Position numbers and translations under genes: made by a program
In this document: positions 1 through 64,000 of the stretch, in pieces
Position numbering within the stretch: position 1 is the stretch's first letter
Layout of the letters: each line of letters starts with the position of its first letter
The notes under the pieces: model-generated
What the model saw: the letters and a program-made list of their open reading frames with translations, nothing else
What the model was told of the DNA's origin: nothing
Database searches by the model: none
Origin: an uncultured Clostridia bacterium
GTDB taxonomy: Bacteria > Bacillota > Clostridia > Oscillospirales > Acutalibacteraceae
DNA length: 64,000 nucleotides
Assembly: GCA_947589415.1 (NCBI GenBank)
Contig: CANQBP010000004.1
Location: forward strand, 1 to 64,000
Direction: 5' to 3'

Positions 1-159
1 ATAGCCGATGCACTTATGATATCCCGTTATGATGCAGGACTTGCCGAACTTGACGAAAGTCAGCTTGCAGTTTCGGACGTAAATAATGACGGCGAAGTTA
101 ATATTGCTGATGCGTTGATGATTTCGAGGTTTGATGCGGGGCTTATAAATGAGTTGTGA
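1..159 (+). CDS. C-terminal end of a dockerin-containing protein (partial)
   Basis: The frame is open from base 1 and ends at the TGA at 157-159, so only the last 52 residues are in the window. They hold the end of one dockerin duplicate (IADALMISRYDAGL) and a complete second one (DVNNDGEVNIADALMISRFDAGL). The second has the Dx-N-D-G calcium-loop pattern and the helix that contacts cohesin. Type I dockerins anchor secreted enzymes or surface proteins to cohesin-bearing scaffoldins, which suggests a cellulosome-like system in this organism. The catalytic or binding part lies upstream of the window and cannot be named. Confidence 0.9.
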   Translation: MADALMISRYDAGLAELDESQLAVSDVNNDGEVNIADALMISRFDAGLINEL

Positions 160-177
160 TGTAGAAATATAAAACTT

Positions 178-216
178 CAGGCTTTTACGATTTGAAAACT
201 ATATCGTAAAAGCCTG
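178..216 (+). terminator. Hairpin after the dockerin gene
   Basis: A perfect 14-bp inverted repeat (178-191 with 203-216, 11-base loop) sits 18 bases after the dockerin stop codon. The following bases are only weakly T-rich, so it may act as a terminator or as an mRNA 3'-end stabiliser. The rest of the gap to 345 shows nothing recognisable. Confidence 0.6.
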
Positions 217-345
217 ATTACATTTTGGTTAGGCAAATAAAATGTGCAGTTTATTTTTACAGAGAACGAATACGATAAACAGTGAATTAGCGGTTTTAAG
301 CTAATGGGAGTATTTTAAAAATTAGAGTACAGTAATTATATTGAA

Positions 346-1068
346 TTAGTCGATTCCGTGCTTACGGCTTAACAATTTTTGAATTTCAGTATTACTAAGT
401 TCTCTGCATTCGCCTTTCGACAGGGATTCGTCAAGAAAAACTTCTCCTATACGGAGTCGTTTTAAATAAATCACTTCCGCACCAATACTTTGAAACATTT
501 TTTTGATTTGATGAAATTTACCCTCACATATTTCTACAAGTGCAGAGTTTTTACCCGTAATTTTCATTTCCGCCGGGAGAAATGAGATTTCGCCTGCCGT
601 GATACCGTCGGAGAATTTTTTTACATCATCTGATGTGAGTTCTTTATCGCATATAACTTGATACAGCTTATATACATGACTTTTGGGTGCAAGCATTTTG
701 TGTGCAAGGTCGCCGTCATCGGTTATAAGTATGAACCCTTCCGTATCTTTGTCGAGTCGTCCGGCAGGGAACAGACCTTCACGCTTAAGATGTTGTGGGA
801 GCAGGTCTGTAACGGTCATGTTCCGTTTATCACGGCTTGCAGAAAGTACACCTTTCGGTTTATTAACCATTATGTAAAGATGTTCTTTATATTCGACCTT
901 TGTTCCGTTTACGATTATTTCGGAATTTAAAGGGTCATACTTTTCATCAGCTTTGCGTACGGTCAGACCATTAACGATTATGAGCCCTTTCTTAACAAGT
1001 GTTTTGGTATCACTTCTCGAAGCAATATTTTGAGATGCAAGAATTTTATCTATTCTTTGAAGCGGCAT
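346..1068 (-). CDS. rsuA: 16S rRNA pseudouridine synthase, RsuA family
   Basis: The 240-residue protein has an N-terminal S4 RNA-binding domain (about residues 1-60, beginning RIDKILASQNIASRSD) and an RsuA/RluB/E/F catalytic domain. The catalytic motif GRLDKDTEG carries the invariant aspartate. Members isomerise a specific uridine in rRNA; RsuA targets U516 of 16S rRNA. Length and the short S4-linker arrangement fit RsuA better than the 23S-specific RluB, but the target cannot be proved from sequence. The start has an AGGAGG site (complement of cctcct, about 1072-1077). It is transcribed alone, divergent from the LysM gene. Confidence 0.88.
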   Translation of the reverse strand: MPLQRIDKILASQNIASRSDTKTLVKKGLIIVNGLTVRKADEKYDPLNSEIIVNGTKVEYKEHLYIMVNKPKGVLSASRDKRNMTVTDLLPQHLKREGLFPAGRLDKDTEGFILITDDGDLAHKMLAPKSHVYKLYQVICDKELTSDDVKKFSDGITAGEISFLPAEMKITGKNSALVEICEGKFHQIKKMFQSIGAEVIYLKRLRIGEVFLDESLSKGECRELSNTEIQKLLSRKHGID

Positions 1069-1192
1069 ATTATCCTCCTTATTACAGTCGGTAAGACCGA
1101 AATTTTCAAATAATATTTTATCATATTATCGTTTGAATAACAAATACCGTTTAAAATTTTTTTGCATATTATATCATAGGAGGGATCAAATT

Positions 1193-1813
1193 ATGGAAAA
1201 TACCATATATGTCGTTGAACCGGGGGACACCCTCGAAAAGATAGCGAAGAAATTTGGTACAGATGTTAATACTATTGCACGTTATAACGGCATTGCCGAT
1301 ATTAACGATATCAAGGCAGGGCAGATATTGAGAATTGCCCCGAAGTCGGCAAACAAGGCAGAATATACCGTTCAAAAAGGTGATACGTTATATAATATAG
1401 CAAAAATGTGGGGAACAACGGCAGAAAAGTTAGCAGAGCTTAATAATATTAAAAATCCCGATAAACTTGAAATAGGACGTATAATAAAGCTCCCGTATGA
1501 TAGCGGAGATGACATATATATAGTAAAAAAAGGTGACACGCTTTTTGATATAGCAAAGATGTACAATACAACACCGGAAGCAATAGCGGATCTTAATGGT
1601 ATAGCGGATATCAATTCCATTGAACCGGGTCAGATACTCAAGATGCCGACCGGGGACTATATGTCTGCAATTGACAGATATACCGTGCGCAACGGGGATT
1701 CACTTTGGAAGATAGCGAAGCGGTTCGGAACGACAGTTGTTGATCTTATCAATTTGAATAAGCTGACGACCCCCGATTTGATATATCCCGGACAGATACT
1801 GATACTAAGATAA
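1193..1813 (+). CDS. Protein made of four LysM domains
   Basis: I chose the ATG at 1193 because AGGAGGG lies about eight bases upstream; a longer frame from 1133 has no such site. The 206-residue product is essentially four LysM modules in tandem (about residues 3-47, 55-98, 104-148 and 157-205). Each begins Y-x-V-x-x-G-D-T/S-L and ends with G-x-I-L/I. LysM binds N-acetylglucosamine glycans such as peptidoglycan. No signal peptide or catalytic domain is visible, so it is either exported by an unrecognised route or acts as a spore- or cell-wall-associated binding protein. Spore-coat LysM proteins likewise often lack signal peptides. Confidence 0.85.
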   Translation: MENTIYVVEPGDTLEKIAKKFGTDVNTIARYNGIADINDIKAGQILRIAPKSANKAEYTVQKGDTLYNIAKMWGTTAEKLAELNNIKNPDKLEIGRIIKLPYDSGDDIYIVKKGDTLFDIAKMYNTTPEAIADLNGIADINSIEPGQILKMPTGDYMSAIDRYTVRNGDSLWKIAKRFGTTVVDLINLNKLTTPDLIYPGQILILR

Positions 1814-1816
1814 AAA

Positions 1817-1866
1817 GAGGGAAGTGTATGCGGTTGGATTTTCGCAGACACTTCCCATATTTTTGC
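1817..1866 (+). terminator. Intrinsic terminator of the LysM gene
   Basis: A 9-bp perfect stem (1819-1827 with 1848-1856) is extended internally by TGCG/CGCA (1829-1832 with 1843-1846). It is followed by a T-rich stretch (ATATTTTTG) just past the stop codon. Confidence 0.75.
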
Positions 1867-1895
1867 CTTGTTAATGGAAGATCGGACGGCAAAAA

Positions 1896-3413
1896 TCATG
1901 CCGCTGATCCTTCATTTATTTTTTTATTGTTTTTATATTTTTTAGGAGATGAAATTAACATACCGAAAAGGTATGAGGTGATGCAAAGAATAATTTTTAT
2001 GCAGACATCAAGCTGTACAATGCCGCTTTTCGGGAGAAAATTGAGAAGTAAACACGGGATAAGAATACATATTGCAGGACGGATAACGGAATCGAATACT
2101 TTTATTTTTAAATGAGTAACCTGCATAAGCCGTATCAGACTAAGAGAGGTATTTAAAAGCTCACTTGATATTATGACCGCAACAATGCCCGCAGGCCCGA
2201 AAACAGGCAGCAGAAAATATGTCAGTATCACTCTTATAATTGAGTCTATAAGATTACATATAAGATAGCTTGTCTGTTCGTTCAAACCTTTCAGCATACC
2301 GTCAACACTTGAATCAAGATACATAAGCGGAACGACAGGCGCAAGTGCGGCAATATAAAAACCCGCCTTTTCGGAATTATAAACCGCATTTCCAATGTCA
2401 TAGGCAAAGAAGATAAATATAAACATAATAGGAATTGAATATTCAAGCGTTGCCGAAAACATTCTTTCCGCCATATGCTTAATACCGTTATTACGGTGCA
2501 GTATATTTGCTTGTGACATTTCGGGAATAATAAGTGAAGCAAAGGGTAATATAAATACCGATGGGAAAACGATAATTGTCATAGCCATTCCGCTGATGAT
2601 ACCGTATTCGGAAAGGGCAGAGCCGCTGTCGGCACCGTATTTCATAAGACCGGCGGGAATAAGTATATTTTCGATAGCGGACAGACCGCTGCGAAGTGCC
2701 GAACTTGCCATGCACGGCAGAGCGATAGGAACAGCGCAGGTAAAAAGGTGTTTAACCTTTTCACTCTTGCGATTTATACGTTTTTTGTCGGATATATACA
2801 GAATAAATGAATATATGAAAGAAATGATTTCCGCAGACGTCGTACCCATAGAAACCGAGCAGCAGGCATATTCCGTTGTTTTGGGAGAAAAAAAGGTAAA
2901 TATACCGACGCAAACGGCAATTTCTACTGTTTGTTCCAAAAGCTGTTCACCCGCTGTACGGAGCATTTTCCTTTTGGCAGAAAAATATCCCCGCAATACG
3001 GCCGAAAACGCCATGAACGGCAAACTCGGTGCAAGAACTTTAAGGGATAAAACCGTTCTTTCGTCGTGTAAAAAGCCTGTACCGATCTTATCGGCGGAAA
3101 GGAAAAGGATAAAACCGAGGACAGAACTGAAAATAAGAGAAAAGATAAGGCACTTTTCCGTGACATATCCTGCCTTTTCGGGTCGGTTTTCGGCAATATA
3201 ATCTCCGACAAGCCTTGTTACGGTTATCGTAAGACCTGATGTACATATCATAGCGAAAAATGTATATGCGGTAAGAATAAGCTGATATATACCGATTCCC
3301 TCGGATCCTATCGAATCGGCAAGATATACACGAAATACCATGCCGAGGCTTCTTATGATCAGTGCAGAGCCTGCCATTATAACTCCGTTTTTTAAAAACA
3401 ATCTTTTTTGCAT
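1896..3413 (-). CDS. SpoVB-like polysaccharide/lipid flippase (MOP superfamily)
   Basis: This 505-residue polytopic membrane protein begins with a short basic N-terminus and the segment VIMAGSALIIRSLGMVFRVYLA. It shows 12-14 hydrophobic segments, typical of the MATE/MurJ/Wzx-type MOP fold. The IGSEGIGIYQLI and TRLVGDYIAE stretches are characteristic of the stage V sporulation protein B / oligosaccharide flippase family. Members move undecaprenyl-linked precursors across the membrane; SpoVB acts in spore cortex synthesis. Clostridia often carry several paralogs, so a role in sporulation is an inference. The ATG at 3413 is preceded by a GGGGTG ribosome site. The gene stands alone between convergent and divergent neighbours. 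Confidence 0.82.
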   Translation of the reverse strand: MQKRLFLKNGVIMAGSALIIRSLGMVFRVYLADSIGSEGIGIYQLILTAYTFFAMICTSGLTITVTRLVGDYIAENRPEKAGYVTEKCLIFSLIFSSVLGFILFLSADKIGTGFLHDERTVLSLKVLAPSLPFMAFSAVLRGYFSAKRKMLRTAGEQLLEQTVEIAVCVGIFTFFSPKTTEYACCSVSMGTTSAEIISFIYSFILYISDKKRINRKSEKVKHLFTCAVPIALPCMASSALRSGLSAIENILIPAGLMKYGADSGSALSEYGIISGMAMTIIVFPSVFILPFASLIIPEMSQANILHRNNGIKHMAERMFSATLEYSIPIMFIFIFFAYDIGNAVYNSEKAGFYIAALAPVVPLMYLDSSVDGMLKGLNEQTSYLICNLIDSIIRVILTYFLLPVFGPAGIVAVIISSELLNTSLSLIRLMQVTHLKIKVFDSVIRPAICILIPCLLLNFLPKSGIVQLDVCIKIILCITSYLFGMLISSPKKYKNNKKINEGSAA

Positions 3414-3490
3414 AAAAATTCACCCCGGATCAAGAGTAAAACAGAGGCGGAGCAATGCAGCAATGCCGCCCGTCCAAAGAAAATTAAAGC

Positions 3491-3505
3491 GTTTAATGAT
3501 TAAAC
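3491..3505. promoter_or_regulatory. Dyad operator candidate before the ABC exporter operon
   Basis: GTTTAAT-G-ATTAAAC is a perfect 7-1-7 inverted repeat abutting a TTGACT (3506-3511) that could be a -35 element, with TATAAA at 3527-3532. The placement suggests control by a small dimeric repressor such as a MarR- or TetR-type protein, but no such gene is adjacent. The -35/-10 spacing (15) is short, so the promoter call is tentative. Confidence 0.45.
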
Positions 3506-3567
3506 TTGACTTGATACTCGCTTTATTATAAAATTAAGATATGCAACAAAGAGGAAGCAGGGGAAAA

Positions 3568-5298
3568 ATGTTTAGATTAAGAAGATTTTTGAAGGACTAT
3601 AAATTACAACTGATAATAGGCCCGATTTGCAAACTGATAGAGGCAATACTTGAGCTTATGATACCCCTTATAACAGCGGATATCATAGACACGGGTGTTA
3701 AAAACGGTGATATGGGATATGTGCTTGCAAGAGGCGGTCTTATGGTGCTTATGGGGGCATTGGGACTCGGTTTTGCGCTTGTATGCCAAAAATTTGCATC
3801 AATTGCTTCACAAGGCTTCGGTACTAAACTCCGAAACGGAATGTTCAGGCATATAAATACCTTTTCCCATGCGGAGCTTGATAAAATAGGAACACCGTCG
3901 CTTATTACACGAATGACAAATGACATAAATCAAATGCAGCTTGCCGTGGCAATGCTTATAAGATTGGTAATAAGAGCGCCTTTTCTTGTTATAGGTGCGC
4001 TTGTAATGGCAATGCTGATAGATTTTAAGCTGTCGCTGATATTTATTGCCGCATCGTTGTTTATAGGTATTGTGCTATATACCGTAATGAACAAATCCGT
4101 GCCGTATTTTAAGCTGATGCAGAAAAAGCTCGACAAGGCATCGCTGATATCAAGAGAAAATCTTTCCGGAAACAGGGTAATACGTGCTTTTGACAAGCAG
4201 GAATATGAGGAGGAAAGATTTAATAAAAGCAATACGGAGCTTGCGGAAATATCCGTAAGAGCAGGAAAAATATCCGCACTCCTCAACCCTCTTACCTATA
4301 TAATTGCTCAAGCGGCAATCATAATGATAGTGTGGTTCGGTTCTGTAAGCGTTAATATCGGGGAACTCCAAACAGGACAGATAATAGCCCTTGTAAACTA
4401 TATGACGCAAATATTACTTGCTATGATAGTATTATCCAATCTTGTTGTCATTTTTACGAAAGCCGCCGCTTCCGCCTCCAGAATAAACGAGGTATTTGAC
4501 ACCAAACCGACCGTAACGGAAAAAGAAGAATCCCGTACGGATATTGATAAAAATGCACCTGCTGTCGAATTTAAGAATGTTTCTTTCGGTTATCCCGGAA
4601 ACGGTTATGTATTGAAAAACATCAGCTTTGTTATAGAAAGGGGAATGACGGTAGGAATAATAGGAGGTACGGGTTCGGGAAAATCCACTCTTGTTAATCT
4701 TATTCCGAGATTTTATGATGCGAATGACGGTGAGGTTTTGGTATTCGGCAATAATGTAAAGGAGTACACTTTCGGTAAACTTCGCAGTAATATGGGTATC
4801 GTACCGCAAAAAGCAGAACTCTTTTCGGGTACGATAAAGGAAAATATGTTGTGGGCGGATAAGAATGCTTCGGACAGCCAAATAGACAAAGCACTTAAAA
4901 CTGCGCAGGCGTATGAATTTGTAAATAAATTTCCGAACGGGTTAGAAACCGTACTTTCGGCGGGAGGCAGTAACCTTTCGGGCGGTCAGCGACAAAGACT
5001 TACAATAGCAAGGGCGCTTGCAGGCGACCCGCAAATTCTCATACTTGACGACAGCTCAAGTGCGCTTGACTTTGCAACAGATGCGGCACTTCGCACGGCT
5101 CTCGGAAATTTAAAGGGTGATATGACGATATTTACGGTATCGCAGAGGGTGAGCAGCGTGAGATATTGTGATATAATTCTTGTACTTGATAACGGAAAAC
5201 TTGCAGGCTGCGGAAAACACGGTGAGCTTGTTAAAACTTGTGAGGTATATCGTGAAATATGTATGTCGCAGCTTGAAAAAGAGGAGGTCGAAATCTGA
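3568..5298 (+). CDS. ABC exporter half-transporter with degenerate ATP site (subunit 1)
   Basis: I start at the ATG at 3568 (MFRLRRFLKDY), which follows AGGAAGCAGGGG. The in-frame ATG at 3541 lacks a good ribosome site. The 576-residue protein has a six-helix ABC exporter membrane domain (about 1-300) and a C-terminal nucleotide-binding domain. The latter has Walker A GGTGSGKST, Q-loop, signature LSGGQRQR and Walker B ILILDD. The catalytic glutamate after Walker B is aspartate, and the switch histidine is glutamine (VSQRVSS). This is the usual degenerate partner of heterodimeric multidrug/lipid exporters such as BmrCD or TM287/288. The stop overlaps the next start (TGATG), so translation is coupled. 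Confidence 0.9.
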   Translation: MFRLRRFLKDYKLQLIIGPICKLIEAILELMIPLITADIIDTGVKNGDMGYVLARGGLMVLMGALGLGFALVCQKFASIASQGFGTKLRNGMFRHINTFSHAELDKIGTPSLITRMTNDINQMQLAVAMLIRLVIRAPFLVIGALVMAMLIDFKLSLIFIAASLFIGIVLYTVMNKSVPYFKLMQKKLDKASLISRENLSGNRVIRAFDKQEYEEERFNKSNTELAEISVRAGKISALLNPLTYIIAQAAIIMIVWFGSVSVNIGELQTGQIIALVNYMTQILLAMIVLSNLVVIFTKAAASASRINEVFDTKPTVTEKEESRTDIDKNAPAVEFKNVSFGYPGNGYVLKNISFVIERGMTVGIIGGTGSGKSTLVNLIPRFYDANDGEVLVFGNNVKEYTFGKLRSNMGIVPQKAELFSGTIKENMLWADKNASDSQIDKALKTAQAYEFVNKFPNGLETVLSAGGSNLSGGQRQRLTIARALAGDPQILILDDSSSALDFATDAALRTALGNLKGDMTIFTVSQRVSSVRYCDIILVLDNGKLAGCGKHGELVKTCEVYREICMSQLEKEEVEI

Positions 5299-7076
5299 TG
5301 GCTAAAAAGATCTCCGCAGGGAATGATACGAAACGTACGGTCGTAAGGGTACTCGGTTATGCCGCACCGTACAGAAAAAAAATAGTTGCTGCACTTATAT
5401 TTGCCATATTTTACGTTGTATTGAATTTAACGGCTCCGGTACTTGTAGGTTATGCAATAGATAATGCGGTAGCGAGGGGAAAAGTTAATTTTGAAGAGAT
5501 ATTAGGGATACTGCTGATGGTGGGTATTACGGTTATTTGTTCATCGGTTTTTCAGTGGCTTATGAGTCTTTATACGAATTGCGTAGCCTACTTTACCATA
5601 CGGGATCTGCGGCGGGATATTTATAAAAAGTTTAATACTTTGCCGCTGAAGTATATAGACGGACACCCGCACGGTGATCTTTTAAGCAGGATAGTAAATG
5701 ATGCCGAAAGCGTGGGGGACGGTCTTTTGCAGGGCATAACACAACTTTTTTCGGGAATAGTTATGATATTGTGTACACTCGGGTTCATGCTGTTTCTTAA
5801 TGTATTTATTGCTTTAGTTGTTGTAGTCGTAACTCCTCTGTCAATATTTGTCGCAGCGTTTATAACACGCCTGTCGCAGAAATATTTCAGGAAACAGTCA
5901 ATGATACAGGGAAAAATCAGCTCCTATATTGAGGAATACATCGGGGGGCAGAGTGTTGTTAAATCATTCGGATATGAGGAACGCTCAATAGAAGAATTTG
6001 AAAAAATAAATGAGGAATTGAGGGTATGCGGTCAGCAGTCGCAGTTCTATTCATCTCTTGCAAATCCTTCGACACGTTTTGTTAATGGTCTTGTCACGGC
6101 GGCAGTAACCGTAACAGGTTCGATAAGTGCTGTGTACGGTCTGCTTTCTGTGGGTCAGATTTCCGCATTTATAACTTATGCAAACCAATATACAAAACCG
6201 TTTAATGAAGTTACCGGTGTAACATCTCAAATCCAGTCGGCTCTTGCCGGTGCGGACAGGATTTTTTCACTTCTTGACGAGCCCAATCAGACACCCGATC
6301 CCGATAATGCTGTGGAGCTGAAATCTTGCAGCGGAAAGGTAGATATCGAAAATGTTGAGTTTTCATATACTCCGCAAAAACCGCTTATAAGAAATTTCAA
6401 TCTTCACGTAAAACCGGGACAGCGGATTGCAATAGTAGGACCGACAGGCTGCGGCAAAACAACGCTTATAAATCTTCTTATGCGTTTTTATGATATAGAC
6501 AGCGGTTCAATAATGGTTGACGGCAAAAGCATATACAGCGTTACACGAAGCTCACTAAGGAAAAATTACGGAATGGTTCTGCAGGAAAACAGGCTTTATA
6601 ATGCAACGATTCGTGAAAACATTGCATACGGCAGACCGGAAGCGAGCATTGAAGAGATAAAGGAGGCGGCGGAGAAATCCTATATAAGCGGATTTATAGA
6701 GAGGCTGCCGGACGGATATGATACCGTGATATCCGAAGAAGGCACAAATTTGTCACAAGGTCAAAGACAGCTGATATGTATAGCCCGTGTGATGCTGTGC
6801 AGACCGTGTATGCTGATACTTGATGAGGCTACAAGCTCAATAGATACACGAACGGAGGTCAAAATACAAAAAGCATTTGATAACATGATGAAAGGCAGAA
6901 CCTGCTTTATAGTTGCCCACCGCTTATCGACCATAAAGGAAGCGGATCTTATTCTTGTTATGAAGGACGGCAATATCATCGAGCAGGGAACACATGACGT
7001 GCTTATGAAAAAGAAAGGTTTTTACCGCAGGCTTTATGACAGCCAGTTCAGCGGAGGCAGAAATACAAAAATATAG
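5298..7076 (+). CDS. ABC exporter half-transporter with canonical ATP site (subunit 2)
   Basis: The 592-residue protein has the same layout as its upstream partner: six transmembrane segments in residues 1-320, then a nucleotide-binding domain. Here Walker A is GPTGCGKTT, the signature is LSQGQRQL, Walker B is MLILDE with the catalytic glutamate, and the H-loop is VAHRLST. So the full catalytic site is contributed by this chain and the degenerate one by the partner. The substrate is unknown; drugs, lipids or peptides are usual. The ATG overlaps the previous stop by one base and has GAGGAGG upstream within the preceding gene. Confidence 0.9.
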   Translation: MAKKISAGNDTKRTVVRVLGYAAPYRKKIVAALIFAIFYVVLNLTAPVLVGYAIDNAVARGKVNFEEILGILLMVGITVICSSVFQWLMSLYTNCVAYFTIRDLRRDIYKKFNTLPLKYIDGHPHGDLLSRIVNDAESVGDGLLQGITQLFSGIVMILCTLGFMLFLNVFIALVVVVVTPLSIFVAAFITRLSQKYFRKQSMIQGKISSYIEEYIGGQSVVKSFGYEERSIEEFEKINEELRVCGQQSQFYSSLANPSTRFVNGLVTAAVTVTGSISAVYGLLSVGQISAFITYANQYTKPFNEVTGVTSQIQSALAGADRIFSLLDEPNQTPDPDNAVELKSCSGKVDIENVEFSYTPQKPLIRNFNLHVKPGQRIAIVGPTGCGKTTLINLLMRFYDIDSGSIMVDGKSIYSVTRSSLRKNYGMVLQENRLYNATIRENIAYGRPEASIEEIKEAAEKSYISGFIERLPDGYDTVISEEGTNLSQGQRQLICIARVMLCRPCMLILDEATSSIDTRTEVKIQKAFDNMMKGRTCFIVAHRLSTIKEADLILVMKDGNIIEQGTHDVLMKKKGFYRRLYDSQFSGGRNTKI

Positions 7077-7107
7077 AAGAAATTCCCGCCTAAGCGGGAA
7101 TTTCTTC
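7076..7107 (+). terminator. Terminator of the ABC exporter operon
   Basis: A perfect 14-bp stem (7076-7089 with 7094-7107) with a CTAA loop begins at the last base of the stop codon. Its A/T-rich arms suit termination of both this operon and the convergent APH gene. Confidence 0.75.
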
Positions 7108-7135
7108 TATGGAGGTACTACTATTGTAGAGATAT

Positions 7136-7879
7136 TTACTGATAATCCACAACATCGACCCAGCTCTTAAGGAAAGCATCTTCTCCGGAAATCTTTTTGA
7201 CAAGTTGTGATGCGGCAACTATCGGAAGCCATTGTTGAACATACTGTTTTGCCGTATCACTCTTGCGGCAGAAAGTATCCAAATACATATCGGCAAATTC
7301 TTTGTGTCTTAGGGCAAACAGAAGATATGTTCTTGCCGCATCGGCGGAGGCATTACCTTGAGTGGCGTGTGACCAGTCGATGATATGCGGGTTGCCCTCA
7401 TTATCTATGATGATGTTAGAGGGGTTAAAATCACCGTGGCAGAGCTTATTGTGGCTCGGCATACTGTCAAGACGTGTGTGAAGTTCATACCTTATGGTAG
7501 CGTCAACCTGACCGCCGAGAGATGAAATTTTTCTGTTCATTTTATCTTTGAGCTTATTAAGCAGCGGAGCTTTGCAGCTTTGAACTTTAAGCTGAAGATT
7601 TACGAAATCATTCATGTATTTTTCTATATTATCGGGATCTTCCTCCATAATTTGTTCAAGGGTTTTTCCCTCAATATAATCCATAGATATCGTCCATTTA
7701 CCGTTAATGACGGATACAGCCCTTAATGCGGGGATAGGGAGTCCTGTTTCCTCAACTCGTGCATGGTTAAGTGCCTCATTAAGAATATCAGATTTAGGAA
7801 ATTTTTCGGAAAACTCCTTAATTACAATATCCCCGTCCCTATAAATTACTTTTTCTTTTCTTGTTGCGATTACATCCAT
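7136..7879 (-). CDS. APH/choline-kinase-family phosphotransferase
   Basis: The 247-residue protein has a compact aminoglycoside phosphotransferase / protein-kinase-like fold. An N-terminal beta-rich ATP lobe is followed by MDYIEGKTLEQI at the hinge. The catalytic loop is LCHGDFNPSNIII (H-G-D-x-x-x-x-N), and the metal-binding motif is IIDWSHA in the place of the usual IDF/IDWE. The family phosphorylates small molecules (aminoglycosides, choline, homoserine, sugars), and the substrate here is not deducible. It is shorter than typical APH(3') enzymes. AAAGGAG precedes the ATG. It is a single gene convergent with the ABC exporter. Confidence 0.8.
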   Translation of the reverse strand: MDVIATRKEKVIYRDGDIVIKEFSEKFPKSDILNEALNHARVEETGLPIPALRAVSVINGKWTISMDYIEGKTLEQIMEEDPDNIEKYMNDFVNLQLKVQSCKAPLLNKLKDKMNRKISSLGGQVDATIRYELHTRLDSMPSHNKLCHGDFNPSNIIIDNEGNPHIIDWSHATQGNASADAARTYLLFALRHKEFADMYLDTFCRKSDTAKQYVQQWLPIVAASQLVKKISGEDAFLKSWVDVVDYQ

Positions 7880-8169
7880 TGTGTTCGCTCCTTTCGGGAA
7901 ATATTTATTTAAAATAGCTTTAAAGTTATACTGTTATCAAGCTGTATATATTATACAACTATTTTTCTATAAAGTATAGATGAAAAATGCAATAAAATTG
8001 ATGATTATTTTTAGCAAAATGCACAATTTTTTGTCAAATCGTGAGCGAAAGGCGGTATAAACAGCTTATATTGCAATGTAAATATTCAGAATTACCCTCA
8101 CTTTCTCCGCCGAACAGACTGTCGGAAATCGTGTCTTACGGTTCATACGAAAATTATTGATATATTTAT

Positions 8170-9627
8170 CTACCCGTGAATAAACATCTGCACCCAGTAT
8201 AAATAACCGTCCTTTTCATAGCAGCCGACTGCAATCCCGTCAAATGTTTCCGAAAGTATATTGTTCCTGTGACCCTCGGAGTTCATCCAGCTGTTCATAA
8301 CTTCCTCGGGAGTCCTCTGACCCCCGGCAATATTTTCGCCGACCGAAGTATAAGATATGTTGTTGTCGGCATAAATCGAAAAGCATGATCTTCCGTCGGG
8401 TCTTGAGTGTTTAAACAGTTTGGAAATTTCTTTAGCTCTCGTATTCGCCAAAGGTATAATATCACTTCGCTTTTTAACGGCGGGAAGTCCTCTTGACGTT
8501 CTCTCCTTGTTTACGAGTTCTATGACTTTGTCACAATATTGATTGTAGTTATTGACATTAGTGTTTTGGGTATCCTTGACCGTTATGCTGCACTTGGCGG
8601 TCACTCCGTTTTCCGTTTTTACTGTTATCGTTGCAGTTCCTGCTTTTTTAGCGGTTATTTTGGCTGTGGAATACTCGCCGTTTTCCACGCTGACGATATT
8701 TTCGTTGCTGCTGTTCCAGCTGAGTGGTATATTACTGTTTCCAATGTCAGTTTGTGCCGAAAGCGTATAAGTATCTCCCATGTGCAGCGTTATGTTTGTT
8801 TCATTAAGTCTTGCGGAGGTCGGCACACCCTCTACGTCTACCTTACAGTTTGCGGATATACCGTTTTCCGTCTTAAAGCTGATATTTGCCGTGCCGGGTT
8901 TCTTAGCCTTTATTATTCCGTTAGTATATTCTATAACAGATGCATCGTCTATATAATAGCTGTATGATTTATTGATTGTATCTTCGGGAAGAATTGTCGC
9001 ATTAAGGTCGTATGATTGTCCGGTTTTGAGTGATACATGATGCGAACGCAGATGTATTTCCTTTGCTTCCTCTCTGTCCTCAACATAAGACGGCGGGGCG
9101 GGATTATCAGGTTGGGTCGGGTTTTGGTTTTCGGAAGGTGTCGTATTTCCGTTTGGTGATTCGTCGGGCGTATCGGTTTCCAGCGTTTGATCTCCGTGAT
9201 TTTCGGGGTTATTCGTTGTATTTTCCTGTGGTGTATTTTCCGAGCCTGTTTCTGTGGATTGTTTGTCGGAACTTTCATTTTCGGAAGTCTTATTTTCCGA
9301 TTTTTCGTTTTCTGAATTTTGTTTTGAAACCGAACTTTCATCGTCTGATTTTTCTTTTTCCGAATTTTCCTTCACTTTGCTTTCATTTGAAATATCGGAG
9401 GCTTCGCTGTTATCGGAAGATGAAGTATTTCCCGTTTGACCCGTGATGCTGCCGTCAGATGATGTTATTTCAAAATCGTCAATTGTTGATGAACCGTCGG
9501 ATTCCTGTGAAACATCGAGGATATTGTTATCCGTATTTTTATGTACGATACTTCCGACATAAGTTCCTACTACTGTTACGGTCAAAAGAAGAGCCGCAGC
9601 TATACATATAATTCTTTCTTTTTTCAT
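8170..9627 (-). CDS. Secreted CAP/SCP-domain protein with Big_2 repeats
   Basis: I place the start at the ATG at 9627 (MKKERIICIAAALLL), seven bases after AGGAGG; the GTG six bases earlier overlaps that site. The 485-residue product has an N-terminal signal anchor (about residues 5-27). A long low-complexity linker rich in Ser, Glu, Asn, Lys and Thr (about 40-185) follows, then two bacterial Ig-like (Big_2) domains (about 190-270 and 272-350) and a C-terminal CAP domain (about 360-485). The CAP signature residues include HSRPDG, GENIAGG and SWMNSEGHRNNIL. Such proteins sit on or outside the cell wall, but the CAP activity in bacteria is unsettled. Confidence 0.85.
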   Translation of the reverse strand: MKKERIICIAAALLLTVTVVGTYVGSIVHKNTDNNILDVSQESDGSSTIDDFEITSSDGSITGQTGNTSSSDNSEASDISNESKVKENSEKEKSDDESSVSKQNSENEKSENKTSENESSDKQSTETGSENTPQENTTNNPENHGDQTLETDTPDESPNGNTTPSENQNPTQPDNPAPPSYVEDREEAKEIHLRSHHVSLKTGQSYDLNATILPEDTINKSYSYYIDDASVIEYTNGIIKAKKPGTANISFKTENGISANCKVDVEGVPTSARLNETNITLHMGDTYTLSAQTDIGNSNIPLSWNSSNENIVSVENGEYSTAKITAKKAGTATITVKTENGVTAKCSITVKDTQNTNVNNYNQYCDKVIELVNKERTSRGLPAVKKRSDIIPLANTRAKEISKLFKHSRPDGRSCFSIYADNNISYTSVGENIAGGQRTPEEVMNSWMNSEGHRNNILSETFDGIAVGCYEKDGYLYWVQMFIHG

Positions 9628-9859
9628 GGTCACTCCTCCTAATAAAATTTACAGATATAAAAATTAAGATGTACATTTATCCGGTTTTATTTTTGATATT
9701 TTTATGCGGGATAACACTTATAACTCCGAATATATGCCCGTATATTTTATATGTTTATCCGAAATTGGTCGAAAACACACTCAACCTCTTCAACAAGTAT
9801 ATCATATTTTGTATAAAAAGACAATAACAAAATTTTTTCTCTGCAAGTACATTTTTCAT

Positions 9860-10022
9860 AAAAATAAAAAGTACGCAGCCGAAAAGCCGCGTACCGAAAA
9901 ACGCATCATCTGTTATTGCTGCCACACAACTTTCTCAAATCCAAATGAAAATGAAAAGAGAGGATGCATTTTTACCGATTGTAAAAATTACATTTGGATA
10001 GACAATATTGAGCTGCGTGGCA
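9860..10022 (-). ncRNA. Probable structured RNA with pseudoknot (family not recognised)
   Basis: Read on the minus strand, a transcript starting near 10022 would fold from its first base. Helix P1 pairs 10012-10022 with 9920-9930 (11 pairs, two G-U). P2 pairs 9991-9999 with 9939-9947 (9 pairs). P3 pairs 9981-9988 with 9968-9975 (8 pairs, 5-base loop). A pseudoknot is possible between 9959-9968 and 9902-9911 (9 of 10 pairs). The RNA ends in a hairpin (9886-9894 with 9871-9879) followed by a T-tract (9870-9860). A strong promoter lies just upstream. It could be a stand-alone small RNA or a leader/attenuator of the CAP gene 230 bases downstream. I do not recognise it as 6S, tmRNA or a common riboswitch. 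Confidence 0.6.
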
Positions 10023-10028
10023 ATTATC

Positions 10029-10057
10029 ATAGTACCACACTTTTTCACTTTTGTCAA
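10029..10057 (-). promoter_or_regulatory. Sigma-A promoter of the structured RNA
   Basis: On the minus strand TTGACA (10057-10052) is followed after 17 bases by TACTAT (10034-10029), with an extended TG one base before the -10. The predicted start, about seven bases on, coincides with the 5' base of helix P1. Confidence 0.7.
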
Positions 10058-10243
10058 CACCATAAATAATAATATTATTATTTTCTCCCTAACGAATAAA
10101 TATACCGATTTGTTAAAGGTGCGATTACCGACCGCCCGACATAATATTGGTTTTATTATCGTATAACCGAAGATTTCTGCGGTATAATTGAGAAAGGAGT
10201 TATCTTTCGCTTAGAGTATGGGCAAAAAAATATAATAATATAC

Positions 10244-10274
10244 TGTCACTTAAAAGTCATTTAGGTATTATATT
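10244..10274 (+). promoter_or_regulatory. Direct-repeat regulator box and promoter of permease A
   Basis: TGTCACTTAAAAGTCATTTA (10244-10263) contains two half-sites, GTCACTTA and GTCATTTA, repeated at 11 bp, one helical turn. This is the typical geometry of OmpR/PhoB-type response-regulator sites. A -10-like TATTAT/TATATT follows at 10266-10274. The first half-site overlies the -35 position, which otherwise lacks a good hexamer, as in activator-dependent promoters. The same 20 bases occur before both ATPase copies. Binding by the response regulator encoded at 24861 is inferred. Confidence 0.6.
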
Positions 10275-10333
10275 ATTAAAATAACGAAAGAAAGGTATTG
10301 TATGCAGTCAAAAAATTTAAAGAGGGTTTATGT

Positions 10334-13126
10334 ATGAAAATTATGAAAAAAATTGTTATAAGGGATCTGAAAATGAACAAAGTCAGATGTTTTGCTACAT
10401 TTATAGCCATAATTCTTTCTATCTCACTGATAACCGTTGCTGTAAATATGGTTGAGGGCATTGAAAAAACCATGAATAACTATTTTCAAAAACAGTACGG
10501 TAATTACGACATAAGCCTGATTTTTGATCCTGCATACAAAGACAGCGGGAAAAAAATCAGCCTTAACAGAAATGTGCAGTCTTTATATATTAAAAGAAGA
10601 ATAGGTTTGTCGCTCTTTGAAAATTCAAGATCAAATTACAGAAAAGCCATAGAAATAAGTGCATATAACAGAGAGGCATTCGGGGAATGTTTTGATTTTG
10701 CCTTAAAAGAGGGAAGATATCCCGAAAATTCAAATGAGGTCGTTTTATCCGAGAATTTTGTCGATTTTTCAAATAAGGTCTACCGTGTAGGGGATAAGAT
10801 CACACTTGATATCGGCAGTTATTATACGGGAAAATCGGGCGATTACAATTTTGCACTTTTTGAGTCATGTTTTGACGATAATTTCAAATTTGTAAAATCG
10901 TTTACAAAAACCTATACCGTAACAGGCATACTCGAACGTGAGCCGCAGGAAGAATTATATAATGATCTCGAATATTACCGACAGGTCGTAAACATATATA
11001 CCTGCGCCGAATTATCGGACGTTTTAGAAACGGCATACACGGTAACAAACCGTAAACCGCAGACTGATGACGAAAAATACCTCTTTCCGCAAAGGTTTTA
11101 CATAAAGCTGAAAGGTACAAATGATATATCGCTTTCGTTCTTGTCCGACATTACCGGAATAGACGAGGATACATTAAATGATTATTTTTTTAATGAATAT
11201 TCAGACAGAAACGGAACTGATGAGAAGCTGAACGGGTGTGATATGCATATATGGGGAGCTGAAATAAACGCTGATCTGCATAGATACAGTCAAATCGCAA
11301 ACTCGGTAGTATTCTGCGCAGGAATTGCCGTTATCGTCATAATTATGATATCGAGCATATTTATAATAAAAAATGCATTTTCCGTTTCTGTAATCGAAAA
11401 AACAGTTTTATACGGAAGGCTTATATCAATAGGCGCAGCACCGATACAGATAAGAAACAGCGTCTTTTTTGAGGGCTTTATTTTATGTATTGCGGGTATT
11501 CCTGCGGGACTGATTATAGGGGCAGTCGGTGTCGCGGCTTTGTCGAGTCTTTCAAATATGTTTGTTCCCGATTTTCTTGACGGAACGATGTTGGAAACCT
11601 GTATATCTCCGCTGTCTGTTTTGCTTGCCGTTTTGCTCGGTTTTGCTACTGTATTTCTTTCATGTCTTTCCGCATCAATGAGGGCATCGGAAATTTCTCC
11701 GATAGAAGCTGTAAGGAAAAACCGTGATATAAAAGGGATAAATAACAAAAAACTGAAATGTCCGAGGTGGGCGGTGAAAATATTCGGCGAGGGCGGTAAA
11801 ATAGCATGGAAAAATATGAAACGTAGCAGACGTCAATACCGTACAACGGTAATTTCCGCAGCACTCGGAGTCGGTATATTTATAAGCTCCGCAGCTTTTG
11901 TTGAATGTACGTCATATTTGTATAGTCAGGACATAAAGGACTATAAATACAATATCTCTCTCCAATCATCTTGCGGAATGTCTGATAATGGAACGAATAC
12001 GCTTGATAAAATTGAAGATATTTATATGCGTATATCGTCATTTGATGAGGTTGACAATTATTATTACTGTTTTGAAAATAATGTGGGGGCATATACATAT
12101 GACTTACCGAAATCCAAAATGCCGTCGGAGATGAAAAAGGCACAATGGTTCGATGAGAATATTCAGGGTGATATAGAGTCGGGTGAGTTGACGGGCGGTT
12201 TTTTCGTTTATGTTTACGATGAAATTACATACAGGAAACTGCTTGAAAAATACGGATTAAAATACGATGATGTTAAAGACAAAGCAATATTTGTAAATGT
12301 TGTTACTGCGGGATATGAGGATAAAAATGACAGTGAAAATCCGATAAAGGAATATAATTGCAGGATTATTGATAATCCGGTAGGATATACCGTGAATGCG
12401 GAGTGCTGTTATGCCGAAGATACGGGCAGACCGCATGAGATAAGTATTGAGATTGGGGCGGAAATTACCGATTTATCCGTGTTTGAGGATATTATGGAAA
12501 CGTGGTGCATACCCAAGGGAGGATTTATCGTCACAACGGATTGGCTGAGAGAAAATATTAAACAGTATGATATATTTGGCAGTATGTTTCTTAATTCTTC
12601 TGAGCCTGCAAAAACCGAGAGAAGATTGAACGAATTTTCGGATTACATTTCCCTGAATAACAGGTCAAATGAAATGCAGATGACATATTCGTTTTTGTCG
12701 CTGATACAGTTTTTTGTTTACGGATTTATATGTGTGATCGCACTCATAGGAATTACAAATATGATAAATACAATATCAACAAATACAAAGCTAAGGCAGA
12801 GAGAATATGCCGTACTGCGATCCGTGGGAATGACTAAGCGTGAATTTAAGAGCATGACGCTCCTTGAAAGTCTTTTCTGTACAACAAAATCTCTTTTGGC
12901 AGGAATTATTTTAGGTCTTGCGGGAACGTTTATTGTCCGATATTTCTATTTCGGTTCTTTTTATCCGCAGGACAATGACATTCAATTACCGTTTATTTTC
13001 CCGTGGGCTGCAATCATTATAAGTATTGCTGTCGTTTCGATAACGATATTTACTGTAACGATGCTTTCCGCAAGAAAATCGTATAACCGAAATATTATAG
13101 AAACCATAAGGAACGATAATATTTGA
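10334..13126 (+). CDS. Large FtsX-family ABC permease A
   Basis: The ATG at 10334 follows AGAGGG and aligns with the starts of its two paralogs (M-K/N-I-M). The protein of 930 residues is two FtsX/MacB-type halves. Each half has one transmembrane helix, a large extracytoplasmic domain of about 230-280 residues, then three helices. Helices are visible near residues 20-42, 315-340, 370-395, 420-445, 505-525, 800-825, 850-875 and 888-915. The second half opens with GKIAWKNMKRSRRQYRT. The C-terminus ETIRNDNI is shared by all three permeases here. Such permeases work with a LolD/MacB-like ATPase in antimicrobial peptide resistance, lipoprotein handling or peptide export. This copy is the only complete A. 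Confidence 0.85.
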   Translation: MKIMKKIVIRDLKMNKVRCFATFIAIILSISLITVAVNMVEGIEKTMNNYFQKQYGNYDISLIFDPAYKDSGKKISLNRNVQSLYIKRRIGLSLFENSRSNYRKAIEISAYNREAFGECFDFALKEGRYPENSNEVVLSENFVDFSNKVYRVGDKITLDIGSYYTGKSGDYNFALFESCFDDNFKFVKSFTKTYTVTGILEREPQEELYNDLEYYRQVVNIYTCAELSDVLETAYTVTNRKPQTDDEKYLFPQRFYIKLKGTNDISLSFLSDITGIDEDTLNDYFFNEYSDRNGTDEKLNGCDMHIWGAEINADLHRYSQIANSVVFCAGIAVIVIIMISSIFIIKNAFSVSVIEKTVLYGRLISIGAAPIQIRNSVFFEGFILCIAGIPAGLIIGAVGVAALSSLSNMFVPDFLDGTMLETCISPLSVLLAVLLGFATVFLSCLSASMRASEISPIEAVRKNRDIKGINNKKLKCPRWAVKIFGEGGKIAWKNMKRSRRQYRTTVISAALGVGIFISSAAFVECTSYLYSQDIKDYKYNISLQSSCGMSDNGTNTLDKIEDIYMRISSFDEVDNYYYCFENNVGAYTYDLPKSKMPSEMKKAQWFDENIQGDIESGELTGGFFVYVYDEITYRKLLEKYGLKYDDVKDKAIFVNVVTAGYEDKNDSENPIKEYNCRIIDNPVGYTVNAECCYAEDTGRPHEISIEIGAEITDLSVFEDIMETWCIPKGGFIVTTDWLRENIKQYDIFGSMFLNSSEPAKTERRLNEFSDYISLNNRSNEMQMTYSFLSLIQFFVYGFICVIALIGITNMINTISTNTKLRQREYAVLRSVGMTKREFKSMTLLESLFCTTKSLLAGIILGLAGTFIVRYFYFGSFYPQDNDIQLPFIFPWAAIIISIAVVSITIFTVTMLSARKSYNRNIIETIRNDNI

Positions 13127-13170
13127 ATCAGGCTTTATTTATCAATTTTTAATATCAGGGAGGAATTTTC

Positions 13171-15966
13171 ATGAATATAATGCATACTCTTACGATGAAA
13201 AGTCTTAAAATGAATAAGAGCCGTACTATTGCTACCGTGGTAGGAATAATACTGTCTATGACACTGATAACTGTTGTTGCGAATGTTATTTTAAGTCTGA
13301 AAGAAACCGAGGAAAATTATTTTACGAAGTACTACGGCAATTATGACATATCCCTGACGGGAAATATATCTGCCGAAAATGCGAAAAAACTTGAGTCTAA
13401 CAGAGATGTTGACGGGGTTTATTTATATGAAAATATAGGGACTGCCGTTTTTGAAAATTCAAAATCAAATTTCCGTGATATGATAAATATAACGGCTTTC
13501 AGCAGAAATACTTTCGGTAAAGTTTTTGACAGTTCTCTTTCGGAGGGCAGATACCCGGAAAATCCCGATGAGGTTGTGCTGTCGGAGAATTTTGTAAATT
13601 ATTCCGAGAAAAAGTATAATGTCGGTGACAAAATAACGCTGAATGTGGGAATAAACAGTTACTCAAGTTATGGTGAGGAATCAGGCGAATATGACGAATA
13701 TCAGACATTTGATAAAGATGAGTTTGAGCCGGTATTCACTAAAACCTATACGATATGCGGAATACTTAACAGAGAACCGTTTGTTTATAAAGACAGAGAG
13801 TCTGCCGTTTATAACGGTTCAACGGTCAATATATATACATATACCGATTTTACGGATAAAATTCAGACTGCATACAGGGATAGAGATGATAATACCCGTG
13901 ATGTATTTATAAAACTGAAGGAGGGCGGAAAGGAGAACGCAAAGATATTTTTGTCTGAACTGTTAGATGTTGATTTACAGGAATTAAAAAAAATCAATTC
14001 TGATTTGGTGATAGACGAGGACTTGGGCGGTAAATTATCCGAAAGCGAATTTCATATTTCATATGCGCAGATAAACGGAGAACTGTACGACAATATTTTA
14101 AGAATTCTTAATATAATATTTTATGTCGGTCTGGGATTTATTATAATCATAATGATATCGAGCGTATTTATAATTAAAAACGGTTTTCTTATATCACTCA
14201 CGGAAAAGACGGTACTTTACGGTAAAATTTCGGGCATAGGCGCAACTCCGAGGCAGATTAGAAACAGTATGTTATTTGAAGGTCTGGTTCTCGGTATTAT
14301 AGGCATACCTATCGGTCTTGTTACGGGTATCGGAGGAACAACGCTCGCTGTCGCTTTTTCTTCAAAAATACTTAGCGGCATAACCGGAGGAGTGGAGCTT
14401 ATATTCGACATATCATGGCTGTCGTTGATACCGGCGGTAATACTCGGTGCGATTACGGTATTTTTTTCCTCGCTTTTTGCCGCCGTCAAATCTTACCGTA
14501 TTTCTCCGATCGAGGCAATAAGAAGCAATAAGTACATAAACATAAAAAGAAAAAAGAAAAATCCCTTTAAATCTCCCGCATGGGTGGGCAAATTATTCGG
14601 TGCAGGAGGAAAAATTGCATGGAAAAATATGAAAAGGAGCAGCCGCCAATACCGTACCGTGGTCGTATCGTTAGTTGTGAGTATATCTGTATTTATAGGG
14701 GTGTTTTCGTTTGTTGATTACACAATATATAATTTGAAAAAAGTTTATACAGGTGATTTTAATTATAATATGACAGCATATATAAAGCAGGGCAAAACAT
14801 CGGCAGATGAGCTTAGTTTCGATGAAAAGGAAAGTATTTTTCTTGATATTGCCCGTTCAAAGGAGATTAAAGAGTTTTGTTATAAATTTGAAAGTTGTTA
14901 TGATTATTGTTTTGATATTCCGATTGATAAGATACCGAATAATATTATAAATTCCGATTATTATGATATGTTCATGAAAAATAATATTTGGGATAATACA
15001 CTTCATAACACCGAAGCAAGAATTGTTGCCTATGATGACAACACATACAATACGATACTTGACAGACTCGGTTACAGATATGATGATATGAAAGATAAAG
15101 CTATTCTTGTGAATATAGACAGTGTCTATGATTTTGAGAATAATTCCGATGATGAATATATAACTGACAAATTCATGATTGATCCGATAGGCTATAAAAT
15201 AAATTTGAAATTTAATGAAGCGGAGCAGAATGAAAGGAGTATTTCACAAAACGCCGAACAGCTTACTCTTGAAATAGGCGGAGAGATAACCGACACATCT
15301 GTCTTTGATGATACTGTTTTTTCCGAGAAAAGTAACGGGGGCGGTGAATTTTATTACAGAAGCCTTATTGTCAGCAAGGAGTGGCTGAAAAAGAATTATT
15401 ACGATAAGGATAATCTTGATAATTTTATGTATATACTGTCCGAAGATCCCGATAAGACAGAACAAAGCATTGATATTTCCGATGATTACTTAACCGTTGA
15501 AAATTTTTACACAAGGCAAAAACAAACTAATTCCGTAATTATGCTCGTACAATTTCTTTTATACGGTTTTTTGTGTGCTATATCGCTTATAGTAGTCACA
15601 AATATATTCAATACCATAAATACCAATACGAAACTCAGGCAAAAGGAATATGCAATGCTGCGTTCCGTGGGAATGACAAAGCGTGAATTTAACCGTATGA
15701 CAGTACTTGAATGTATGTTTTATACGGTAAAGTCATTGATTATAGGAATACTGACAGGTCTTGCCGTCACGACCGTCATACATTTCTGTTATCTTCATAC
15801 ATGGGACGATAGAAATAAAGGAACACTTGCTTTTATGTTCCCGTGGACGGCTGTTGTTATAAGCATATTGGTGGTTACTTTGTTTGTTGTACTCATCGCC
15901 GTATTTTCCGTAAGGAGAATTTATAAGCTGAATATCGTGGAAACAATAAGAAATGACAACATCTGA
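13171..15966 (+). CDS. Large FtsX-family ABC permease B, copy 1
   Basis: This 931-residue paralog of permease A begins 44 bases after it with GGGAGG before the ATG. It has the same two-half architecture. The N-terminal helix is near 20-42, followed by a large extracytoplasmic domain and helices near 315-340, 370-395 and 425-450. The mid-protein GKIAWKNMKRSSRQYRT starts the second half, which has a second extracytoplasmic domain, three helices and the terminal ETIRNDNI. The motif LRQKEYAMLRSVGMTKREF near residue 820 is a hallmark of the FtsX cytoplasmic loop that contacts the ATPase. It lies wholly within the duplicated unit. Its substrate is unknown. Confidence 0.87.
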   Translation: MNIMHTLTMKSLKMNKSRTIATVVGIILSMTLITVVANVILSLKETEENYFTKYYGNYDISLTGNISAENAKKLESNRDVDGVYLYENIGTAVFENSKSNFRDMINITAFSRNTFGKVFDSSLSEGRYPENPDEVVLSENFVNYSEKKYNVGDKITLNVGINSYSSYGEESGEYDEYQTFDKDEFEPVFTKTYTICGILNREPFVYKDRESAVYNGSTVNIYTYTDFTDKIQTAYRDRDDNTRDVFIKLKEGGKENAKIFLSELLDVDLQELKKINSDLVIDEDLGGKLSESEFHISYAQINGELYDNILRILNIIFYVGLGFIIIIMISSVFIIKNGFLISLTEKTVLYGKISGIGATPRQIRNSMLFEGLVLGIIGIPIGLVTGIGGTTLAVAFSSKILSGITGGVELIFDISWLSLIPAVILGAITVFFSSLFAAVKSYRISPIEAIRSNKYINIKRKKKNPFKSPAWVGKLFGAGGKIAWKNMKRSSRQYRTVVVSLVVSISVFIGVFSFVDYTIYNLKKVYTGDFNYNMTAYIKQGKTSADELSFDEKESIFLDIARSKEIKEFCYKFESCYDYCFDIPIDKIPNNIINSDYYDMFMKNNIWDNTLHNTEARIVAYDDNTYNTILDRLGYRYDDMKDKAILVNIDSVYDFENNSDDEYITDKFMIDPIGYKINLKFNEAEQNERSISQNAEQLTLEIGGEITDTSVFDDTVFSEKSNGGGEFYYRSLIVSKEWLKKNYYDKDNLDNFMYILSEDPDKTEQSIDISDDYLTVENFYTRQKQTNSVIMLVQFLLYGFLCAISLIVVTNIFNTINTNTKLRQKEYAMLRSVGMTKREFNRMTVLECMFYTVKSLIIGILTGLAVTTVIHFCYLHTWDDRNKGTLAFMFPWTAVVISILVVTLFVVLIAVFSVRRIYKLNIVETIRNDNI

Positions 15967-15981
15967 TAAATTTTTTGTATG

Positions 15982-16014
15982 TGTCACTTAAAAGTCATTT
16001 AAGTATAGTATATT
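15982..16014 (+). promoter_or_regulatory. Direct-repeat regulator box before ATPase copy 1
   Basis: This is the same 20-base box as upstream of permease A (15982-16001), followed by TATAGT/TATATT as possible -10 elements (16004-16014). It separates the permease A-B transcript from an ATPase-permease C transcript, so both would respond to the same regulator. Confidence 0.6.
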
Positions 16015-16058
16015 TAAGGTGTAAAATAAATACAGAAAGGTATTTTCGGGAGGTAAAT

Positions 16059-16730
16059 ATGGAAATTTTAAGAGTAGAAAAACTTGTTAAAACTTACAAG
16101 GAAGGAAAGGACGAATTTAATGCCGTTGACAATGTATCGTTTTCGGTGGAAAAGGGGGATTTTGTTGCAGTTGTGGGAGCAAGCGGAAGCGGTAAGAGTA
16201 CGCTTATGCACATGATAGGCGGTGTTGACAGACCGACAAGCGGCAAAATACTTATTGACGGTAATGAAATCAATACAATGGATAATAATAAACTCGCTAT
16301 ATTCAGAAGGCGGCAGATAGGGATAGTATATCAGTTTTATAACCTGATACCGATACTGACTGCGGAGGAGAATATATCCTTGCCGATAGAGCTTGACGGA
16401 AGGAAGCCCGACAAGGAAAAGATAGAGGAGGTAATGGAGAGGCTGGGTATTATTGATAAGAGAAACAGTCTTCCGAACGAGCTTTCCGGCGGACAGCAGC
16501 AAAGAGTAGCAATTGCAAGAGCAATAATAAATAACCCTACAATACTGCTTGCCGATGAGCCGACGGGAAATCTCGATACCAATGCTGCGGACGAGATAGT
16601 TAATATTTTCAAGATGACAAATAAGAACTACAAGCAGACAATAATTATGATAACACATAACCCCGAAATAGCGAAAGAAGCTGACAGAATACTTCGTATT
16701 CAAGACGGTAAGCTGGTAGGGGAGGCTTAA
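16059..16730 (+). CDS. MacB/LolD-type ABC ATPase, copy 1
   Basis: The ATG at 16059 follows GGGAGG; an upstream in-frame start at 15975 lies inside the promoter and is not used. The 223-residue protein is a single nucleotide-binding domain. It has Walker [10 protein letters not shown], a Q-loop in [12 protein letters not shown], signature [15 protein letters not shown], Walker B ILLADE, D-loop GNLD and H-loop ITHNPEIA. It is the usual ATPase partner of FtsX-type permeases and is the only ATPase type in this locus, so it must energise permeases A, B and C or some of them. Permease C starts three bases after its stop. Confidence 0.92.
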
Positions 16731-16733
16731 TGT

Positions 16734-17066
16734 ATGAAGATAATGCATAGGCTGACGGTCAAAGGACTGAAAATGAACAAAAGCAGGACAATAGCTACAT
16801 TTGCAGCTATTGCCCTGTCGATGACGCTTATAACGATAATTGCGAACACGGTTGTTGGTTTGAAGGAATCGATCTATGATTTCTATATAAAACGTGACGG
16901 TAATTATGACGTATCCTTTGTTATGAAAGAACCGACAAAGGAGAATATCGAAAAGTTAAGGCTTAACAGAGATGCAGAGGAAGTATATCTTTGTCAGGAT
17001 ATCGGTGTCGTGCCGTTTACGGATTCTAAGTCAAAATTCAGAGAAAATATTTTTATAAAATCATAA
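16734..17066 (+). pseudogene. Truncated permease C, 5' remnant at the duplication junction
   Basis: The first 110 codons are identical to intact permease C (21907). They cover the N-terminal helix and the start of the extracytoplasmic domain. At 17065/17066 the sequence jumps to the interior of permease A. The TA of C's tyrosine codon plus the first A from gene A form a TAA stop. The product would be a one-helix fragment with no transport function. The frame continues into the permease A remnant without a shift. Confidence 0.9.
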
Positions 17067-18299
17067 GCTTTTGTTGAATGTACGTCATATTTGTATAGTC
17101 AGGACATAAAGGACTATAAATACAATATCTCTCTCCAATCATCTTGCGGAATGTCTGATAATGGAACGAATACGCTTGATAAAATTGAAGATATTTATAT
17201 GCGTATATCGTCATTTGATGAGGTTGACAATTATTATTACTGTTTTGAAAATAATGTGGGGGCATATACATATGACTTACCGAAATCCAAAATGCCGTCG
17301 GAGATGAAAAAGGCACAATGGTTCGATGAGAATATTCAGGGTGATATAGAGTCGGGTGAGTTGACGGGCGGTTTTTTCGTTTATGTTTACGATGAAATTA
17401 CATACAGGAAACTGCTTGAAAAATACGGATTAAAATACGATGATGTTAAAGACAAAGCAATATTTGTAAATGTTGTTACTGCGGGATATGAGGATAAAAA
17501 TGACAGTGAAAATCCGATAAAGGAATATAATTGCAGGATTATTGATAATCCGGTAGGATATACCGTGAATGCGGAGTGCTGTTATGCCGAAGATACGGGC
17601 AGACCGCATGAGATAAGTATTGAGATTGGGGCGGAAATTACCGATTTATCCGTGTTTGAGGATATTATGGAAACGTGGTGCATACCCAAGGGAGGATTTA
17701 TCGTCACAACGGATTGGCTGAGAGAAAATATTAAACAGTATGATATATTTGGCAGTATGTTTCTTAATTCTTCTGAGCCTGCAAAAACCGAGAGAAGATT
17801 GAACGAATTTTCGGATTACATTTCCCTGAATAACAGGTCAAATGAAATGCAGATGACATATTCGTTTTTGTCGCTGATACAGTTTTTTGTTTACGGATTT
17901 ATATGTGTGATCGCACTCATAGGAATTACAAATATGATAAATACAATATCAACAAATACAAAGCTAAGGCAGAGAGAATATGCCGTACTGCGATCCGTGG
18001 GAATGACTAAGCGTGAATTTAAGAGCATGACGCTCCTTGAAAGTCTTTTCTGTACAACAAAATCTCTTTTGGCAGGAATTATTTTAGGTCTTGCGGGAAC
18101 GTTTATTGTCCGATATTTCTATTTCGGTTCTTTTTATCCGCAGGACAATGACATTCAATTACCGTTTATTTTCCCGTGGGCTGCAATCATTATAAGTATT
18201 GCTGTCGTTTCGATAACGATATTTACTGTAACGATGCTTTCCGCAAGAAAATCGTATAACCGAAATATTATAGAAACCATAAGGAACGATAATATTTGA
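17067..18299 (+). pseudogene. Permease A remnant, 3' part after the junction
   Basis: The frame from 17067 is identical to permease A from about residue 522 to its end: the tail of helix five, the second extracytoplasmic domain and the last three helices ending ETIRNDNI. It has lost its own start. The first possible internal start is a TTG at 17091, which has no ribosome site. It is in the same frame as the permease C remnant upstream, separated by one TAA codon. Readthrough or reversion of that codon would make a chimera of about 520 residues. Confidence 0.9.
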
Positions 18300-18343
18300 A
18301 TCAGGCTTTATTTATCAATTTTTAATATCAGGGAGGAATTTTC

Positions 18344-21139
18344 ATGAATATAATGCATACTCTTACGATGAAAAGTCTTAAAATGAATAAGAGCCGTACT
18401 ATTGCTACCGTGGTAGGAATAATACTGTCTATGACACTGATAACTGTTGTTGCGAATGTTATTTTAAGTCTGAAAGAAACCGAGGAAAATTATTTTACGA
18501 AGTACTACGGCAATTATGACATATCCCTGACGGGAAATATATCTGCCGAAAATGCGAAAAAACTTGAGTCTAACAGAGATGTTGACGGGGTTTATTTATA
18601 TGAAAATATAGGGACTGCCGTTTTTGAAAATTCAAAATCAAATTTCCGTGATATGATAAATATAACGGCTTTCAGCAGAAATACTTTCGGTAAAGTTTTT
18701 GACAGTTCTCTTTCGGAGGGCAGATACCCGGAAAATCCCGATGAGGTTGTGCTGTCGGAGAATTTTGTAAATTATTCCGAGAAAAAGTATAATGTCGGTG
18801 ACAAAATAACGCTGAATGTGGGAATAAACAGTTACTCAAGTTATGGTGAGGAATCAGGCGAATATGACGAATATCAGACATTTGATAAAGATGAGTTTGA
18901 GCCGGTATTCACTAAAACCTATACGATATGCGGAATACTTAACAGAGAACCGTTTGTTTATAAAGACAGAGAGTCTGCCGTTTATAACGGTTCAACGGTC
19001 AATATATATACATATACCGATTTTACGGATAAAATTCAGACTGCATACAGGGATAGAGATGATAATACCCGTGATGTATTTATAAAACTGAAGGAGGGCG
19101 GAAAGGAGAACGCAAAGATATTTTTGTCTGAACTGTTAGATGTTGATTTACAGGAATTAAAAAAAATCAATTCTGATTTGGTGATAGACGAGGACTTGGG
19201 CGGTAAATTATCCGAAAGCGAATTTCATATTTCATATGCGCAGATAAACGGAGAACTGTACGACAATATTTTAAGAATTCTTAATATAATATTTTATGTC
19301 GGTCTGGGATTTATTATAATCATAATGATATCGAGCGTATTTATAATTAAAAACGGTTTTCTTATATCACTCACGGAAAAGACGGTACTTTACGGTAAAA
19401 TTTCGGGCATAGGCGCAACTCCGAGGCAGATTAGAAACAGTATGTTATTTGAAGGTCTGGTTCTCGGTATTATAGGCATACCTATCGGTCTTGTTACGGG
19501 TATCGGAGGAACAACGCTCGCTGTCGCTTTTTCTTCAAAAATACTTAGCGGCATAACCGGAGGAGTGGAGCTTATATTCGACATATCATGGCTGTCGTTG
19601 ATACCGGCGGTAATACTCGGTGCGATTACGGTATTTTTTTCCTCGCTTTTTGCCGCCGTCAAATCTTACCGTATTTCTCCGATCGAGGCAATAAGAAGCA
19701 ATAAGTACATAAACATAAAAAGAAAAAAGAAAAATCCCTTTAAATCTCCCGCATGGGTGGGCAAATTATTCGGTGCAGGAGGAAAAATTGCATGGAAAAA
19801 TATGAAAAGGAGCAGCCGCCAATACCGTACCGTGGTCGTATCGTTAGTTGTGAGTATATCTGTATTTATAGGGGTGTTTTCGTTTGTTGATTACACAATA
19901 TATAATTTGAAAAAAGTTTATACAGGTGATTTTAATTATAATATGACAGCATATATAAAGCAGGGCAAAACATCGGCAGATGAGCTTAGTTTCGATGAAA
20001 AGGAAAGTATTTTTCTTGATATTGCCCGTTCAAAGGAGATTAAAGAGTTTTGTTATAAATTTGAAAGTTGTTATGATTATTGTTTTGATATTCCGATTGA
20101 TAAGATACCGAATAATATTATAAATTCCGATTATTATGATATGTTCATGAAAAATAATATTTGGGATAATACACTTCATAACACCGAAGCAAGAATTGTT
20201 GCCTATGATGACAACACATACAATACGATACTTGACAGACTCGGTTACAGATATGATGATATGAAAGATAAAGCTATTCTTGTGAATATAGACAGTGTCT
20301 ATGATTTTGAGAATAATTCCGATGATGAATATATAACTGACAAATTCATGATTGATCCGATAGGCTATAAAATAAATTTGAAATTTAATGAAGCGGAGCA
20401 GAATGAAAGGAGTATTTCACAAAACGCCGAACAGCTTACTCTTGAAATAGGCGGAGAGATAACCGACACATCTGTCTTTGATGATACTGTTTTTTCCGAG
20501 AAAAGTAACGGGGGCGGTGAATTTTATTACAGAAGCCTTATTGTCAGCAAGGAGTGGCTGAAAAAGAATTATTACGATAAGGATAATCTTGATAATTTTA
20601 TGTATATACTGTCCGAAGATCCCGATAAGACAGAACAAAGCATTGATATTTCCGATGATTACTTAACCGTTGAAAATTTTTACACAAGGCAAAAACAAAC
20701 TAATTCCGTAATTATGCTCGTACAATTTCTTTTATACGGTTTTTTGTGTGCTATATCGCTTATAGTAGTCACAAATATATTCAATACCATAAATACCAAT
20801 ACGAAACTCAGGCAAAAGGAATATGCAATGCTGCGTTCCGTGGGAATGACAAAGCGTGAATTTAACCGTATGACAGTACTTGAATGTATGTTTTATACGG
20901 TAAAGTCATTGATTATAGGAATACTGACAGGTCTTGCCGTCACGACCGTCATACATTTCTGTTATCTTCATACATGGGACGATAGAAATAAAGGAACACT
21001 TGCTTTTATGTTCCCGTGGACGGCTGTTGTTATAAGCATATTGGTGGTTACTTTGTTTGTTGTACTCATCGCCGTATTTTCCGTAAGGAGAATTTATAAG
21101 CTGAATATCGTGGAAACAATAAGAAATGACAACATCTGA
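18344..21139 (+). CDS. Large FtsX-family ABC permease B, copy 2
   Basis: This is the duplicate of the gene at 13171. The 931-residue translation is identical, and the upstream 44-base spacer and GGGAGG ribosome site are the same. Because the upstream permease A copy is broken, translation of this gene depends on whatever transcript crosses the junction. It may be transcribed from the regulator box before ATPase copy 1, through the chimeric pseudogene. It doubles the dosage of B relative to A and C. Confidence 0.87.
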   Translation: MNIMHTLTMKSLKMNKSRTIATVVGIILSMTLITVVANVILSLKETEENYFTKYYGNYDISLTGNISAENAKKLESNRDVDGVYLYENIGTAVFENSKSNFRDMINITAFSRNTFGKVFDSSLSEGRYPENPDEVVLSENFVNYSEKKYNVGDKITLNVGINSYSSYGEESGEYDEYQTFDKDEFEPVFTKTYTICGILNREPFVYKDRESAVYNGSTVNIYTYTDFTDKIQTAYRDRDDNTRDVFIKLKEGGKENAKIFLSELLDVDLQELKKINSDLVIDEDLGGKLSESEFHISYAQINGELYDNILRILNIIFYVGLGFIIIIMISSVFIIKNGFLISLTEKTVLYGKISGIGATPRQIRNSMLFEGLVLGIIGIPIGLVTGIGGTTLAVAFSSKILSGITGGVELIFDISWLSLIPAVILGAITVFFSSLFAAVKSYRISPIEAIRSNKYINIKRKKKNPFKSPAWVGKLFGAGGKIAWKNMKRSSRQYRTVVVSLVVSISVFIGVFSFVDYTIYNLKKVYTGDFNYNMTAYIKQGKTSADELSFDEKESIFLDIARSKEIKEFCYKFESCYDYCFDIPIDKIPNNIINSDYYDMFMKNNIWDNTLHNTEARIVAYDDNTYNTILDRLGYRYDDMKDKAILVNIDSVYDFENNSDDEYITDKFMIDPIGYKINLKFNEAEQNERSISQNAEQLTLEIGGEITDTSVFDDTVFSEKSNGGGEFYYRSLIVSKEWLKKNYYDKDNLDNFMYILSEDPDKTEQSIDISDDYLTVENFYTRQKQTNSVIMLVQFLLYGFLCAISLIVVTNIFNTINTNTKLRQKEYAMLRSVGMTKREFNRMTVLECMFYTVKSLIIGILTGLAVTTVIHFCYLHTWDDRNKGTLAFMFPWTAVVISILVVTLFVVLIAVFSVRRIYKLNIVETIRNDNI

Positions 21140-21154
21140 TAAATTTTTTGTATG

Positions 21155-21187
21155 TGTCACTTAAAAGTCATTTAAGTATAGTATATT
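21155..21187 (+). promoter_or_regulatory. Direct-repeat regulator box before ATPase copy 2
   Basis: Third occurrence of the 20-base box (21155-21174), created by the duplication, with the same -10-like bases after it. It would drive ATPase copy 2, intact permease C and possibly the downstream two-component genes, giving positive autoregulation if the response regulator binds here. Confidence 0.58.
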
Positions 21188-21231
21188 TAAGGTGTAAAAT
21201 AAATACAGAAAGGTATTTTCGGGAGGTAAAT

Positions 21232-21903
21232 ATGGAAATTTTAAGAGTAGAAAAACTTGTTAAAACTTACAAGGAAGGAAAGGACGAATTTAATGCCGTT
21301 GACAATGTATCGTTTTCGGTGGAAAAGGGGGATTTTGTTGCAGTTGTGGGAGCAAGCGGAAGCGGTAAGAGTACGCTTATGCACATGATAGGCGGTGTTG
21401 ACAGACCGACAAGCGGCAAAATACTTATTGACGGTAATGAAATCAATACAATGGATAATAATAAACTCGCTATATTCAGAAGGCGGCAGATAGGGATAGT
21501 ATATCAGTTTTATAACCTGATACCGATACTGACTGCGGAGGAGAATATATCCTTGCCGATAGAGCTTGACGGAAGGAAGCCCGACAAGGAAAAGATAGAG
21601 GAGGTAATGGAGAGGCTGGGTATTATTGATAAGAGAAACAGTCTTCCGAACGAGCTTTCCGGCGGACAGCAGCAAAGAGTAGCAATTGCAAGAGCAATAA
21701 TAAATAACCCTACAATACTGCTTGCCGATGAGCCGACGGGAAATCTCGATACCAATGCTGCGGACGAGATAGTTAATATTTTCAAGATGACAAATAAGAA
21801 CTACAAGCAGACAATAATTATGATAACACATAACCCCGAAATAGCGAAAGAAGCTGACAGAATACTTCGTATTCAAGACGGTAAGCTGGTAGGGGAGGCT
21901 TAA
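21232..21903 (+). CDS. MacB/LolD-type ABC ATPase, copy 2
   Basis: Identical in translation to the copy at 16059: 223 residues with [23 protein letters not shown] and ITHNPEIA. This copy sits three bases before the only intact permease C and is therefore the one in the ancestral ATPase-C-regulator-kinase order. Removing one repeat unit would leave a single ATPase for three permeases. Confidence 0.92.
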
Positions 21904-21906
21904 TGT

Positions 21907-24822
21907 ATGAAGATAATGCATAGGCTGACGGTCAAAGGACTGAAAATGAACAAAAGCAGGACAATAGCTACATTTGCAGCTATTGCCCTGTCGATGACGC
22001 TTATAACGATAATTGCGAACACGGTTGTTGGTTTGAAGGAATCGATCTATGATTTCTATATAAAACGTGACGGTAATTATGACGTATCCTTTGTTATGAA
22101 AGAACCGACAAAGGAGAATATCGAAAAGTTAAGGCTTAACAGAGATGCAGAGGAAGTATATCTTTGTCAGGATATCGGTGTCGTGCCGTTTACGGATTCT
22201 AAGTCAAAATTCAGAGAAAATATTTTTATAAAATCATACAGTGAAAATTATTTTGAAAAATGCTATAATTTCTCACTTCAGGAGGGACGTTATCCTCAAA
22301 AGCCCGATGAAGTAGTTCTGTCAAAAGATTTTGTTGACTATTCGTCTAAAGAGTATAAGGTAGGCGATGAGCTGACCCTTGACATAGGTGTGTATCATGC
22401 AGAATATGAAACGGATACGGGGGAGATCGAAGATCATATTCTGGGGCTTGATGATGTTGGTATTTCTTACTATGATTCGAAATTTGTAAAATCATTCAAA
22501 AAGACATATAAGATTGTCGGAATACTCAACGATGAGCCTAATATCGGTTTTCCCTTAGGTCACTGTCATGTGAATATATACGGATATACGGATTTATCCG
22601 ATAATATCGCAAGCGCACTTGATGAATGGGAATACGACAAAAATATATATGTTAAAGTTAATAACGGAAACCAAGATAACAGTATTGATTTTATATCCGA
22701 TATTACGGGAATAAGCGGAGCCGATATTTATAATGAACTTTACGGTTTCCGTATCTATGATTCTGAGGAAGAAATCAATGAGTCCGATTATGAGGAAGAA
22801 ACAAACGTACAGAAAGAACTGGAGCAGTGTGAATTTCATATTATTGATGTTAGTGTTAATGACTATCTTTATGAAACACTAAAAACATATGAAACATATG
22901 AGTACGTTATTTTTTATGTGAGCTTGGGGATTGTCCTGCTCGTTATGGCGGCAAGTGTATTTATAATAAAGAACAGCTTCTCCATGTCCGTAACAGAAAA
23001 GACCGTTATGTACGGAAAGCTGTCTACTGTCGGAGCAACACCGAAACAGATCAGAAACAGCATATTCTTTGAGGGCTTCATACTCGGAATATTCGGCATA
23101 GCTGCCGGATTGATTATAGGTATTGTCGGAAGTGCTGCCTCCGTTATGGTTGTAAATAACTTATTTTTAGATATGCTAAGCGAAGCGTACGGCGGATTTA
23201 AACTGATTTTTTCCGTGTCGTGGGAAGCAATGGCTGCGGCTGTTGTTCTTGGTGCGGCAACCATATTTCTTTCCTCACTTTCGGCAGCAATCAGAGCGTC
23301 GGGTATATCACCGATTGAAGCTGTTAGAAATAATAACGGGGTTCGTATAAATAAAAATAAGAAAAATGCGTTTAAGTCGCCGAAATGGGTAGACAGAGTA
23401 TTCGGTGCGGGCGGCAAAATTGCTTGGAAAAATATGAAGAGGAGTAAGCGTCAATATCGTACTGTTATAGTATCAATAATTGTAAGCGTATCTATATTTA
23501 TCGGTATTTTTTCCTTTGTTAATTATTCGCTTTATACTTATAGTTCGACCGTTATGCATTACAATTATAATATGCAGTTGGACATTGAAACATTGGAAGC
23601 TGAAGGAGATCGTATGTCCATTAAGGAGCAGGAGGATATATTCAAAGAAATTGCCGAATATGATGAGATAGATGATTATTGTTATCACTTCGACGACCTA
23701 TCAACTAATTTTGTGTATAACATCCCTGACAGTAAACTTCCCAAAAATATTAATGATTATTACACCACTATCGGATATAAGCAGTACAGCAGATATGAGT
23801 ATAATGAAGGAGTGGGTTTTGAGAGTATTGACAAGGAAGAAGCGATTAAGCCGAAATGGAAAAATATATCCGGCAGTGCGAGTTTAGTTGCTTTTGACGA
23901 TGATAATTATAAAAAACTGCTCAAAAAGTTGGGGTACACCTATGATGAAATGAAAGATAAGGCTATACTTGTCAATGTAAATTTAGCCGGCAAGGTAGTG
24001 GACGGTGATCCGACAAATTTGGTTTTTCAACAAATCAAATATATGGAGGATCCTGTCGGTTTCACATTAGACATGAGATATCATTTATATGATCGTGAAA
24101 ATTTTAAATATTTGCCGGAGGAAAAACACCTGGAGCTTGAAATAGGCGGTGAAATTACAGATCTCAGTACATTTAAGGATTGGATAATACGTGATAATTT
24201 GTATTATTGCGCACTTATTGTAAGTAAGGAATGGCTTTGCAAGAACCACCCCGATCCGGATTATTTTATTGATTCCGCAATGAATATATCCTCGTCAGAT
24301 CCGGCTAAAACGGAGCAAAGGCTTGGTGAAGAGTATGATAAAATATACCTGCAAAATATTGCCGGACAGGTAAGTCAGATGAACTCGGTAGCAACTCTTG
24401 TTCAATATATTGTATATGCCATTATAGCTGTAATTTCCCTTATTGCCATAACAAATATTTTCAATACCGTTACCACAAACATGAAGTTAAGGCAAAAGGA
24501 ATTTGCAATGCTGCGTTCTGTCGGTATGACTAAACGGGAGTTTAACCGCATGATAACACTTGAATGTGCTTTTTATACCGTGAAGGCATTGATTATAGGT
24601 ATCATAACGGGTATAATATGTACTGTGGCAATACATTTCCTGTTTGAAGGTATGTGGGATGCGGACAGGATAGGAAAGGCACTTGAATTTATTTTCCCGT
24701 GGCAGGCTGTGCTGATAAGTATTGCGGCTGTTGTTGCGTTGGTTTTCATTACTACCTGTTTTTCAAAGGTGAAGCTGAATAAGCAGAACATAATAGAAAC
24801 TATACGAAATGACAATATCTGA
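21907..24822 (+). CDS. Large FtsX-family ABC permease C
   Basis: This 971-residue protein is the third paralog, slightly longer than A and B because of larger extracytoplasmic domains. It starts three bases after the ATPase stop, with GGGAGG inside the ATPase end. It has the same plan: first helix near 20-42, an extracytoplasmic domain to about 340, three helices, GKIAWKNMKRSKRQYRT near 508, helix five, a second extracytoplasmic domain to about 835, three helices and the C-terminal ETIRNDNI. The acidic stretch around residues 290-315 (EEEINESDYEEETN) is unique to C. The first 110 codons are also present in the truncated copy at 16734. Confidence 0.87.
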   Translation: MKIMHRLTVKGLKMNKSRTIATFAAIALSMTLITIIANTVVGLKESIYDFYIKRDGNYDVSFVMKEPTKENIEKLRLNRDAEEVYLCQDIGVVPFTDSKSKFRENIFIKSYSENYFEKCYNFSLQEGRYPQKPDEVVLSKDFVDYSSKEYKVGDELTLDIGVYHAEYETDTGEIEDHILGLDDVGISYYDSKFVKSFKKTYKIVGILNDEPNIGFPLGHCHVNIYGYTDLSDNIASALDEWEYDKNIYVKVNNGNQDNSIDFISDITGISGADIYNELYGFRIYDSEEEINESDYEEETNVQKELEQCEFHIIDVSVNDYLYETLKTYETYEYVIFYVSLGIVLLVMAASVFIIKNSFSMSVTEKTVMYGKLSTVGATPKQIRNSIFFEGFILGIFGIAAGLIIGIVGSAASVMVVNNLFLDMLSEAYGGFKLIFSVSWEAMAAAVVLGAATIFLSSLSAAIRASGISPIEAVRNNNGVRINKNKKNAFKSPKWVDRVFGAGGKIAWKNMKRSKRQYRTVIVSIIVSVSIFIGIFSFVNYSLYTYSSTVMHYNYNMQLDIETLEAEGDRMSIKEQEDIFKEIAEYDEIDDYCYHFDDLSTNFVYNIPDSKLPKNINDYYTTIGYKQYSRYEYNEGVGFESIDKEEAIKPKWKNISGSASLVAFDDDNYKKLLKKLGYTYDEMKDKAILVNVNLAGKVVDGDPTNLVFQQIKYMEDPVGFTLDMRYHLYDRENFKYLPEEKHLELEIGGEITDLSTFKDWIIRDNLYYCALIVSKEWLCKNHPDPDYFIDSAMNISSSDPAKTEQRLGEEYDKIYLQNIAGQVSQMNSVATLVQYIVYAIIAVISLIAITNIFNTVTTNMKLRQKEFAMLRSVGMTKREFNRMITLECAFYTVKALIIGIITGIICTVAIHFLFEGMWDADRIGKALEFIFPWQAVLISIAAVVALVFITTCFSKVKLNKQNIIETIRNDNI

Positions 24823-24860
24823 TTAAGGTTTCGTGAATGCGGAGCTTATGGAGGGACTGC

Positions 24861-25508
24861 ATGAATATATTACTGGTCGAGGATAATAAATCTATAAGCA
24901 AGGGACTGGCATATTATCTTCACAATAACGGCTGTGAAACTGTGATATGCGGAACATACGACGAAGCAGTTGGAAAATCGGGCGGTGATTATGATGTTAT
25001 AATAATTGATATAACGCTGCCCGACGGAAACGGCTTTGAATTATATGAGGAGATAAAGAATATAAATCCCGCTCCGGTAATATTTCTCACCGCCCTTGAC
25101 GATGAGGACAGCATCGTCAAGGGATTTGACCTGGGTGCGGACGATTATATAACTAAGCCTTTTTCGAGCCGTGAACTGCTTGCAAGGATACGAAGACTTA
25201 CAAGAAAAAACGATGCTTTGCATACAAAGACGATAGGGGATATTGTTATTGATTTTAATTCCCGTATTGTAACTAAAAGCGGGTTATCTGTTGACCTTAC
25301 TTCTCTCGAATACAGGATTTTTTCCCTGCTTGTCCAAAATATCGGGAGAACTGTCAGCCGTGAAATAATATTGGAAAAAATATGGGACATTTCGGGGAAC
25401 TATGTAAACGACAATACACTAAGCGTTTATATAAAGCGTATAAGAAGAAAACTTGATACGGATATTATAAAAACGGTTAAAAATGTCGGTTACAGATTGG
25501 AGGAATAA
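24861..25508 (+). CDS. OmpR-family response regulator
   Basis: The ATG at 24861 follows GGAGGG; a start 24 bases earlier would add a non-homologous leader. The 215-residue protein has a receiver domain with the acidic pair in LLVEDN, phospho-acceptor aspartate in IIIDITLPDG, threonine in FLTALDD and lysine in ITKPF. A winged-helix DNA-binding domain (about 120-215) ends in DTDIIKTVKNVGYRL. It is co-directional with the permeases and overlaps the kinase start (TAATG). The likely targets are the direct-repeat boxes at 10244, 15982 and 21155. The pairing is inferred from genome context. Confidence 0.93.
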   Translation: MNILLVEDNKSISKGLAYYLHNNGCETVICGTYDEAVGKSGGDYDVIIIDITLPDGNGFELYEEIKNINPAPVIFLTALDDEDSIVKGFDLGADDYITKPFSSRELLARIRRLTRKNDALHTKTIGDIVIDFNSRIVTKSGLSVDLTSLEYRIFSLLVQNIGRTVSREIILEKIWDISGNYVNDNTLSVYIKRIRRKLDTDIIKTVKNVGYRLEE

Positions 25509-26725
25509 TGAAACGTTCAAAGTTGTATGTAATATCATTTGCCGTGATAACAATAATTTTTGCGGCTGTAAGCATTTTTGTTACAAAGCTGAATCTCGAC
25601 AGTATCAAAAATACGGTAAATCGGTCTAATGAACAAATGATAAATGTGTTGCTTGAAAAATATCCCGATGTCGATGAAACCGAAATTATGGAGATACTTA
25701 ACGGTAAAGAGGAAAGCCGTGAGGGAGAAAAGTTTCTTAACAGCTACGGAATATCGACTGATGAATGGCTGTTGTATGAAAACGAACAAAATACCCGTAA
25801 TACCGTAATTATGACTGCGGCAATCGTTATTCTTGCGGGAGCCGTGTTTACAGCCGTCTTTATTTTGTATCTGAAACATCGAAAAAAGGAGATAGTCAGG
25901 CTTACGGATTATCTGACCGCAATTAACAGCGGAAATTACAATATGGAAACAGAACAAAATACCGAAGATGAAAATTCCGTACTGAAAAATGAAATATATA
26001 AAACAACGGTAATGCTGCGTGAATACTCGGAAAAAAACATAAGTGACAAGTTATATCTCAAAAAGTCCATATCGGATATATCACATCAGATAAAGACCCC
26101 GATGACATCTACAATGATAATGGTGGATAATCTTATTGAAGATAATGATATGACCGAGAAAATGCGAAAGGAGTTTTTACATGATATAAGACAGTCGCTT
26201 AATGACATCAGCTTTCTTGTTCAGTCGCTGCTCACTCTTTCAAGGCTTGACTCAAATGCGATCGAATTTCATTTTGAAAACGAAAACATAGAAAACATAT
26301 TCGATGAATGTATAAGAAACACGGATATTATAGCCGAACTTAAAGGCGTAAACATAATCAAAAGCGAATGCGGGGATATAAGTGTAAAATGCGATAAAAA
26401 ATGGATATGCGAAGCGTTGTCGAATATCGTGAAAAACAGTATCGAGCATACCCCGCGGGGCGGCAGGGTTACTCTTGCATCTGATGAAAACAGGCTTTAT
26501 ACAAAGATAACGATATCCGATACGGGCAAGGGCATATCGGAAAAAGATCTTCCGCATATTTTTGAACGGTTTTATAAATCTGCCAATTCCGAGGGCAGCG
26601 GTATAGGAATAGGTTTGTCACTTTCAAAGAGTATCATAGAAAAACATAACGGAAGCATAGATGTAAAGTCTGATGTCGGAAGAGGAACAACATTTACCAT
26701 AAAACTCTACAAATACAAGCAGTAG
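25508..26725 (+). CDS. Sensor histidine kinase
   Basis: The 405-residue kinase has a transmembrane helix at about 7-28, an extracytoplasmic segment of some 65 residues, and a second helix near 98-118. A HAMP-like linker follows, then a HisKA motif ISDISHQIKTPMTS with the phospho-accepting histidine. The HATPase_c domain has N-box IVKNSIEHTPRGG, G1 box DTGKGIS and FERFYKS. The short external domain differs from BceS-type intramembrane sensors, which lack one, so direct ligand sensing is possible. The start overlaps the regulator stop by one base, and GGAGGA precedes it. It closes the operon. Confidence 0.92.
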   Translation: MKRSKLYVISFAVITIIFAAVSIFVTKLNLDSIKNTVNRSNEQMINVLLEKYPDVDETEIMEILNGKEESREGEKFLNSYGISTDEWLLYENEQNTRNTVIMTAAIVILAGAVFTAVFILYLKHRKKEIVRLTDYLTAINSGNYNMETEQNTEDENSVLKNEIYKTTVMLREYSEKNISDKLYLKKSISDISHQIKTPMTSTMIMVDNLIEDNDMTEKMRKEFLHDIRQSLNDISFLVQSLLTLSRLDSNAIEFHFENENIENIFDECIRNTDIIAELKGVNIIKSECGDISVKCDKKWICEALSNIVKNSIEHTPRGGRVTLASDENRLYTKITISDTGKGISEKDLPHIFERFYKSANSEGSGIGIGLSLSKSIIEKHNGSIDVKSDVGRGTTFTIKLYKYKQ

Positions 26726-26787
26726 TATGTTATTCGCAAATTATTAAATATACAAGCGTACAAGAGATCCCCCTCATATTTTTATTG

Positions 26788-26819
26788 CCGTGAGCCGAGG
26801 AATATACCCCGGTTCACGG
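26788..26819 (+). terminator. Hairpin after the kinase gene
   Basis: A 13-bp imperfect stem (26788-26800 with 26807-26819, two non-Watson-Crick positions) follows the kinase stop by about 60 bases. The downstream sequence is A/T-rich but lacks a long T-run, so termination strength is uncertain. Confidence 0.5.
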
Positions 26820-26865
26820 TATAATCTATATTTACCGCAGTACAGTTTCCGTGCTGACGGTTAAA

Positions 26866-26905
26866 AAGACCGCACATCGGACTTTATGCCCTTATGTGCG
26901 GTCTT
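26866..26905 (-). terminator. Intrinsic terminator of the phosphoglucomutase gene
   Basis: A perfect 12-bp stem (26894-26905 with 26866-26877) is followed on the minus strand by TTTTTAA. It lies about 35 bases past the stop of the minus-strand mutase gene. Confidence 0.8.
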
Positions 26906-26937
26906 AAACTATGTTTTTGTATATCAGCCCTGCCGAC

Positions 26938-28656
26938 TTATATACCCAATATTTTCAGCATAGAGTCAAACATCTTGTTTGAAATCATTTCTGCATCGTC
27001 AGCGGACTTACCTACTGCCGTTATATAAATCTTGATTTTCGGTTCTGTTCCAGACGGTCTTACTATTGCTGCCCCACCGCCCTCAAGTGAGTACGCAAGC
27101 ACATTTGACTTAGGAAGATCAATAACTTCCGATTTGCCGCTTACAATATCCATTGAACACGAATTGAGATAATCCGAATAGCTTACGACCTTAAAGCCTG
27201 CAATCTCCGAAGGGTGAGAATCTCGCAGAGCGGACATTATATCCGCCATTTTCTGCATACCTGCCGCACCGTCAAATTCATAAGCCTTAGTAGTGTTGAG
27301 ATAATAACCGAACTCGTCATAAAGCTCGTTCATAACATCATTGAGGCTCTTTCCGCAGGTACGGTAATATGCCGCCATTTCGCATATCAGCATGGAGGCA
27401 ACAACAGCATCCTTGTCCCTGACATATGTTCCCGCAAGATAGCCGTAGCTTTCCTCAAAACCGAATACATATCTGCTCTCTTGATTTTTCTGTTCAAGAA
27501 GGAGAATTTGTTCGCCGATATACTTAAATCCGGTAAGGACGTTTTTAAGCTCGCAGCCGTATTTTTCGCATACTCGGTCAACCAGCTTGCTTGTTACTAT
27601 GGTCTTTACGGCAACGGGATCTTTGGGGAGAGTACCGTTTCTTTTTCTGCTGTCAAGCAGATAGTTGAGAAGCATAATACCTGTTTCGTTACCGCTCATA
27701 AGACGGTATCCGTTATCGGTTTTGACTGCTATACCGACACGATCCGAATCGGGATCGGTAGCAAGCAAAAGATCGGGCTGCTCTTTTTCGCAGAGTTTAA
27801 GACCGAGTTCAAGAGCCTCCCTTATTTCGGGATTGGGGTACGGACAGGTAGTAAAGTTACCGTCCGGCATTTCCTGCTCCGGAACAACAACCACATCTTC
27901 AACCCCTATTTTGTCAAGAACCTTGCGTACCAGCTTATTGCCTGCACCGTTGAGGGGAGTATATACGACCTTCAGACCCGAACCCTCACATATGCCGGGA
28001 TTTACGGATTGTGATATAACATTCTTGAGAAATTCCTCATAAACATCATCGCTTATCCATTCAATAAGACCGTTTTTAATTCCCTCATCAAAATCAATAA
28101 GTTTTATATCCCCGTTAAAATATCTGACCTTTTCGATTTCGTCAAATACGGCGTTTGCATTTACGTCGGTCATCTGACAACCGTCGCTGCCGTAACATTT
28201 ATATCCGTTGTATTTTGCAGGATTATGGCTCGCCGTTACCATTATTCCCGCCTGCGTTTTGAGATGGCGCACGGCAAATGATACAACGGGAGTCGGCTGA
28301 AGCTCTCTGCTGATATATGCCTTTACTCCGTTGGCTGCAAGCACCCTCGCCGCCTCTTTAGCAAAGAGATCCGCCTTTATTCTTGAATCGTGCGAAATTG
28401 CCACGCACGGATTTTTGTATTTCTTGTTAAGGAAATTGGCAAGTCCTTGTGTAGCACGTCTTACCGTATATATGTTCATTCTGTTAGTACCGGCACCAAT
28501 GATACCTCTAAGTCCCGCCGTACCGAATTTCAATTCGGTATAGAAACGTTCATAGATTTCATTTTCGTTTCCGTCTATATTTTTAAGCTCTTCAATAAGG
28601 TCGACGTCATCGACTGCGCTTTTGAGCCACTCATTGTAAGAAGATTGTATATCCAT
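26938..28656 (-). CDS. pgcA: Phosphoglucomutase / phosphomannomutase, PgcA type
   Basis: I start at the ATG at 28656 (MDIQSSYNEW), preceded by GGGGGG; a longer frame from 28698 lacks a site. The 572-residue protein is an alpha-D-phosphohexomutase with four domains. The phosphoserine loop is TASHNPAKYNG, the magnesium loop is ATDPDSDR, the sugar-binding loop is GFEESYGYL, and the C-terminal phosphate-binding motif is RPSGTEPKIK. Length and the start FGTAGLRG match the PgcA class of Firmicutes, which interconverts glucose-1-phosphate and glucose-6-phosphate for glycogen, lipoteichoic glycolipid and nucleotide-sugar synthesis. It is a single gene with its own promoter and terminator. Confidence 0.93.
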   Translation of the reverse strand: MDIQSSYNEWLKSAVDDVDLIEELKNIDGNENEIYERFYTELKFGTAGLRGIIGAGTNRMNIYTVRRATQGLANFLNKKYKNPCVAISHDSRIKADLFAKEAARVLAANGVKAYISRELQPTPVVSFAVRHLKTQAGIMVTASHNPAKYNGYKCYGSDGCQMTDVNANAVFDEIEKVRYFNGDIKLIDFDEGIKNGLIEWISDDVYEEFLKNVISQSVNPGICEGSGLKVVYTPLNGAGNKLVRKVLDKIGVEDVVVVPEQEMPDGNFTTCPYPNPEIREALELGLKLCEKEQPDLLLATDPDSDRVGIAVKTDNGYRLMSGNETGIMLLNYLLDSRKRNGTLPKDPVAVKTIVTSKLVDRVCEKYGCELKNVLTGFKYIGEQILLLEQKNQESRYVFGFEESYGYLAGTYVRDKDAVVASMLICEMAAYYRTCGKSLNDVMNELYDEFGYYLNTTKAYEFDGAAGMQKMADIMSALRDSHPSEIAGFKVVSYSDYLNSCSMDIVSGKSEVIDLPKSNVLAYSLEGGGAAIVRPSGTEPKIKIYITAVGKSADDAEMISNKMFDSMLKILGI

Positions 28657-28712
28657 TGAAATACCCCCCAAGATAGCATGAAATGTATAACTAATCATAA
28701 AATTACAATACT

Positions 28713-28741
28713 ATCATAACACATTTTATTCTATGTTTCAA
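28713..28741 (-). promoter_or_regulatory. Sigma-A promoter of the phosphoglucomutase gene
   Basis: On the minus strand TTGAAA (28741-28736), a 17-base spacer and TATGAT (28718-28713) lie about 55 bases before the mutase start codon. Between this and the divergent promoter at 28976 the roughly 230 bases are AT-rich and show no gene. Confidence 0.6.
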
Positions 28742-28975
28742 CATTTTGTTTTAAATCATATCGAACTTTTTGAAATTTGGGATGACAATTTATTCGGGTA
28801 ATATACATAAATTTTTGTTAAAAAAGTATATAAACCATCTGCCGAAAAAGTATGACAAAATTGTATTTTGTTCGATTTCATACGATAATGCGGCGGTTTT
28901 TACGGAATTTTTTGATTTTAGGGGGTTTAAAATGAACTTCACACAATAATTTTTCCGAAAAAGTTCTATAATGTC

Positions 28976-29004
28976 TTGTATTCATTGGAAATATAAGTTA
29001 AAAT
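28976..29004 (+). promoter_or_regulatory. Possible promoter of the membrane protein / mutase operon
   Basis: TTGTAT, a 17-base spacer and TAAAAT (28999-29004) are located about 80 bases before the start at 29085. The -35 matches only partly, so the call is moderate. Confidence 0.45.
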
Positions 29005-29084
29005 ATAGTGTAGCCGTTAAATAAGAACGGGGGTATTAAATTCATTGTTATGTATAAATATACAGATTTCGGGAGGTTAATTTG

Positions 29085-30056
29085 ATGGTCAGCAAAGAAC
29101 AGCAGAATATGGGGAATGATGAATTAGAGAAAGAAGATACGGAAGCAAATACGGAAAGTGATGCTAAAGAAGATGATATTGAAACAGCGGATAAGACTGA
29201 CGGAGTCTTGAATGAAAATACGGCGGAGAAAAGAGTGCGTCACGGCAGAGCGCCTCTTATAACGGCAGCCTTTATTTTTCTCGCCGCACTATTATTTTTC
29301 TGTACGTGGAAATGCTTCTTTGACACGAACATCAACGGCACATGGGAAATAGAGATAGTTTCTTCGGACAATTCCGAGAAAGTACCGTTTGACCTTACAT
29401 TTTGCGGCAACAAGACCGTACGCTTTCACTCCGGCGGAATGGTGTATGTCGGAAGATATGACTTTTCAAATGATGAAGGTTACGGGGACGTTCTGAATCT
29501 GTATATCCCGGTTTACGGTCAGGTACAGCTTTTTAAATTTAACTATCGGTTCGAGGGAAATTTCTTTTCCGGCAGGGTACTCAAGCTCACTGATTTGTCG
29601 GGTATGTTCCTTGCCCCGGACGACAGTTCCTCAAAAGATGATGACGTTGACGGCAAGAAAAAAATTACGGACAGTGTTGATATAGACGGAACTACCTATT
29701 ACAGGTGGGATTTTTCTCCGGCTGTTGAGGAATACAAGCTGTCAAAGTATAAAGACTTTAAAAAGGATAAGAACATAATAGGCTCATGGCTTTATAAAAA
29801 TGATGAAGCAAATTATGCCTATACCATGACGTTTAATGATGACGGAACTTTCGAGCAGCTTGCACCCGAACTTGAAATACACGGTACATATACGGTCAAG
29901 GACGGAGTGTGCTATACAAAATTTTATCTTATAAGCGGTGTCGAATCCGAACAGGAGTTTGAATATAAATCGGACGGTAAAACTTTCGGTTTCGAGGATT
30001 ATGAGTTTACCAAAACAAATGACAAGTATGCGTATTTAAGCGAATCAAATCAGTAA
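29085..30056 (+). CDS. Single-pass membrane protein of unknown function with two lipocalin-like repeats
   Basis: The ATG at 29085 follows GGGAGG at a suitable distance. The 323-residue protein starts with about 50 residues rich in Glu, Asp and Thr. One transmembrane helix follows (about 57-78, APLITAAFIFLAALLFF). Two extracytoplasmic beta-rich segments come next, near 87-170 (starting NGTWEIEIVSS) and 235-320 (starting IIGSWLYKND). Both have the G-x-W ... TFxDDGT-like pattern seen in lipocalin-like and DUF domains of Clostridia. I do not recognise a specific family. It is 14 bases upstream of a phosphohexomutase and probably co-transcribed, which hints at an envelope role. Confidence 0.65.
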   Translation: MVSKEQQNMGNDELEKEDTEANTESDAKEDDIETADKTDGVLNENTAEKRVRHGRAPLITAAFIFLAALLFFCTWKCFFDTNINGTWEIEIVSSDNSEKVPFDLTFCGNKTVRFHSGGMVYVGRYDFSNDEGYGDVLNLYIPVYGQVQLFKFNYRFEGNFFSGRVLKLTDLSGMFLAPDDSSSKDDDVDGKKKITDSVDIDGTTYYRWDFSPAVEEYKLSKYKDFKKDKNIIGSWLYKNDEANYAYTMTFNDDGTFEQLAPELEIHGTYTVKDGVCYTKFYLISGVESEQEFEYKSDGKTFGFEDYEFTKTNDKYAYLSESNQ

Positions 30057-30070
30057 AGGAGATTGTTGTT

Positions 30071-31924
30071 ATGTTGAACGATTTTTGGAGGAAATTGAAA
30101 AGCGGAACAGATGTCAGAGGTGTCGCCGTTGGCGGGGCAGGTTATGATGTCAATTTGACGGACGATACGGTAGCCGCTGTTGTGAACGGGTTTATTTTGT
30201 GGCTTGCAGAAAAAAAGGCTGCCGCAACGAATGAGCTGAAAATTTCTTTGGGCAGGGATTCGAGGATTTCCGGCGCACATATGCTTGAAATTGCGGCACG
30301 TTCCATGCTAAGGGCAGGAGTGAGGGTAATAGACTGTGATCTTGCATCTACGCCGTCAATGTTCATGACAACTGTTGATATGTCATGTGACGGAGCAATT
30401 CAGATAACGGCAAGTCATCACCCGTATTATATGAATGGTCTTAAATTCTTTACAAGAGAGGGAGGACTTGATGCCGAGGACATTACTAAAATCCTTGAGT
30501 ATGCGCAGAACGGTGATAAGCCCGAAGAGGCAAACGGAGGTAAACGTACAGACAGCGATTATATGAACCGTTATGCCATGTCATTGCGTGAAATGATAAA
30601 GCGGGAGGTAAATTCCGAAGATGATTATAACCACCCCCTAAAGGGATTTAAGATAGTTGTAGATGCGGGAAACGGTGTCGGCGGTTTCTATGCGGCAGAT
30701 GTACTTGAGCTTTTGGGTGCGGATATAAGGGGAAGTCAGTTCCTTGAGCCTGACGGAATGTTCCCGAACCATATACCTAATCCCGAAAATGAAGAGGCTA
30801 TGGCATCTGTAAGCAAGGCTGTAATTGATAACAACGCCGACCTCGGTATTATATTTGATACTGATGTCGATAGAGCAGGAGCAGTTGACTCGCAGGGTAT
30901 GGAAATAAACCGAAACCGTCTTGTTGCACTTGCGTCTTTTATAGCTCTTGAGAATAATAAGGGCGGAATGATCGTTACCGATTCCATTACTTCGAGTGGT
31001 CTTAAAGACTTCATAGAGAATAAACTCGGAGGAAAGCACCTTCGTTTCAAGAGGGGTTACAGAAACGTTATTAACGAGGCTGTAAGACAGAATGAAAACG
31101 GAGTGAACTGTCCGCTTGCAATAGAAACATCGGGACACGCAGCTATGAGAGAAAATTATTTTCTTGACGACGGTGCATATCTCGCAACGAAGATAATCAT
31201 AAAAGCCGCACAACTCCGCAGAGAAGGTAAAACCCTCGATTCCGTTATAGCCGAGCTTTCCGAGCCTGTTGAGAGCAAGGAAATGCGAATTAAGATAAAT
31301 GCCGAAGATTTCCGTACATACGGCGAAAAGGTTATTTCCGATCTGCTTGAATATTCTAAAAAACAGAAGGAGTTTAATATAGCGGACGATAATCACGAGG
31401 GAGTCAGAGTTTCATTCAATAAAACAAACGGAAACGGCTGGTTCCTGTTAAGGCTCAGCGTACATGACCCCATAATGCCGCTTAATATTGAGAGTGACAG
31501 CAAGGGCGGAGTTAAAAAGATTTATGAAAAAATTAAGCCGTTCCTTGAGAGTTGTGAGGGACTCGAAACATATGTAAAGCCTGCGGCTGTTAAAAAGACA
31601 GTCAAAAAGACGGAAACAAAGAGCGTTAAAAAAGAGTCGGATAAAAAAGCTCCTGCCGAGGATAAGAGCGTAAAGACCGTAACTGAAAAGGTGAGTGCGG
31701 CCGATACTAAAGACGGTACAAATACTGCAAAATCAAAAACTGCCGCCAAAAAAGCCGAGGTAAAAAATTCTGCGCCGAAATCGGAGGACGGAGATAAAAA
31801 AACCGTTCAAAAGAAAACAGCGGCAAAAAAGACCGCCGAGAAATCCGAGACTGCAACCGAAACAAAGAAAAATGCGGCTGAAAAGACCGCTGCAAAAAGT
31901 ACGGCAAAGAAAACCGAAGAATAA
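30071..31924 (+). CDS. Phosphohexomutase-like protein with a lysine/alanine-rich tail
   Basis: AAAGGAG precedes the ATG. Residues 1-500 form an alpha-D-phosphohexomutase, with phosphoserine loop TASHHPYYMNG, metal loop FDTDVDRAG and sugar loop IETSGHAAM. All three are recognisable but diverge from the usual TASHNP, DGDxDR and GEESGH. The usual C-terminal RxSxTEP loop is replaced by RLSVHDPIMPLNIES. The last 110 or so residues are a low-complexity tail of repeated AAKKT/KKTE units, like histone H1 or Hc1-type proteins. Such a tail could bind nucleic acid or anionic polymers. The enzyme may act on an unusual hexose or be regulatory; the biochemical substrate is unknown. Confidence 0.82.
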   Translation: MLNDFWRKLKSGTDVRGVAVGGAGYDVNLTDDTVAAVVNGFILWLAEKKAAATNELKISLGRDSRISGAHMLEIAARSMLRAGVRVIDCDLASTPSMFMTTVDMSCDGAIQITASHHPYYMNGLKFFTREGGLDAEDITKILEYAQNGDKPEEANGGKRTDSDYMNRYAMSLREMIKREVNSEDDYNHPLKGFKIVVDAGNGVGGFYAADVLELLGADIRGSQFLEPDGMFPNHIPNPENEEAMASVSKAVIDNNADLGIIFDTDVDRAGAVDSQGMEINRNRLVALASFIALENNKGGMIVTDSITSSGLKDFIENKLGGKHLRFKRGYRNVINEAVRQNENGVNCPLAIETSGHAAMRENYFLDDGAYLATKIIIKAAQLRREGKTLDSVIAELSEPVESKEMRIKINAEDFRTYGEKVISDLLEYSKKQKEFNIADDNHEGVRVSFNKTNGNGWFLLRLSVHDPIMPLNIESDSKGGVKKIYEKIKPFLESCEGLETYVKPAAVKKTVKKTETKSVKKESDKKAPAEDKSVKTVTEKVSAADTKDGTNTAKSKTAAKKAEVKNSAPKSEDGDKKTVQKKTAAKKTAEKSETATETKKNAAEKTAAKSTAKKTEE

Positions 31925-31930
31925 AAAATA

Positions 31931-31974
31931 AATTGACCGCCTGATGTCATCATACAGACATCGGGCGGTCAATT
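31931..31974. terminator. Bidirectional terminator between convergent genes
   Basis: A long stem (31931-31948 with 31957-31974, one mismatch) with A/T-rich tails on both sides lies between the mutase stop and the convergent pgeF gene. The minus-strand side is followed by TATTTTTTATT. Confidence 0.8.
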
Positions 31975-31987
31975 GTTTCATGGGGAA

Positions 31988-32821
31988 TTATTCTTTAATG
32001 CACATCATAGCAATCAGTCCGCCGCGCTTACCTCCGCTTGCACGGTGGGAGTACAAAAGTCCGCTGTTGCATTTTGTGCATACGTCACTTATTGTTATAT
32101 TTATGCTTAAAAGACCGGCGTCCATAAGCATACGTCTGTTGGTTTCCTTGAGATCTATGAGATATTTTCCGTGACCTAAGGGCTTTGTGAAATATGCGGG
32201 TTTAAGCTCGGTAAGTGATGCAAATTCCTCGAAAACGGGTGAATCTACTTCATAACAGCACGGCCCGATAGCAGGGCCTACAACGGCTATGATATCCGAA
32301 AGGTCACAACCGTAATCGTCATGCATCTTTCTGACCGTTGCTTCACCGATTTTTCCGATCGTACCCCTCCAACCGGCGTGTGCAAGAGCAATAACTCTTT
32401 TTTCGGGGTCGGCAAAAAGCAGCGGAGTACAGTCTGCATAATGTGTTACAAGCGTAACTCCGGGTTCGTTTGTGATAAGTGCATCTACACTTTTAATGTC
32501 GTGCGGCCGCAGTATGCCTGTTCCGCAGTCAGCCTTTGTTACGTTACGCACAAATGTGTTATGGTCTTGAGATGAGCTTACGAGAGAATTTATGTCAAAT
32601 CCTGCGGCGGCGCAGAAAATTCTATAATTCTCAATAACATTTTCGGGATCGTCTCCACGGTTAAAATTGAGGTTCATTGATTTATATTCCCCGCCGCTGA
32701 TACCTCCGATACGTGTGGAAAATGCGTGTTTTATAAAATCAAGCTCCAAAAGTGCGGGAAACTGTAAGAATCCGACTCCGTCAACAAAATTCAGATATGT
32801 ATTTTTACTCTTAAATATCAT
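31988..32821 (-). CDS. pgeF: Peptidoglycan editing factor PgeF (laccase-domain, YfiH family)
   Basis: The ATG at 32821 (MIFKSKNTYL) has AGGA about six bases upstream; a longer frame starts with TTG and lacks a site. The 277-residue protein is the multicopper-polyphenol-oxidase-like DUF152 family. It carries FSTRIGG, SSQDHN, the metal-binding HYADCTPLLFAD, ALAHAGWRGT and GPAIGPCCYEV. The zinc ligands His, Cys and His are all present. PgeF hydrolyses L-Ser incorrectly added in place of L-Ala in UDP-MurNAc peptides, and related proteins have purine nucleoside phosphorylase or deaminase activity. It is a single gene in this context. Confidence 0.9.
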   Translation of the reverse strand: MIFKSKNTYLNFVDGVGFLQFPALLELDFIKHAFSTRIGGISGGEYKSMNLNFNRGDDPENVIENYRIFCAAAGFDINSLVSSSQDHNTFVRNVTKADCGTGILRPHDIKSVDALITNEPGVTLVTHYADCTPLLFADPEKRVIALAHAGWRGTIGKIGEATVRKMHDDYGCDLSDIIAVVGPAIGPCCYEVDSPVFEEFASLTELKPAYFTKPLGHGKYLIDLKETNRRMLMDAGLLSINITISDVCTKCNSGLLYSHRASGGKRGGLIAMMCIKE

Positions 32822-32903
32822 ACGCAATCCTCGCAAGTTATAGAATGACGAACTATATTGTACTAAAACATAGAGTATTTGTAAAGGTTTTTTTTAATAT
32901 TTA

Positions 32904-33626
32904 TTACATAATTATGCAGCAGGTAAAAAATCTTTCCTGAAATTCAACCTGTTTTATTATTTCATTTTCCATAATCTCATAATCCGGGGGACAGACAATC
33001 CATTTGTCCTCGATATCATTAAAGCGGTGTACGACCGCCTTTACCGTACCCGTAAAACTGTTGAGCGGTTCTTTTATGCCGAGAATATAGGCATCCTGTT
33101 CTTCTCCGTCGCCGGCAATGATATTTCTTATGTATCCGTAATTTATGTCGTAATATATATCATTGTGTTCCGGGTGATATGTTCCTGCTTTCCTGTCAAC
33201 AATAACGGTAACCTCCTTTCCAATCGATTTTTTGGCGAAAAGGATCGGTGTTATTTCGGGATAGGTAAGGTTTTGCGGAAGATAATCAAATGATCTGACC
33301 TCAGCCATTTCACTTTCGGGAATGGGGGAAAGCTTAGTAATTTTGGCGGTAAAGACCATACCGTTCGCACCGTCTTTTGTAACGGGATTGCCTGCCCAAT
33401 AATCGCAAAGGGGATTTATTTCGTATTCCGTTGCTCCGGATTCTTCGTAAAGCTCTCGCCTTGCCGCTTCAAGAGGTGATTCCCCCTGCTCAATATGTCC
33501 TCCCTGTGTTTCCCATGTAATTCTGTTACGGTGTCTGCTTAACAGTATCTTACCGTTGTATTCCGATAACACAACAATGTATTTATATGTTTTCAGCTTG
33601 TTAAGTTCATATACTTTACATATCAT
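32904..33626 (-). CDS. NUDIX hydrolase fused to a pyrophosphatase-like domain
   Basis: The first 135 residues or so are a NUDIX hydrolase with the box GGHIEQGESPLEAARRELYE plus ESGA (G-x5-E-x7-R-E-x-x-E-E-x-G). The C-terminal 95 residues are different. DIYYDINYGYIRNIIAGDGE followed by EQDAYILGI resembles the active-site strand of family I inorganic pyrophosphatases and small stand-alone Clostridial proteins of that type. NUDIX enzymes release pyrophosphate or cleave diphosphates, so a downstream pyrophosphatase-like module would be functionally coherent. AAAGGA precedes the ATG. The gene is divergent from the small Cys-rich gene at 33720. Confidence 0.82.
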   Translation of the reverse strand: MICKVYELNKLKTYKYIVVLSEYNGKILLSRHRNRITWETQGGHIEQGESPLEAARRELYEESGATEYEINPLCDYWAGNPVTKDGANGMVFTAKITKLSPIPESEMAEVRSFDYLPQNLTYPEITPILFAKKSIGKEVTVIVDRKAGTYHPEHNDIYYDINYGYIRNIIAGDGEEQDAYILGIKEPLNSFTGTVKAVVHRFNDIEDKWIVCPPDYEIMENEIIKQVEFQERFFTCCIIM

Positions 33627-33660
33627 TATATTTTTCCTTTCACGTTACCTCACAAATGAT

Positions 33661-33689
33661 TTGCATATCCTTTTGTATAATGCTATAAT
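33661..33689 (+). promoter_or_regulatory. Promoter of the small Cys-rich protein gene
   Basis: TTGCAT, a 17-base spacer and a consensus TATAAT (33684-33689) lie 30 bases before the ATG at 33720. Confidence 0.65.
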
Positions 33690-33719
33690 GTACATAATAA
33701 ACTTTGAGGAGAATAAAAA

Positions 33720-33932
33720 ATGTCATCAAAAAAATTATTCGGAGCAAATATTACGCCTGATTGTGAGTACTGTCTTTATTGCGATAAAAGCGGGAAATCC
33801 TCACGGATATGTTCTTTCAGTTCAAAACCTGCCGAAAGAGTATGCGGCAGGTATGTCTACGACCCGCTTAAAAGAGAGCCGAGAGCCACACCTGCCATGC
33901 CTGAATTTACCGCTGAAGATTTTAAGCTGTAA
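33720..33932 (+). CDS. Small Cys-rich protein, conserved-looking
   Basis: This 70-residue protein has GAGGAGA before the ATG and its own consensus promoter. It carries a CxxCxxC cluster near residues 15-21 and two further cysteines (IC-SF and VCGRY), suggesting a bound metal or a zinc-ribbon-like fold. The C-terminal half is rich in Pro and charged residues (YDPLKREPRATPAMPEF). I recognise it only as the kind of short conserved protein common in Oscillospiraceae; function unknown. It is convergent with mscL, five bases away. Confidence 0.75.
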   Translation: MSSKKLFGANITPDCEYCLYCDKSGKSSRICSFSSKPAERVCGRYVYDPLKREPRATPAMPEFTAEDFKL

Positions 33933-33937
33933 TGCGT

Positions 33938-34396
33938 TTATTTTTCCTCCGTAAGCGCTTCCTCCGCAACTTCAAGCATAGAAGTACAATGCGGGCAGCG
34001 AACAGCTTCAATTGAAATTTCGCTCTTGCAGAAAGGACATTCCTTAGTTGTCGGTGCTTCTTCCGCATCGTGCTTCAGCATTTTCGGAATTGACATGAGT
34101 TTGTTTACTGCTTTTACCATAATGAAGATTATAAGAGCCATTATGAGAAAATTGATTATTGCGGATACGAATTGTCCGAATTTGATAGGGCCGACATTAA
34201 GTACTGCGGTCATCTGTTCGATGTCATCGACTCCTGCAACGGTTCCGATGATGTACTGTACTCCCGGCATGATCACATCATCGCAAAGAGAAGTAACAAT
34301 AGAACCGAACGCACCGCCGATTATAACACCGACAGCAAGATCCATAACATTGCCCCTCATTACAAATTCCTTAAACTCGCTTAACAGCTTGCCCAT
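33938..34396 (-). CDS. mscL: Large-conductance mechanosensitive channel MscL with a zinc-ribbon end
   Basis: The 152-residue protein starts with the amphipathic helix KLLSEFKEFVMRGNVMDLAV. It has transmembrane helix 1 with the pore segment VGVIIGGAFGSIVTSL, a periplasmic loop (IMPGVQYIIG onward) and helix 2 near 70-95 (FVSAIINFLIMALIIFIMV). This is the standard MscL layout; pentamers open under membrane tension to release solutes in osmotic downshock. After the cytoplasmic helix it ends with CPFCKSEISIEAVRCPHC, a rubredoxin-type zinc ribbon with two CxxC pairs. The classical E. coli protein lacks this, although it occurs in some Firmicutes homologs. Confidence 0.93.
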   Translation of the reverse strand: MGKLLSEFKEFVMRGNVMDLAVGVIIGGAFGSIVTSLCDDVIMPGVQYIIGTVAGVDDIEQMTAVLNVGPIKFGQFVSAIINFLIMALIIFIMVKAVNKLMSIPKMLKHDAEEAPTTKECPFCKSEISIEAVRCPHCTSMLEVAEEALTEEK

Positions 34397-34564
34397 AATA
34401 TTTACCTCCCTGTTTTTATTTATACCTAATTATAACATATTTCGCCATTATTCGTAAATACATTTGTTATATCTTTTCTTTCGATTTTTTTCGTCAATAA
34501 TAGGTTAATTTATACAAAATTTTTAAGAATTATCTTAAAATCAGAAAAAAATGTCCAAATTCTA

Positions 34565-34593
34565 TTGACTAAAAGGCGAAAACGTGGTATTTT
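34565..34593 (+). promoter_or_regulatory. Promoter of the SCP2 / acyl-carrier operon
   Basis: TTGACT, a 17-base spacer and TATTTT (34588-34593) with a TG one base before the -10. The predicted start lies about 45 bases before the ATG at 34646. Confidence 0.55.
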
Positions 34594-34645
34594 AGTTCTA
34601 TGGAAATTTAAACCAAATAAAATGAAGTCTGCGGAGGTTAAGGTT

Positions 34646-34981
34646 ATGACTTATGCTGAAATGTTTTCGGAAATCAAGGGAAAGTTTATGTATGCCGATG
34701 TGAGTGACATTGATGAGCATCTTGCTTTTCAGTTCAATATTGTCGGTGACGGTGAGGGTATCTTTTATGTTGAGGTAAAAGACGGTAAGCTGTATATCGA
34801 GCCGTATGAATACTTCGACAGAGATGCCATTTTTATTTGTACGGCAGAGGTCCTTAATGATATAGCCAACGGCAAGCTCGATCCCGTACAGGCTTTTACC
34901 GACAATAAGCTCGGAGTTGAGGGCAATATTGACAAGGCTCTGCGTTTTAAGGAAATTGTCGAGAACAGAGGAAAAGTTTAA
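34646..34981 (+). CDS. SCP2-like sterol/lipid-binding domain protein
   Basis: The ATG at 34646 follows GGAGG. The 111-residue protein has the SCP2 fold order: an N-terminal helix (YAEMFSEIKGKF), then the beta-sheet with FQFNIVGDGEGIFYVEVKDG, and the C-terminal helices with LNDIANGKLDPVQAFTDNKLGVEG. This last segment is the family's most conserved part. SCP2 domains bind lipids or acyl-CoA. Being first in an operon with a hydrolase, an acyltransferase-like protein, a carrier protein and an AMP ligase, it may carry or present a hydrophobic intermediate. That role is inferred from neighbours. Confidence 0.82.
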   Translation: MTYAEMFSEIKGKFMYADVSDIDEHLAFQFNIVGDGEGIFYVEVKDGKLYIEPYEYFDRDAIFICTAEVLNDIANGKLDPVQAFTDNKLGVEGNIDKALRFKEIVENRGKV

Positions 34982-35005
34982 TGTTTGGAAAAAGGAAGTA
35001 GGATA

Positions 35006-35962
35006 ATGGAGTTTCTTAAATGGGTTCTTGCGGGAATAGGCGGTCTTATCATTTTGCTTGTTGTTATAATGGCAATTGTGTGCGCTTATTTTTACCGCAG
35101 AACGATGAAGAGGAGTAAGGCTAAAACAGAAACTACGATAAAAATGGCCGGTACGGATTGGGAACAGTATTTTCCTTTTATTGACAAAAGAAAGGAATAT
35201 ATGCTCGCCCAACCGCATGAAGATGTGTATATTCAGTCTGATGACGGACTGAAACTCCACGGGGTTTACTTCCCGGTAGGAGATGAGAAAAAGATTGTAA
35301 TATGTTTCCACGGTTATACAAGTCATGCTATGAGTGATTATCTTGCCTTGTCGGGATATTATCTCAAAAAGGGTTTCAGTATGCTGCTTGTCGATGAAAG
35401 AGCGCACGGTCAAAGCGAAGGTGAATATATCGGTTTCGGCTGTCTTGACAGAATAGATGCACTCGGTTGGCTCAAATACATAATCAATCGCTGCGGAGAG
35501 GACATTGATATACTGCTTCACGGAACTTCAATGGGCGGTGCGACCGTTCTGATGGCGAGCGGACTTGACCTTCCGAAACAAGTGAAGGGTATCATATCGG
35601 ATTGCGGTTTTACATCTCCCAAGTACGTGTTTACACACGTTCTCCATTCAATGTACCATATGCCTGCATTTCCTATAATACCTGTTGCAGATTACATAAA
35701 CAAAAAGAAAGCCGGCTACGGTATGGACGAGTGTAATGCCGCAAGAGAGGTAAGGAAAGCCAAAGTGCCGATTTTGTTTATCCACGGTGATGCGGACTTT
35801 TTCGTTCCGTGCAGTATGTGTGACGAGATATATGAAAATTGTGCGTCGCCGAAAGATAAATTGATAGTTAAGGGGGCGAGTCATGCGGAAAGCTACTACA
35901 AGGATCCGGATACCTATGAAAAATATCTGAACAAATTTATTGAAGGAGTTAAGATACGATGA
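35006..35962 (+). CDS. Membrane-anchored alpha/beta hydrolase
   Basis: GGAAGTAGGA precedes the ATG at 35006. The 318-residue protein has one N-terminal transmembrane helix (about 6-28). A S33-type alpha/beta hydrolase domain follows, with oxyanion HGYTSHA, nucleophile elbow HGTSMGG (Ser), acid DADFFVP (Asp) and catalytic GASHAES (His). The triad is complete. Family members cleave esters, amides or thioesters. Inside this operon a thioesterase or lipid-remodelling role is plausible. Its stop overlaps the next start (ATGA), so the two are translationally coupled. Confidence 0.87.
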   Translation: MEFLKWVLAGIGGLIILLVVIMAIVCAYFYRRTMKRSKAKTETTIKMAGTDWEQYFPFIDKRKEYMLAQPHEDVYIQSDDGLKLHGVYFPVGDEKKIVICFHGYTSHAMSDYLALSGYYLKKGFSMLLVDERAHGQSEGEYIGFGCLDRIDALGWLKYIINRCGEDIDILLHGTSMGGATVLMASGLDLPKQVKGIISDCGFTSPKYVFTHVLHSMYHMPAFPIIPVADYINKKKAGYGMDECNAAREVRKAKVPILFIHGDADFFVPCSMCDEIYENCASPKDKLIVKGASHAESYYKDPDTYEKYLNKFIEGVKIR

Positions 35963-37359
35963 AAACAAGAAAAGGATATAAAGTATATCCTCTCACGGTT
36001 GCACAAAAATTCCATTGTTATTATCTTGATTTCTGTCCGAAAAAAGAGGTCGTAAATATCGGAACGAGCCTTACTATTCAGACGGAGATAGATTTTGAAC
36101 TTCTCAAAAAGTGTATCTATGAGGGATATGACAGACATGAATGTATGCGTTTGCGTTTTACAAAAGATGCGGACGGCACATGGTATCAGTATGTTGTTGA
36201 TAAAGAGGAACGTGACATAGAATTTGTCGATTTTTCCGATAAGTCTATGGAAGAGGCAGCGGCTGTTATGGAGGAGTGGACTCGTGTTCCGTTTGAACGT
36301 TGGGATTCTCCGATGAACAGGATTGTTATGATAAAGACTTCCGACGGGTGCAGCGGTGTATATATGCTTGTTGACCACCTTACTATGGATGCGCAGTCGC
36401 TCATAATGTTCCTTAGTGATGTAATCCAGATTTATTGCAGCTATGTATTTGAGGAAATAGACTATCCCAAGGAAATGTCGTCATATATAGAACAACTCCA
36501 AAAGGATCTTGCATACGAGGCGGGAAGCAAGGCAAAGGCAAGGGACGAAGAGTATTTCCATAAGCTGATTTCTTCTTCGGAGCCTATATATAACGGTATA
36601 GACGGAAGAAGAAAACTTGACGAGGAAATTATCAGAACAGGTAATCCTAATATCAGGACGGCAATAAATGCGTCGAGAAATGTGGATTCCTCGCTTGATA
36701 TTTTCCACCTTGAAGAAGAGCCTACAACAAGGCTTATGAGTTTCTGCGAGAAGTATCATATTTCGCTCACCTGCCTGCTCCTTATGGGACTTTATACATA
36801 TTTTCATAAGATGAATAATACCGAAGATGTGTCGATAAATACGGCGATCGCAAGAAGGGCTACTCTGAAGGAGAAAAAGTCCGGCGGAACAAGAATACAT
36901 TCATTCCCGTTCAGAATGCAGATACCCGAAAACAAGAGTTTTATTGAGGGAATATATCAGATACGTGATCTTCAGAATGAAATGTTTAAACACGCAAGCT
37001 ATGATCCGGTCGCATATTTTGCATACAGAGGACAGGTCTATAAAAATCCGCAGGGTCATGTCTATGAGCCGATGTCGCTCACATATCAGCCTATGACGCT
37101 GAAAGAAAAAGGACTTGACAGGTTGGGGGACATTAAGTATAAGACAAAATGGTATGCAAACGGTGCAACGACACAAGCTATGTATCTTACGGTCATGCAC
37201 CGTCCCGATGATAACGGACTCGATTTCAGTTTTGAACATCAGATTGATGCAGTTTCAAGGGAAAAACTCGAATTTATGTACTATTATCTTTGCAAGATAA
37301 TGTTTAAAGGAACGGAAAATCCTGATATGTCTGTCAGTGATATAATAAAACTTATATAA
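35959..37359 (+). CDS. Condensation-domain-like acyltransferase
   Basis: The 466-residue protein resembles the NRPS condensation / PapA / wax-ester-synthase superfamily. It opens with YPLTVAQKFHCYY, the family's early helix. The active-site motif appears as VDHLTMDAQS where HHxxxDG is usual: the catalytic second histidine and the aspartate are kept, while the first histidine is Asp and the Gly is Ala. A bridging segment near 300 (VSINTAIARRATLKEKKSGG) and the C-terminal LDFSFEHQIDAVSRE complete the fold. It likely transfers an acyl group from a carrier protein or CoA to an amine or alcohol. No adenylation domain is fused, which indicates a stand-alone enzyme. Confidence 0.8.
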   Translation: MKTRKGYKVYPLTVAQKFHCYYLDFCPKKEVVNIGTSLTIQTEIDFELLKKCIYEGYDRHECMRLRFTKDADGTWYQYVVDKEERDIEFVDFSDKSMEEAAAVMEEWTRVPFERWDSPMNRIVMIKTSDGCSGVYMLVDHLTMDAQSLIMFLSDVIQIYCSYVFEEIDYPKEMSSYIEQLQKDLAYEAGSKAKARDEEYFHKLISSSEPIYNGIDGRRKLDEEIIRTGNPNIRTAINASRNVDSSLDIFHLEEEPTTRLMSFCEKYHISLTCLLLMGLYTYFHKMNNTEDVSINTAIARRATLKEKKSGGTRIHSFPFRMQIPENKSFIEGIYQIRDLQNEMFKHASYDPVAYFAYRGQVYKNPQGHVYEPMSLTYQPMTLKEKGLDRLGDIKYKTKWYANGATTQAMYLTVMHRPDDNGLDFSFEHQIDAVSREKLEFMYYYLCKIMFKGTENPDMSVSDIIKLI

Positions 37360-37374
37360 TGGAGGTCTGCTGTC

Positions 37375-37608
37375 ATGTTTGATAAGTTAGTTTCAATAAT
37401 ATGCAACTATGTTGAGTTTGAACCGGAGAAGATAACCCGTGATACACGTTTTATGGAGGATATGGGCTTTACTTCTTTCGATTTTGTAAGTATGCTCGGA
37501 GAGGTAGAGGACGAATTCGATATTGAGATAGACCAGCAGAAGGTTATGAATATCCGTACCGTAGGTGAGGCGGTAGATTACATACAGAGCCTTGTTGATG
37601 AACAGTAA
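37375..37608 (+). CDS. Acyl/peptidyl carrier protein
   Basis: The 77-residue protein has the four-helix carrier plan with RDTRFMEDMGFTSFDFVSML. The serine in GFTSFDF occupies the place of the phosphopantetheinylated serine of DSL motifs, though the preceding residue is Thr rather than Asp. The acidic second helix (EVEDEFDIEIDQQ) fits partner recognition. GGAGG precedes the ATG, and it starts 15 bases after the acyltransferase stop. It is distinct from a housekeeping AcpP and probably serves the adjacent ligase and acyltransferase. Confidence 0.88.
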   Translation: MFDKLVSIICNYVEFEPEKITRDTRFMEDMGFTSFDFVSMLGEVEDEFDIEIDQQKVMNIRTVGEAVDYIQSLVDEQ

Positions 37609-37621
37609 GGGGGAATTTTGT

Positions 37622-39139
37622 ATGTCTTCGGTTATGGTTTCTACGATAAGAGAAATCGTTGTAAATTCCGCACGTGAGTACGGGTCGGAGGACGCCGTCA
37701 GGTATAAGATTAAAAAAAATGATATAGGTACGAAATCATACAACGATATTAAAAATGATAGCGAGAGCTTTTCGTGTGTTCTTGAGGCTCTCGGAGAAAA
37801 GGGCGGACATATTGCTTTAACAGGCCCTACATCATATCAATGGCTTTTTACATTTTTAGGAATAGCGGACGGCGGCAGTGTTGCCGTTCCGCTTGATGTG
37901 TCACTTCCGGCCGAGGAAATGTGTGAGCTTATTGATCGTGCCGATGTTACAACACTTGTAATAGACGAAGTTCGTGCCGATGTAAAATTGATGGCAAAGG
38001 AAAAATGTCCTAAGCTGAAGTATATCATCTCGATGCAGGCAGAGGACAGTACGGACGGTGTGCTTTCACTCGGCAAACTCCTCTCGGAGCATGGCGGAAA
38101 ATGTGATTTTCAGCCGAAGCCCGATGACCTTTGTACGATTATGTTTACTTCGGGAACAACGGGAAAAAGTAAGGGCGTTATGCTTACGCAAAGAAATCTT
38201 GCCGAAAATGCTACCTGTCTTGATATGCATATTCCGCCGAGAACGGTCATACTTTCCGTACTTCCGATACATCATGCATATTGCCTTAGCATGGATATAC
38301 TTAAAGCGTTGTCACTCGGAAGTGTAATCTGTATAAACGATTCTCTTTTGCGTGTTGTAAAAAATATAAAACTCTTCAAGCCCAATATGATACTTATGGT
38401 TCCGCTTATGATCGAAACTATTGCCAAAAAGCTGGAGGACGGGCCGAAACTCCCTGCCGCTATCGTTAAAAGGGAAATTTTCGGAAAACAGTTTCATACG
38501 ATTTGCAGCGGTGGTGCATATCTTAATCCTGCCTATCTTGATTTGTTTAAGAAATACGATATAACGATACTTCAAGGTTATGGTATGACGGAATGTTCGC
38601 CTGTTATAAGTACAAATCTTTTTGAAAAAATTAAAAGGGATTCCGTTGGTCATATTATGCCTAACTGCGAGGCAAAGGTGGTTGACGAGGAAATATGGGT
38701 TCGTGGCTCAAGCGTTATGCAGGGATATTACAAAATGCCCGAAGAAACAAGTGAAACGCTTGTTGACGGCTGGCTGCGAACAGGTGACCTCGGATATATT
38801 GACGATGACGGTTACATATTCCTTACGGGAAGAAAGAAAAATCTTATAATAACAAAGAACGGTGAAAATGTATCGCCCGAAGAAATAGAAAACAAACTGA
38901 GCGAGAACCGTCTTGTACAGGAGCTTCTTGTACGTGAGTCGGAAGGATTTATATGTGCAGAAATATTCCCTGATTATGAATATGCAAAGAAAAAGAAGAT
39001 CAAGGATATACAAGCCGAGCTTCAGAAAATTATAGATGATTATAATCTGACAGTACCGGCACACAAGAAAATATTCCGTCTTGTTGTTAAAGAAACAGAG
39101 TTCGAGAAAACTCCTTCAAAAAAAATAAAAAGATATTGA
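37622..39139 (+). CDS. AMP-dependent acyl ligase (acyl-CoA/acyl-ACP synthetase family)
   Basis: The ATG at 37622 follows AAGGGGG; the frame opens further upstream but inside the carrier-protein gene. The 505-residue ANL-superfamily enzyme has the P-loop MFTSGTTGKSKG, A5-like GYGMTECSPV, A7 WLRTGDLGYIDDDG, hinge GRKKNLI and the catalytic lysine in TPSKKIKRY at the extreme C-terminus. Such enzymes adenylate a carboxylic acid and pass it to CoA or a carrier thiol. The adjacent carrier protein is the likely acceptor, giving an acyl-thioester for the condensation-like enzyme. Chain length cannot be predicted reliably. Confidence 0.9.
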   Translation: MSSVMVSTIREIVVNSAREYGSEDAVRYKIKKNDIGTKSYNDIKNDSESFSCVLEALGEKGGHIALTGPTSYQWLFTFLGIADGGSVAVPLDVSLPAEEMCELIDRADVTTLVIDEVRADVKLMAKEKCPKLKYIISMQAEDSTDGVLSLGKLLSEHGGKCDFQPKPDDLCTIMFTSGTTGKSKGVMLTQRNLAENATCLDMHIPPRTVILSVLPIHHAYCLSMDILKALSLGSVICINDSLLRVVKNIKLFKPNMILMVPLMIETIAKKLEDGPKLPAAIVKREIFGKQFHTICSGGAYLNPAYLDLFKKYDITILQGYGMTECSPVISTNLFEKIKRDSVGHIMPNCEAKVVDEEIWVRGSSVMQGYYKMPEETSETLVDGWLRTGDLGYIDDDGYIFLTGRKKNLIITKNGENVSPEEIENKLSENRLVQELLVRESEGFICAEIFPDYEYAKKKKIKDIQAELQKIIDDYNLTVPAHKKIFRLVVKETEFEKTPSKKIKRY

Positions 39140-39155
39140 CAATATCAAATAAAAT

Positions 39156-39194
39156 GTCGGTTATCCAACATACGGATAACCGACGTTTTTTATT
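39156..39194 (+). terminator. Intrinsic terminator of the acyl-carrier operon
   Basis: A perfect 11-bp stem (39156-39166 with 39174-39184) is followed by GTTTTTTATT, shortly after the ligase stop. Confidence 0.88.
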
Positions 39195-39258
39195 GTCCCT
39201 GCGGCCGCAGAACGACAAAAGTGTTTGTCAAGATTTCGTTTATAAGAGAATATACTTA

Positions 39259-39648
39259 TTACTGAACGGGTTTATTTTCATTGATGTATTTGCACAAAGC
39301 ATTGAATGTTTCCGCACTTATATCATGCTCTATCTTGCAGGCGTCCTCTTTGGCGGTTTCCTCATCAACGCCTATGCTGATAAAAAAGGCACACAAAGTC
39401 CTATGGCGGTTTAGTGTACGTTCCGCTATACGCATACCCTCGTCTGTTATCGTAATGTAATTATCCTTATCCATTACGATATAACCCCTTTCCTTGAGCC
39501 TTTTGGTGGTATATGTGACACTCGGCTTTGTGACTCCGAGATATAACGCAACATCAATAGAGCGTATATAGCCGTTTTTCTGTTTTAGTACAAGCATTGC
39601 CTCAAGATAATCTTCGGTCGTTTTTTCTGATTTGATATCCGGTTTCAT
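39259..39648 (-). CDS. DtxR/MntR-family metal-dependent repressor
   Basis: The 129-residue protein has the N-terminal winged helix-turn-helix TTEDYLEAMLVLKQKNGYIR with SIDVALYLGVTKPSVTYTTKRL. A dimerisation/metal-binding part follows (LNRHRTLCAFFISIGVDEETAKEDACKIEHDIS) with the usual Cys, Glu, His and Asp ligands. The C-terminal SH3-like domain of DtxR is absent, as in MntR and short IdeR-like proteins. It lies divergent from the feo operon, and an inverted repeat sits on the feo promoter, so iron-dependent repression of feo is the likely job. GGAGG precedes its ATG. Its own mRNA has a structured leader. Confidence 0.88.
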   Translation of the reverse strand: MKPDIKSEKTTEDYLEAMLVLKQKNGYIRSIDVALYLGVTKPSVTYTTKRLKERGYIVMDKDNYITITDEGMRIAERTLNRHRTLCAFFISIGVDEETAKEDACKIEHDISAETFNALCKYINENKPVQ

Positions 39649-39832
39649 ATACTGTTGTCCTCCGCATTGTTTGATTTGTTAATAGACCTGTTTCCCGACA
39701 GGAATAACCCTGTACGGAAACCATATCAGTGGGGGGACAAGCACCCGCACTGATCCGAAATGACTGTATTTGCCGCAAAATCAGTCAACCGACGGCGAAT
39801 ATAAATATTTTTCATATATACCGACTTCACAC
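39649..39832 (-). promoter_or_regulatory. Structured 5' leader of the DtxR-family gene
   Basis: The transcript from the minus-strand promoter at 39839-39867 would carry about 180 untranslated bases with three consecutive hairpins. Hairpin 1 is GACTG/CAGTC (39781-39785 with 39764-39768). Hairpin 2 is ATCAGTG/CACTGAT (39752-39758 with 39725-39731), enclosing a GGGTGCTTGTCCC-like inner stem. Hairpin 3 is GTTTCC/GGAAAC with an inner ACAGG/CCTGT near 39685-39716. The sequence ACTGAT occurs in both the 5' arm of hairpin 1 and the 3' arm of hairpin 2, so alternative pairing with ATCAGT is possible. No known riboswitch class was recognised. Regulation by metal or translation is speculative. Confidence 0.5.
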
Positions 39833-39838
39833 AAGTTT

Positions 39839-39867
39839 ATATTACCACATTATTATAAAAATTTCAA
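39839..39867 (-). promoter_or_regulatory. Sigma-A promoter of the DtxR-family gene
   Basis: On the minus strand TTGAAA (39867-39862), 17 bases and TAATAT (39844-39839), with TG one base upstream of the -10. It is back to back with the feo promoter. Confidence 0.65.
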
Positions 39868-39887
39868 GAAAAAATATACTAAACCAC

Positions 39888-39940
39888 TTGACAAAAGCTG
39901 TTAGTTGTATTAAACTATAAAAGGATTAGAGATATCTAAT
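39888..39940 (+). promoter_or_regulatory. feo operon promoter with overlapping inverted-repeat operator
   Basis: TTGACA (39888-39893), a 17-base spacer and TAAACT (39911-39916) form the promoter. ATTAGA-GATA-TCTAAT (39925-39940) is a perfect 6-4-6 inverted repeat over the expected start site, the position where a repressor would block transcription. The adjacent DtxR-family protein is the natural candidate. The half-site resembles but does not match the TTAGGTTAG type of IdeR/MntR boxes. Confidence 0.65.
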
Positions 39941-40018
39941 TTTATATCTTTAACTTTAATAATATGTCGATATCAGTACGGTTTTGACATACGGAAATAT
40001 TTTTAAGGGGGGATTTTG

Positions 40019-40231
40019 ATGATGCCTTTAGCATTCGCCAATAAGGGAGAAAAGATGATTATAAAAAGAGTGGGCGGTTCGCCCGAAGTTAAAAAGCATC
40101 TTGAAAATCTTGGTTTTGTTGCCGGCAGTGACGTAAGTGTGGTCAATACATTCGGTGGCAACGTGATAGTGAATGTAAAAGACTCAAGAGTCGCCATAAG
40201 CAAAGAAATGGCACAAAAAATTATGATTTGA
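40019..40231 (+). CDS. feoA: FeoA-domain protein 1
   Basis: The 70-residue SH3-like FeoA protein has IKRVGGSPEVKKHLENLGFVAG with SDVSVVNTFGGNVIVNVKDS. GGGGGG sits six bases before the ATG at 40019; a second ATG follows at once (40022), so the exact start is uncertain by one codon. FeoA proteins are small cytoplasmic partners of the FeoB ferrous iron transporter. The protein ends AISKEMAQKIMI, the usual family C-terminus. First gene of the feo operon. Confidence 0.9.
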   Translation: MMPLAFANKGEKMIIKRVGGSPEVKKHLENLGFVAGSDVSVVNTFGGNVIVNVKDSRVAISKEMAQKIMI

Positions 40232-40251
40232 GAAAAGGAGGGAACAAGGAT

Positions 40252-40473
40252 ATGAAAACGCTTAAAGATGTAAAGGTGGGAGAAACCGTAAAGGTTGTAA
40301 AGCTCCACGGTGAGGGCGCCGTAAAGCGGCGCATTATGGATATGGGAATTACAAAGGGGACGGAAATTCATATCAGAAAAGTAGCGCCTCTCGGTGATCC
40401 CGTTGAGGTTACTGTCAGAGGGTATGAACTTTCTCTCCGAAAGGCCGATTCGGAAATGATAGAAATTGAATAA
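40252..40473 (+). CDS. feoA: FeoA-domain protein 2
   Basis: The ATG at 40252 follows AAGGAGGG, 20 bases after the first feoA. The 73-residue product has TLKDVKVGETVKVVKLHGEG, then RRIMDMGITKGTEIHIRKVAPLGDP and ends EVTVRGYELSLRKADSEMIEIE. This is the more canonical FeoA of the pair. Two tandem feoA genes before feoB are common in Clostridia. They may form hetero-oligomers on FeoB or act separately. Confidence 0.92.
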   Translation: MKTLKDVKVGETVKVVKLHGEGAVKRRIMDMGITKGTEIHIRKVAPLGDPVEVTVRGYELSLRKADSEMIEIE

Positions 40474-40507
40474 TATCGGTCACTAATATAATTTCAGAGG
40501 TGGAAAA

Positions 40508-42952
40508 ATGAGTATAAAAATAGCACTTGCGGGAAATCCGAATGCGGGTAAAACAACTTTGTTCAATGCATTGACCGGTTCAAATCAGTTTGTGGGAAAC
40601 TGGCCGGGTGTTACAGTTGAAAAAAAAGAAGGAAAGCTGAAAAAACATGACGATGTTATCGTAACCGACCTGCCGGGAATATATTCGCTTTCTCCGTATA
40701 CACTCGAGGAGGTCGTTGCAAGAAATTATCTTATTGATGAAAGACCTGATGTGATACTTAATATCGTTGACGGTACAAACCTTGAGCGTAATCTGTATCT
40801 CACAACACAACTTACCGAGCTTGGTATTCCCGTTGTTATTGCGATAAACATGATGGATATTGTAAGAAAAAACGGTGATAAGATCAAAATAGACGAGCTT
40901 GGAAAAGCTATGGGGTGTAAGATAGTTGAAATATCCGCACTTAAAGGTGACGGTGTGACAGAAGCTGCCGAGACGGCAATCCGTGCTGCCGAAAATTCCA
41001 AAACTATTCCCCAGCATACATTTTCTGGTCCGGCTGAACACGCAATAGCGCACATTGAGGAAGCGGTTCTGCATAATATGCCCGAAGAACAGCAAAGATG
41101 GTACGCTATAAAGATATTCGAGAGAGATGAAAAAGTAATAGAAAAACTCCATATAGACGGCAAAATACTTGAACATATCGAAAAGGATATAGCTGCCGCC
41201 GAAAAGGAGCTTGATGATGATGCGGAAAGTATCATAACAAATGACAGATATGAGTATATTGCCGCTTTGATGAAAAAATACTGCCGTAAAAAATCCGCCG
41301 GTTCTCTTACGATATCGGATAAAATCGACAGAATAGTAACGAACCGAATACTTGCGCTGCCCATATTTGTGGTGATAATGTTTCTTGTGTATTCGGTTGT
41401 TATGATGCCCGTACCGATGCCGTGGGGCGACTCATTGGGTACGGTTCTTACAGATTGGGCGAATGACGGTGTGTTCGGTGACGGTTGGTATTTGCTGGGC
41501 ATAGGTCAGGACGACTATGACGCCGCTATGGACGAATATGCGGAAAAGAATATTTGGACGGAACAGTTCAGATCCGAAATTGATGCAGCGGTAAAGGCAG
41601 ATGTTATCGGTGCATCCGATATAGCCGATGCCGTTGAGAGCGGCAGCTTCGGGGATTTTGATGAGGCATACGGAACATATGCGGATTCTGTTGCCGAATA
41701 TTATGATGAAAAAAATATAGAATTTACATTTACCGATACCTATGATAAGGCAATGGGAGATGATGCGGAGGGACTTCCCGCAAATTCCGATTACGGAGTA
41801 TGGGTTCCCGGTATTCCGGCACTCCTTGAGCCGCTGTTTGAAAATGCACCCGAATGGCTTAACGGACTTGTATTTGACGGTATAATAGGCGGTGTGGGAG
41901 CCGTTTTGGGATTTGTGCCGCAAATGCTCCTGTTGTTCCTGTTCCTTGCATTTCTTGAGTCATGCGGTTATATGGCCCGTATAGCATTTGTACTTGACCG
42001 TGTATTCAGACGTTTTGGTCTTTCCGGCAAATCATTTATACCAATGCTCGTAGGTTCGGGCTGCGGTGTTCCGGGTATTATGGCTTCACGTACTATTGAA
42101 AGTCAGCGTGACCGCCGTATGACGATAATGACAACAACATTTATTCCGTGCGGTGCAAAAATGCCGATTATAGCTCTTCTCACGGCAGCACTTTTCGGTG
42201 GTGCATGGTGGGTTGCGCCGAGTGCATATTTCCTCGGTGTTGCGGCAATAATAGTTTCGGGTATAATGCTTAAAAAGACAAAGATGTTTGCAGGAGATCC
42301 CGCACCGTTTGTTATGGAGCTTCCCGCTTATCATCTTCCGACGGTAGGAAATGTTTTGCGTTCCATGTGGGAGAGAGGCTGGTCTTTCATTAAAAAGGCA
42401 GGTACGATTATACTTCTGTCGTCCGTACTTATATGGCTCGGTTCGTCCTTTGGCTGGAATGACGGTTCATTCGGATATTTTGCCGAGTTCGGAGATGACG
42501 GTCTTAGTATAATTGATGCAATAGGCAATGCTATATGCTGGATATTCGCACCTTTAGGTTTCGGAGAGTCTACTGCTGCTGTTGCGACCGTAATGGGACT
42601 TGTAGCAAAAGAGGAAGTTGTAGGTGTATTCGGAGTGCTTGATTTCCACGGACTTGCACCGCTTGCAGGTTATGCATTCCTTGCGTTCAATCTTCTTTGC
42701 GCACCGTGTTTTGCCGCTATCGGAGCAATAAAAAGAGAAATGAACAGTGCTAAATGGACTTTGTTTGCCATCGGATATCAGTGTGTATTTGCCTATGCGG
42801 TGTCGCTTATGATATACCAGTTCGGTCTTATATTCACGGGAAATATCAATATTGTAGGGCTTATTTTTGCAATTCTTGTATTGGCATTTATATGCTATAT
42901 GCTGTTCAGACCTGCTCCGGATTCAAAAAAGAAAAGAGTAGTTGTTGTTTGA
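40508..42952 (+). CDS. feoB: Ferrous iron transporter FeoB with an enlarged external loop
   Basis: The 814-residue protein has an N-terminal G domain: G1 GNPNAGKTT, G3 DLPG, G4 NMMD, and a GDI-like region to about residue 275. The polytopic membrane domain contains gate motifs SCGYMARIAFVLDR, the conserved GSGCGVPGIMASRTI and TFIPCGAKMPII. Between the first membrane helix (about 280-300) and the second Gate region (about 455) lies an acidic segment of about 150 residues (YDAAMDEYAEKN onward). It is much longer than the loop of about 60 residues in E. coli FeoB. The protein imports Fe(II) and is coupled with the FeoA proteins upstream and the Cys-rich membrane protein downstream. Confidence 0.95.
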   Translation: MSIKIALAGNPNAGKTTLFNALTGSNQFVGNWPGVTVEKKEGKLKKHDDVIVTDLPGIYSLSPYTLEEVVARNYLIDERPDVILNIVDGTNLERNLYLTTQLTELGIPVVIAINMMDIVRKNGDKIKIDELGKAMGCKIVEISALKGDGVTEAAETAIRAAENSKTIPQHTFSGPAEHAIAHIEEAVLHNMPEEQQRWYAIKIFERDEKVIEKLHIDGKILEHIEKDIAAAEKELDDDAESIITNDRYEYIAALMKKYCRKKSAGSLTISDKIDRIVTNRILALPIFVVIMFLVYSVVMMPVPMPWGDSLGTVLTDWANDGVFGDGWYLLGIGQDDYDAAMDEYAEKNIWTEQFRSEIDAAVKADVIGASDIADAVESGSFGDFDEAYGTYADSVAEYYDEKNIEFTFTDTYDKAMGDDAEGLPANSDYGVWVPGIPALLEPLFENAPEWLNGLVFDGIIGGVGAVLGFVPQMLLLFLFLAFLESCGYMARIAFVLDRVFRRFGLSGKSFIPMLVGSGCGVPGIMASRTIESQRDRRMTIMTTTFIPCGAKMPIIALLTAALFGGAWWVAPSAYFLGVAAIIVSGIMLKKTKMFAGDPAPFVMELPAYHLPTVGNVLRSMWERGWSFIKKAGTIILLSSVLIWLGSSFGWNDGSFGYFAEFGDDGLSIIDAIGNAICWIFAPLGFGESTAAVATVMGLVAKEEVVGVFGVLDFHGLAPLAGYAFLAFNLLCAPCFAAIGAIKREMNSAKWTLFAIGYQCVFAYAVSLMIYQFGLIFTGNINIVGLIFAILVLAFICYMLFRPAPDSKKKRVVVV

Positions 42953-42973
42953 TATAATAGGGGAGAATAGAAA

Positions 42974-43186
42974 ATGTTTGAATGGATAGCTTCAAATATA
43001 TCAGCAATTATAATATGTGCCGTGGTTTTTGCCGTAATTATTCTTGATATTATATATCTTGTGAAGTCGAGGAAAAAGGGTAAAAACTCGTGCGGCGGTA
43101 ATTGTGCGGGCTGTACTATGTGCGGAGGCTGCTGCGGTGAGTCGCAAAACAAAAACGAAGAATTACAAAATATAAACGGCAAATAA
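42974..43186 (+). CDS. FeoB-associated Cys-rich membrane protein
   Basis: The 70-residue protein has one transmembrane helix (about 8-30, SAIIICAVVFAVIILDIIYLV). A basic stretch (KSRKKGKN) and a Cys/Gly cluster follow: SCGGNCAGCTMCGGCCGES. It lies 21 bases after feoB with GGGGAGA before the ATG. This matches the small FeoB-associated Cys-rich proteins of Firmicutes, thought to occupy the position of FeoC and perhaps bind an iron-sulfur cluster or free iron at the cytoplasmic face. Last gene of the operon. Confidence 0.88.
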   Translation: MFEWIASNISAIIICAVVFAVIILDIIYLVKSRKKGKNSCGGNCAGCTMCGGCCGESQNKNEELQNINGK

Positions 43187-43280
43187 GTTTTTTCGGACGT
43201 CCTCCGCATTGACATTTAAGCGGCATTACGGAAAAAACATTTTCTGATATTCCGAATGAGGAATTTGCCGAGTGATATTA

Positions 43281-43316
43281 AAACGCCTTACACTTTTCTG
43301 TGAGTGTAAGGCGTTT
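43281..43316 (+). terminator. Terminator of the feo operon
   Basis: A perfect 13-bp stem (43281-43293 with 43304-43316) lies about 95 bases after the last feo gene. Its A/T arm ends (AAAC/GTTT) take the place of a longer T-run. Confidence 0.75.
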
Positions 43317-43443
43317 GCTCATTCTCCGATTGTGCAGCAGATTATTTCGTCAGCCGACTTGCTTTATTGGAAATGACGTCTTTTATTTCATTTTGAAATG
43401 TGTTATAATTTTCAATGTAAAATTAACAAAATTTCGGAATTAG

Positions 43444-44358
43444 GTGAGGAATTTGAAAAAAATTATACTTGAGCCGCACTATAAAGCAATATTGTATATC
43501 GTACTTTCGGCATTTTGCTTTGCATTTATGAATTTATTTGTGCGCCTTTCCGGTGATCTGCCGTCAATGCAGAAATGTTTTTTTCGTAATTTTGTTGCGG
43601 TGTTCTTTGCACTTGGTGTATTAGTGAAGAATAAAAGCAGCCTTAAATGGAAAAAAGGAAATCTCAAATTTCTGCTCCTTCGTTCGGCAGTCGGTACGCT
43701 CGGAATAGTCGGAAACTTTTATGCAATAGATCATATTGCACTGGCAGATGCATCTATACTTAATAAAATGTCCCCGTTTTTCGTAATAATATTTTCTCTG
43801 GTTATTCTTAAAGAAAAACTGACGTTTATTCAGGGAGCTGCGGTTTTTGCGGCATTTGTCGGTACTTTGTTTATAGTTAAGCCGACTTTTCAAAATATTG
43901 AATTTATACCGTCAGCGGTAGGTCTTATCGGAGGAATGTGTGCGGGATTTGCATATACTATGGTTAGAATACTCGGACAAAGAGGGGAAAACGGCTCTCT
44001 GATCGTATTCTTCTTTTCGGGCTTTTCGTGTATTACAATGCTCCCGTTTCTTATTTTTGACTATCACCCTATGGAATGGTGGCAGCTCCTTATGCTGCTC
44101 GGCGCAGGTCTTTCGGCAACCGGGGGACAGTTCTCCATAACTGCCGCATATTGTTACGCCCCTGCGAGAGAAATATCTGTATATGACTATTCGCAGATAA
44201 TATTTGCCACGCTGTTGGGTTTTATTTTCCTCGGAGAAATTCCCGACATTTACAGTGTTTTCGGATATGTTATAATATCTTCAATGGCAATTCTCATGTT
44301 TATGTATAACAACAACAAGGGAATATTCAAAAACAGAAAAATGCCGACCCGCAAATAA
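43444..44358 (+). CDS. EamA/DMT-family transporter
   Basis: The 304-residue protein has ten hydrophobic segments forming two EamA repeats (about 15-140 and 150-290). The pattern ILYIVLSAFCFAFMNLFVRL opens the first and LFIVKPTF ends it. The best start is unclear: GTG at 43444 lacks an obvious site, and a TTG nine bases later has AGGTGAGG very close. Drug/metabolite transporters export metabolites, amino acids or nucleotide sugars; no substrate can be proposed. It appears monocistronic after the feo terminator. Confidence 0.82.
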   Translation: MRNLKKIILEPHYKAILYIVLSAFCFAFMNLFVRLSGDLPSMQKCFFRNFVAVFFALGVLVKNKSSLKWKKGNLKFLLLRSAVGTLGIVGNFYAIDHIALADASILNKMSPFFVIIFSLVILKEKLTFIQGAAVFAAFVGTLFIVKPTFQNIEFIPSAVGLIGGMCAGFAYTMVRILGQRGENGSLIVFFFSGFSCITMLPFLIFDYHPMEWWQLLMLLGAGLSATGGQFSITAAYCYAPAREISVYDYSQIIFATLLGFIFLGEIPDIYSVFGYVIISSMAILMFMYNNNKGIFKNRKMPTRK

Positions 44359-44408
44359 ACATGAAACGGGGCGACACCTTTTCTGTTAAGGAAAAAAGAA
44401 GAGTTCTT

Positions 44409-44774
44409 CTATTCGGGGCATGATATTCTTGCAACTTCTTCTATCGTATGATGCAGTTTCAAAACAATATCCGTATCCGCCGCACGGTAGTACATTTCTT
44501 TTCCGTTACGGTTGGCAACGATGAGTCCGGCACTCTTGAGTAATTTAAGGTGGTGGGATACTGCGGGACTTGACATACCGGTTGCGGCGGCTATATCAAT
44601 AACACACTCCTCACAATGGCACAACAGCCAAAATATACGCAGTCTGCTGGGGTCGCCGAGCTGTTTCATTGCATCGGCAACGGTTTTTATCGTTTCTATT
44701 GACGGCATAGCCTCCGCAAGACGGCCGCCGTTTTTACTATGGTTATGGGGTAAGATGATTTTTTCGTCTGACAA
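44409..44774 (-). CDS. ArsR/SmtB-family metal-sensing repressor
   Basis: I choose the TTG at 44774 because a perfect GGAGGA lies seven bases upstream. The open frame extends another 35 codons, but these include the gene's own promoter. The 121-residue protein has the ArsR winged helix LGDPSRLRIFWLLCHCEEC, the recognition helix MSSPAVSHHLKLLKSAGLI and a C-terminal helix with HHTIEEVA. CHCEEC resembles the alpha-3 metal site of CadC/ArsR types, and the C-terminal histidines resemble an alpha-5 site. It is divergent from three operator-like motifs that precede an acyltransferase, an HMA protein and a P1B ATPase. Confidence 0.88.
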   Translation of the reverse strand: MSDEKIILPHNHSKNGGRLAEAMPSIETIKTVADAMKQLGDPSRLRIFWLLCHCEECVIDIAAATGMSSPAVSHHLKLLKSAGLIVANRNGKEMYYRAADTDIVLKLHHTIEEVARISCPE

Positions 44775-44811
44775 TTCGATTTCCTCCGTGATTTTTATAA
44801 TACTTGAATAT

Positions 44812-44840
44812 ATTTTAGAATATGCAAACATAAAAATCAA
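44812..44840 (-). promoter_or_regulatory. Promoter of the arsR-type gene
   Basis: On the minus strand TTGATT (44840-44835), 17 bases and TAAAAT (44817-44812) lie about 40 bases before the TTG start. This supports the shorter start choice. Confidence 0.55.
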
Positions 44841-44872
44841 TACCGAACCGTGATAAAATGTAAAAAAATGTA

Positions 44873-44930
44873 TTGACAAACATAGGGTTATATGTTATAT
44901 TGAACCATGCGACTGAATTATCTTTTAATT
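44873..44930 (+). promoter_or_regulatory. Acyltransferase promoter with ArsR-type operator copy 1
   Basis: TTGACA (44873-44878), 17 bases and TATATT (44896-44901) are followed by GACTGAATTATCTTTTAATT (44911-44930). This matches the motif at 46367-46386 in 17 of 20 positions. Much of the surrounding 75 bases, from TATTGACA to GGAGAG, also resembles the HMA gene promoter, as if one had been copied from the other. Confidence 0.65.
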
Positions 44931-44944
44931 TTGGAGAGAGAAAA

Positions 44945-46027
44945 ATGAGAAAAAAAGTTAACGTTACCCCACCCCCCGAAATTTCATCAAGTGTCACATC
45001 TTCCAAACGCATAGGCTACATTGATGCTTTAAAAGGTTTTGCAATTCTTTGCGTTGTTATGGGTCATGTTGCAGATGGTAATTTAACTGCAAATTCTCAG
45101 CCTGATTATCGTTGGTTTTTTTATACGGTTTTTAATGTAATTTATGCTTTCCATATGCCTCTTTTTATGATGATTAGCGGATTTGTTTTCAGAAGTGCAT
45201 ATGGAAAAAGTGGGGCTATTGATTCCGATAAAGTGAAAAAGCAAGTTTATAATCTCATTGTAATATACTTTTTTTTCAGCGTAGCATATGGAATTGTGAA
45301 ACTGCTCCTTGCAAATTTTACGAATCACAGTACGGATATTAAAAGCATATTAATGATACCGGTTCTTGCGATTGCTCCGTACTGGTATCTGTATGTGTTG
45401 ATTGGTTTATATCTTGTTTTTTCATGGAAAAAGTTCGATTCATTAAATTGCTACATGGTTTTGTTTCTGCTAACGGTTATGTCAATAGTTAGTGGTTTGT
45501 GGACAATTCGTTATTTTGAAATATCAAGAATATTGTACTATTCGTTGTTTTTCTATATAGGAATGTTACACAGAACAAAGAAAGATATAATTATAGGCAA
45601 TAAATTATTATCGCTGATTTTATTGATAGCTGCAATAACTTTGTTTGTGTTCTTTTGGAATTCGGAAAATAATATCGAAAATACTATTGACAAAATCTTT
45701 TTAGTCAATTTTATAACAGCCCTCGGTATATCCTTAACTATATGGTATCTTTTTGAAAATATCAAATTTTTAAGTAAAAACCGATTCTTACAATTTTTAG
45801 GCAGATACAGTCTTGAGATTTATGTTATCCACTGTATTTTTACAGCCGGTATAAGGGTGATTTTGCAAAAGCTCGGAATAGAGAATGTCTACATATGCTT
45901 TGTTCTAAATACTGTGGTCAGCACAGCCATTCCTATTATGATTTCAGTAATATGCAAGAAGCTGAATATTCATGGTCTGTTTTTTAAGCCGGTGACGTAT
46001 ATAAGAAATTTGAGGAGAGAAAAATGA
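44945..46027 (+). CDS. Acyltransferase family 3 membrane protein
   Basis: The ATG at 44945 follows GAGAGAG. The 360-residue protein has about ten transmembrane helices and the acyltransferase 3 start RIGYIDALKGFAILCVVMGH with the catalytic histidine. RYSLEIYVIHCIF near the end is also typical. Such enzymes O-acetylate or succinylate surface polysaccharides, peptidoglycan or antibiotics. The N-terminal tail (VTPPPEISSSVTSSK) is soluble. Base and codon use look more AT-rich than the neighbours. It separates the arsR-type gene from its expected metal-export partners, so it may be a late insertion. Confidence 0.85.
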   Translation: MRKKVNVTPPPEISSSVTSSKRIGYIDALKGFAILCVVMGHVADGNLTANSQPDYRWFFYTVFNVIYAFHMPLFMMISGFVFRSAYGKSGAIDSDKVKKQVYNLIVIYFFFSVAYGIVKLLLANFTNHSTDIKSILMIPVLAIAPYWYLYVLIGLYLVFSWKKFDSLNCYMVLFLLTVMSIVSGLWTIRYFEISRILYYSLFFYIGMLHRTKKDIIIGNKLLSLILLIAAITLFVFFWNSENNIENTIDKIFLVNFITALGISLTIWYLFENIKFLSKNRFLQFLGRYSLEIYVIHCIFTAGIRVILQKLGIENVYICFVLNTVVSTAIPIMISVICKKLNIHGLFFKPVTYIRNLRREK

Positions 46028-46328
46028 TGGACAATTTTCAGCGGAGCTGATTTCGGTATTATATATTTGTTCGATATAAAACAGTTATTCCATGTTCTGA
46101 AAAAATTTCTTGTAATACATTTCTAATTTGTTTAAAAACGCCTGAAAGCCACCTACTATACGGTTTTTAAGCGTTTTTTTAGTGGCAAGAATATGTGGAA
46201 CGAGGTTGAGAAAAGTCAGTCTACGTCTAAGTGTAATTCATTCTACAATCTACGAATATGGATTGTACGTATCGGGTTAAATAATATTAGTGATATTAGT
46301 GATTTATAAATAAAACAGTAATAATCTA
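46028..46328 (+). other. Non-coding gap with a terminator-like hairpin
   Basis: No gene is seen in these 300 bases. AAAAACGC (46136-46143) pairs with GCGTTTTT (46163-46170), followed by more T, which would terminate the acyltransferase transcript. The remainder is AT-rich with a short tandem TATTAGTGA at about 46287-46304. There is no inverted-repeat end or transposase fragment that would prove a mobile element. Confidence 0.55.
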
Positions 46329-46386
46329 TTGACATCTTATCCATTATATGTTATATTATATTCAACGATTAAATAATCTTTTAATT
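46329..46386 (+). promoter_or_regulatory. HMA gene promoter with ArsR-type operator copy 2
   Basis: TTGACA (46329-46334), 17 bases and TATATT (46352-46357) are followed by GATTAAATAATCTTTTAATT (46367-46386). The motif sits just downstream of the -10, across the expected start of transcription. Confidence 0.68.
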
Positions 46387-46401
46387 ATAGGAGAGGTTGA
46401 T

Positions 46402-46620
46402 ATGAAAAAAACATATAAAATTGAAGTGGACTGCGCAAACTGTGCGGCAAAAATGGAAGATGCGGCTAAAAAAACAGACGGAGTAAAGGACGCCGTGGTA
46501 AATTTTATGACGCTTAAAATGAAGGTTGAATTTGAAGATGGTGCGGATACGGAAACGGTGATGAATAATGTACTCAAAAACTGCCGTAAGGTTGAGTCGG
46601 ACTGTGAAATATTCTTTTAA
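46402..46620 (+). CDS. Heavy-metal-associated (HMA) domain protein
   Basis: The ATG at 46402 follows AGGAGAGG. The 72-residue protein is a single ferredoxin-like HMA domain with the metal-binding loop DCANCAAKMEDA (CxxC). The family shuttles soft metal ions to P1B ATPases. Here the downstream ATPase lacks its own N-terminal HMA domain, so this protein probably supplies it in trans. The terminal SDCEIFF is unusual in having an added Cys. Confidence 0.92.
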   Translation: MKKTYKIEVDCANCAAKMEDAAKKTDGVKDAVVNFMTLKMKVEFEDGADTETVMNNVLKNCRKVESDCEIFF

Positions 46621-46633
46621 TTCTAAATAAACA

Positions 46634-46669
46634 AGTATATATCCCTCTGTGAAGGAGGGTATATATTTT
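46634..46669 (+). terminator. Attenuating hairpin between HMA and ATPase genes
   Basis: CCCTC/GAGGG flanked by ATATAT arms (about 46637-46665) is followed by TTTTG and immediately by a second promoter. It may limit readthrough so that HMA and ATPase levels are set separately. Confidence 0.55.
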
Positions 46670-46696
46670 GACTAACGATTAAACAATTGTTTAATT
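46668..46696 (+). promoter_or_regulatory. P1B ATPase promoter with ArsR-type operator copy 3
   Basis: TTGACT (46668-46673), 17 bases and TTAATT (46691-46696) form a promoter. Between and over these lies GATTAAACAATTGTTTAATT (46677-46696), whose inner 18 bases (46678-46695) are a perfect palindrome. It matches copy 2 closely. A repressor bound here would cover the spacer and the -10. Confidence 0.68.
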
Positions 46697-46716
46697 GAAT
46701 TTGCGGAGGGATAGTT

Positions 46717-48600
46717 ATGACGAAAAAACAAAAGAAAAATCTGATACGAATAATCATAGCTTCTGTTTTGACAGCTGCATTTATTTTCGTACCCGTAAGC
46801 GGACTTTATAAATTGGCATTATATCTTATACCATATCTTATCATAGGTTATGACATTCTCATAAAGGCGTTCAAGGGTATTATCAATTTTCAGCCGTTTG
46901 ACGAGTGCCTGCTCATGGCTATTGCAACAATAGGGGCAATGGTTATTGCCGTGATAGATGACGGCGATTTCCTTGAGGCTATTGCCGTAATGCTGTTTTA
47001 CCAGATTGGGGAGTGGTTTCAGAGCTATGCCGTGGGAAAAAGCCGCAAAAATATAAGTGAGCTTATGGATATAAGACCTGATTATGCCAATGTTGAAACC
47101 GACGGTAAAATTGAAAGGGTAGATCCCGATGAGGTTGAGATCGGCACTATGATTACTGTACTTGCGGGAGAAAAAATACCTATTGACGGCATTGTTGAGG
47201 AAGGAAATTCTATGCTCGATACATCGGCATTGACAGGTGAAAGTGCACCGAGGGAAATCGGTGTCGGGGAAGAAGTAATCAGCGGCTGCGTTAATTTGAG
47301 CGGGGTTTTGAAAATACGTACCGTGAAAGAATTTGAAAATTCAACTGTATCAAAAATACTTGACCTTGTAGAAAATGCAAGTTCAAAAAAATCACGTTCG
47401 GAAAATTTTATATCAAAATTTTCAAGGATTTATACTCCGACAGTTATATTCGGCGCAATAGCACTTGCTTTGTTACCGCCGCTGTTCAATATGCTTATAC
47501 TTTCGCAGCCGGCAGGTTGGACGGATTGGATATACCGTGCATTGACATTCCTTGTTATAAGCTGTCCGTGTGCGCTTGTGATAAGCATACCGCTAAGTTT
47601 TTTTGCAGGAATTGGCGGAGCAAGCAGAGAGGGAATATTGATAAAAGGCTCAAACTATCTTGAAACACTTTCAAAAACCCGAACGATTGTTTTTGACAAA
47701 ACAGGTACGCTCACTAAGGGAGTTTTCGAGGTAACGGGAGTATATCCGGCGGAAATCGGAAAAACGGAGCTGCTCACCCTTGCCGCATCTGCCGAACATT
47801 ATTCAACGCACCCTATTGCACTTTCTATAAAAAATGCATTGATGCAAAACCCCGATGCGGCTATACCCGACAGCACCGAAGATATTGCGGGACACGGAAT
47901 AAAGGCAATATTCGGAAATGATACCGTATATGCGGGAAATGCAAAATTGATGGACAGTATAGGCGTAAAATATTCTGTCCCTGATACCGTGGGAACGGTA
48001 TTATATATAGCCGAAAACGATAAGTTCATGGGAAGTATTATTATTTCGGACGTGGTCAAGGCAAATTCAAAAGAGGCAATATCGGAACTGAAAAGGGCAG
48101 GTATAAGAAAAACAGTAATGCTCACGGGCGACAATAGAGATATTGCCGAAAAAATCGCAAAAGCAACGGGAATTGATGAGGTACACGGTAATTTGCTGCC
48201 GTCTGATAAGGTCGATATCGTGGAAAAACTTATTTCGGAAAAGAAAAACAATGAGGCGGTGGTATTTGTCGGCGACGGTATAAATGACGCCCCGGTTTTG
48301 TCAAGAGCCGATGTGGGGATAGCTATGGGGGCTATGGGGTCAGATGCGGCGATAGAAGCATCGGATATTGTCCTTATGGACGATGACCCGTTAAAAATTT
48401 CAAAGGCAATAAAAATTTCAAGGAAATGTTTGACAATAGTTACGGAAAATATATGGTTTGCCATAGGGGTAAAAATAGTGTGCCTTATATTGGGGGCATT
48501 GGGATATGCGAATATGTGGACAGCTATTTTTGCCGATGTAGGTGTTATGATACTTGTTGTTATCAATGCAATAAGAGCCTTGATCGTTAAGAAACTTTAA
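46717..48600 (+). CDS. cadA: P1B-type heavy-metal-exporting ATPase (CadA/ZntA type)
   Basis: The 627-residue ATPase has the CPC motif ISCPCALVISIP in the sixth membrane helix, phosphorylation motif DKTGTLTKG, actuator TGES, the HP locus in HYSTHPIA and the hinge GDGINDAPVLSRADVGIAMG. CPC with the ArsR-type regulator points to Zn/Cd/Pb export rather than Cu, though some CPC pumps move Cu. There is no N-terminal HMA domain: the protein begins directly with membrane helices. The HMA protein upstream is the likely metallochaperone. GGAGGG precedes the ATG. Expression is likely induced by metal release of the repressor. Confidence 0.93.
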   Translation: MTKKQKKNLIRIIIASVLTAAFIFVPVSGLYKLALYLIPYLIIGYDILIKAFKGIINFQPFDECLLMAIATIGAMVIAVIDDGDFLEAIAVMLFYQIGEWFQSYAVGKSRKNISELMDIRPDYANVETDGKIERVDPDEVEIGTMITVLAGEKIPIDGIVEEGNSMLDTSALTGESAPREIGVGEEVISGCVNLSGVLKIRTVKEFENSTVSKILDLVENASSKKSRSENFISKFSRIYTPTVIFGAIALALLPPLFNMLILSQPAGWTDWIYRALTFLVISCPCALVISIPLSFFAGIGGASREGILIKGSNYLETLSKTRTIVFDKTGTLTKGVFEVTGVYPAEIGKTELLTLAASAEHYSTHPIALSIKNALMQNPDAAIPDSTEDIAGHGIKAIFGNDTVYAGNAKLMDSIGVKYSVPDTVGTVLYIAENDKFMGSIIISDVVKANSKEAISELKRAGIRKTVMLTGDNRDIAEKIAKATGIDEVHGNLLPSDKVDIVEKLISEKKNNEAVVFVGDGINDAPVLSRADVGIAMGAMGSDAAIEASDIVLMDDDPLKISKAIKISRKCLTIVTENIWFAIGVKIVCLILGALGYANMWTAIFADVGVMILVVINAIRALIVKKL

Positions 48601-48639
48601 ATTTACAGACAGTTAAATTAAATAACATACAAAATTAGG

Positions 48640-48668
48640 TTGAGTTTTTATTTTTATTGTTATATAAT
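48640..48668 (+). promoter_or_regulatory. Promoter of the hypothetical gene at 48702
   Basis: TTGAGT, 17 bases and TATAAT (48663-48668) lie about 34 bases before the start codon. Confidence 0.55.
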
Positions 48669-48701
48669 GTAAATGCAAATAAAGGAAGAGGGGATACCGC
48701 T

Positions 48702-49484
48702 ATGGATATAAATAATGCATTTGAGATAATCACGGAAAAGTTTGAAAAGGCCGTTATGAATGACGGATACAGAAAAGAAACCGTTGCAGAGTCGGATACG
48801 GAGCTTACAGCCCTGTATATCGGGGAAATTGCTTACAGTATAGTATATACGTATCTGACAAGACGTGTTGTTTTGCGTTCGTGTGACGTTAATGACGGAG
48901 AACCCGACAATAATTGGAAAACACTCGCTACGTGGCTTTTCGACCCTGAAACGGACGGAAACAGAGAAGCCGAAAGCATAGGAAATGACTTTGCTGAAAC
49001 GGTAAAAGGCCCGAAACAGACGGCAGCCGTGCAAAGGAGAAAAAAACGTAAGAAAGACGGTGAGGGAAATGTTGATCCGCTTTTCCTCGCTAACAGAATG
49101 GTAACGTATTTTCCGGAATTAAAAGATCAGATAGCATACGAAGTGGCTCATTATGAACAGTTTAGGGGAGTTATTTTCGCAGAGGAAAAAATAGTTCCGA
49201 AATTCAACAAACTTGTTGAAGAGGCTAATCAGGCAAAACTCGAAAAAATATCCGCCGGACTTGCCGCAATGTATGCCTCGGGTGATCTCGATACAAAAGG
49301 GATTATAACATATGACCTGCTCAACTCGGTCAAGAGCAACGAGAAATTTGAACAGCTTATAGCATCTTTTTCGGCTATGGATCGAAAGGTTGCGATAGCG
49401 GCACGTAAATTGATAGGAAAAAAGATAAAACCGGAGAAGCCGCAGAAATCAAGAAGCTATACGGCCGATGCTCTCGATACCTGA
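48702..49484 (+). CDS. Conserved-looking protein of unknown function
   Basis: The ATG at 48702 follows GAGGGG. The 260-residue soluble protein has no signal peptide or membrane helix. The N-terminal 100 residues are acidic and helical (AFEIITEKFEKAVMNDGYRK). A basic patch lies near 120-127 (VQRRKKRKK). The second half is alpha-helical with VAHYEQFRGVIFAEEKIVPKF and LIASFSAMDRKVAIAARKLIG. I do not recognise the family. It stands alone between the metal ATPase and the ribosomal/secE run. The basic patch might bind nucleic acid. Confidence 0.65.
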   Translation: MDINNAFEIITEKFEKAVMNDGYRKETVAESDTELTALYIGEIAYSIVYTYLTRRVVLRSCDVNDGEPDNNWKTLATWLFDPETDGNREAESIGNDFAETVKGPKQTAAVQRRKKRKKDGEGNVDPLFLANRMVTYFPELKDQIAYEVAHYEQFRGVIFAEEKIVPKFNKLVEEANQAKLEKISAGLAAMYASGDLDTKGIITYDLLNSVKSNEKFEQLIASFSAMDRKVAIAARKLIGKKIKPEKPQKSRSYTADALDT

Positions 49485-49539
49485 TGACCGCATTACGTCA
49501 AAGTGTCTGTCATAATTTTAGAGTGTGAAAAAACATATT

Positions 49540-49567
49540 CGGTTCGGCGAAAATTCCTGCCGAACCG
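49540..49567 (+). terminator. Hairpin after the hypothetical gene
   Basis: A perfect 9-bp stem (49540-49548 with 49559-49567) with a 10-base loop. A second weak pairing, CCCGTTC/GAACGGG (about 49590-49650), follows. The remaining 200 bases up to the rpmG promoter hold no gene. Confidence 0.5.
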
Positions 49568-49689
49568 TTCCGCCAATATAAAAATACCCGTTCGGCTGTC
49601 GGACAGCATAAATAAGCCGTCTTGCGGCGATAATAAAGGTGTCGGAACGGGCAGCGGATAAAAAAATTATAAAAAAATGCAAAAAATAC

Positions 49690-49718
49690 TTGACAATTAT
49701 TTGTTGGTATGGTATATT
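49690..49718 (+). promoter_or_regulatory. Promoter of rpmG-secE-nusG
   Basis: TTGACA, 17 bases and TATATT (49713-49718), with a TG one base before the -10, lie 80 bases before rpmG. This is a strong consensus promoter suited to a translation-apparatus operon. Confidence 0.75.
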
Positions 49719-49799
49719 ATATATACCTCAAGTGGGGTTTATTTTTTTGTGCCTTTTTGAGGGAGGCTAAATTATTCCGAAATACCGGGAGGTGCCGAC

Positions 49800-49949
49800 A
49801 TGAGAGTAAAGATAACACTAGCCTGCACAGAGTGCAAACAGCGCAACTACAACACAATGAAAAACAAGAAAAACGATCCCGACAGGCTCGAAATGAACAA
49901 GTATTGCAGATTTTGCAGGAAGCATACTCTGCACAAAGAGACTAAGTGA
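49800..49949 (+). CDS. rpmG: 50S ribosomal protein L33
   Basis: The 49-residue protein [20 protein letters not shown]... contains the family's two CxxC pairs (CTEC and CRFC) that bind zinc, and ends [14 protein letters not shown] precedes the ATG at 49800. The C+ (zinc-binding) form of L33 is normal for Clostridia. It is the first gene of the rpmG-secE-nusG run, its usual place in Firmicutes. Confidence 0.96.
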
Positions 49950-49966
49950 TTGAACGGAGGGAGTCT

Positions 49967-50227
49967 ATGGCAAAGAAAAAAGAGCCCGAAGAAAAGCCTA
50001 ACATCTTTGTAAGGATTGGCAGGGGCTTTAAAAAAATGGGCAAAGGCATAGCAAAATTCTTTCGTGATATCAAGGGTGAGATTAAGAAGATCGTATGGCC
50101 TACCGTCAAGTCTACATTCAGAAATGTGGGTTTGGTGCTTCTGTCAATGCTTATTGTAGGAGTGTTGATATCCGGTCTTGATTACGGACTTCACTTTTTA
50201 CTTGGTTTTCTGATGCACGTTGCGTAA
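49967..50227 (+). CDS. secE: Preprotein translocase subunit SecE
   Basis: The ATG at 49967 follows GGAGGG. The 86-residue protein has a basic N-terminal extension and the conserved cytoplasmic amphipathic helix FFRDIKGEIKKIVWPTVKS. One C-terminal membrane helix (about 55-80, VGLVLLSMLIVGVLISGLDYG) follows. SecE clamps SecY in the Sec translocon. The rpmG-secE-nusG order confirms the identity. Confidence 0.95.
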   Translation: MAKKKEPEEKPNIFVRIGRGFKKMGKGIAKFFRDIKGEIKKIVWPTVKSTFRNVGLVLLSMLIVGVLISGLDYGLHFLLGFLMHVA

Positions 50228-50253
50228 ACATTTCAGTAGACGGAGGAGAGTTT

Positions 50254-50961
50254 ATGTCAGACGACCAAAAAGCAGTCGGCTTCACGCAGGAAACGGACGT
50301 AAGCAATACGGTTCCGTCCAGAAATGAAGTTGTCGAAAAGCCTAAATGGTATATAGTGCATACATATTCCGGATACGAGAAAAAGGTCCAGGTAACGCTG
50401 GAACAAAAAGTAAAGAATATGGGTTTACAGGATCAGTTCCCGAAAACCGTAGTACCTGTCGAAAAAGTACCCGAAGTCGTAAGGAAAAAAACCAAGGACA
50501 AAGACGGAAATTATACGGAAACGGAAGAAGTGGAATATAGAGATGTTAAAATATTTCCGAGCTACGTTTTCATAAAGATGGTAATGTCCGATGACAATCA
50601 AAATATTGTCAGATCTGTCCGCGGCTGTACCGGCTTTGTCGGTCTTAATTCGATGAATGCTACCGAAAAGGTGGGGGATACCGTTATCCATAATGCTCCT
50701 CCGGCTTTGTCCGATGAGGAAGTTGGAGAGCTTAAACTGGAGGCGGAAGATGAAGAGATCGAGTCTGTGCCTAAGTTCAGATTTAAGTTCAAGGCGGGCG
50801 ATGTTGTCCGTGTGACAGCACAAGAATGTCCGTTTGAAGATCCTGTGTGTACCGTAGAGGCAATTGATGAAGAAAAGAATATTGTGACCGTCATAGGAAA
50901 TATGTTCGGGCGCAGAACACGTGCCGAAGTATCTGCTGCTGATATAGAAGTGGTAGAATGA
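50254..50961 (+). CDS. nusG: Transcription termination/antitermination factor NusG
   Basis: GGAGGAGAG precedes the ATG. The 235-residue protein has the NGN domain starting WYIVHTYSGYEKKVQ with FPSYVFIKM. The C-terminal KOW domain has FKAGDVVRVTAQECPFEDP and ends IGNMFGRRTRAEVSAADIEVVE. It is longer than typical NusG (about 180 residues) because of a 30-residue N-terminal tail and an acidic insertion in the NGN domain (KTKDKDGNYTETEEVEY). Both are common in Clostridia. It binds RNA polymerase and couples transcription to translation. Confidence 0.96.
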   Translation: MSDDQKAVGFTQETDVSNTVPSRNEVVEKPKWYIVHTYSGYEKKVQVTLEQKVKNMGLQDQFPKTVVPVEKVPEVVRKKTKDKDGNYTETEEVEYRDVKIFPSYVFIKMVMSDDNQNIVRSVRGCTGFVGLNSMNATEKVGDTVIHNAPPALSDEEVGELKLEAEDEEIESVPKFRFKFKAGDVVRVTAQECPFEDPVCTVEAIDEEKNIVTVIGNMFGRRTRAEVSAADIEVVE

Positions 50962-50979
50962 TCGGGTGTAACAATGACA

Positions 50980-51000
50980 AATAACGGTTTAGCCGTTATT
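50980..51000 (+). other. Short hairpin between nusG and rplK
   Basis: AATAACGG/CCGTTATT (50980-50987 with 50993-51000) with a five-base loop is followed by a second small hairpin, GGGAC/GTCCC (51007-51019). Lacking a T-run, it is more likely an RNA processing or regulatory element than a terminator. Confidence 0.4.
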
Positions 51001-51085
51001 GTATGAGGGACTGTGTCCCCTGTGGGAGGAAGCGAAAATTTCTGTATCGCTCCGTATTACCACGAATTTTGGAGGTGCAAGAAAA

Positions 51086-51511
51086 ATGGCTCAAAAGGTA
51101 ACAGGCTTGATAAAGCTGCAAATACCTGCCGGTAAAGCTACCCCGGCGCCGCCTGTCGGACCTGCTTTAGGTCAGCATGGTGTCAATATCAGTGCGTTTA
51201 CAAAAGAGTTTAACGAGCGCACAAAGAAAGATGCGGGTCTTATTATACCCGTGGTTATCACGGTATATGCGGATCGCTCGTTCACATTTGTAACAAAAAC
51301 CCCTCCTGCGGCCGTTCTTATTAAGAAGGCTTGCGGAATTGAAACAGCATCGGGTGAACCCAATAAAAAGAAGGTCGCTAAGATTACCCGTGAACAGGTT
51401 CAAAAGATCGCCGAGCAGAAAATGCCCGACCTTAATGCTGCAACCGTTGAAGCTGCCTGCTCTATGATAGCGGGTACGGCTCGTTCAATGGGTGTCGAAG
51501 TAGTAGAATAA
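51086..51511 (+). CDS. rplK: 50S ribosomal protein L11
   Basis: The ATG at 51086 follows GGAGG; an upstream in-frame codon at 50999 is not preceded by a site. The 141-residue protein has the L11 signature [21 protein letters not shown] followed by HGVNI, and C-terminal [17 protein letters not shown]. It forms the GTPase-associated centre with L10 and L7/L12. The order rplK-rplA-rplJ-rplL is the classic one. Confidence 0.97.
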
Positions 51512-51565
51512 TTACCCGGGTGGGAGGAATAAATCCGATTTTACCACTCAATAGGGAGGAAAACA

Positions 51566-52267
51566 ATGAAACACGGTAAGAAATATGTTGAGGCTGTAAA
51601 GCTCATCGACAAAACAAAGGCTTATGACGCTAAAGAGGCTATTGATGTAGTACTTAAGACCGGTACGGCAAAATTTGATGAAACGGTTGAGCTTCATGTA
51701 AAGCTCGGTGTTGACTCACGTCATGCAGATCAGCAGGTAAGAGGAGCAATCGTTCTTCCTAACGGTACCGGCAAACAGGTAAGAGTTCTTGCTATATGCA
51801 AGGGTGATAATATTCAGAAGGCTCAAGAGGCAGGAGCTGAATATGTGGGAGCTGAAGAGTTTACTCAGAAGATCCAGAGCGAAGGTTGGATGGACTTTGA
51901 TGTACTCATCACAACGCCCGATATGATGGGTCTTGTGGGTCGTCTTGGTAAGGTACTCGGTCCGAGAGGACTTATGCCTAACCCCAAAGCAGGTACTGTA
52001 ACACCCGATATAGCTAAGGCTGTTAAGGAAGCTAAGGCAGGTAAGATTGAATACCGTCTTGATAAAACAAATATCATTCACTGCCCGATAGGAAAGGTTT
52101 CGTTTGGAACCGATAAGATAAGCGAAAACTTTGATGCGCTTATGGGGGCTATAATCAAGGCAAAACCGGCGGCTTCAAAGGGTCAGTATATCAGATCTTG
52201 TGCGCTCACAACAACGATGGGTCCGTCTGTAAAGATTAACCCGTCAAAAATCAACGGAGCAGTCTGA
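51566..52267 (+). CDS. rplA: 50S ribosomal protein L1
   Basis: AGGGAGG precedes the ATG. The 233-residue protein matches L1 along its length, with [19 protein letters not shown], the domain II stretch [20 protein letters not shown] followed by MPNPKAGT, and the C-terminal [14 protein letters not shown]1 builds the stalk on the E-site side and in many bacteria represses its own operon translationally. Confidence 0.97.
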
Positions 52268-52276
52268 TTAAAATAC

Positions 52277-52305
52277 TTGACATATCTGTTTGAATGTGCT
52301 AAAAT
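52277..52305 (+). promoter_or_regulatory. Promoter of the rplJ-rplL operon
   Basis: TTGACA, 17 bases and TAAAAT (52300-52305), just after the rplA stop. It allows separate control of L10-L7/L12 from the L10 leader. Confidence 0.72.
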
Positions 52306-52310
52306 AAATA

Positions 52311-52439
52311 TCGCTGTTGACCAAAGACAGCAGGTGCGTATTGCATAAAGGGTTTCCCGCCTGCCGAGGTGAGCGTATGATTTGATTTCATTATCAAGTG
52401 TGATTGTGCGCCCTCTCGGAAAACGGGAGGGCGCTTTTT
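52311..52439 (+). promoter_or_regulatory. Ribosomal protein L10 leader with terminator hairpin
   Basis: The 5' region contains the L10-leader-like core: CGCTGTTGACCAAAGACAGC around 52312, then GGTGCGTATTGCATAAAGGG and CCCGCCTGCCGAGGTGAG. This kink-turn-type element is the place where the L10-L12 complex binds. An 11-bp G/C-rich stem (52408-52418 with 52424-52434) followed by five T resembles an attenuator. Excess L10-L7/L12 would reduce expression. Confidence 0.8.
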
Positions 52440-52467
52440 GCGCCGGATTTCAAGGAGGTGAATTGTT

Positions 52468-53001
52468 TTGCCAAGTCAGAAGGTTTTGGAGCAGAAGCAG
52501 CAGATCGTTTCGGATCTTGCCGACAGGATCAAGGGTTCTATCGCAGGCGTTATCGTTTCCTATGAGGGAATAACTGTTGATGAGGACACAAAGCTCCGTA
52601 AAGATTTGCGTGAAGCAGGTGTAAAGTACACGGTAGTGAAAAATACCTTAATAAAACGTGCTGCCGAGAAGGCAGGACTTGCAGGTATTGATGAAGTTCT
52701 TAACGGTACTTCCGCAATAGCTACCAGTGATGAGGATTATGTGGCAGCAGCCCGTATTCTTCAGAAATTTGCAGACGGTCATAAGACGTTTGCCGTAAAG
52801 ACGGGCTATCTCGATAATGAGGTTATAAGTCTTGAGAAAATTCAAAGTCTTGCCAAGCTGCCGAGCAGAGAAGTACTTCTTGCTAATGTACTCGGTGCTT
52901 TCCAAGCTCCTATTGCTTCTTTCGCAAGAGCTGTACAAGCTATTGTCGATAAGGAGAATGGTGGGGAAGCAGCTCCCGCTGAAGCTGCGGCTGAAGCATA
53001 A
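52468..53001 (+). CDS. rplJ: 50S ribosomal protein L10
   Basis: The start is a TTG at 52468, with AAGGAGGTG eight bases before it; no ATG fits. The 177-residue protein has the L10 N-terminal half (EGITVDEDTKLRKDLREAGV) and KYTVVKNTLIKRAAEKAGL. Its C-terminal helix binds L7/L12 dimers. It ends in a short Ala/Glu-rich tail (GGEAAPAEAAAEA), as in many Clostridia. Confidence 0.96.
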   Translation: MPSQKVLEQKQQIVSDLADRIKGSIAGVIVSYEGITVDEDTKLRKDLREAGVKYTVVKNTLIKRAAEKAGLAGIDEVLNGTSAIATSDEDYVAAARILQKFADGHKTFAVKTGYLDNEVISLEKIQSLAKLPSREVLLANVLGAFQAPIASFARAVQAIVDKENGGEAAPAEAAAEA

Positions 53002-53040
53002 TTAAAGGAAACTTAATCTTAAATTTGGAGGTAAACTATC

Positions 53041-53415
53041 ATGGCATCAGAAAAGGTTACTAATATTGTTGAAGAATTGAAAGGTCTTACTGTTCTTGAG
53101 CTTTCAGAGCTTGTACACGCAGTAGAGGACGAGTTCGGCGTATCCGCAGCAGCAGCAGTTGCAGTTGCAGCTCCCGCAGAGGGTGCAGCAGCAGCTGAGG
53201 AAAAGACAGAGTTCGATGTTGTTCTCAAGTCTGCCGGCGCAGAGAAGATCAAGGTTATAAAGGTTGTTCGTGAAATTACAGGTCTTGGACTTAAAGATGC
53301 TAAGGCAGTTGTTGACGAAGCTCCCAAAACACTCAAGGAAGCTGTCAGCAAGGAAGATGCTGAAGCAATCAAAGCTAAATTGGAAGAGGTTGGAGCTGAA
53401 GTTGAGGTCAAGTAA
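53041..53415 (+). CDS. rplL: 50S ribosomal protein L7/L12
   Basis: The 124-residue protein has an N-terminal dimerisation part ([22 protein letters not shown]), an Ala-rich hinge (about 38-55) and the C-terminal factor-binding domain [20 protein letters not shown]. It ends [15 protein letters not shown] precedes the ATG. It forms the flexible stalk that recruits translation GTPases. Confidence 0.97.
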
Positions 53416-53469
53416 TTTAGCGTTTGCTTGATTTTGGTTGAGGCATAAATTTCCATAGGAGGTGCAATC

Positions 53470-53658
53470 ATGGCAAAATGTGAAATTTGCAATAAGGGAG
53501 TTACCTTTGGAATTAGGGTTTCTCACTCACATAGACGCTCGAATAGAGCTTGGAAACCGAACGTAGTTAAGGTTAAGGCTATCGTGAACGGTACACCCAA
53601 GAGAATCAATGTATGCACCCGTTGTCTGCGTTCAGGCAAGGTTACAAGAGCAGTCTGA
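53470..53658 (+). CDS. rpmB: 50S ribosomal protein L28
   Basis: The 62-residue protein begins MAKCEICNKGVTFGIRVSHS with CxxC and continues with RSNRAWKPNVVKVKAIVNG and CTRCLRSGKVTRAV. The two CxxC pairs indicate the zinc-binding C+ form. GGAGG precedes the ATG. Its place after rplL is unusual compared with the common rpmB-alone arrangement. Confidence 0.96.
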   Translation: MAKCEICNKGVTFGIRVSHSHRRSNRAWKPNVVKVKAIVNGTPKRINVCTRCLRSGKVTRAV

Positions 53659-53683
53659 TTAAATTACATTTTATATGATTTTT

Positions 53684-53718
53684 AGAAAGTCCGATTTTTG
53701 TCGGGCTTTCTTTTTTTG
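53684..53718 (+). terminator. Terminator after rpmB
   Basis: An 11-bp stem with one G-U pair (53684-53694 with 53701-53711) is followed by a run of T residues. Confidence 0.88.
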
Positions 53719-53732
53719 CGTGATAAAAAAAC

Positions 53733-53756
53733 TGCGTCCGAATTTATTCGGACGCA
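53733..53756 (-). terminator. Terminator of the nfnBA-type operon
   Basis: A perfect 11-bp stem (53746-53756 with 53733-53743) is followed on the minus strand by TTTTTTT. It lies about 30 bases after the nfnB stop. Confidence 0.88.
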
Positions 53757-53784
53757 AGTATGATAATTGTTTAAATGTTCGGGT

Positions 53785-55185
53785 TTAATTTTTTTCTTTT
53801 ATATATTTGTCAATTGCTTTGGCGGCAGCCTTTCCCGCACCCATAGCAAGTATGACCGTAGCAGCACCTGTAACTGCATCACCGCCGGCATATACGCCTT
53901 CTCTTGTTGTGAGACCGTCATCGCCGTCTGTAACGATACAGCCGTGCTTATTTGTTTCAAGTCCCGGCGTAGTGCTTCTTATGAGGGGATTGGGACTTGT
54001 GCCGATCGACATGATCATTGTGTCAACATCAAGCACAAATTCACTTCCCTCTTTAACGACAGGACGCCTTCTGCCGCTTTCATCAGGTTCGCCAAGCTCC
54101 ATTTCAACACATTTCATGCCGCATACGTTTCCGTTTTCATCACCGAGTACCTCAACAGGGTTTGTCAGTGTCTTAAAGATAATGCCCTCTTCCTCAGCGT
54201 GTTCTACTTCTTCCTTACGTGCGGGAAGTTCCTGCATACCTCGGCGATATACTATATAAACCTCCTCAGCACCCATTCTTTTGGCAGAACGTGCAGCGTC
54301 CATAGCAACATTACCTCCGCCTACAACGGCAACTTTTTTGCTATGCTTAATCGGGGTTTTACTTCCCTCTTTGTATGCTTTCATAAGGTTTATTCTGGTA
54401 AGATATTCGTTTGCCGAATAAACACCCTTCAGACTTTCTCCGGGTATATTCATAAAACGCGGCAAACCGGCTCCGCTTCCTATATATACAGCCTCGTTGC
54501 CCATTTCAAAGAGTTCGTCTATGGTAAGCACTTTGCCGATGACCATATTTGTTTCGATATCCACACCGATAGCTTTTAGGTTATCAATTTCCTTTTGAAC
54601 AATAATTTTGGGAAGTCTGAATTCGGGTATGCCGTATACGAGTACACCGCCCGCAAGATGAAGAGCTTCATAGACAGTGACCTTATATCCGAGCTTTGCC
54701 AAATCACCCGCTGCCGTAAGACCGCTGGGGCCTGCACCGATAACAGCGACTTTATGACCGTTAGGCACGGGCATTTCGGGTTTTTCCGTGCAATGTTCAC
54801 GGTGGTAATCGGCAACGAACCTTTCAAGTCTGCCTATTCCGACAGGCTCTCCCTTTATGCCTCTTACACATTTTGACTCGCATTGTGTTTCCTGCGGGCA
54901 GACACGTCCGCACACGGCAGGAAGTGAGCTTGACTGCGATATAATCCGGTAAGCGCCCTCCATATCCTCATTGGCAACCCTTTCGATAAAAGCAGGTATG
55001 TCTATCTGTACCGGACAGGCTGTTCGGCAAGGCTTATTCTTACAGTTAAGACAGCGTTTTGCCTCGTTTACAGCCATTTCATAGGTATATCCGAGGGCAA
55101 CCTCGTTAAAATTGGTTCTTCTTATCTGCGGATCCTGTACAGGCATGGGGCATTTTTTGGGATCCATATTTTTTTGTATAGCCAT
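53785..55185 (-). CDS. nfnB: NfnB/GltD-type NADPH-dependent flavin oxidoreductase subunit
   Basis: The 466-residue protein has the N-terminal iron-sulfur module CLNCKNKPCRTACPVQIDIP and CGRVCPQETQCESKC (two 4Fe-4S sites). Then come two Rossmann folds, the FAD GxGxxG in VAVIGAGPSGLTAAGDLAKLG and the NADPH site VAVVGGGNVAMDAARSA. It closely resembles the large subunit of NADH-dependent ferredoxin:NADP oxidoreductase and the small subunit of glutamate synthase. The adjacent FAD/2Fe-2S partner and the lack of a GltB large subunit make the Nfn / sulfide-dehydrogenase type more likely. It would balance NADH, NADPH and ferredoxin by flavin-based bifurcation. Confidence 0.9.
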   Translation of the reverse strand: MAIQKNMDPKKCPMPVQDPQIRRTNFNEVALGYTYEMAVNEAKRCLNCKNKPCRTACPVQIDIPAFIERVANEDMEGAYRIISQSSSLPAVCGRVCPQETQCESKCVRGIKGEPVGIGRLERFVADYHREHCTEKPEMPVPNGHKVAVIGAGPSGLTAAGDLAKLGYKVTVYEALHLAGGVLVYGIPEFRLPKIIVQKEIDNLKAIGVDIETNMVIGKVLTIDELFEMGNEAVYIGSGAGLPRFMNIPGESLKGVYSANEYLTRINLMKAYKEGSKTPIKHSKKVAVVGGGNVAMDAARSAKRMGAEEVYIVYRRGMQELPARKEEVEHAEEEGIIFKTLTNPVEVLGDENGNVCGMKCVEMELGEPDESGRRRPVVKEGSEFVLDVDTMIMSIGTSPNPLIRSTTPGLETNKHGCIVTDGDDGLTTREGVYAGGDAVTGAATVILAMGAGKAAAKAIDKYIKEKN

Positions 55186-56030
55186 TATCCTTTGACCTCC
55201 TGTTTAAGCAGATTACATGATGCCTCACGGGCGTTTGTTTCAAAATCTTTGTACATTGCTCCTCTTCTCATTGCCTCGTCAAAATCGACAAGATGACCGT
55301 CAAAATCGGGGCCGTCAACACACGCAAATTTTGTTTCGCCGCCCACGGTAAGACGGCAGCCGCCGCACATACCCGTTCCGTCTATCATTATCGGGTTCAT
55401 GCTTACGATAGTTTTGATATTATACTTTTTTGTGAGATTGGAAACAAATTTCATCATAATGACAGGGCCTATTGCGATAACCTCATCATATTCGTTTCCG
55501 CTTTTTATAAGCTCCTCAAGTGCATTGGTAACAAGACCTTTTTCGCCGTAGCTTCCGTCATCTGTCATCATTTTAAGTACGGAACTTACCTCTTTAAATT
55601 CATCTTCAAGAATAACCAGATCCTTATTTCTAAAGCCGGTTATACTGTGTACTTCGCAGCCGAGTCCGTGCAGCTTTTTTGCAATAGGATAGGCTATGGC
55701 ACAACCTACTCCTCCACCTACAACGGCAACCTTTTTTAGTCCGTCGGTTTCGCTGGGTCTGCCGAGAGGGCCGACAAAATCATGCAGACAATCCCCTTCA
55801 TTCAGTGTGTTCAGCTCCATTGTTGCGCCTCCGACAATCTGAAAAATAATGGTAACAGTACCATTGTCCCTGTCAAAGTCGGCAATAGTAAGGGGAACAC
55901 GTTCGCTGTCCTCCTTGGCTCTGAAAATAATAAACTGTCCCGGTTCGGCTTTTGCAGCTATTAGCGGAGCTTCTATTTCCATGAGAGTCACTGTGGGATT
56001 AAGTTCTTTTTTTCTGACTATCTTATACAT
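55185..56030 (-). CDS. nfnA: NfnA-type FAD/2Fe-2S oxidoreductase subunit
   Basis: The 281-residue protein has a ferredoxin-reductase-like FAD domain (EPGQFIIFR) and an NAD-binding domain with VAVVGGGVGCAIAYPIAK. A C-terminal 2Fe-2S site has Cys in MCGGCRLTVGG and KFACVDG. Its stop overlaps the next start by one base, confirming the NfnAB pair. The same family is named sulfide dehydrogenase beta in archaea and appears in dihydroorotate dehydrogenase B. The electron partners are inferred from family. Confidence 0.9.
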   Translation of the reverse strand: MYKIVRKKELNPTVTLMEIEAPLIAAKAEPGQFIIFRAKEDSERVPLTIADFDRDNGTVTIIFQIVGGATMELNTLNEGDCLHDFVGPLGRPSETDGLKKVAVVGGGVGCAIAYPIAKKLHGLGCEVHSITGFRNKDLVILEDEFKEVSSVLKMMTDDGSYGEKGLVTNALEELIKSGNEYDEVIAIGPVIMMKFVSNLTKKYNIKTIVSMNPIMIDGTGMCGGCRLTVGGETKFACVDGPDFDGHLVDFDEAMRRGAMYKDFETNAREASCNLLKQEVKG

Positions 56031-56129
56031 ATACCGTAGTCCTTTCTTTCGATTTATAAAAAATGTCTTACAACTATCCGCACCGTAAAGATACTCAAAG
56101 GGTCAGAACATACGGTGCAAACCGACATA

Positions 56130-56158
56130 ATTATAACACATTTTCGACAAATATACAA
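56130..56158 (-). promoter_or_regulatory. Promoter of the nfnAB-type operon
   Basis: On the minus strand TTGTAT (56158-56153), 17 bases and TATAAT (56135-56130) lie 100 bases before the start. Confidence 0.68.
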
Positions 56159-56190
56159 TACTTATAAACAAACGACAGCGAAAATTTACA

Positions 56191-56236
56191 AAATTTACGA
56201 CGAAGGCGTAAATCGGTAAATTTTTTTATTTTTTTA
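56191..56236 (+). terminator. Orphan terminator-like hairpin
   Basis: AAATTTAC (56191-56198) pairs with GTAAATTT (56216-56223), with a long T-rich tail to 56236. There is no plus-strand gene just upstream. An alternative inner stem TTTACG/CGTAAA (56194-56199 with 56207-56212) competes. The rest of this 490-base gap is AT-rich with no gene seen. Confidence 0.4.
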
Positions 56237-56395
56237 AATGACTGTAACATATCGGCAGCGGTAGTCCGAGAAAATTAAAAACCCTGTAAGGCAAGCGGCG
56301 GCTAAAAAAATTTTGTTTTTTTTAATTCCTTTAATGCGGGGCATTAGCAGCGGCATCATTTCTGCTTACGGTACTAAAAAAATATTTTCTGACTC

Positions 56396-56424
56396 TTGAT
56401 GTATTTTTATAAACGTATTATAAT
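56396..56424 (+). promoter_or_regulatory. Promoter of the araC-type regulator and LRR gene
   Basis: TTGATG, 17 bases and TATAAT (56419-56424), about 100 bases before the start at 56527. Confidence 0.7.
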
Positions 56425-56526
56425 ACTACTGTATTAAAATTTATCGTTACATACACTTTTGTTAATATCCGTGAGAAATATTATTGTGTAATTCATTAAC
56501 TGTGCTGTGTATAAGGAGGACAGACC

Positions 56527-57420
56527 ATGCAGCTTGACGAGCTTGAATATCTGAAAGAAACAGGTCAGAAAGGCGATTTTTTGATGCCCTATACCGTTGT
56601 CAGAACGATTATGCCGGATTTTTTTACGACATACCCCATGCATTGGCATGATGAAATGGAGATAGTATATGTGGAGAGCGGAGAATTTGACGAATGTATT
56701 GATTTGGAAAATTACCATGTAAAGGCGGGGGATATCATTCTTATAAATCCGTGCCTTCTTCATTCATTTAAAAATTATGAAAACATAAGAACAAAGTTTA
56801 CGACCATAATTTTTAATATTAACATGATTACGGGAAACAGTACGGACGGGTGTTCCATAAAATACCTCACACCGTATCTTGACGGAATGTATATAAATCC
56901 CGTGGTTATTTCAAAGGAATCCCCGCACTACTGCGAATTGGAGTCAAGTATAAAAAATCTGGTAGATTTATTTGATAATAAAGAGGATTTTTTTGAATTG
57001 GGGATAAAATCCGAATTATACAAAATGTTTTTTATTCTGTTCAAATATTTTTTCTTTCCCGAACAGCATGAGCAGAATATAAAGGATAACACCACGAGGA
57101 ATATAAAAACAATATTGGATTATATTGATGAAAACTACATGAAATCAATCACAATAGATGAGCTTGCGGAATGTGTAAATTTGAGCAAGCATTATTTCAT
57201 GAGGTTTTTCAAAAAATATATGGGAATGACCTGTATAGAATATATAAACGATTATCGCCTTAGTATTGCTGCAAATCTTCTTATAACTACCGGTATGCAG
57301 GTGACGGAAATAGCGGAAAAAACGGGTATAACAAATCTTTCCTATTTTAACAGGATATTCAAAAAGAAATATAATATGACACCGAAGCAATATCGGTATA
57401 ACGTTGATAAATCACGGTAA
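56527..57420 (+). CDS. AraC-family transcriptional regulator with cupin domain
   Basis: AAGGAGGA precedes the ATG. The 297-residue protein has an N-terminal cupin sensor (about 20-140: MHWHDEMEIVYVESGEFDEC with VKAGDIILINPCLLHSF). Two helix-turn-helix motifs follow at the C-terminus (SITIDELAECVNLSKHYFMR and MQVTEIAEKTGITNLSYFNR). It is a typical sugar- or ligand-responsive activator. The next gene, a surface LRR protein, begins 15 bases after its stop, so the two are probably one operon. The ligand is unknown. Confidence 0.9.
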   Translation: MQLDELEYLKETGQKGDFLMPYTVVRTIMPDFFTTYPMHWHDEMEIVYVESGEFDECIDLENYHVKAGDIILINPCLLHSFKNYENIRTKFTTIIFNINMITGNSTDGCSIKYLTPYLDGMYINPVVISKESPHYCELESSIKNLVDLFDNKEDFFELGIKSELYKMFFILFKYFFFPEQHEQNIKDNTTRNIKTILDYIDENYMKSITIDELAECVNLSKHYFMRFFKKYMGMTCIEYINDYRLSIAANLLITTGMQVTEIAEKTGITNLSYFNRIFKKKYNMTPKQYRYNVDKSR

Positions 57421-57435
57421 AACGAGGAGGAAACC

Positions 57436-59259
57436 ATGAAAAGAAAAGCAGTAAAAATATTGACGGTAATGATTGCTGTTGTGTCCGTATGTTTGTTTTG
57501 CGTTACAGGAGCTGATGCGGCAAATATATCGGATAACGGAGATTTCAAATATCTGCTTTCGGAAGATGACAAAACTGCCGAGATAATAAGCTACGGGGGA
57601 AAGAGCCTTTATGTTTCCGTTCCCGAAAGCGTTGACGGATACAAGGTGGTATCTGTCGGAGCAGCAGCTTTTAGGAACAATGAAACCGTGAGGGAGCTTG
57701 AAATACCCGAAACCGTAAAAGAGATAAAGAATTGTGCTTTTCAAAATTGTAAGGCTTTGAAGAAAATACAGATACCCGCCTCTGTTTTAAAAATAGGAAA
57801 TTCGGCGTTTTCGGGGTGCGGACTTCTTAGTGATGTAAATATTGATGACGGACTGACGGAATTGGGAAATTATGCTTTTTCGGAATGTACGTCGCTTGAG
57901 GAGATTCACCTGCCGAACAGCCTTGACAGTATCGGTGACTATACTTTTCTTAACTGCACATCACTTTCAAATCCGTATATACCTAAATCATTGAGATATT
58001 TCGGCAAATATGCGCTTGAAAACACGAGCTGGATGAAGTCGCAGAAAGGGGAATTTGTTGTTGTCGGTGACGGAATACTTATCAAATATTCGGGTGACAG
58101 CGATGTTAAAAGTATTCCCGATAATGTAAAGGTGATAGGCAGCTATGCATTTGCAGGAAATAAGAAAATAAAGCAGATAATGCTGCCAAGCTCGGTATAT
58201 TCAATAGATATTTATGCATTTGATAACTGTACGGGACTAAAAAGTATTTATATCCCGTCATCGGTTGCACGTATAGGTGAGGGAGCATTCCACGGCTGTT
58301 CGAGTTTAAAAAAAGTTGAATTTCCTAACGGCATCAATACTATTGAAAAGTCAACATTTCGTGATTCGGGACTTGAAAGTTTTGAAATCCCCCCAAATGT
58401 TACCAATATTGACGAAGGTGCTTTTGAGGGTTGTTCGTCGCTGAAAGAAATCAAGATACCGAAGGGTGTTAAAAAAATAAGTGAAGATGCGTTCAGATAT
58501 TGCAGTGTGCTAAAAAGAGTCGTGTTTCCCGAAACCCTCAAGGAAATAGGTGAAAATGCCTTTGAGGAGTGCAACACACTTTTGCGGGCGGAATTCAACG
58601 GAGAAACAACATTGAAAGCCGGTGCTTTCAGCAGTTGCACGAACCTTTCGGCGGTTGTGTATTACAAAAATCCCGCCGAGCTTGACGACAATGCTTTTTC
58701 CGCATCTCCGAGGGTTGTAATATACAGTGACAATAATGTGTATTTGCAGGAATATGCTTCAAGAACGGGCAAACAAATTTCCAATATTAAAAATCTGCCC
58801 GTATATGACCCGAATGCGGAGCTGGTATCGGTAAACGGGGAAGAATATGTATTTTCGGCAGCATACACGGGAATAAGTTTTTGGATAATCTTTGTGGAGC
58901 TGATTCTTGTTTTAGCAACGAGTATTCTTATAAATCCCAAACGGCGAAAGAAACGTCGTAAGGGAGCAGCGCAGAAAAAGGCGGCTGCCGTCAATGATGA
59001 TGAGCCTGTCACATATGTAAAAGCACCGAGCAGAAGAAAAATGATGTCGGATACAAATGTCGGCAGCAGAGGACACACACCGAAAAAACGTCCGCCGCAT
59101 AAACCCGTGCAGAACAGACCGCCGCATAATAACTCCGTCAAAACCAGACCCGTGCAGAGCAGAACGGCTCAAAACAAACCGGTTCAAAAAAAACTGTCAG
59201 CCAACGCTAACACACGCAGCGATACAAAAACATTTGAAAGACCGCCGCACAAGCATTAA
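57436..59259 (+). CDS. BspA-like leucine-rich repeat membrane protein
   Basis: GGAGGAAA precedes the ATG. The 607-residue protein has a signal peptide (about 1-28) and about twelve LRR_5 (BspA/TpLRR) repeats between residues 60 and 440. The pattern is IGxxAFxxCxxLKxIxIPxSVxxI. A C-terminal transmembrane helix (about 480-502) follows. A basic Pro/His/Gln-rich tail of about 100 residues has repeated PPHK/PPHN and PVQ units and ends ERPPHKH. BspA-like proteins mediate adhesion or binding at the surface. The positively charged cytoplasmic tail is unusual for the family. Confidence 0.85.
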   Translation: MKRKAVKILTVMIAVVSVCLFCVTGADAANISDNGDFKYLLSEDDKTAEIISYGGKSLYVSVPESVDGYKVVSVGAAAFRNNETVRELEIPETVKEIKNCAFQNCKALKKIQIPASVLKIGNSAFSGCGLLSDVNIDDGLTELGNYAFSECTSLEEIHLPNSLDSIGDYTFLNCTSLSNPYIPKSLRYFGKYALENTSWMKSQKGEFVVVGDGILIKYSGDSDVKSIPDNVKVIGSYAFAGNKKIKQIMLPSSVYSIDIYAFDNCTGLKSIYIPSSVARIGEGAFHGCSSLKKVEFPNGINTIEKSTFRDSGLESFEIPPNVTNIDEGAFEGCSSLKEIKIPKGVKKISEDAFRYCSVLKRVVFPETLKEIGENAFEECNTLLRAEFNGETTLKAGAFSSCTNLSAVVYYKNPAELDDNAFSASPRVVIYSDNNVYLQEYASRTGKQISNIKNLPVYDPNAELVSVNGEEYVFSAAYTGISFWIIFVELILVLATSILINPKRRKKRRKGAAQKKAAAVNDDEPVTYVKAPSRRKMMSDTNVGSRGHTPKKRPPHKPVQNRPPHNNSVKTRPVQSRTAQNKPVQKKLSANANTRSDTKTFERPPHKH

Positions 59260-59261
59260 AA

Positions 59262-59296
59262 TATTGCGATCTCTTTTGGGGGATCGCATATTTTTT
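59262..59296 (+). terminator. Terminator after the LRR gene
   Basis: TGCGATC/GATCGCA (59265-59271 with 59282-59288) is followed by TATTTTTTG. Confidence 0.75.
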
Positions 59297-59353
59297 GTAT
59301 AATATTTTTTATAAAGGTCAAGAATATATACAAAATATATCGGAGAGCGTTTT

Positions 59354-60025
59354 ATGAAAAATATTATTACACTGAAAAATTTAAAAAGGGATTATATAAC
59401 TAAGGGTGAGGTTGTCCATGCCCTTTGCGGAATAACTCTTGATGTGGAGGACGGAGAATTTATTGCAGTTGTCGGTCGTTCGGGGTCGGGAAAATCTACT
59501 CTTATGAACATTCTCGGCTGCCTTGACAAACCGACTGACGGTGAGTATATACTTGACGGGATAAATATTTCCGCACTCGGAGAAAAACAGCTAACATATA
59601 TACGAAGTAATGTTATAGGATTTATTTTTCAGAGCTTTAACCTTATTCCCACGCTGACCGCACTTGAGAATGCGGAACTGCCTCTTTTGTATAGGGGAAT
59701 AGGAAAAAAAGAAAGGAAATTAAGGGCAGAATATTCTCTTGAAAGAGTCGGTCTGTCCGCACGGAAAAATCATCTTCCGTGTGAGCTTTCGGGCGGACAG
59801 CAGCAGAGAGTCGCCGTTGCACGGGCAATAGCGTCCGAGCCGAAGATACTGCTTGCGGACGAACCCACGGGAAGTCTTGATAAAAAGTCAGGCGAAGAAA
59901 TACTTGGGATTATAAAATCTTTGAATGATGACGGTGTAACGGTAATTATGATAACCCACGACAATTCGATAGCGCAGAGGGCTAAACGGTGTATAAAAAT
60001 AAGCGATGGAAAAATTATTCAATAA
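59354..60025 (+). CDS. Orphan MacB/LolD-type ABC ATPase
   Basis: The 223-residue single nucleotide-binding domain has Walker [11 protein letters not shown]-loop [12 protein letters not shown], signature [15 protein letters not shown], Walker B ILLADE, D-loop GSLD and H-loop ITHDNS. A permease gene is missing on both sides, unlike the ATPase at 16059 and 21232. It resembles those ATPases in architecture and could serve FtsX-type permeases encoded elsewhere, or energise the large permeases in this window. GGAGAG precedes the ATG. Confidence 0.87.
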
Positions 60026-60116
60026 AAAATTCGTATTTGTTGATATCATATAAGTATCAACATAATTATTCTAACAAATTTAACAAAATATTAACCAATT
60101 TTTTGCAAGTAAGATA

Positions 60117-60144
60117 TTGACAAAAGAAACGTATGTGTTATAAT
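60117..60144 (+). promoter_or_regulatory. Promoter of the small protein gene at 60195
   Basis: TTGACA, 16 bases and consensus TATAAT (60139-60144), about 50 bases before the start. Confidence 0.7.
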
Positions 60145-60194
60145 AAACTCAGCAGAGAAAATCTGCGTATCAATTTTTAAGGAGAGAGTTAGTT

Positions 60195-60446
60195 ATGGCA
60201 ATAGAATTACATGATGTAGAAGTACAGGAATTCCTCTCGGAGATTGACAATTGTGAGGGTGATGTTTTCCTTGTAACCGACGAGGGCGACCGTCTTAACC
60301 TCAAGAGTAAGCTGTGTCAGCTTATCGGTCTTACCAAGCTGATCGAGGGCGGTAAGATTTCTAATGCACATATTGAATGTCAAAAGCCTGATGATGAGTC
60401 AAAGCTGTTCAGATTTAATATTTTCGGCAAAAAGACAGAGGGATAA
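60195..60446 (+). CDS. Small acidic protein of unknown function
   Basis: The 83-residue soluble protein begins MAIELHDVEVQEFLSEIDNC and continues GDVFLVTDEGDRLNLKSKLCQ, with a helical middle and a beta C-terminus (FRFNIFGKKTEG). There is no signal or motif I recognise. GGAGAG precedes the ATG, and it has a near-perfect sigma-A promoter, so it is probably well expressed. The fold may be a small alpha/beta domain. It has two cysteines in the middle. Confidence 0.75.
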   Translation: MAIELHDVEVQEFLSEIDNCEGDVFLVTDEGDRLNLKSKLCQLIGLTKLIEGGKISNAHIECQKPDDESKLFRFNIFGKKTEG

Positions 60447-60477
60447 CCGTTTCGGCTGCGATCGGACATATTCTAAA

Positions 60478-60512
60478 AAAAAGGGCGTTCCTTTAGGGGG
60501 AGCGTCCTTTAT
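60478..60512. terminator. Terminator between the small gene and nth
   Basis: AAAGGGCGTTCC pairs imperfectly with GGGAGCGTCCTTT (about 60479-60511), with T-rich flanks, serving convergent genes. Confidence 0.65.
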
Positions 60513-60516
60513 TATA

Positions 60517-61164
60517 TTATTCGGTTTTTGAAGTGTCGTCATTGTATGTTTTGCAAATATCTTTAAGACAGCAGCCGCTGCATTTCGGTTTTCGTGCAGT
60601 ACATACAGCTCTCCCGTGGAGTACAAGACGGTGACAAAAATCGTTGGATTTGTCGTGGGGTAAAAGCTCACGGAGAATTTTTTCTATTTTGGCGGCATCT
60701 TTCAGATTATGAAATCCCAATCTTCCTGTTATTCTTATACAGTGCGTATCAACAACAACGGCGGGTTTCCCGTAAATATCGCCTACAACAAGATTGGCGG
60801 TTTTTCTGCCTATTCCGGGAAGTCGTGTTAATTCCTCTATACTGTCCGGAACAACGCCGTTATACACGTCACAAAGCATTTTTGCCATAGCCGATATATC
60901 CCTTGCCTTTGTTTTATACAGACCGCATGATTTTATATAGGACTCGATTTCACTCGGTTCGGCTTCTGCGAAAGCTGCGGCATCGGGAAATCTTTCAAAC
61001 AAAGCCGGAGTTACCGTATTTACTCTTTTATCCGTGCATTGTGCGGCAAGCCTTGTTGCTATGAGCAGTTGAAGCGGGTCGGTATATGTAAGGGAGCAAA
61101 CGGCATCGGGATATTCATTTTCGAGGAGTTCTACTGCCCTTTCAGCCTTTTCTTTATCAGTCAT
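60517..61164 (-). CDS. nth: Endonuclease III
   Basis: The 215-residue enzyme has the helix-hairpin-helix LPGIGRKTANLVVGDIYGKP with the catalytic lysine, the catalytic aspartate in VVVDTHCIRITGRLG, and the C-terminal 4Fe-4S cluster (C in AVCTARKPKC, CC and C). It removes oxidised pyrimidines and cleaves abasic sites in base excision repair. AGGAATGG precedes the ATG. It is downstream of thrS, after a strong hairpin. Confidence 0.95.
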   Translation of the reverse strand: MTDKEKAERAVELLENEYPDAVCSLTYTDPLQLLIATRLAAQCTDKRVNTVTPALFERFPDAAAFAEAEPSEIESYIKSCGLYKTKARDISAMAKMLCDVYNGVVPDSIEELTRLPGIGRKTANLVVGDIYGKPAVVVDTHCIRITGRLGFHNLKDAAKIEKILRELLPHDKSNDFCHRLVLHGRAVCTARKPKCSGCCLKDICKTYNDDTSKTE

Positions 61165-61201
61165 AAAACACCATTCCTATGTGATAGAATATAGAAATAA
61201 T

Positions 61202-61245
61202 GCTGTCAATATATTCGATATGCGGATATATTGACAGCTTTTTTT
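61202..61245. terminator. Strong hairpin between thrS and nth
   Basis: A perfect 13-bp stem (61202-61214 with 61226-61238) is followed on the plus strand by seven T. On the minus strand, which carries thrS and nth, the following bases are only weakly T-rich. It lies just past the thrS stop and may act as a terminator or processing site. Confidence 0.7.
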
Positions 61246-61246
61246 A

Positions 61247-63196
61247 TCAGTCCTTTTTCTTTGTATCAATTTCCTCTTTGATCATTTTAATAAAATCATC
61301 AAGCGGCATTGCTCCGAGGTTTACATTCTTTCTTGAGCGTACCGAAACAGTTCCGTCTTCGGCTTCCTTGTTGCCTATAACGAGCATATAGGGGATTTTC
61401 TCAAGTTGTGCTTCTCTTATCTTATATCCGATTTTTTCACTTCGGAGATCTGCACTTACTCTAATTCCTTTTGCATTAAGACTGTCAACAATCTCGTTAG
61501 CACGATCCGCAAGATTTTCGCTGATAGGCATAACACGAACCTGTTCGGGACTTAGCCATACAGGGAGCGCACCGCCGAAATGCTCAAGCATATATGCAAG
61601 TGTTCTTTCATAACAGCCGAGCGAGGTTCTATGTATGATATACGGCAGTTTTTTCTGTCCGTCGCTGTCAACATAGTACATACCGAATTTTTCGGCAAGC
61701 AGCATATCAATTTGTATTGTTACGATTGTATCTTCCTTGCCGAATACGTTTCTGTATTGGATATCGAGTTTAGGTCCGTAGAATGCAGCCTCGTCAATGC
61801 CTATCTCGTAATCAAGACCTATATCATCAAGTATCTTTTTCATGGCAGCTTGTGCCTCTTCCCACTGTTCGGGAGTACCCTCGTACTTATTATCCGGATT
61901 TTCGGGATTCCACATTGAAAAACGGAATGTGCAGTCTTCAAGAAGTCCGACGGTATCAAGACAGTATTTTGCAAGCTCAAGACAACCTTTAAATTCCTCT
62001 TCAAGCTGATCGGGACGAAGAATGTAATGTCCCTCGGAGATAGTAAACTGACGTACACGTATAAGACCGTGCATTTCTCCCGAAGCCTCATTTCTGAAAA
62101 GAGTAGAGGTTTCGGTGAGCCTCATGGGGAGATCACGGTACGAACGCTGTTTGTTAAGATATACCTGATACTGAAACGGGCAGGTCATAGGACGCAAAGC
62201 GAAACATTCTTTTGTTTCGTCATTCGGATCTCCGAGTACAAACATACCGTCAAGATAATGATCCCAGTGTCCCGATATCTTATAGAGTTCACGTTTAGCC
62301 AATAGGGGAGTTTTTGTAAGCATACAGCCTTTTGACTGCTCCACGTCCTCTACCCACCTTTGGAGAAGCTGAATTACTCTTGCACCCTTTGGCAGGAGTA
62401 CGGGCAATCCCTGTCCGACGTAATCCACCGTAGTAAAATATTCAAGCTCACGTCCTATTTTATTATGGTCACGCATCTTTGCCTCTTCGAGTTTTTGTAA
62501 ATGTTCTTCAAGCTGCGATGCTTTCGGGAATGATACTCCGTAAACACGGCAAAGTTGTGCGTTTTTGCTGTCGCCTCTCCAATAAGCTCCCGTACAAGCG
62601 GTAAGCCTGATTGCCTTGATCGGAGAAACGCTCATAAGATGCGGCCCTGCACAAAGATCCGTAAATTCACCCTGTTTATAGAAGCTGATAGGCTCACCCT
62701 TATCCGTATGTTCCCTGCAAAGCTCAACCTTATACGGTTCATTCATTTCCTCAAGCATAGCAAGAGCCTCATCGGGTGGTAAAAGAAATTTTTCGACCTC
62801 ATAACCCTCTTTAACGATTTTTTTCATTTCGTCTGTTATTTTTTCGAGATCTTGAGGTGAAAACGGCTTTTCCACATCAAAATCATAGTAAAAACCGTTG
62901 TCGATAGCAGGACCTATTGCAAATTTAGCGGACGGAAAAAGACGTTTCACGGCTTGAGCAAGTATATGTGAAGTGGTGTGCCAAAATGCTTTTTTACCGT
63001 CATTATTGTCAAAGGTTAAAATTTCAAGAGTACAGTCATTGAGAATTTGTGTCCTCAAATCGCATACCTCACCGTTAATTTTACAGGCGCAGGCAGACTT
63101 ATACAGTCCCATGCCGAGTGATTTTGCAATTTCGGCGGCAGTTGTTCCGTTTTCAAACTCCTTTACAACTCCGTCTTTAAGCGATACATTTACCAT
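61247..63196 (-). CDS. thrS: Threonyl-tRNA synthetase
   Basis: The 649-residue class II synthetase has an N-terminal TGS domain and the editing domain with HTTSHILAQAVKRLF and the zinc-type CAGPHL. The catalytic core has motif 2 (FRNEASGEMHGLIRVRQF) and motif 3 (IIHRTSLGCYERTLAYMLEH), and the anticodon-binding domain follows (PVWLSPEQVRVMPI). The active-site zinc ligands are in LRPMTCPFQ (Cys) and the two later His. GGAGG precedes the ATG. It is controlled by the T-box leader upstream. Confidence 0.97.
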   Translation of the reverse strand: MVNVSLKDGVVKEFENGTTAAEIAKSLGMGLYKSACACKINGEVCDLRTQILNDCTLEILTFDNNDGKKAFWHTTSHILAQAVKRLFPSAKFAIGPAIDNGFYYDFDVEKPFSPQDLEKITDEMKKIVKEGYEVEKFLLPPDEALAMLEEMNEPYKVELCREHTDKGEPISFYKQGEFTDLCAGPHLMSVSPIKAIRLTACTGAYWRGDSKNAQLCRVYGVSFPKASQLEEHLQKLEEAKMRDHNKIGRELEYFTTVDYVGQGLPVLLPKGARVIQLLQRWVEDVEQSKGCMLTKTPLLAKRELYKISGHWDHYLDGMFVLGDPNDETKECFALRPMTCPFQYQVYLNKQRSYRDLPMRLTETSTLFRNEASGEMHGLIRVRQFTISEGHYILRPDQLEEEFKGCLELAKYCLDTVGLLEDCTFRFSMWNPENPDNKYEGTPEQWEEAQAAMKKILDDIGLDYEIGIDEAAFYGPKLDIQYRNVFGKEDTIVTIQIDMLLAEKFGMYYVDSDGQKKLPYIIHRTSLGCYERTLAYMLEHFGGALPVWLSPEQVRVMPISENLADRANEIVDSLNAKGIRVSADLRSEKIGYKIREAQLEKIPYMLVIGNKEAEDGTVSVRSRKNVNLGAMPLDDFIKMIKEEIDTKKKD

Positions 63197-63243
63197 TTTT
63201 CTTACCTCCGTATTTTAAATATTTTAACTGCATATTCGGGGGA

Positions 63244-63515
63244 ACAAAAAAACCGCCCCTTGTGCTTTACACACGAGGGGCGGGGCATAAGCTCCACGGT
63301 TCCACCCTGTTTTTCGGCAAACAGCCGCTCAACGAGATTATATCATCTCCGACATTATAACGTATGTCCTACGTTGCAGCTTAGGCAAAGCGTTTGCCGC
63401 AAAGCTCCGAGGCGGTGTCGAAAAAAGTGTATATACGGCGGCTTACAGCCAATGACCGCCGTTCTCTGGATATACGATTCTAAATTCGCTTCCTCATCAT
63501 AGCAGTTATATCATT
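63244..63515 (-). promoter_or_regulatory. T-box riboswitch controlling thrS
   Basis: On the minus strand AGGGTGGAACCGTG (63308-63295) is the T-box sequence that pairs with the uncharged tRNA acceptor end. A G/C-rich terminator stem (CCGCCCCT/AGGGGCGG, 63276-63283 with 63253-63260) followed by seven T comes next. Upstream is a long stem I region with an AG-bulge-like CCAGAGAACGG and a possible threonine specifier ACC at 63416-63414. Uncharged tRNA-Thr should stabilise the antiterminator and allow thrS transcription. Confidence 0.9.
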
Positions 63516-63523
63516 TCAAATGT

Positions 63524-63552
63524 AATATATCATTTTTTTGTTACAATGTCAA
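63524..63552 (-). promoter_or_regulatory. Promoter of the thrS T-box transcript
   Basis: On the minus strand TTGACA (63552-63547), 17 bases and TATATT (63529-63524). A clean consensus promoter whose start leads straight into the T-box stem I. Confidence 0.75.
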
Positions 63553-63642
63553 TAACAATTTTGATTTTTTATTTTCGATTTATTGGTATTATTCCCGAAA
63601 TATTGCAGATAATAAATCAGAATAAATTATGGAGGTAGAATT

Positions 63643-64000
63643 ATGTCCGAAAGAACAGGTAAGAGAACAATAAAAATTTCAGACGGAATAGGTATAATAA
63701 GCTCGGCAGGAATTGCCGGACACAAGGAAAGCGAGGGGCCGCTCGGTGAATATTTTGATATGACATATAACGATGATATGTTAGGTCAAAGCTCATGGGA
63801 GAAAGCGGAAAGTCAGCTGCAAAAAAATGCTGCCCAACTTGCGCTTGATAAGGTGGGGCTTAACACGGGGGATATTGATGTAATCCTTGCCGGTGATTTG
63901 CTAAACCAGTGCATTTCATCGGTTTTCGGGCTGCGTTCGCTCGGAATACCGTATATAGGTCAGTACGGGGCTTGCTCAACAATGGCACAGACGATAATGC
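63643..64000 (+). CDS. spoVAD: Stage V sporulation protein AD, 5' part (partial)
   Basis: GGAGG precedes the ATG at 63643 and the frame stays open to the window end. The 119 visible residues begin MSERTGKRTIKISDGIGIIS and include EGPLGEYFDMTYNDDMLGQS, WEKAESQLQ, DIDVILAGDLLNQ and IGQYGACSTMAQ. This is the start of the thiolase-like SpoVAD, which binds dipicolinic acid during sporulation and germination. It confirms a sporulation lineage. The remainder lies outside the window. Confidence 0.9.
   Translation, partial: MSERTGKRTIKISDGIGIISSAGIAGHKESEGPLGEYFDMTYNDDMLGQSSWEKAESQLQKNAAQLALDKVGLNTGDIDVILAGDLLNQCISSVFGLRSLGIPYIGQYGACSTMAQTIM

Follow-up and report, generated by a model that had tools for sequence, protein, structure and literature searches.

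A perfect 5173-base tandem repeat in an FtsX-permease operon of an uncultured Clostridia bacterium is most likely a homology-independent duplication

The 64-kb stretch of DNA analysed here (64,000 nucleotides, referred to as the window) contains a perfect tandem repeat within a transporter operon, and the most likely explanation is a real, homology-independent tandem duplication that at least some members of the sequenced population carry. Direct comparison of the two copies (Table 1) showed that 5173 of 5173 bases are the same and that the copies lie head to tail. The run of identity at an offset of 5173 spans exactly the first copy, starting and stopping at its bounds, and a search of the window for direct repeats of at least 40 bases (seed 20) found no family besides this unit.

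The unit starts at about residue 532 of the 942-residue open reading frame of permease A and holds the 3' part of A, the whole of permease B, a regulator box, an ATPase gene and the first 332 bases (110 codons) of permease C. This results in the layout A-B-box-ATPase-C' / 'A-B-box-ATPase-C-RR-HK, with permease B, the ATPase and the box doubled within the unit and intact A, intact C, the response regulator (RR) and the histidine kinase (HK) present once each. All three permeases carry FtsX and MacB_PCD domains (Pfam), have 931-971 residues and 8 predicted transmembrane (TM) segments in duplicated 4-TM halves, and are divergent (42-46% identical) while being served by one ATPase type. C' and the headless 'A lie in one frame, with a stop codon created across the joint, and these two fragments are probably inert. 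A preliminary description of this DNA had reported a perfect 5173-bp tandem repeat with these contents in a large FtsX-permease and ATPase locus; the repeat and its contents are confirmed, and the gene calls and domains bear out the nature of the locus, including a two-component pair.

Table 1. Positions of the repeat, its joint and the genes and boxes of the transporter operon in the window
Feature	Positions	Strand	Basis
Copy 1 of the 5173-base unit	11893..17065	+	identity comparison
Second, identical copy in head-to-tail order	17066..22238	+	identity comparison
Joint 17065/17066, TAA across 17064-17066, no shared bases	17064..17067	+	
Box upstream of A	10245..10263	+	
Permease A, intact; first ATG 10334, ORF open from TTG 10298	10334..13126	+	
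Permease B copy 1, 931 aa, 8 TM predicted	13171..15966	+	
Box upstream of ATPase, copy 1	15983..16001	+	
ABC ATPase copy 1, 223 aa from ATG	16059..16730	+	
Truncated permease C' (110 aa), comprising TM1 and the beginning of the first loop domain	16734..17066	+	
Headless 3' permease A ('A), 3 predicted TM segments, without first ~532 residues	17067..18299	+	
Permease B copy 2	18344..21139	+	
Box, copy 2	21156..21174	+	
ABC ATPase copy 2	21232..21903	+	
Permease C, intact, 971 aa	21907..24822	+	
OmpR/PhoB-type response regulator, outside unit	24837..25508	+	
Sensor histidine kinase, outside unit, 2 TM, ~77 aa between	25508..26725	+	

The copies abut at the joint with zero shared bases: the left flank has no base in common with the end of the unit, nor does the right flank with its start. 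Duplication by homologous recombination needs a repeat at both unit ends, and with zero shared bases there is none, so that the joint, being without exact homology, did not arise through recombination between repeats, as the preliminary description had also concluded. Zero shared bases was the commonest result for random joints in the locus (53% of 200000). The motif TTTATAA occurs in register 7 bases ahead of the break, in the left flank and in the unit end; the patch is imperfect, and a run of at least 7 within 20 bases was found at 0.17% of random joints in the locus, a figure from a test made only post hoc.

A comparison with related genomes lacking the repeat had been suggested as a check, and it showed the single-copy layout in the relatives: the alignment passes the C breakpoint uninterrupted in four of four related loci (L009, L010, L011 and L156, the last on G021:C36), of which L009 is the nearest relative with 86% identical DNA. 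An orthologue of permease A is present in two of the four and is full length in both (L009 P1, 953 aa; L156 P3, 944 aa), while L010 and L011 are without it. Since the relatives run through the C breakpoint and A is continuous where present, the C'/'A joint is the sole new adjacency.

How the genome was assembled limits what the identity of the copies can tell. The genome (G000) is a draft of 95 contigs and 2.29 Mb, and exact matches of at least 15 bases were counted among the 176 N-free contig ends out of 190. Twelve end-to-end overlaps were found, six of exactly 77 bases and one each of 75, 64, 58, 46, 32 and 17, together with nine pairs of shared outward ends (76 bases in two pairs and exactly 77 in the other seven); no sharing longer than 77 bases was found among these 176 ends. 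Ends that share exactly k bases are the trace of a de Bruijn assembler, here with k=77, and the genome looks like such an assembly made from short reads. In a k=77 graph, a repeat of 5 kb forms a single edge that the assembler traverses two times, and the copies are identical because the same edge is written twice. The earlier claim that near-perfect identity implies a recent event is thereby weakened, and dating by identity was rejected, as identity forced by the assembler does not show recency. The same caution applies to other drafts, where the perfect identity of long tandem copies built from short reads is the assembler's writing and no basis for dating. The consulted portion of PMC9104695 mentions metaSPAdes with k=77 and also indicates that the number of turns is not readable from a graph cycle, which makes "two copies" the assembler's estimate.

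The strongest of the competing explanations, although we regard it as unlikely, is an artefact of the assembly or the library, in which chimeric reads, or the concatenation after assembly of two pieces sharing the unit, turned a single genomic copy into two. The preliminary description was right to raise this caveat. The 95 contigs with their k=77-type ends and the single copy in the relatives speak for an artefact, and perfect identity combined with an integer two copies would be expected from an artefact too. However, false graph loops arise from identical sequence in different contexts (PMC9104695, in the portion consulted), and such a loop is disfavored here since no repeat of at least k bases, as an assembly loop artefact needs, bounds the unit. 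The window has no run of N, and because the contig ends share at most 77 bases, an untrimmed overlap of 5173 bases would not fit this assembly; for the same reason, it is unlikely that an A-X-X-B contig resulted from untrimmed circularisation or from overlapping contigs. Moreover, the exact 110-aa C' product was found on two contigs in a large protein set, one of them the 107019-base contig of the window. The second contig may belong to another assembly of the same sample, or it may be an edge left unresolved in the graph and stopping at this very base, in which case 110 residues would result as well. The members of the protein set are not shown, and only the contig count for P0001 was used, with caution; member counts as a measure of independent truncated copies were dropped. 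Full-length A was missing from its own search of this set, where the best listed match was 57%, and we think that it is clustered under P0002.

A mixture of strains is improbable. Here, the contig would merge a single-copy strain with one in which a different rearrangement, such as a higher copy number, has the identical C'/'A joint. A permease B variant (E251D) on a 4369-base contig shows that public data include at least two strains of the species, and graph cycles give no number of turns (PMC9104695, as far as consulted), but no second arrangement was seen in the genome itself, with the joint found once and the unit only as two copies.

We give very little credence to an excised 5173-base circle existing alongside one chromosomal copy. 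Its graph would not differ from the one that a tandem duplication gives, and from the cycle ambiguity treated in the consulted portion of PMC9104695 we infer that graph topology alone cannot separate the two, but the unit ends are without the direct repeats that site-specific or homologous excision would leave, and no recombinase or replication gene is encoded in the unit. A search of a plasmid set with permease B gave 8 records, each <60% identical and none covering 80%. A mobile element or circle was rejected on these grounds: no bounding repeats, no Pfam recombinase, no close plasmid match and no C'/'A joint in viral contigs by exact search.

Several observations count against a real duplication. 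The joint was not found in any of the other genomes searched. The tandem in the window is an isolated case, since 58 whole contigs (5 read as N; 495142 N-free bases) yielded no further perfect tandem repeat at an offset of at least 300; several perfect tandem copies with offsets of 66-276 bases were found in the same contigs. A short-read assembler also normally breaks at a loop that is longer than the insert. On this point the consulted portion of PMC6052550 is divided: one statement has such regions as impossible to reconstruct, and another has SPAdes reconstructing tandem repeats that exceed the insert in length. The simulated motifs in that portion were at most 500 bases. The literature consulted, in part, on metaSPAdes false duplications, exSPAnder loops and rabbit metagenome-assembled genomes added nothing direct to the statements cited here.

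For a real tandem duplication, we propose that an illegitimate event would have joined codon 110 of permease C to approximately codon 532 of A and thereby generated A-B-box-ATPase-C' / 'A-B-box-ATPase-C. In the short-read graph, the unit would be one edge with the joint as a back edge, and the assembler would have walked the edge twice. The event would double the dose of permease B, the ATPase and the box promoter while leaving A, C, the response regulator and the histidine kinase single, and transcription reading through from the promoter of the copy-1 ATPase would extend to copy 2 of B. A direct repeat of 5.2 kb would be expected to expand or collapse through homologous recombination, and the copy number probably differs between cells. 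If real, this is a natural homology-independent duplication of transporter genes in an uncultured gut bacterium.

Amplifications of a similar kind are known from other transporter genes. For sdrM in Staphylococcus aureus, amplifications of 7-13 kb with joints showing no or little homology are described in the consulted portion of PMC11721125, which also reviews the tandem duplication and amplification of the patAB transporter genes in Streptococcus pneumoniae. The window shares with these cases a kilobase-scale unit that carries transporter genes head to tail and, with sdrM as described there, a joint with little or no homology. In contrast to them, it belongs to the draft of an uncultured gut bacterium with no known selection or phenotype, and its unit cuts two genes, so that A and C are not doubled.

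The preliminary description had called the system an antimicrobial-peptide transporter, a label that is a guess and is not supported by the 8-TM MacB/FtsX-type permeases and the kinase loop of ~77 residues. BceB-type permeases have ~650 aa, 10 TM segments and one large loop, and BceS-type kinases are intramembrane-sensing with a very short extracellular loop. Like BceAB-BceRS, the window has a single locus that combines an FtsX permease and an ATPase with a response regulator and a histidine kinase, but it differs from these generally known Bce features in permease size and topology (931-971 aa, 8 predicted TM) and in the ~77 residues between the two predicted TM segments of the kinase. Permease B, the only one of the three to which these PDB scores apply, gave weak matches to YtrF, LolF, LolC and PsdB chains, the best being YtrF with 33.9 bits compared to 18.7 bits for PsdB. 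We rejected a Bce-type antimicrobial-peptide module as not supported by permease size and topology, the kinase loop and the profile and PDB scores. MacB, LolCDE and YtrF (type VII) and the ADOP permeases share with the window the FtsX and MacB_PCD domains, a separate ATPase and duplicated 4-TM halves. However, the scores against TIGR03434 (ADOP) were 38.0 bits for A, 36.8 for B and 37.5 for C, far below the cut-off of 622.3, and those against the NCBIfam LolCE model were also far below its cut-off; in addition, the three permeases of the window share one ATPase.

The regulator box, GTCACTTAAAA-GTCATTTA, is an 11-base direct repeat with exact matches at the three positions in Table 1, compared to 0.01 matches expected by chance in the window, which makes the box that had been noted in the unit a real one. 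Only one further site, with 1 mismatch, was found in the whole genome, and the box is thus nearly unique to the transporter operon. It is followed by a TATTAT/TATAGT-like -10 hexamer, and its form suggests that it may be bound by the response regulator. In L009, L010, L011 and L156, the box likewise precedes both the first permease and the ATPase, with at most 2 mismatches.

In the relative L156 (G021:C36, 13653-19458), the box, the ATPase and the C-type permease each occur twice, arranged in tandem. The ATPases are 97% identical and the C-type permeases 64% across the portion that aligns, P5 being truncated at the contig end, and since the two C-type permeases fall in different clades of the tree, the operon module was duplicated long ago in that lineage. 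As in the window, the doubling is in tandem and within the same operon, but the L156 pair is old, with diverged C-type permeases. If the duplication in the window is real, the two make a before-and-after pair. A tentative extension, which we hold to be possible but doubtful, is that the genus diversifies this operon through repeated tandem duplication of a permease-box-ATPase-permease module sharing one regulator box; the window would then represent the step at birth, a fresh and copy-number-variable duplication selectively raising B and the ATPase, and L156 a later, fixed outcome.

Outside the operon, a candidate new structured leader RNA that ends in an intrinsic terminator was found on the minus strand at 9866-10024, upstream of a YkwD/CAP gene (8170-9627). 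It has a promoter (TTGACA-17-TACTAT, 10057-10029) and a terminator hairpin (9895-9870), and its folding energy has a z of -4.65, with 0 of 200 shuffles being as good. A covariance model found matches in 11/64 genomes of the genus and in 45/147 genomes of the order, representing 37/86 genera (loci L173, L180, L169-L179, L181-L184, L186 and L188-L210). In the 25 matches outside the genus, standard pairs make up 94.7% of pair cells compared to 74.9% after shuffling, and both partners vary in 29 of 36 pairs. Covariation is strong, with a score of 0.594 compared to 0.186 shuffled and at most 0.099 slid; the alignment is fitted to the model, which favors these figures. The searches made revealed no Rfam 15 family overlapping the element at the gathering score. 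One contig (G200:C48) carries three copies in tandem, ~200 bases apart. Of the 14 genus loci with enough sequence, 13 have a same-strand ORF beginning 21-239 bases downstream (in the 14th, ORF and element overlap; another 3 loci, at contig edges, were excluded), and in the 25 matches outside the genus an ORF starts within 150 bases in 17 and at 15-32 bases in 13, counts that have no chance baseline. Genes downstream encode, among others, lipoprotein-like, signal-peptide-like, CAP, SLH and WG-repeat proteins, and the element resembles a riboswitch or attenuator. At the gathering score, the window has a single Rfam match, an L10 leader (RF00557) at 52303-52449. At 35959-39139, a condensation-domain protein adjoins an AMP-binding enzyme, after an alpha/beta hydrolase, and this is possibly a small nonribosomal-peptide-like cluster.
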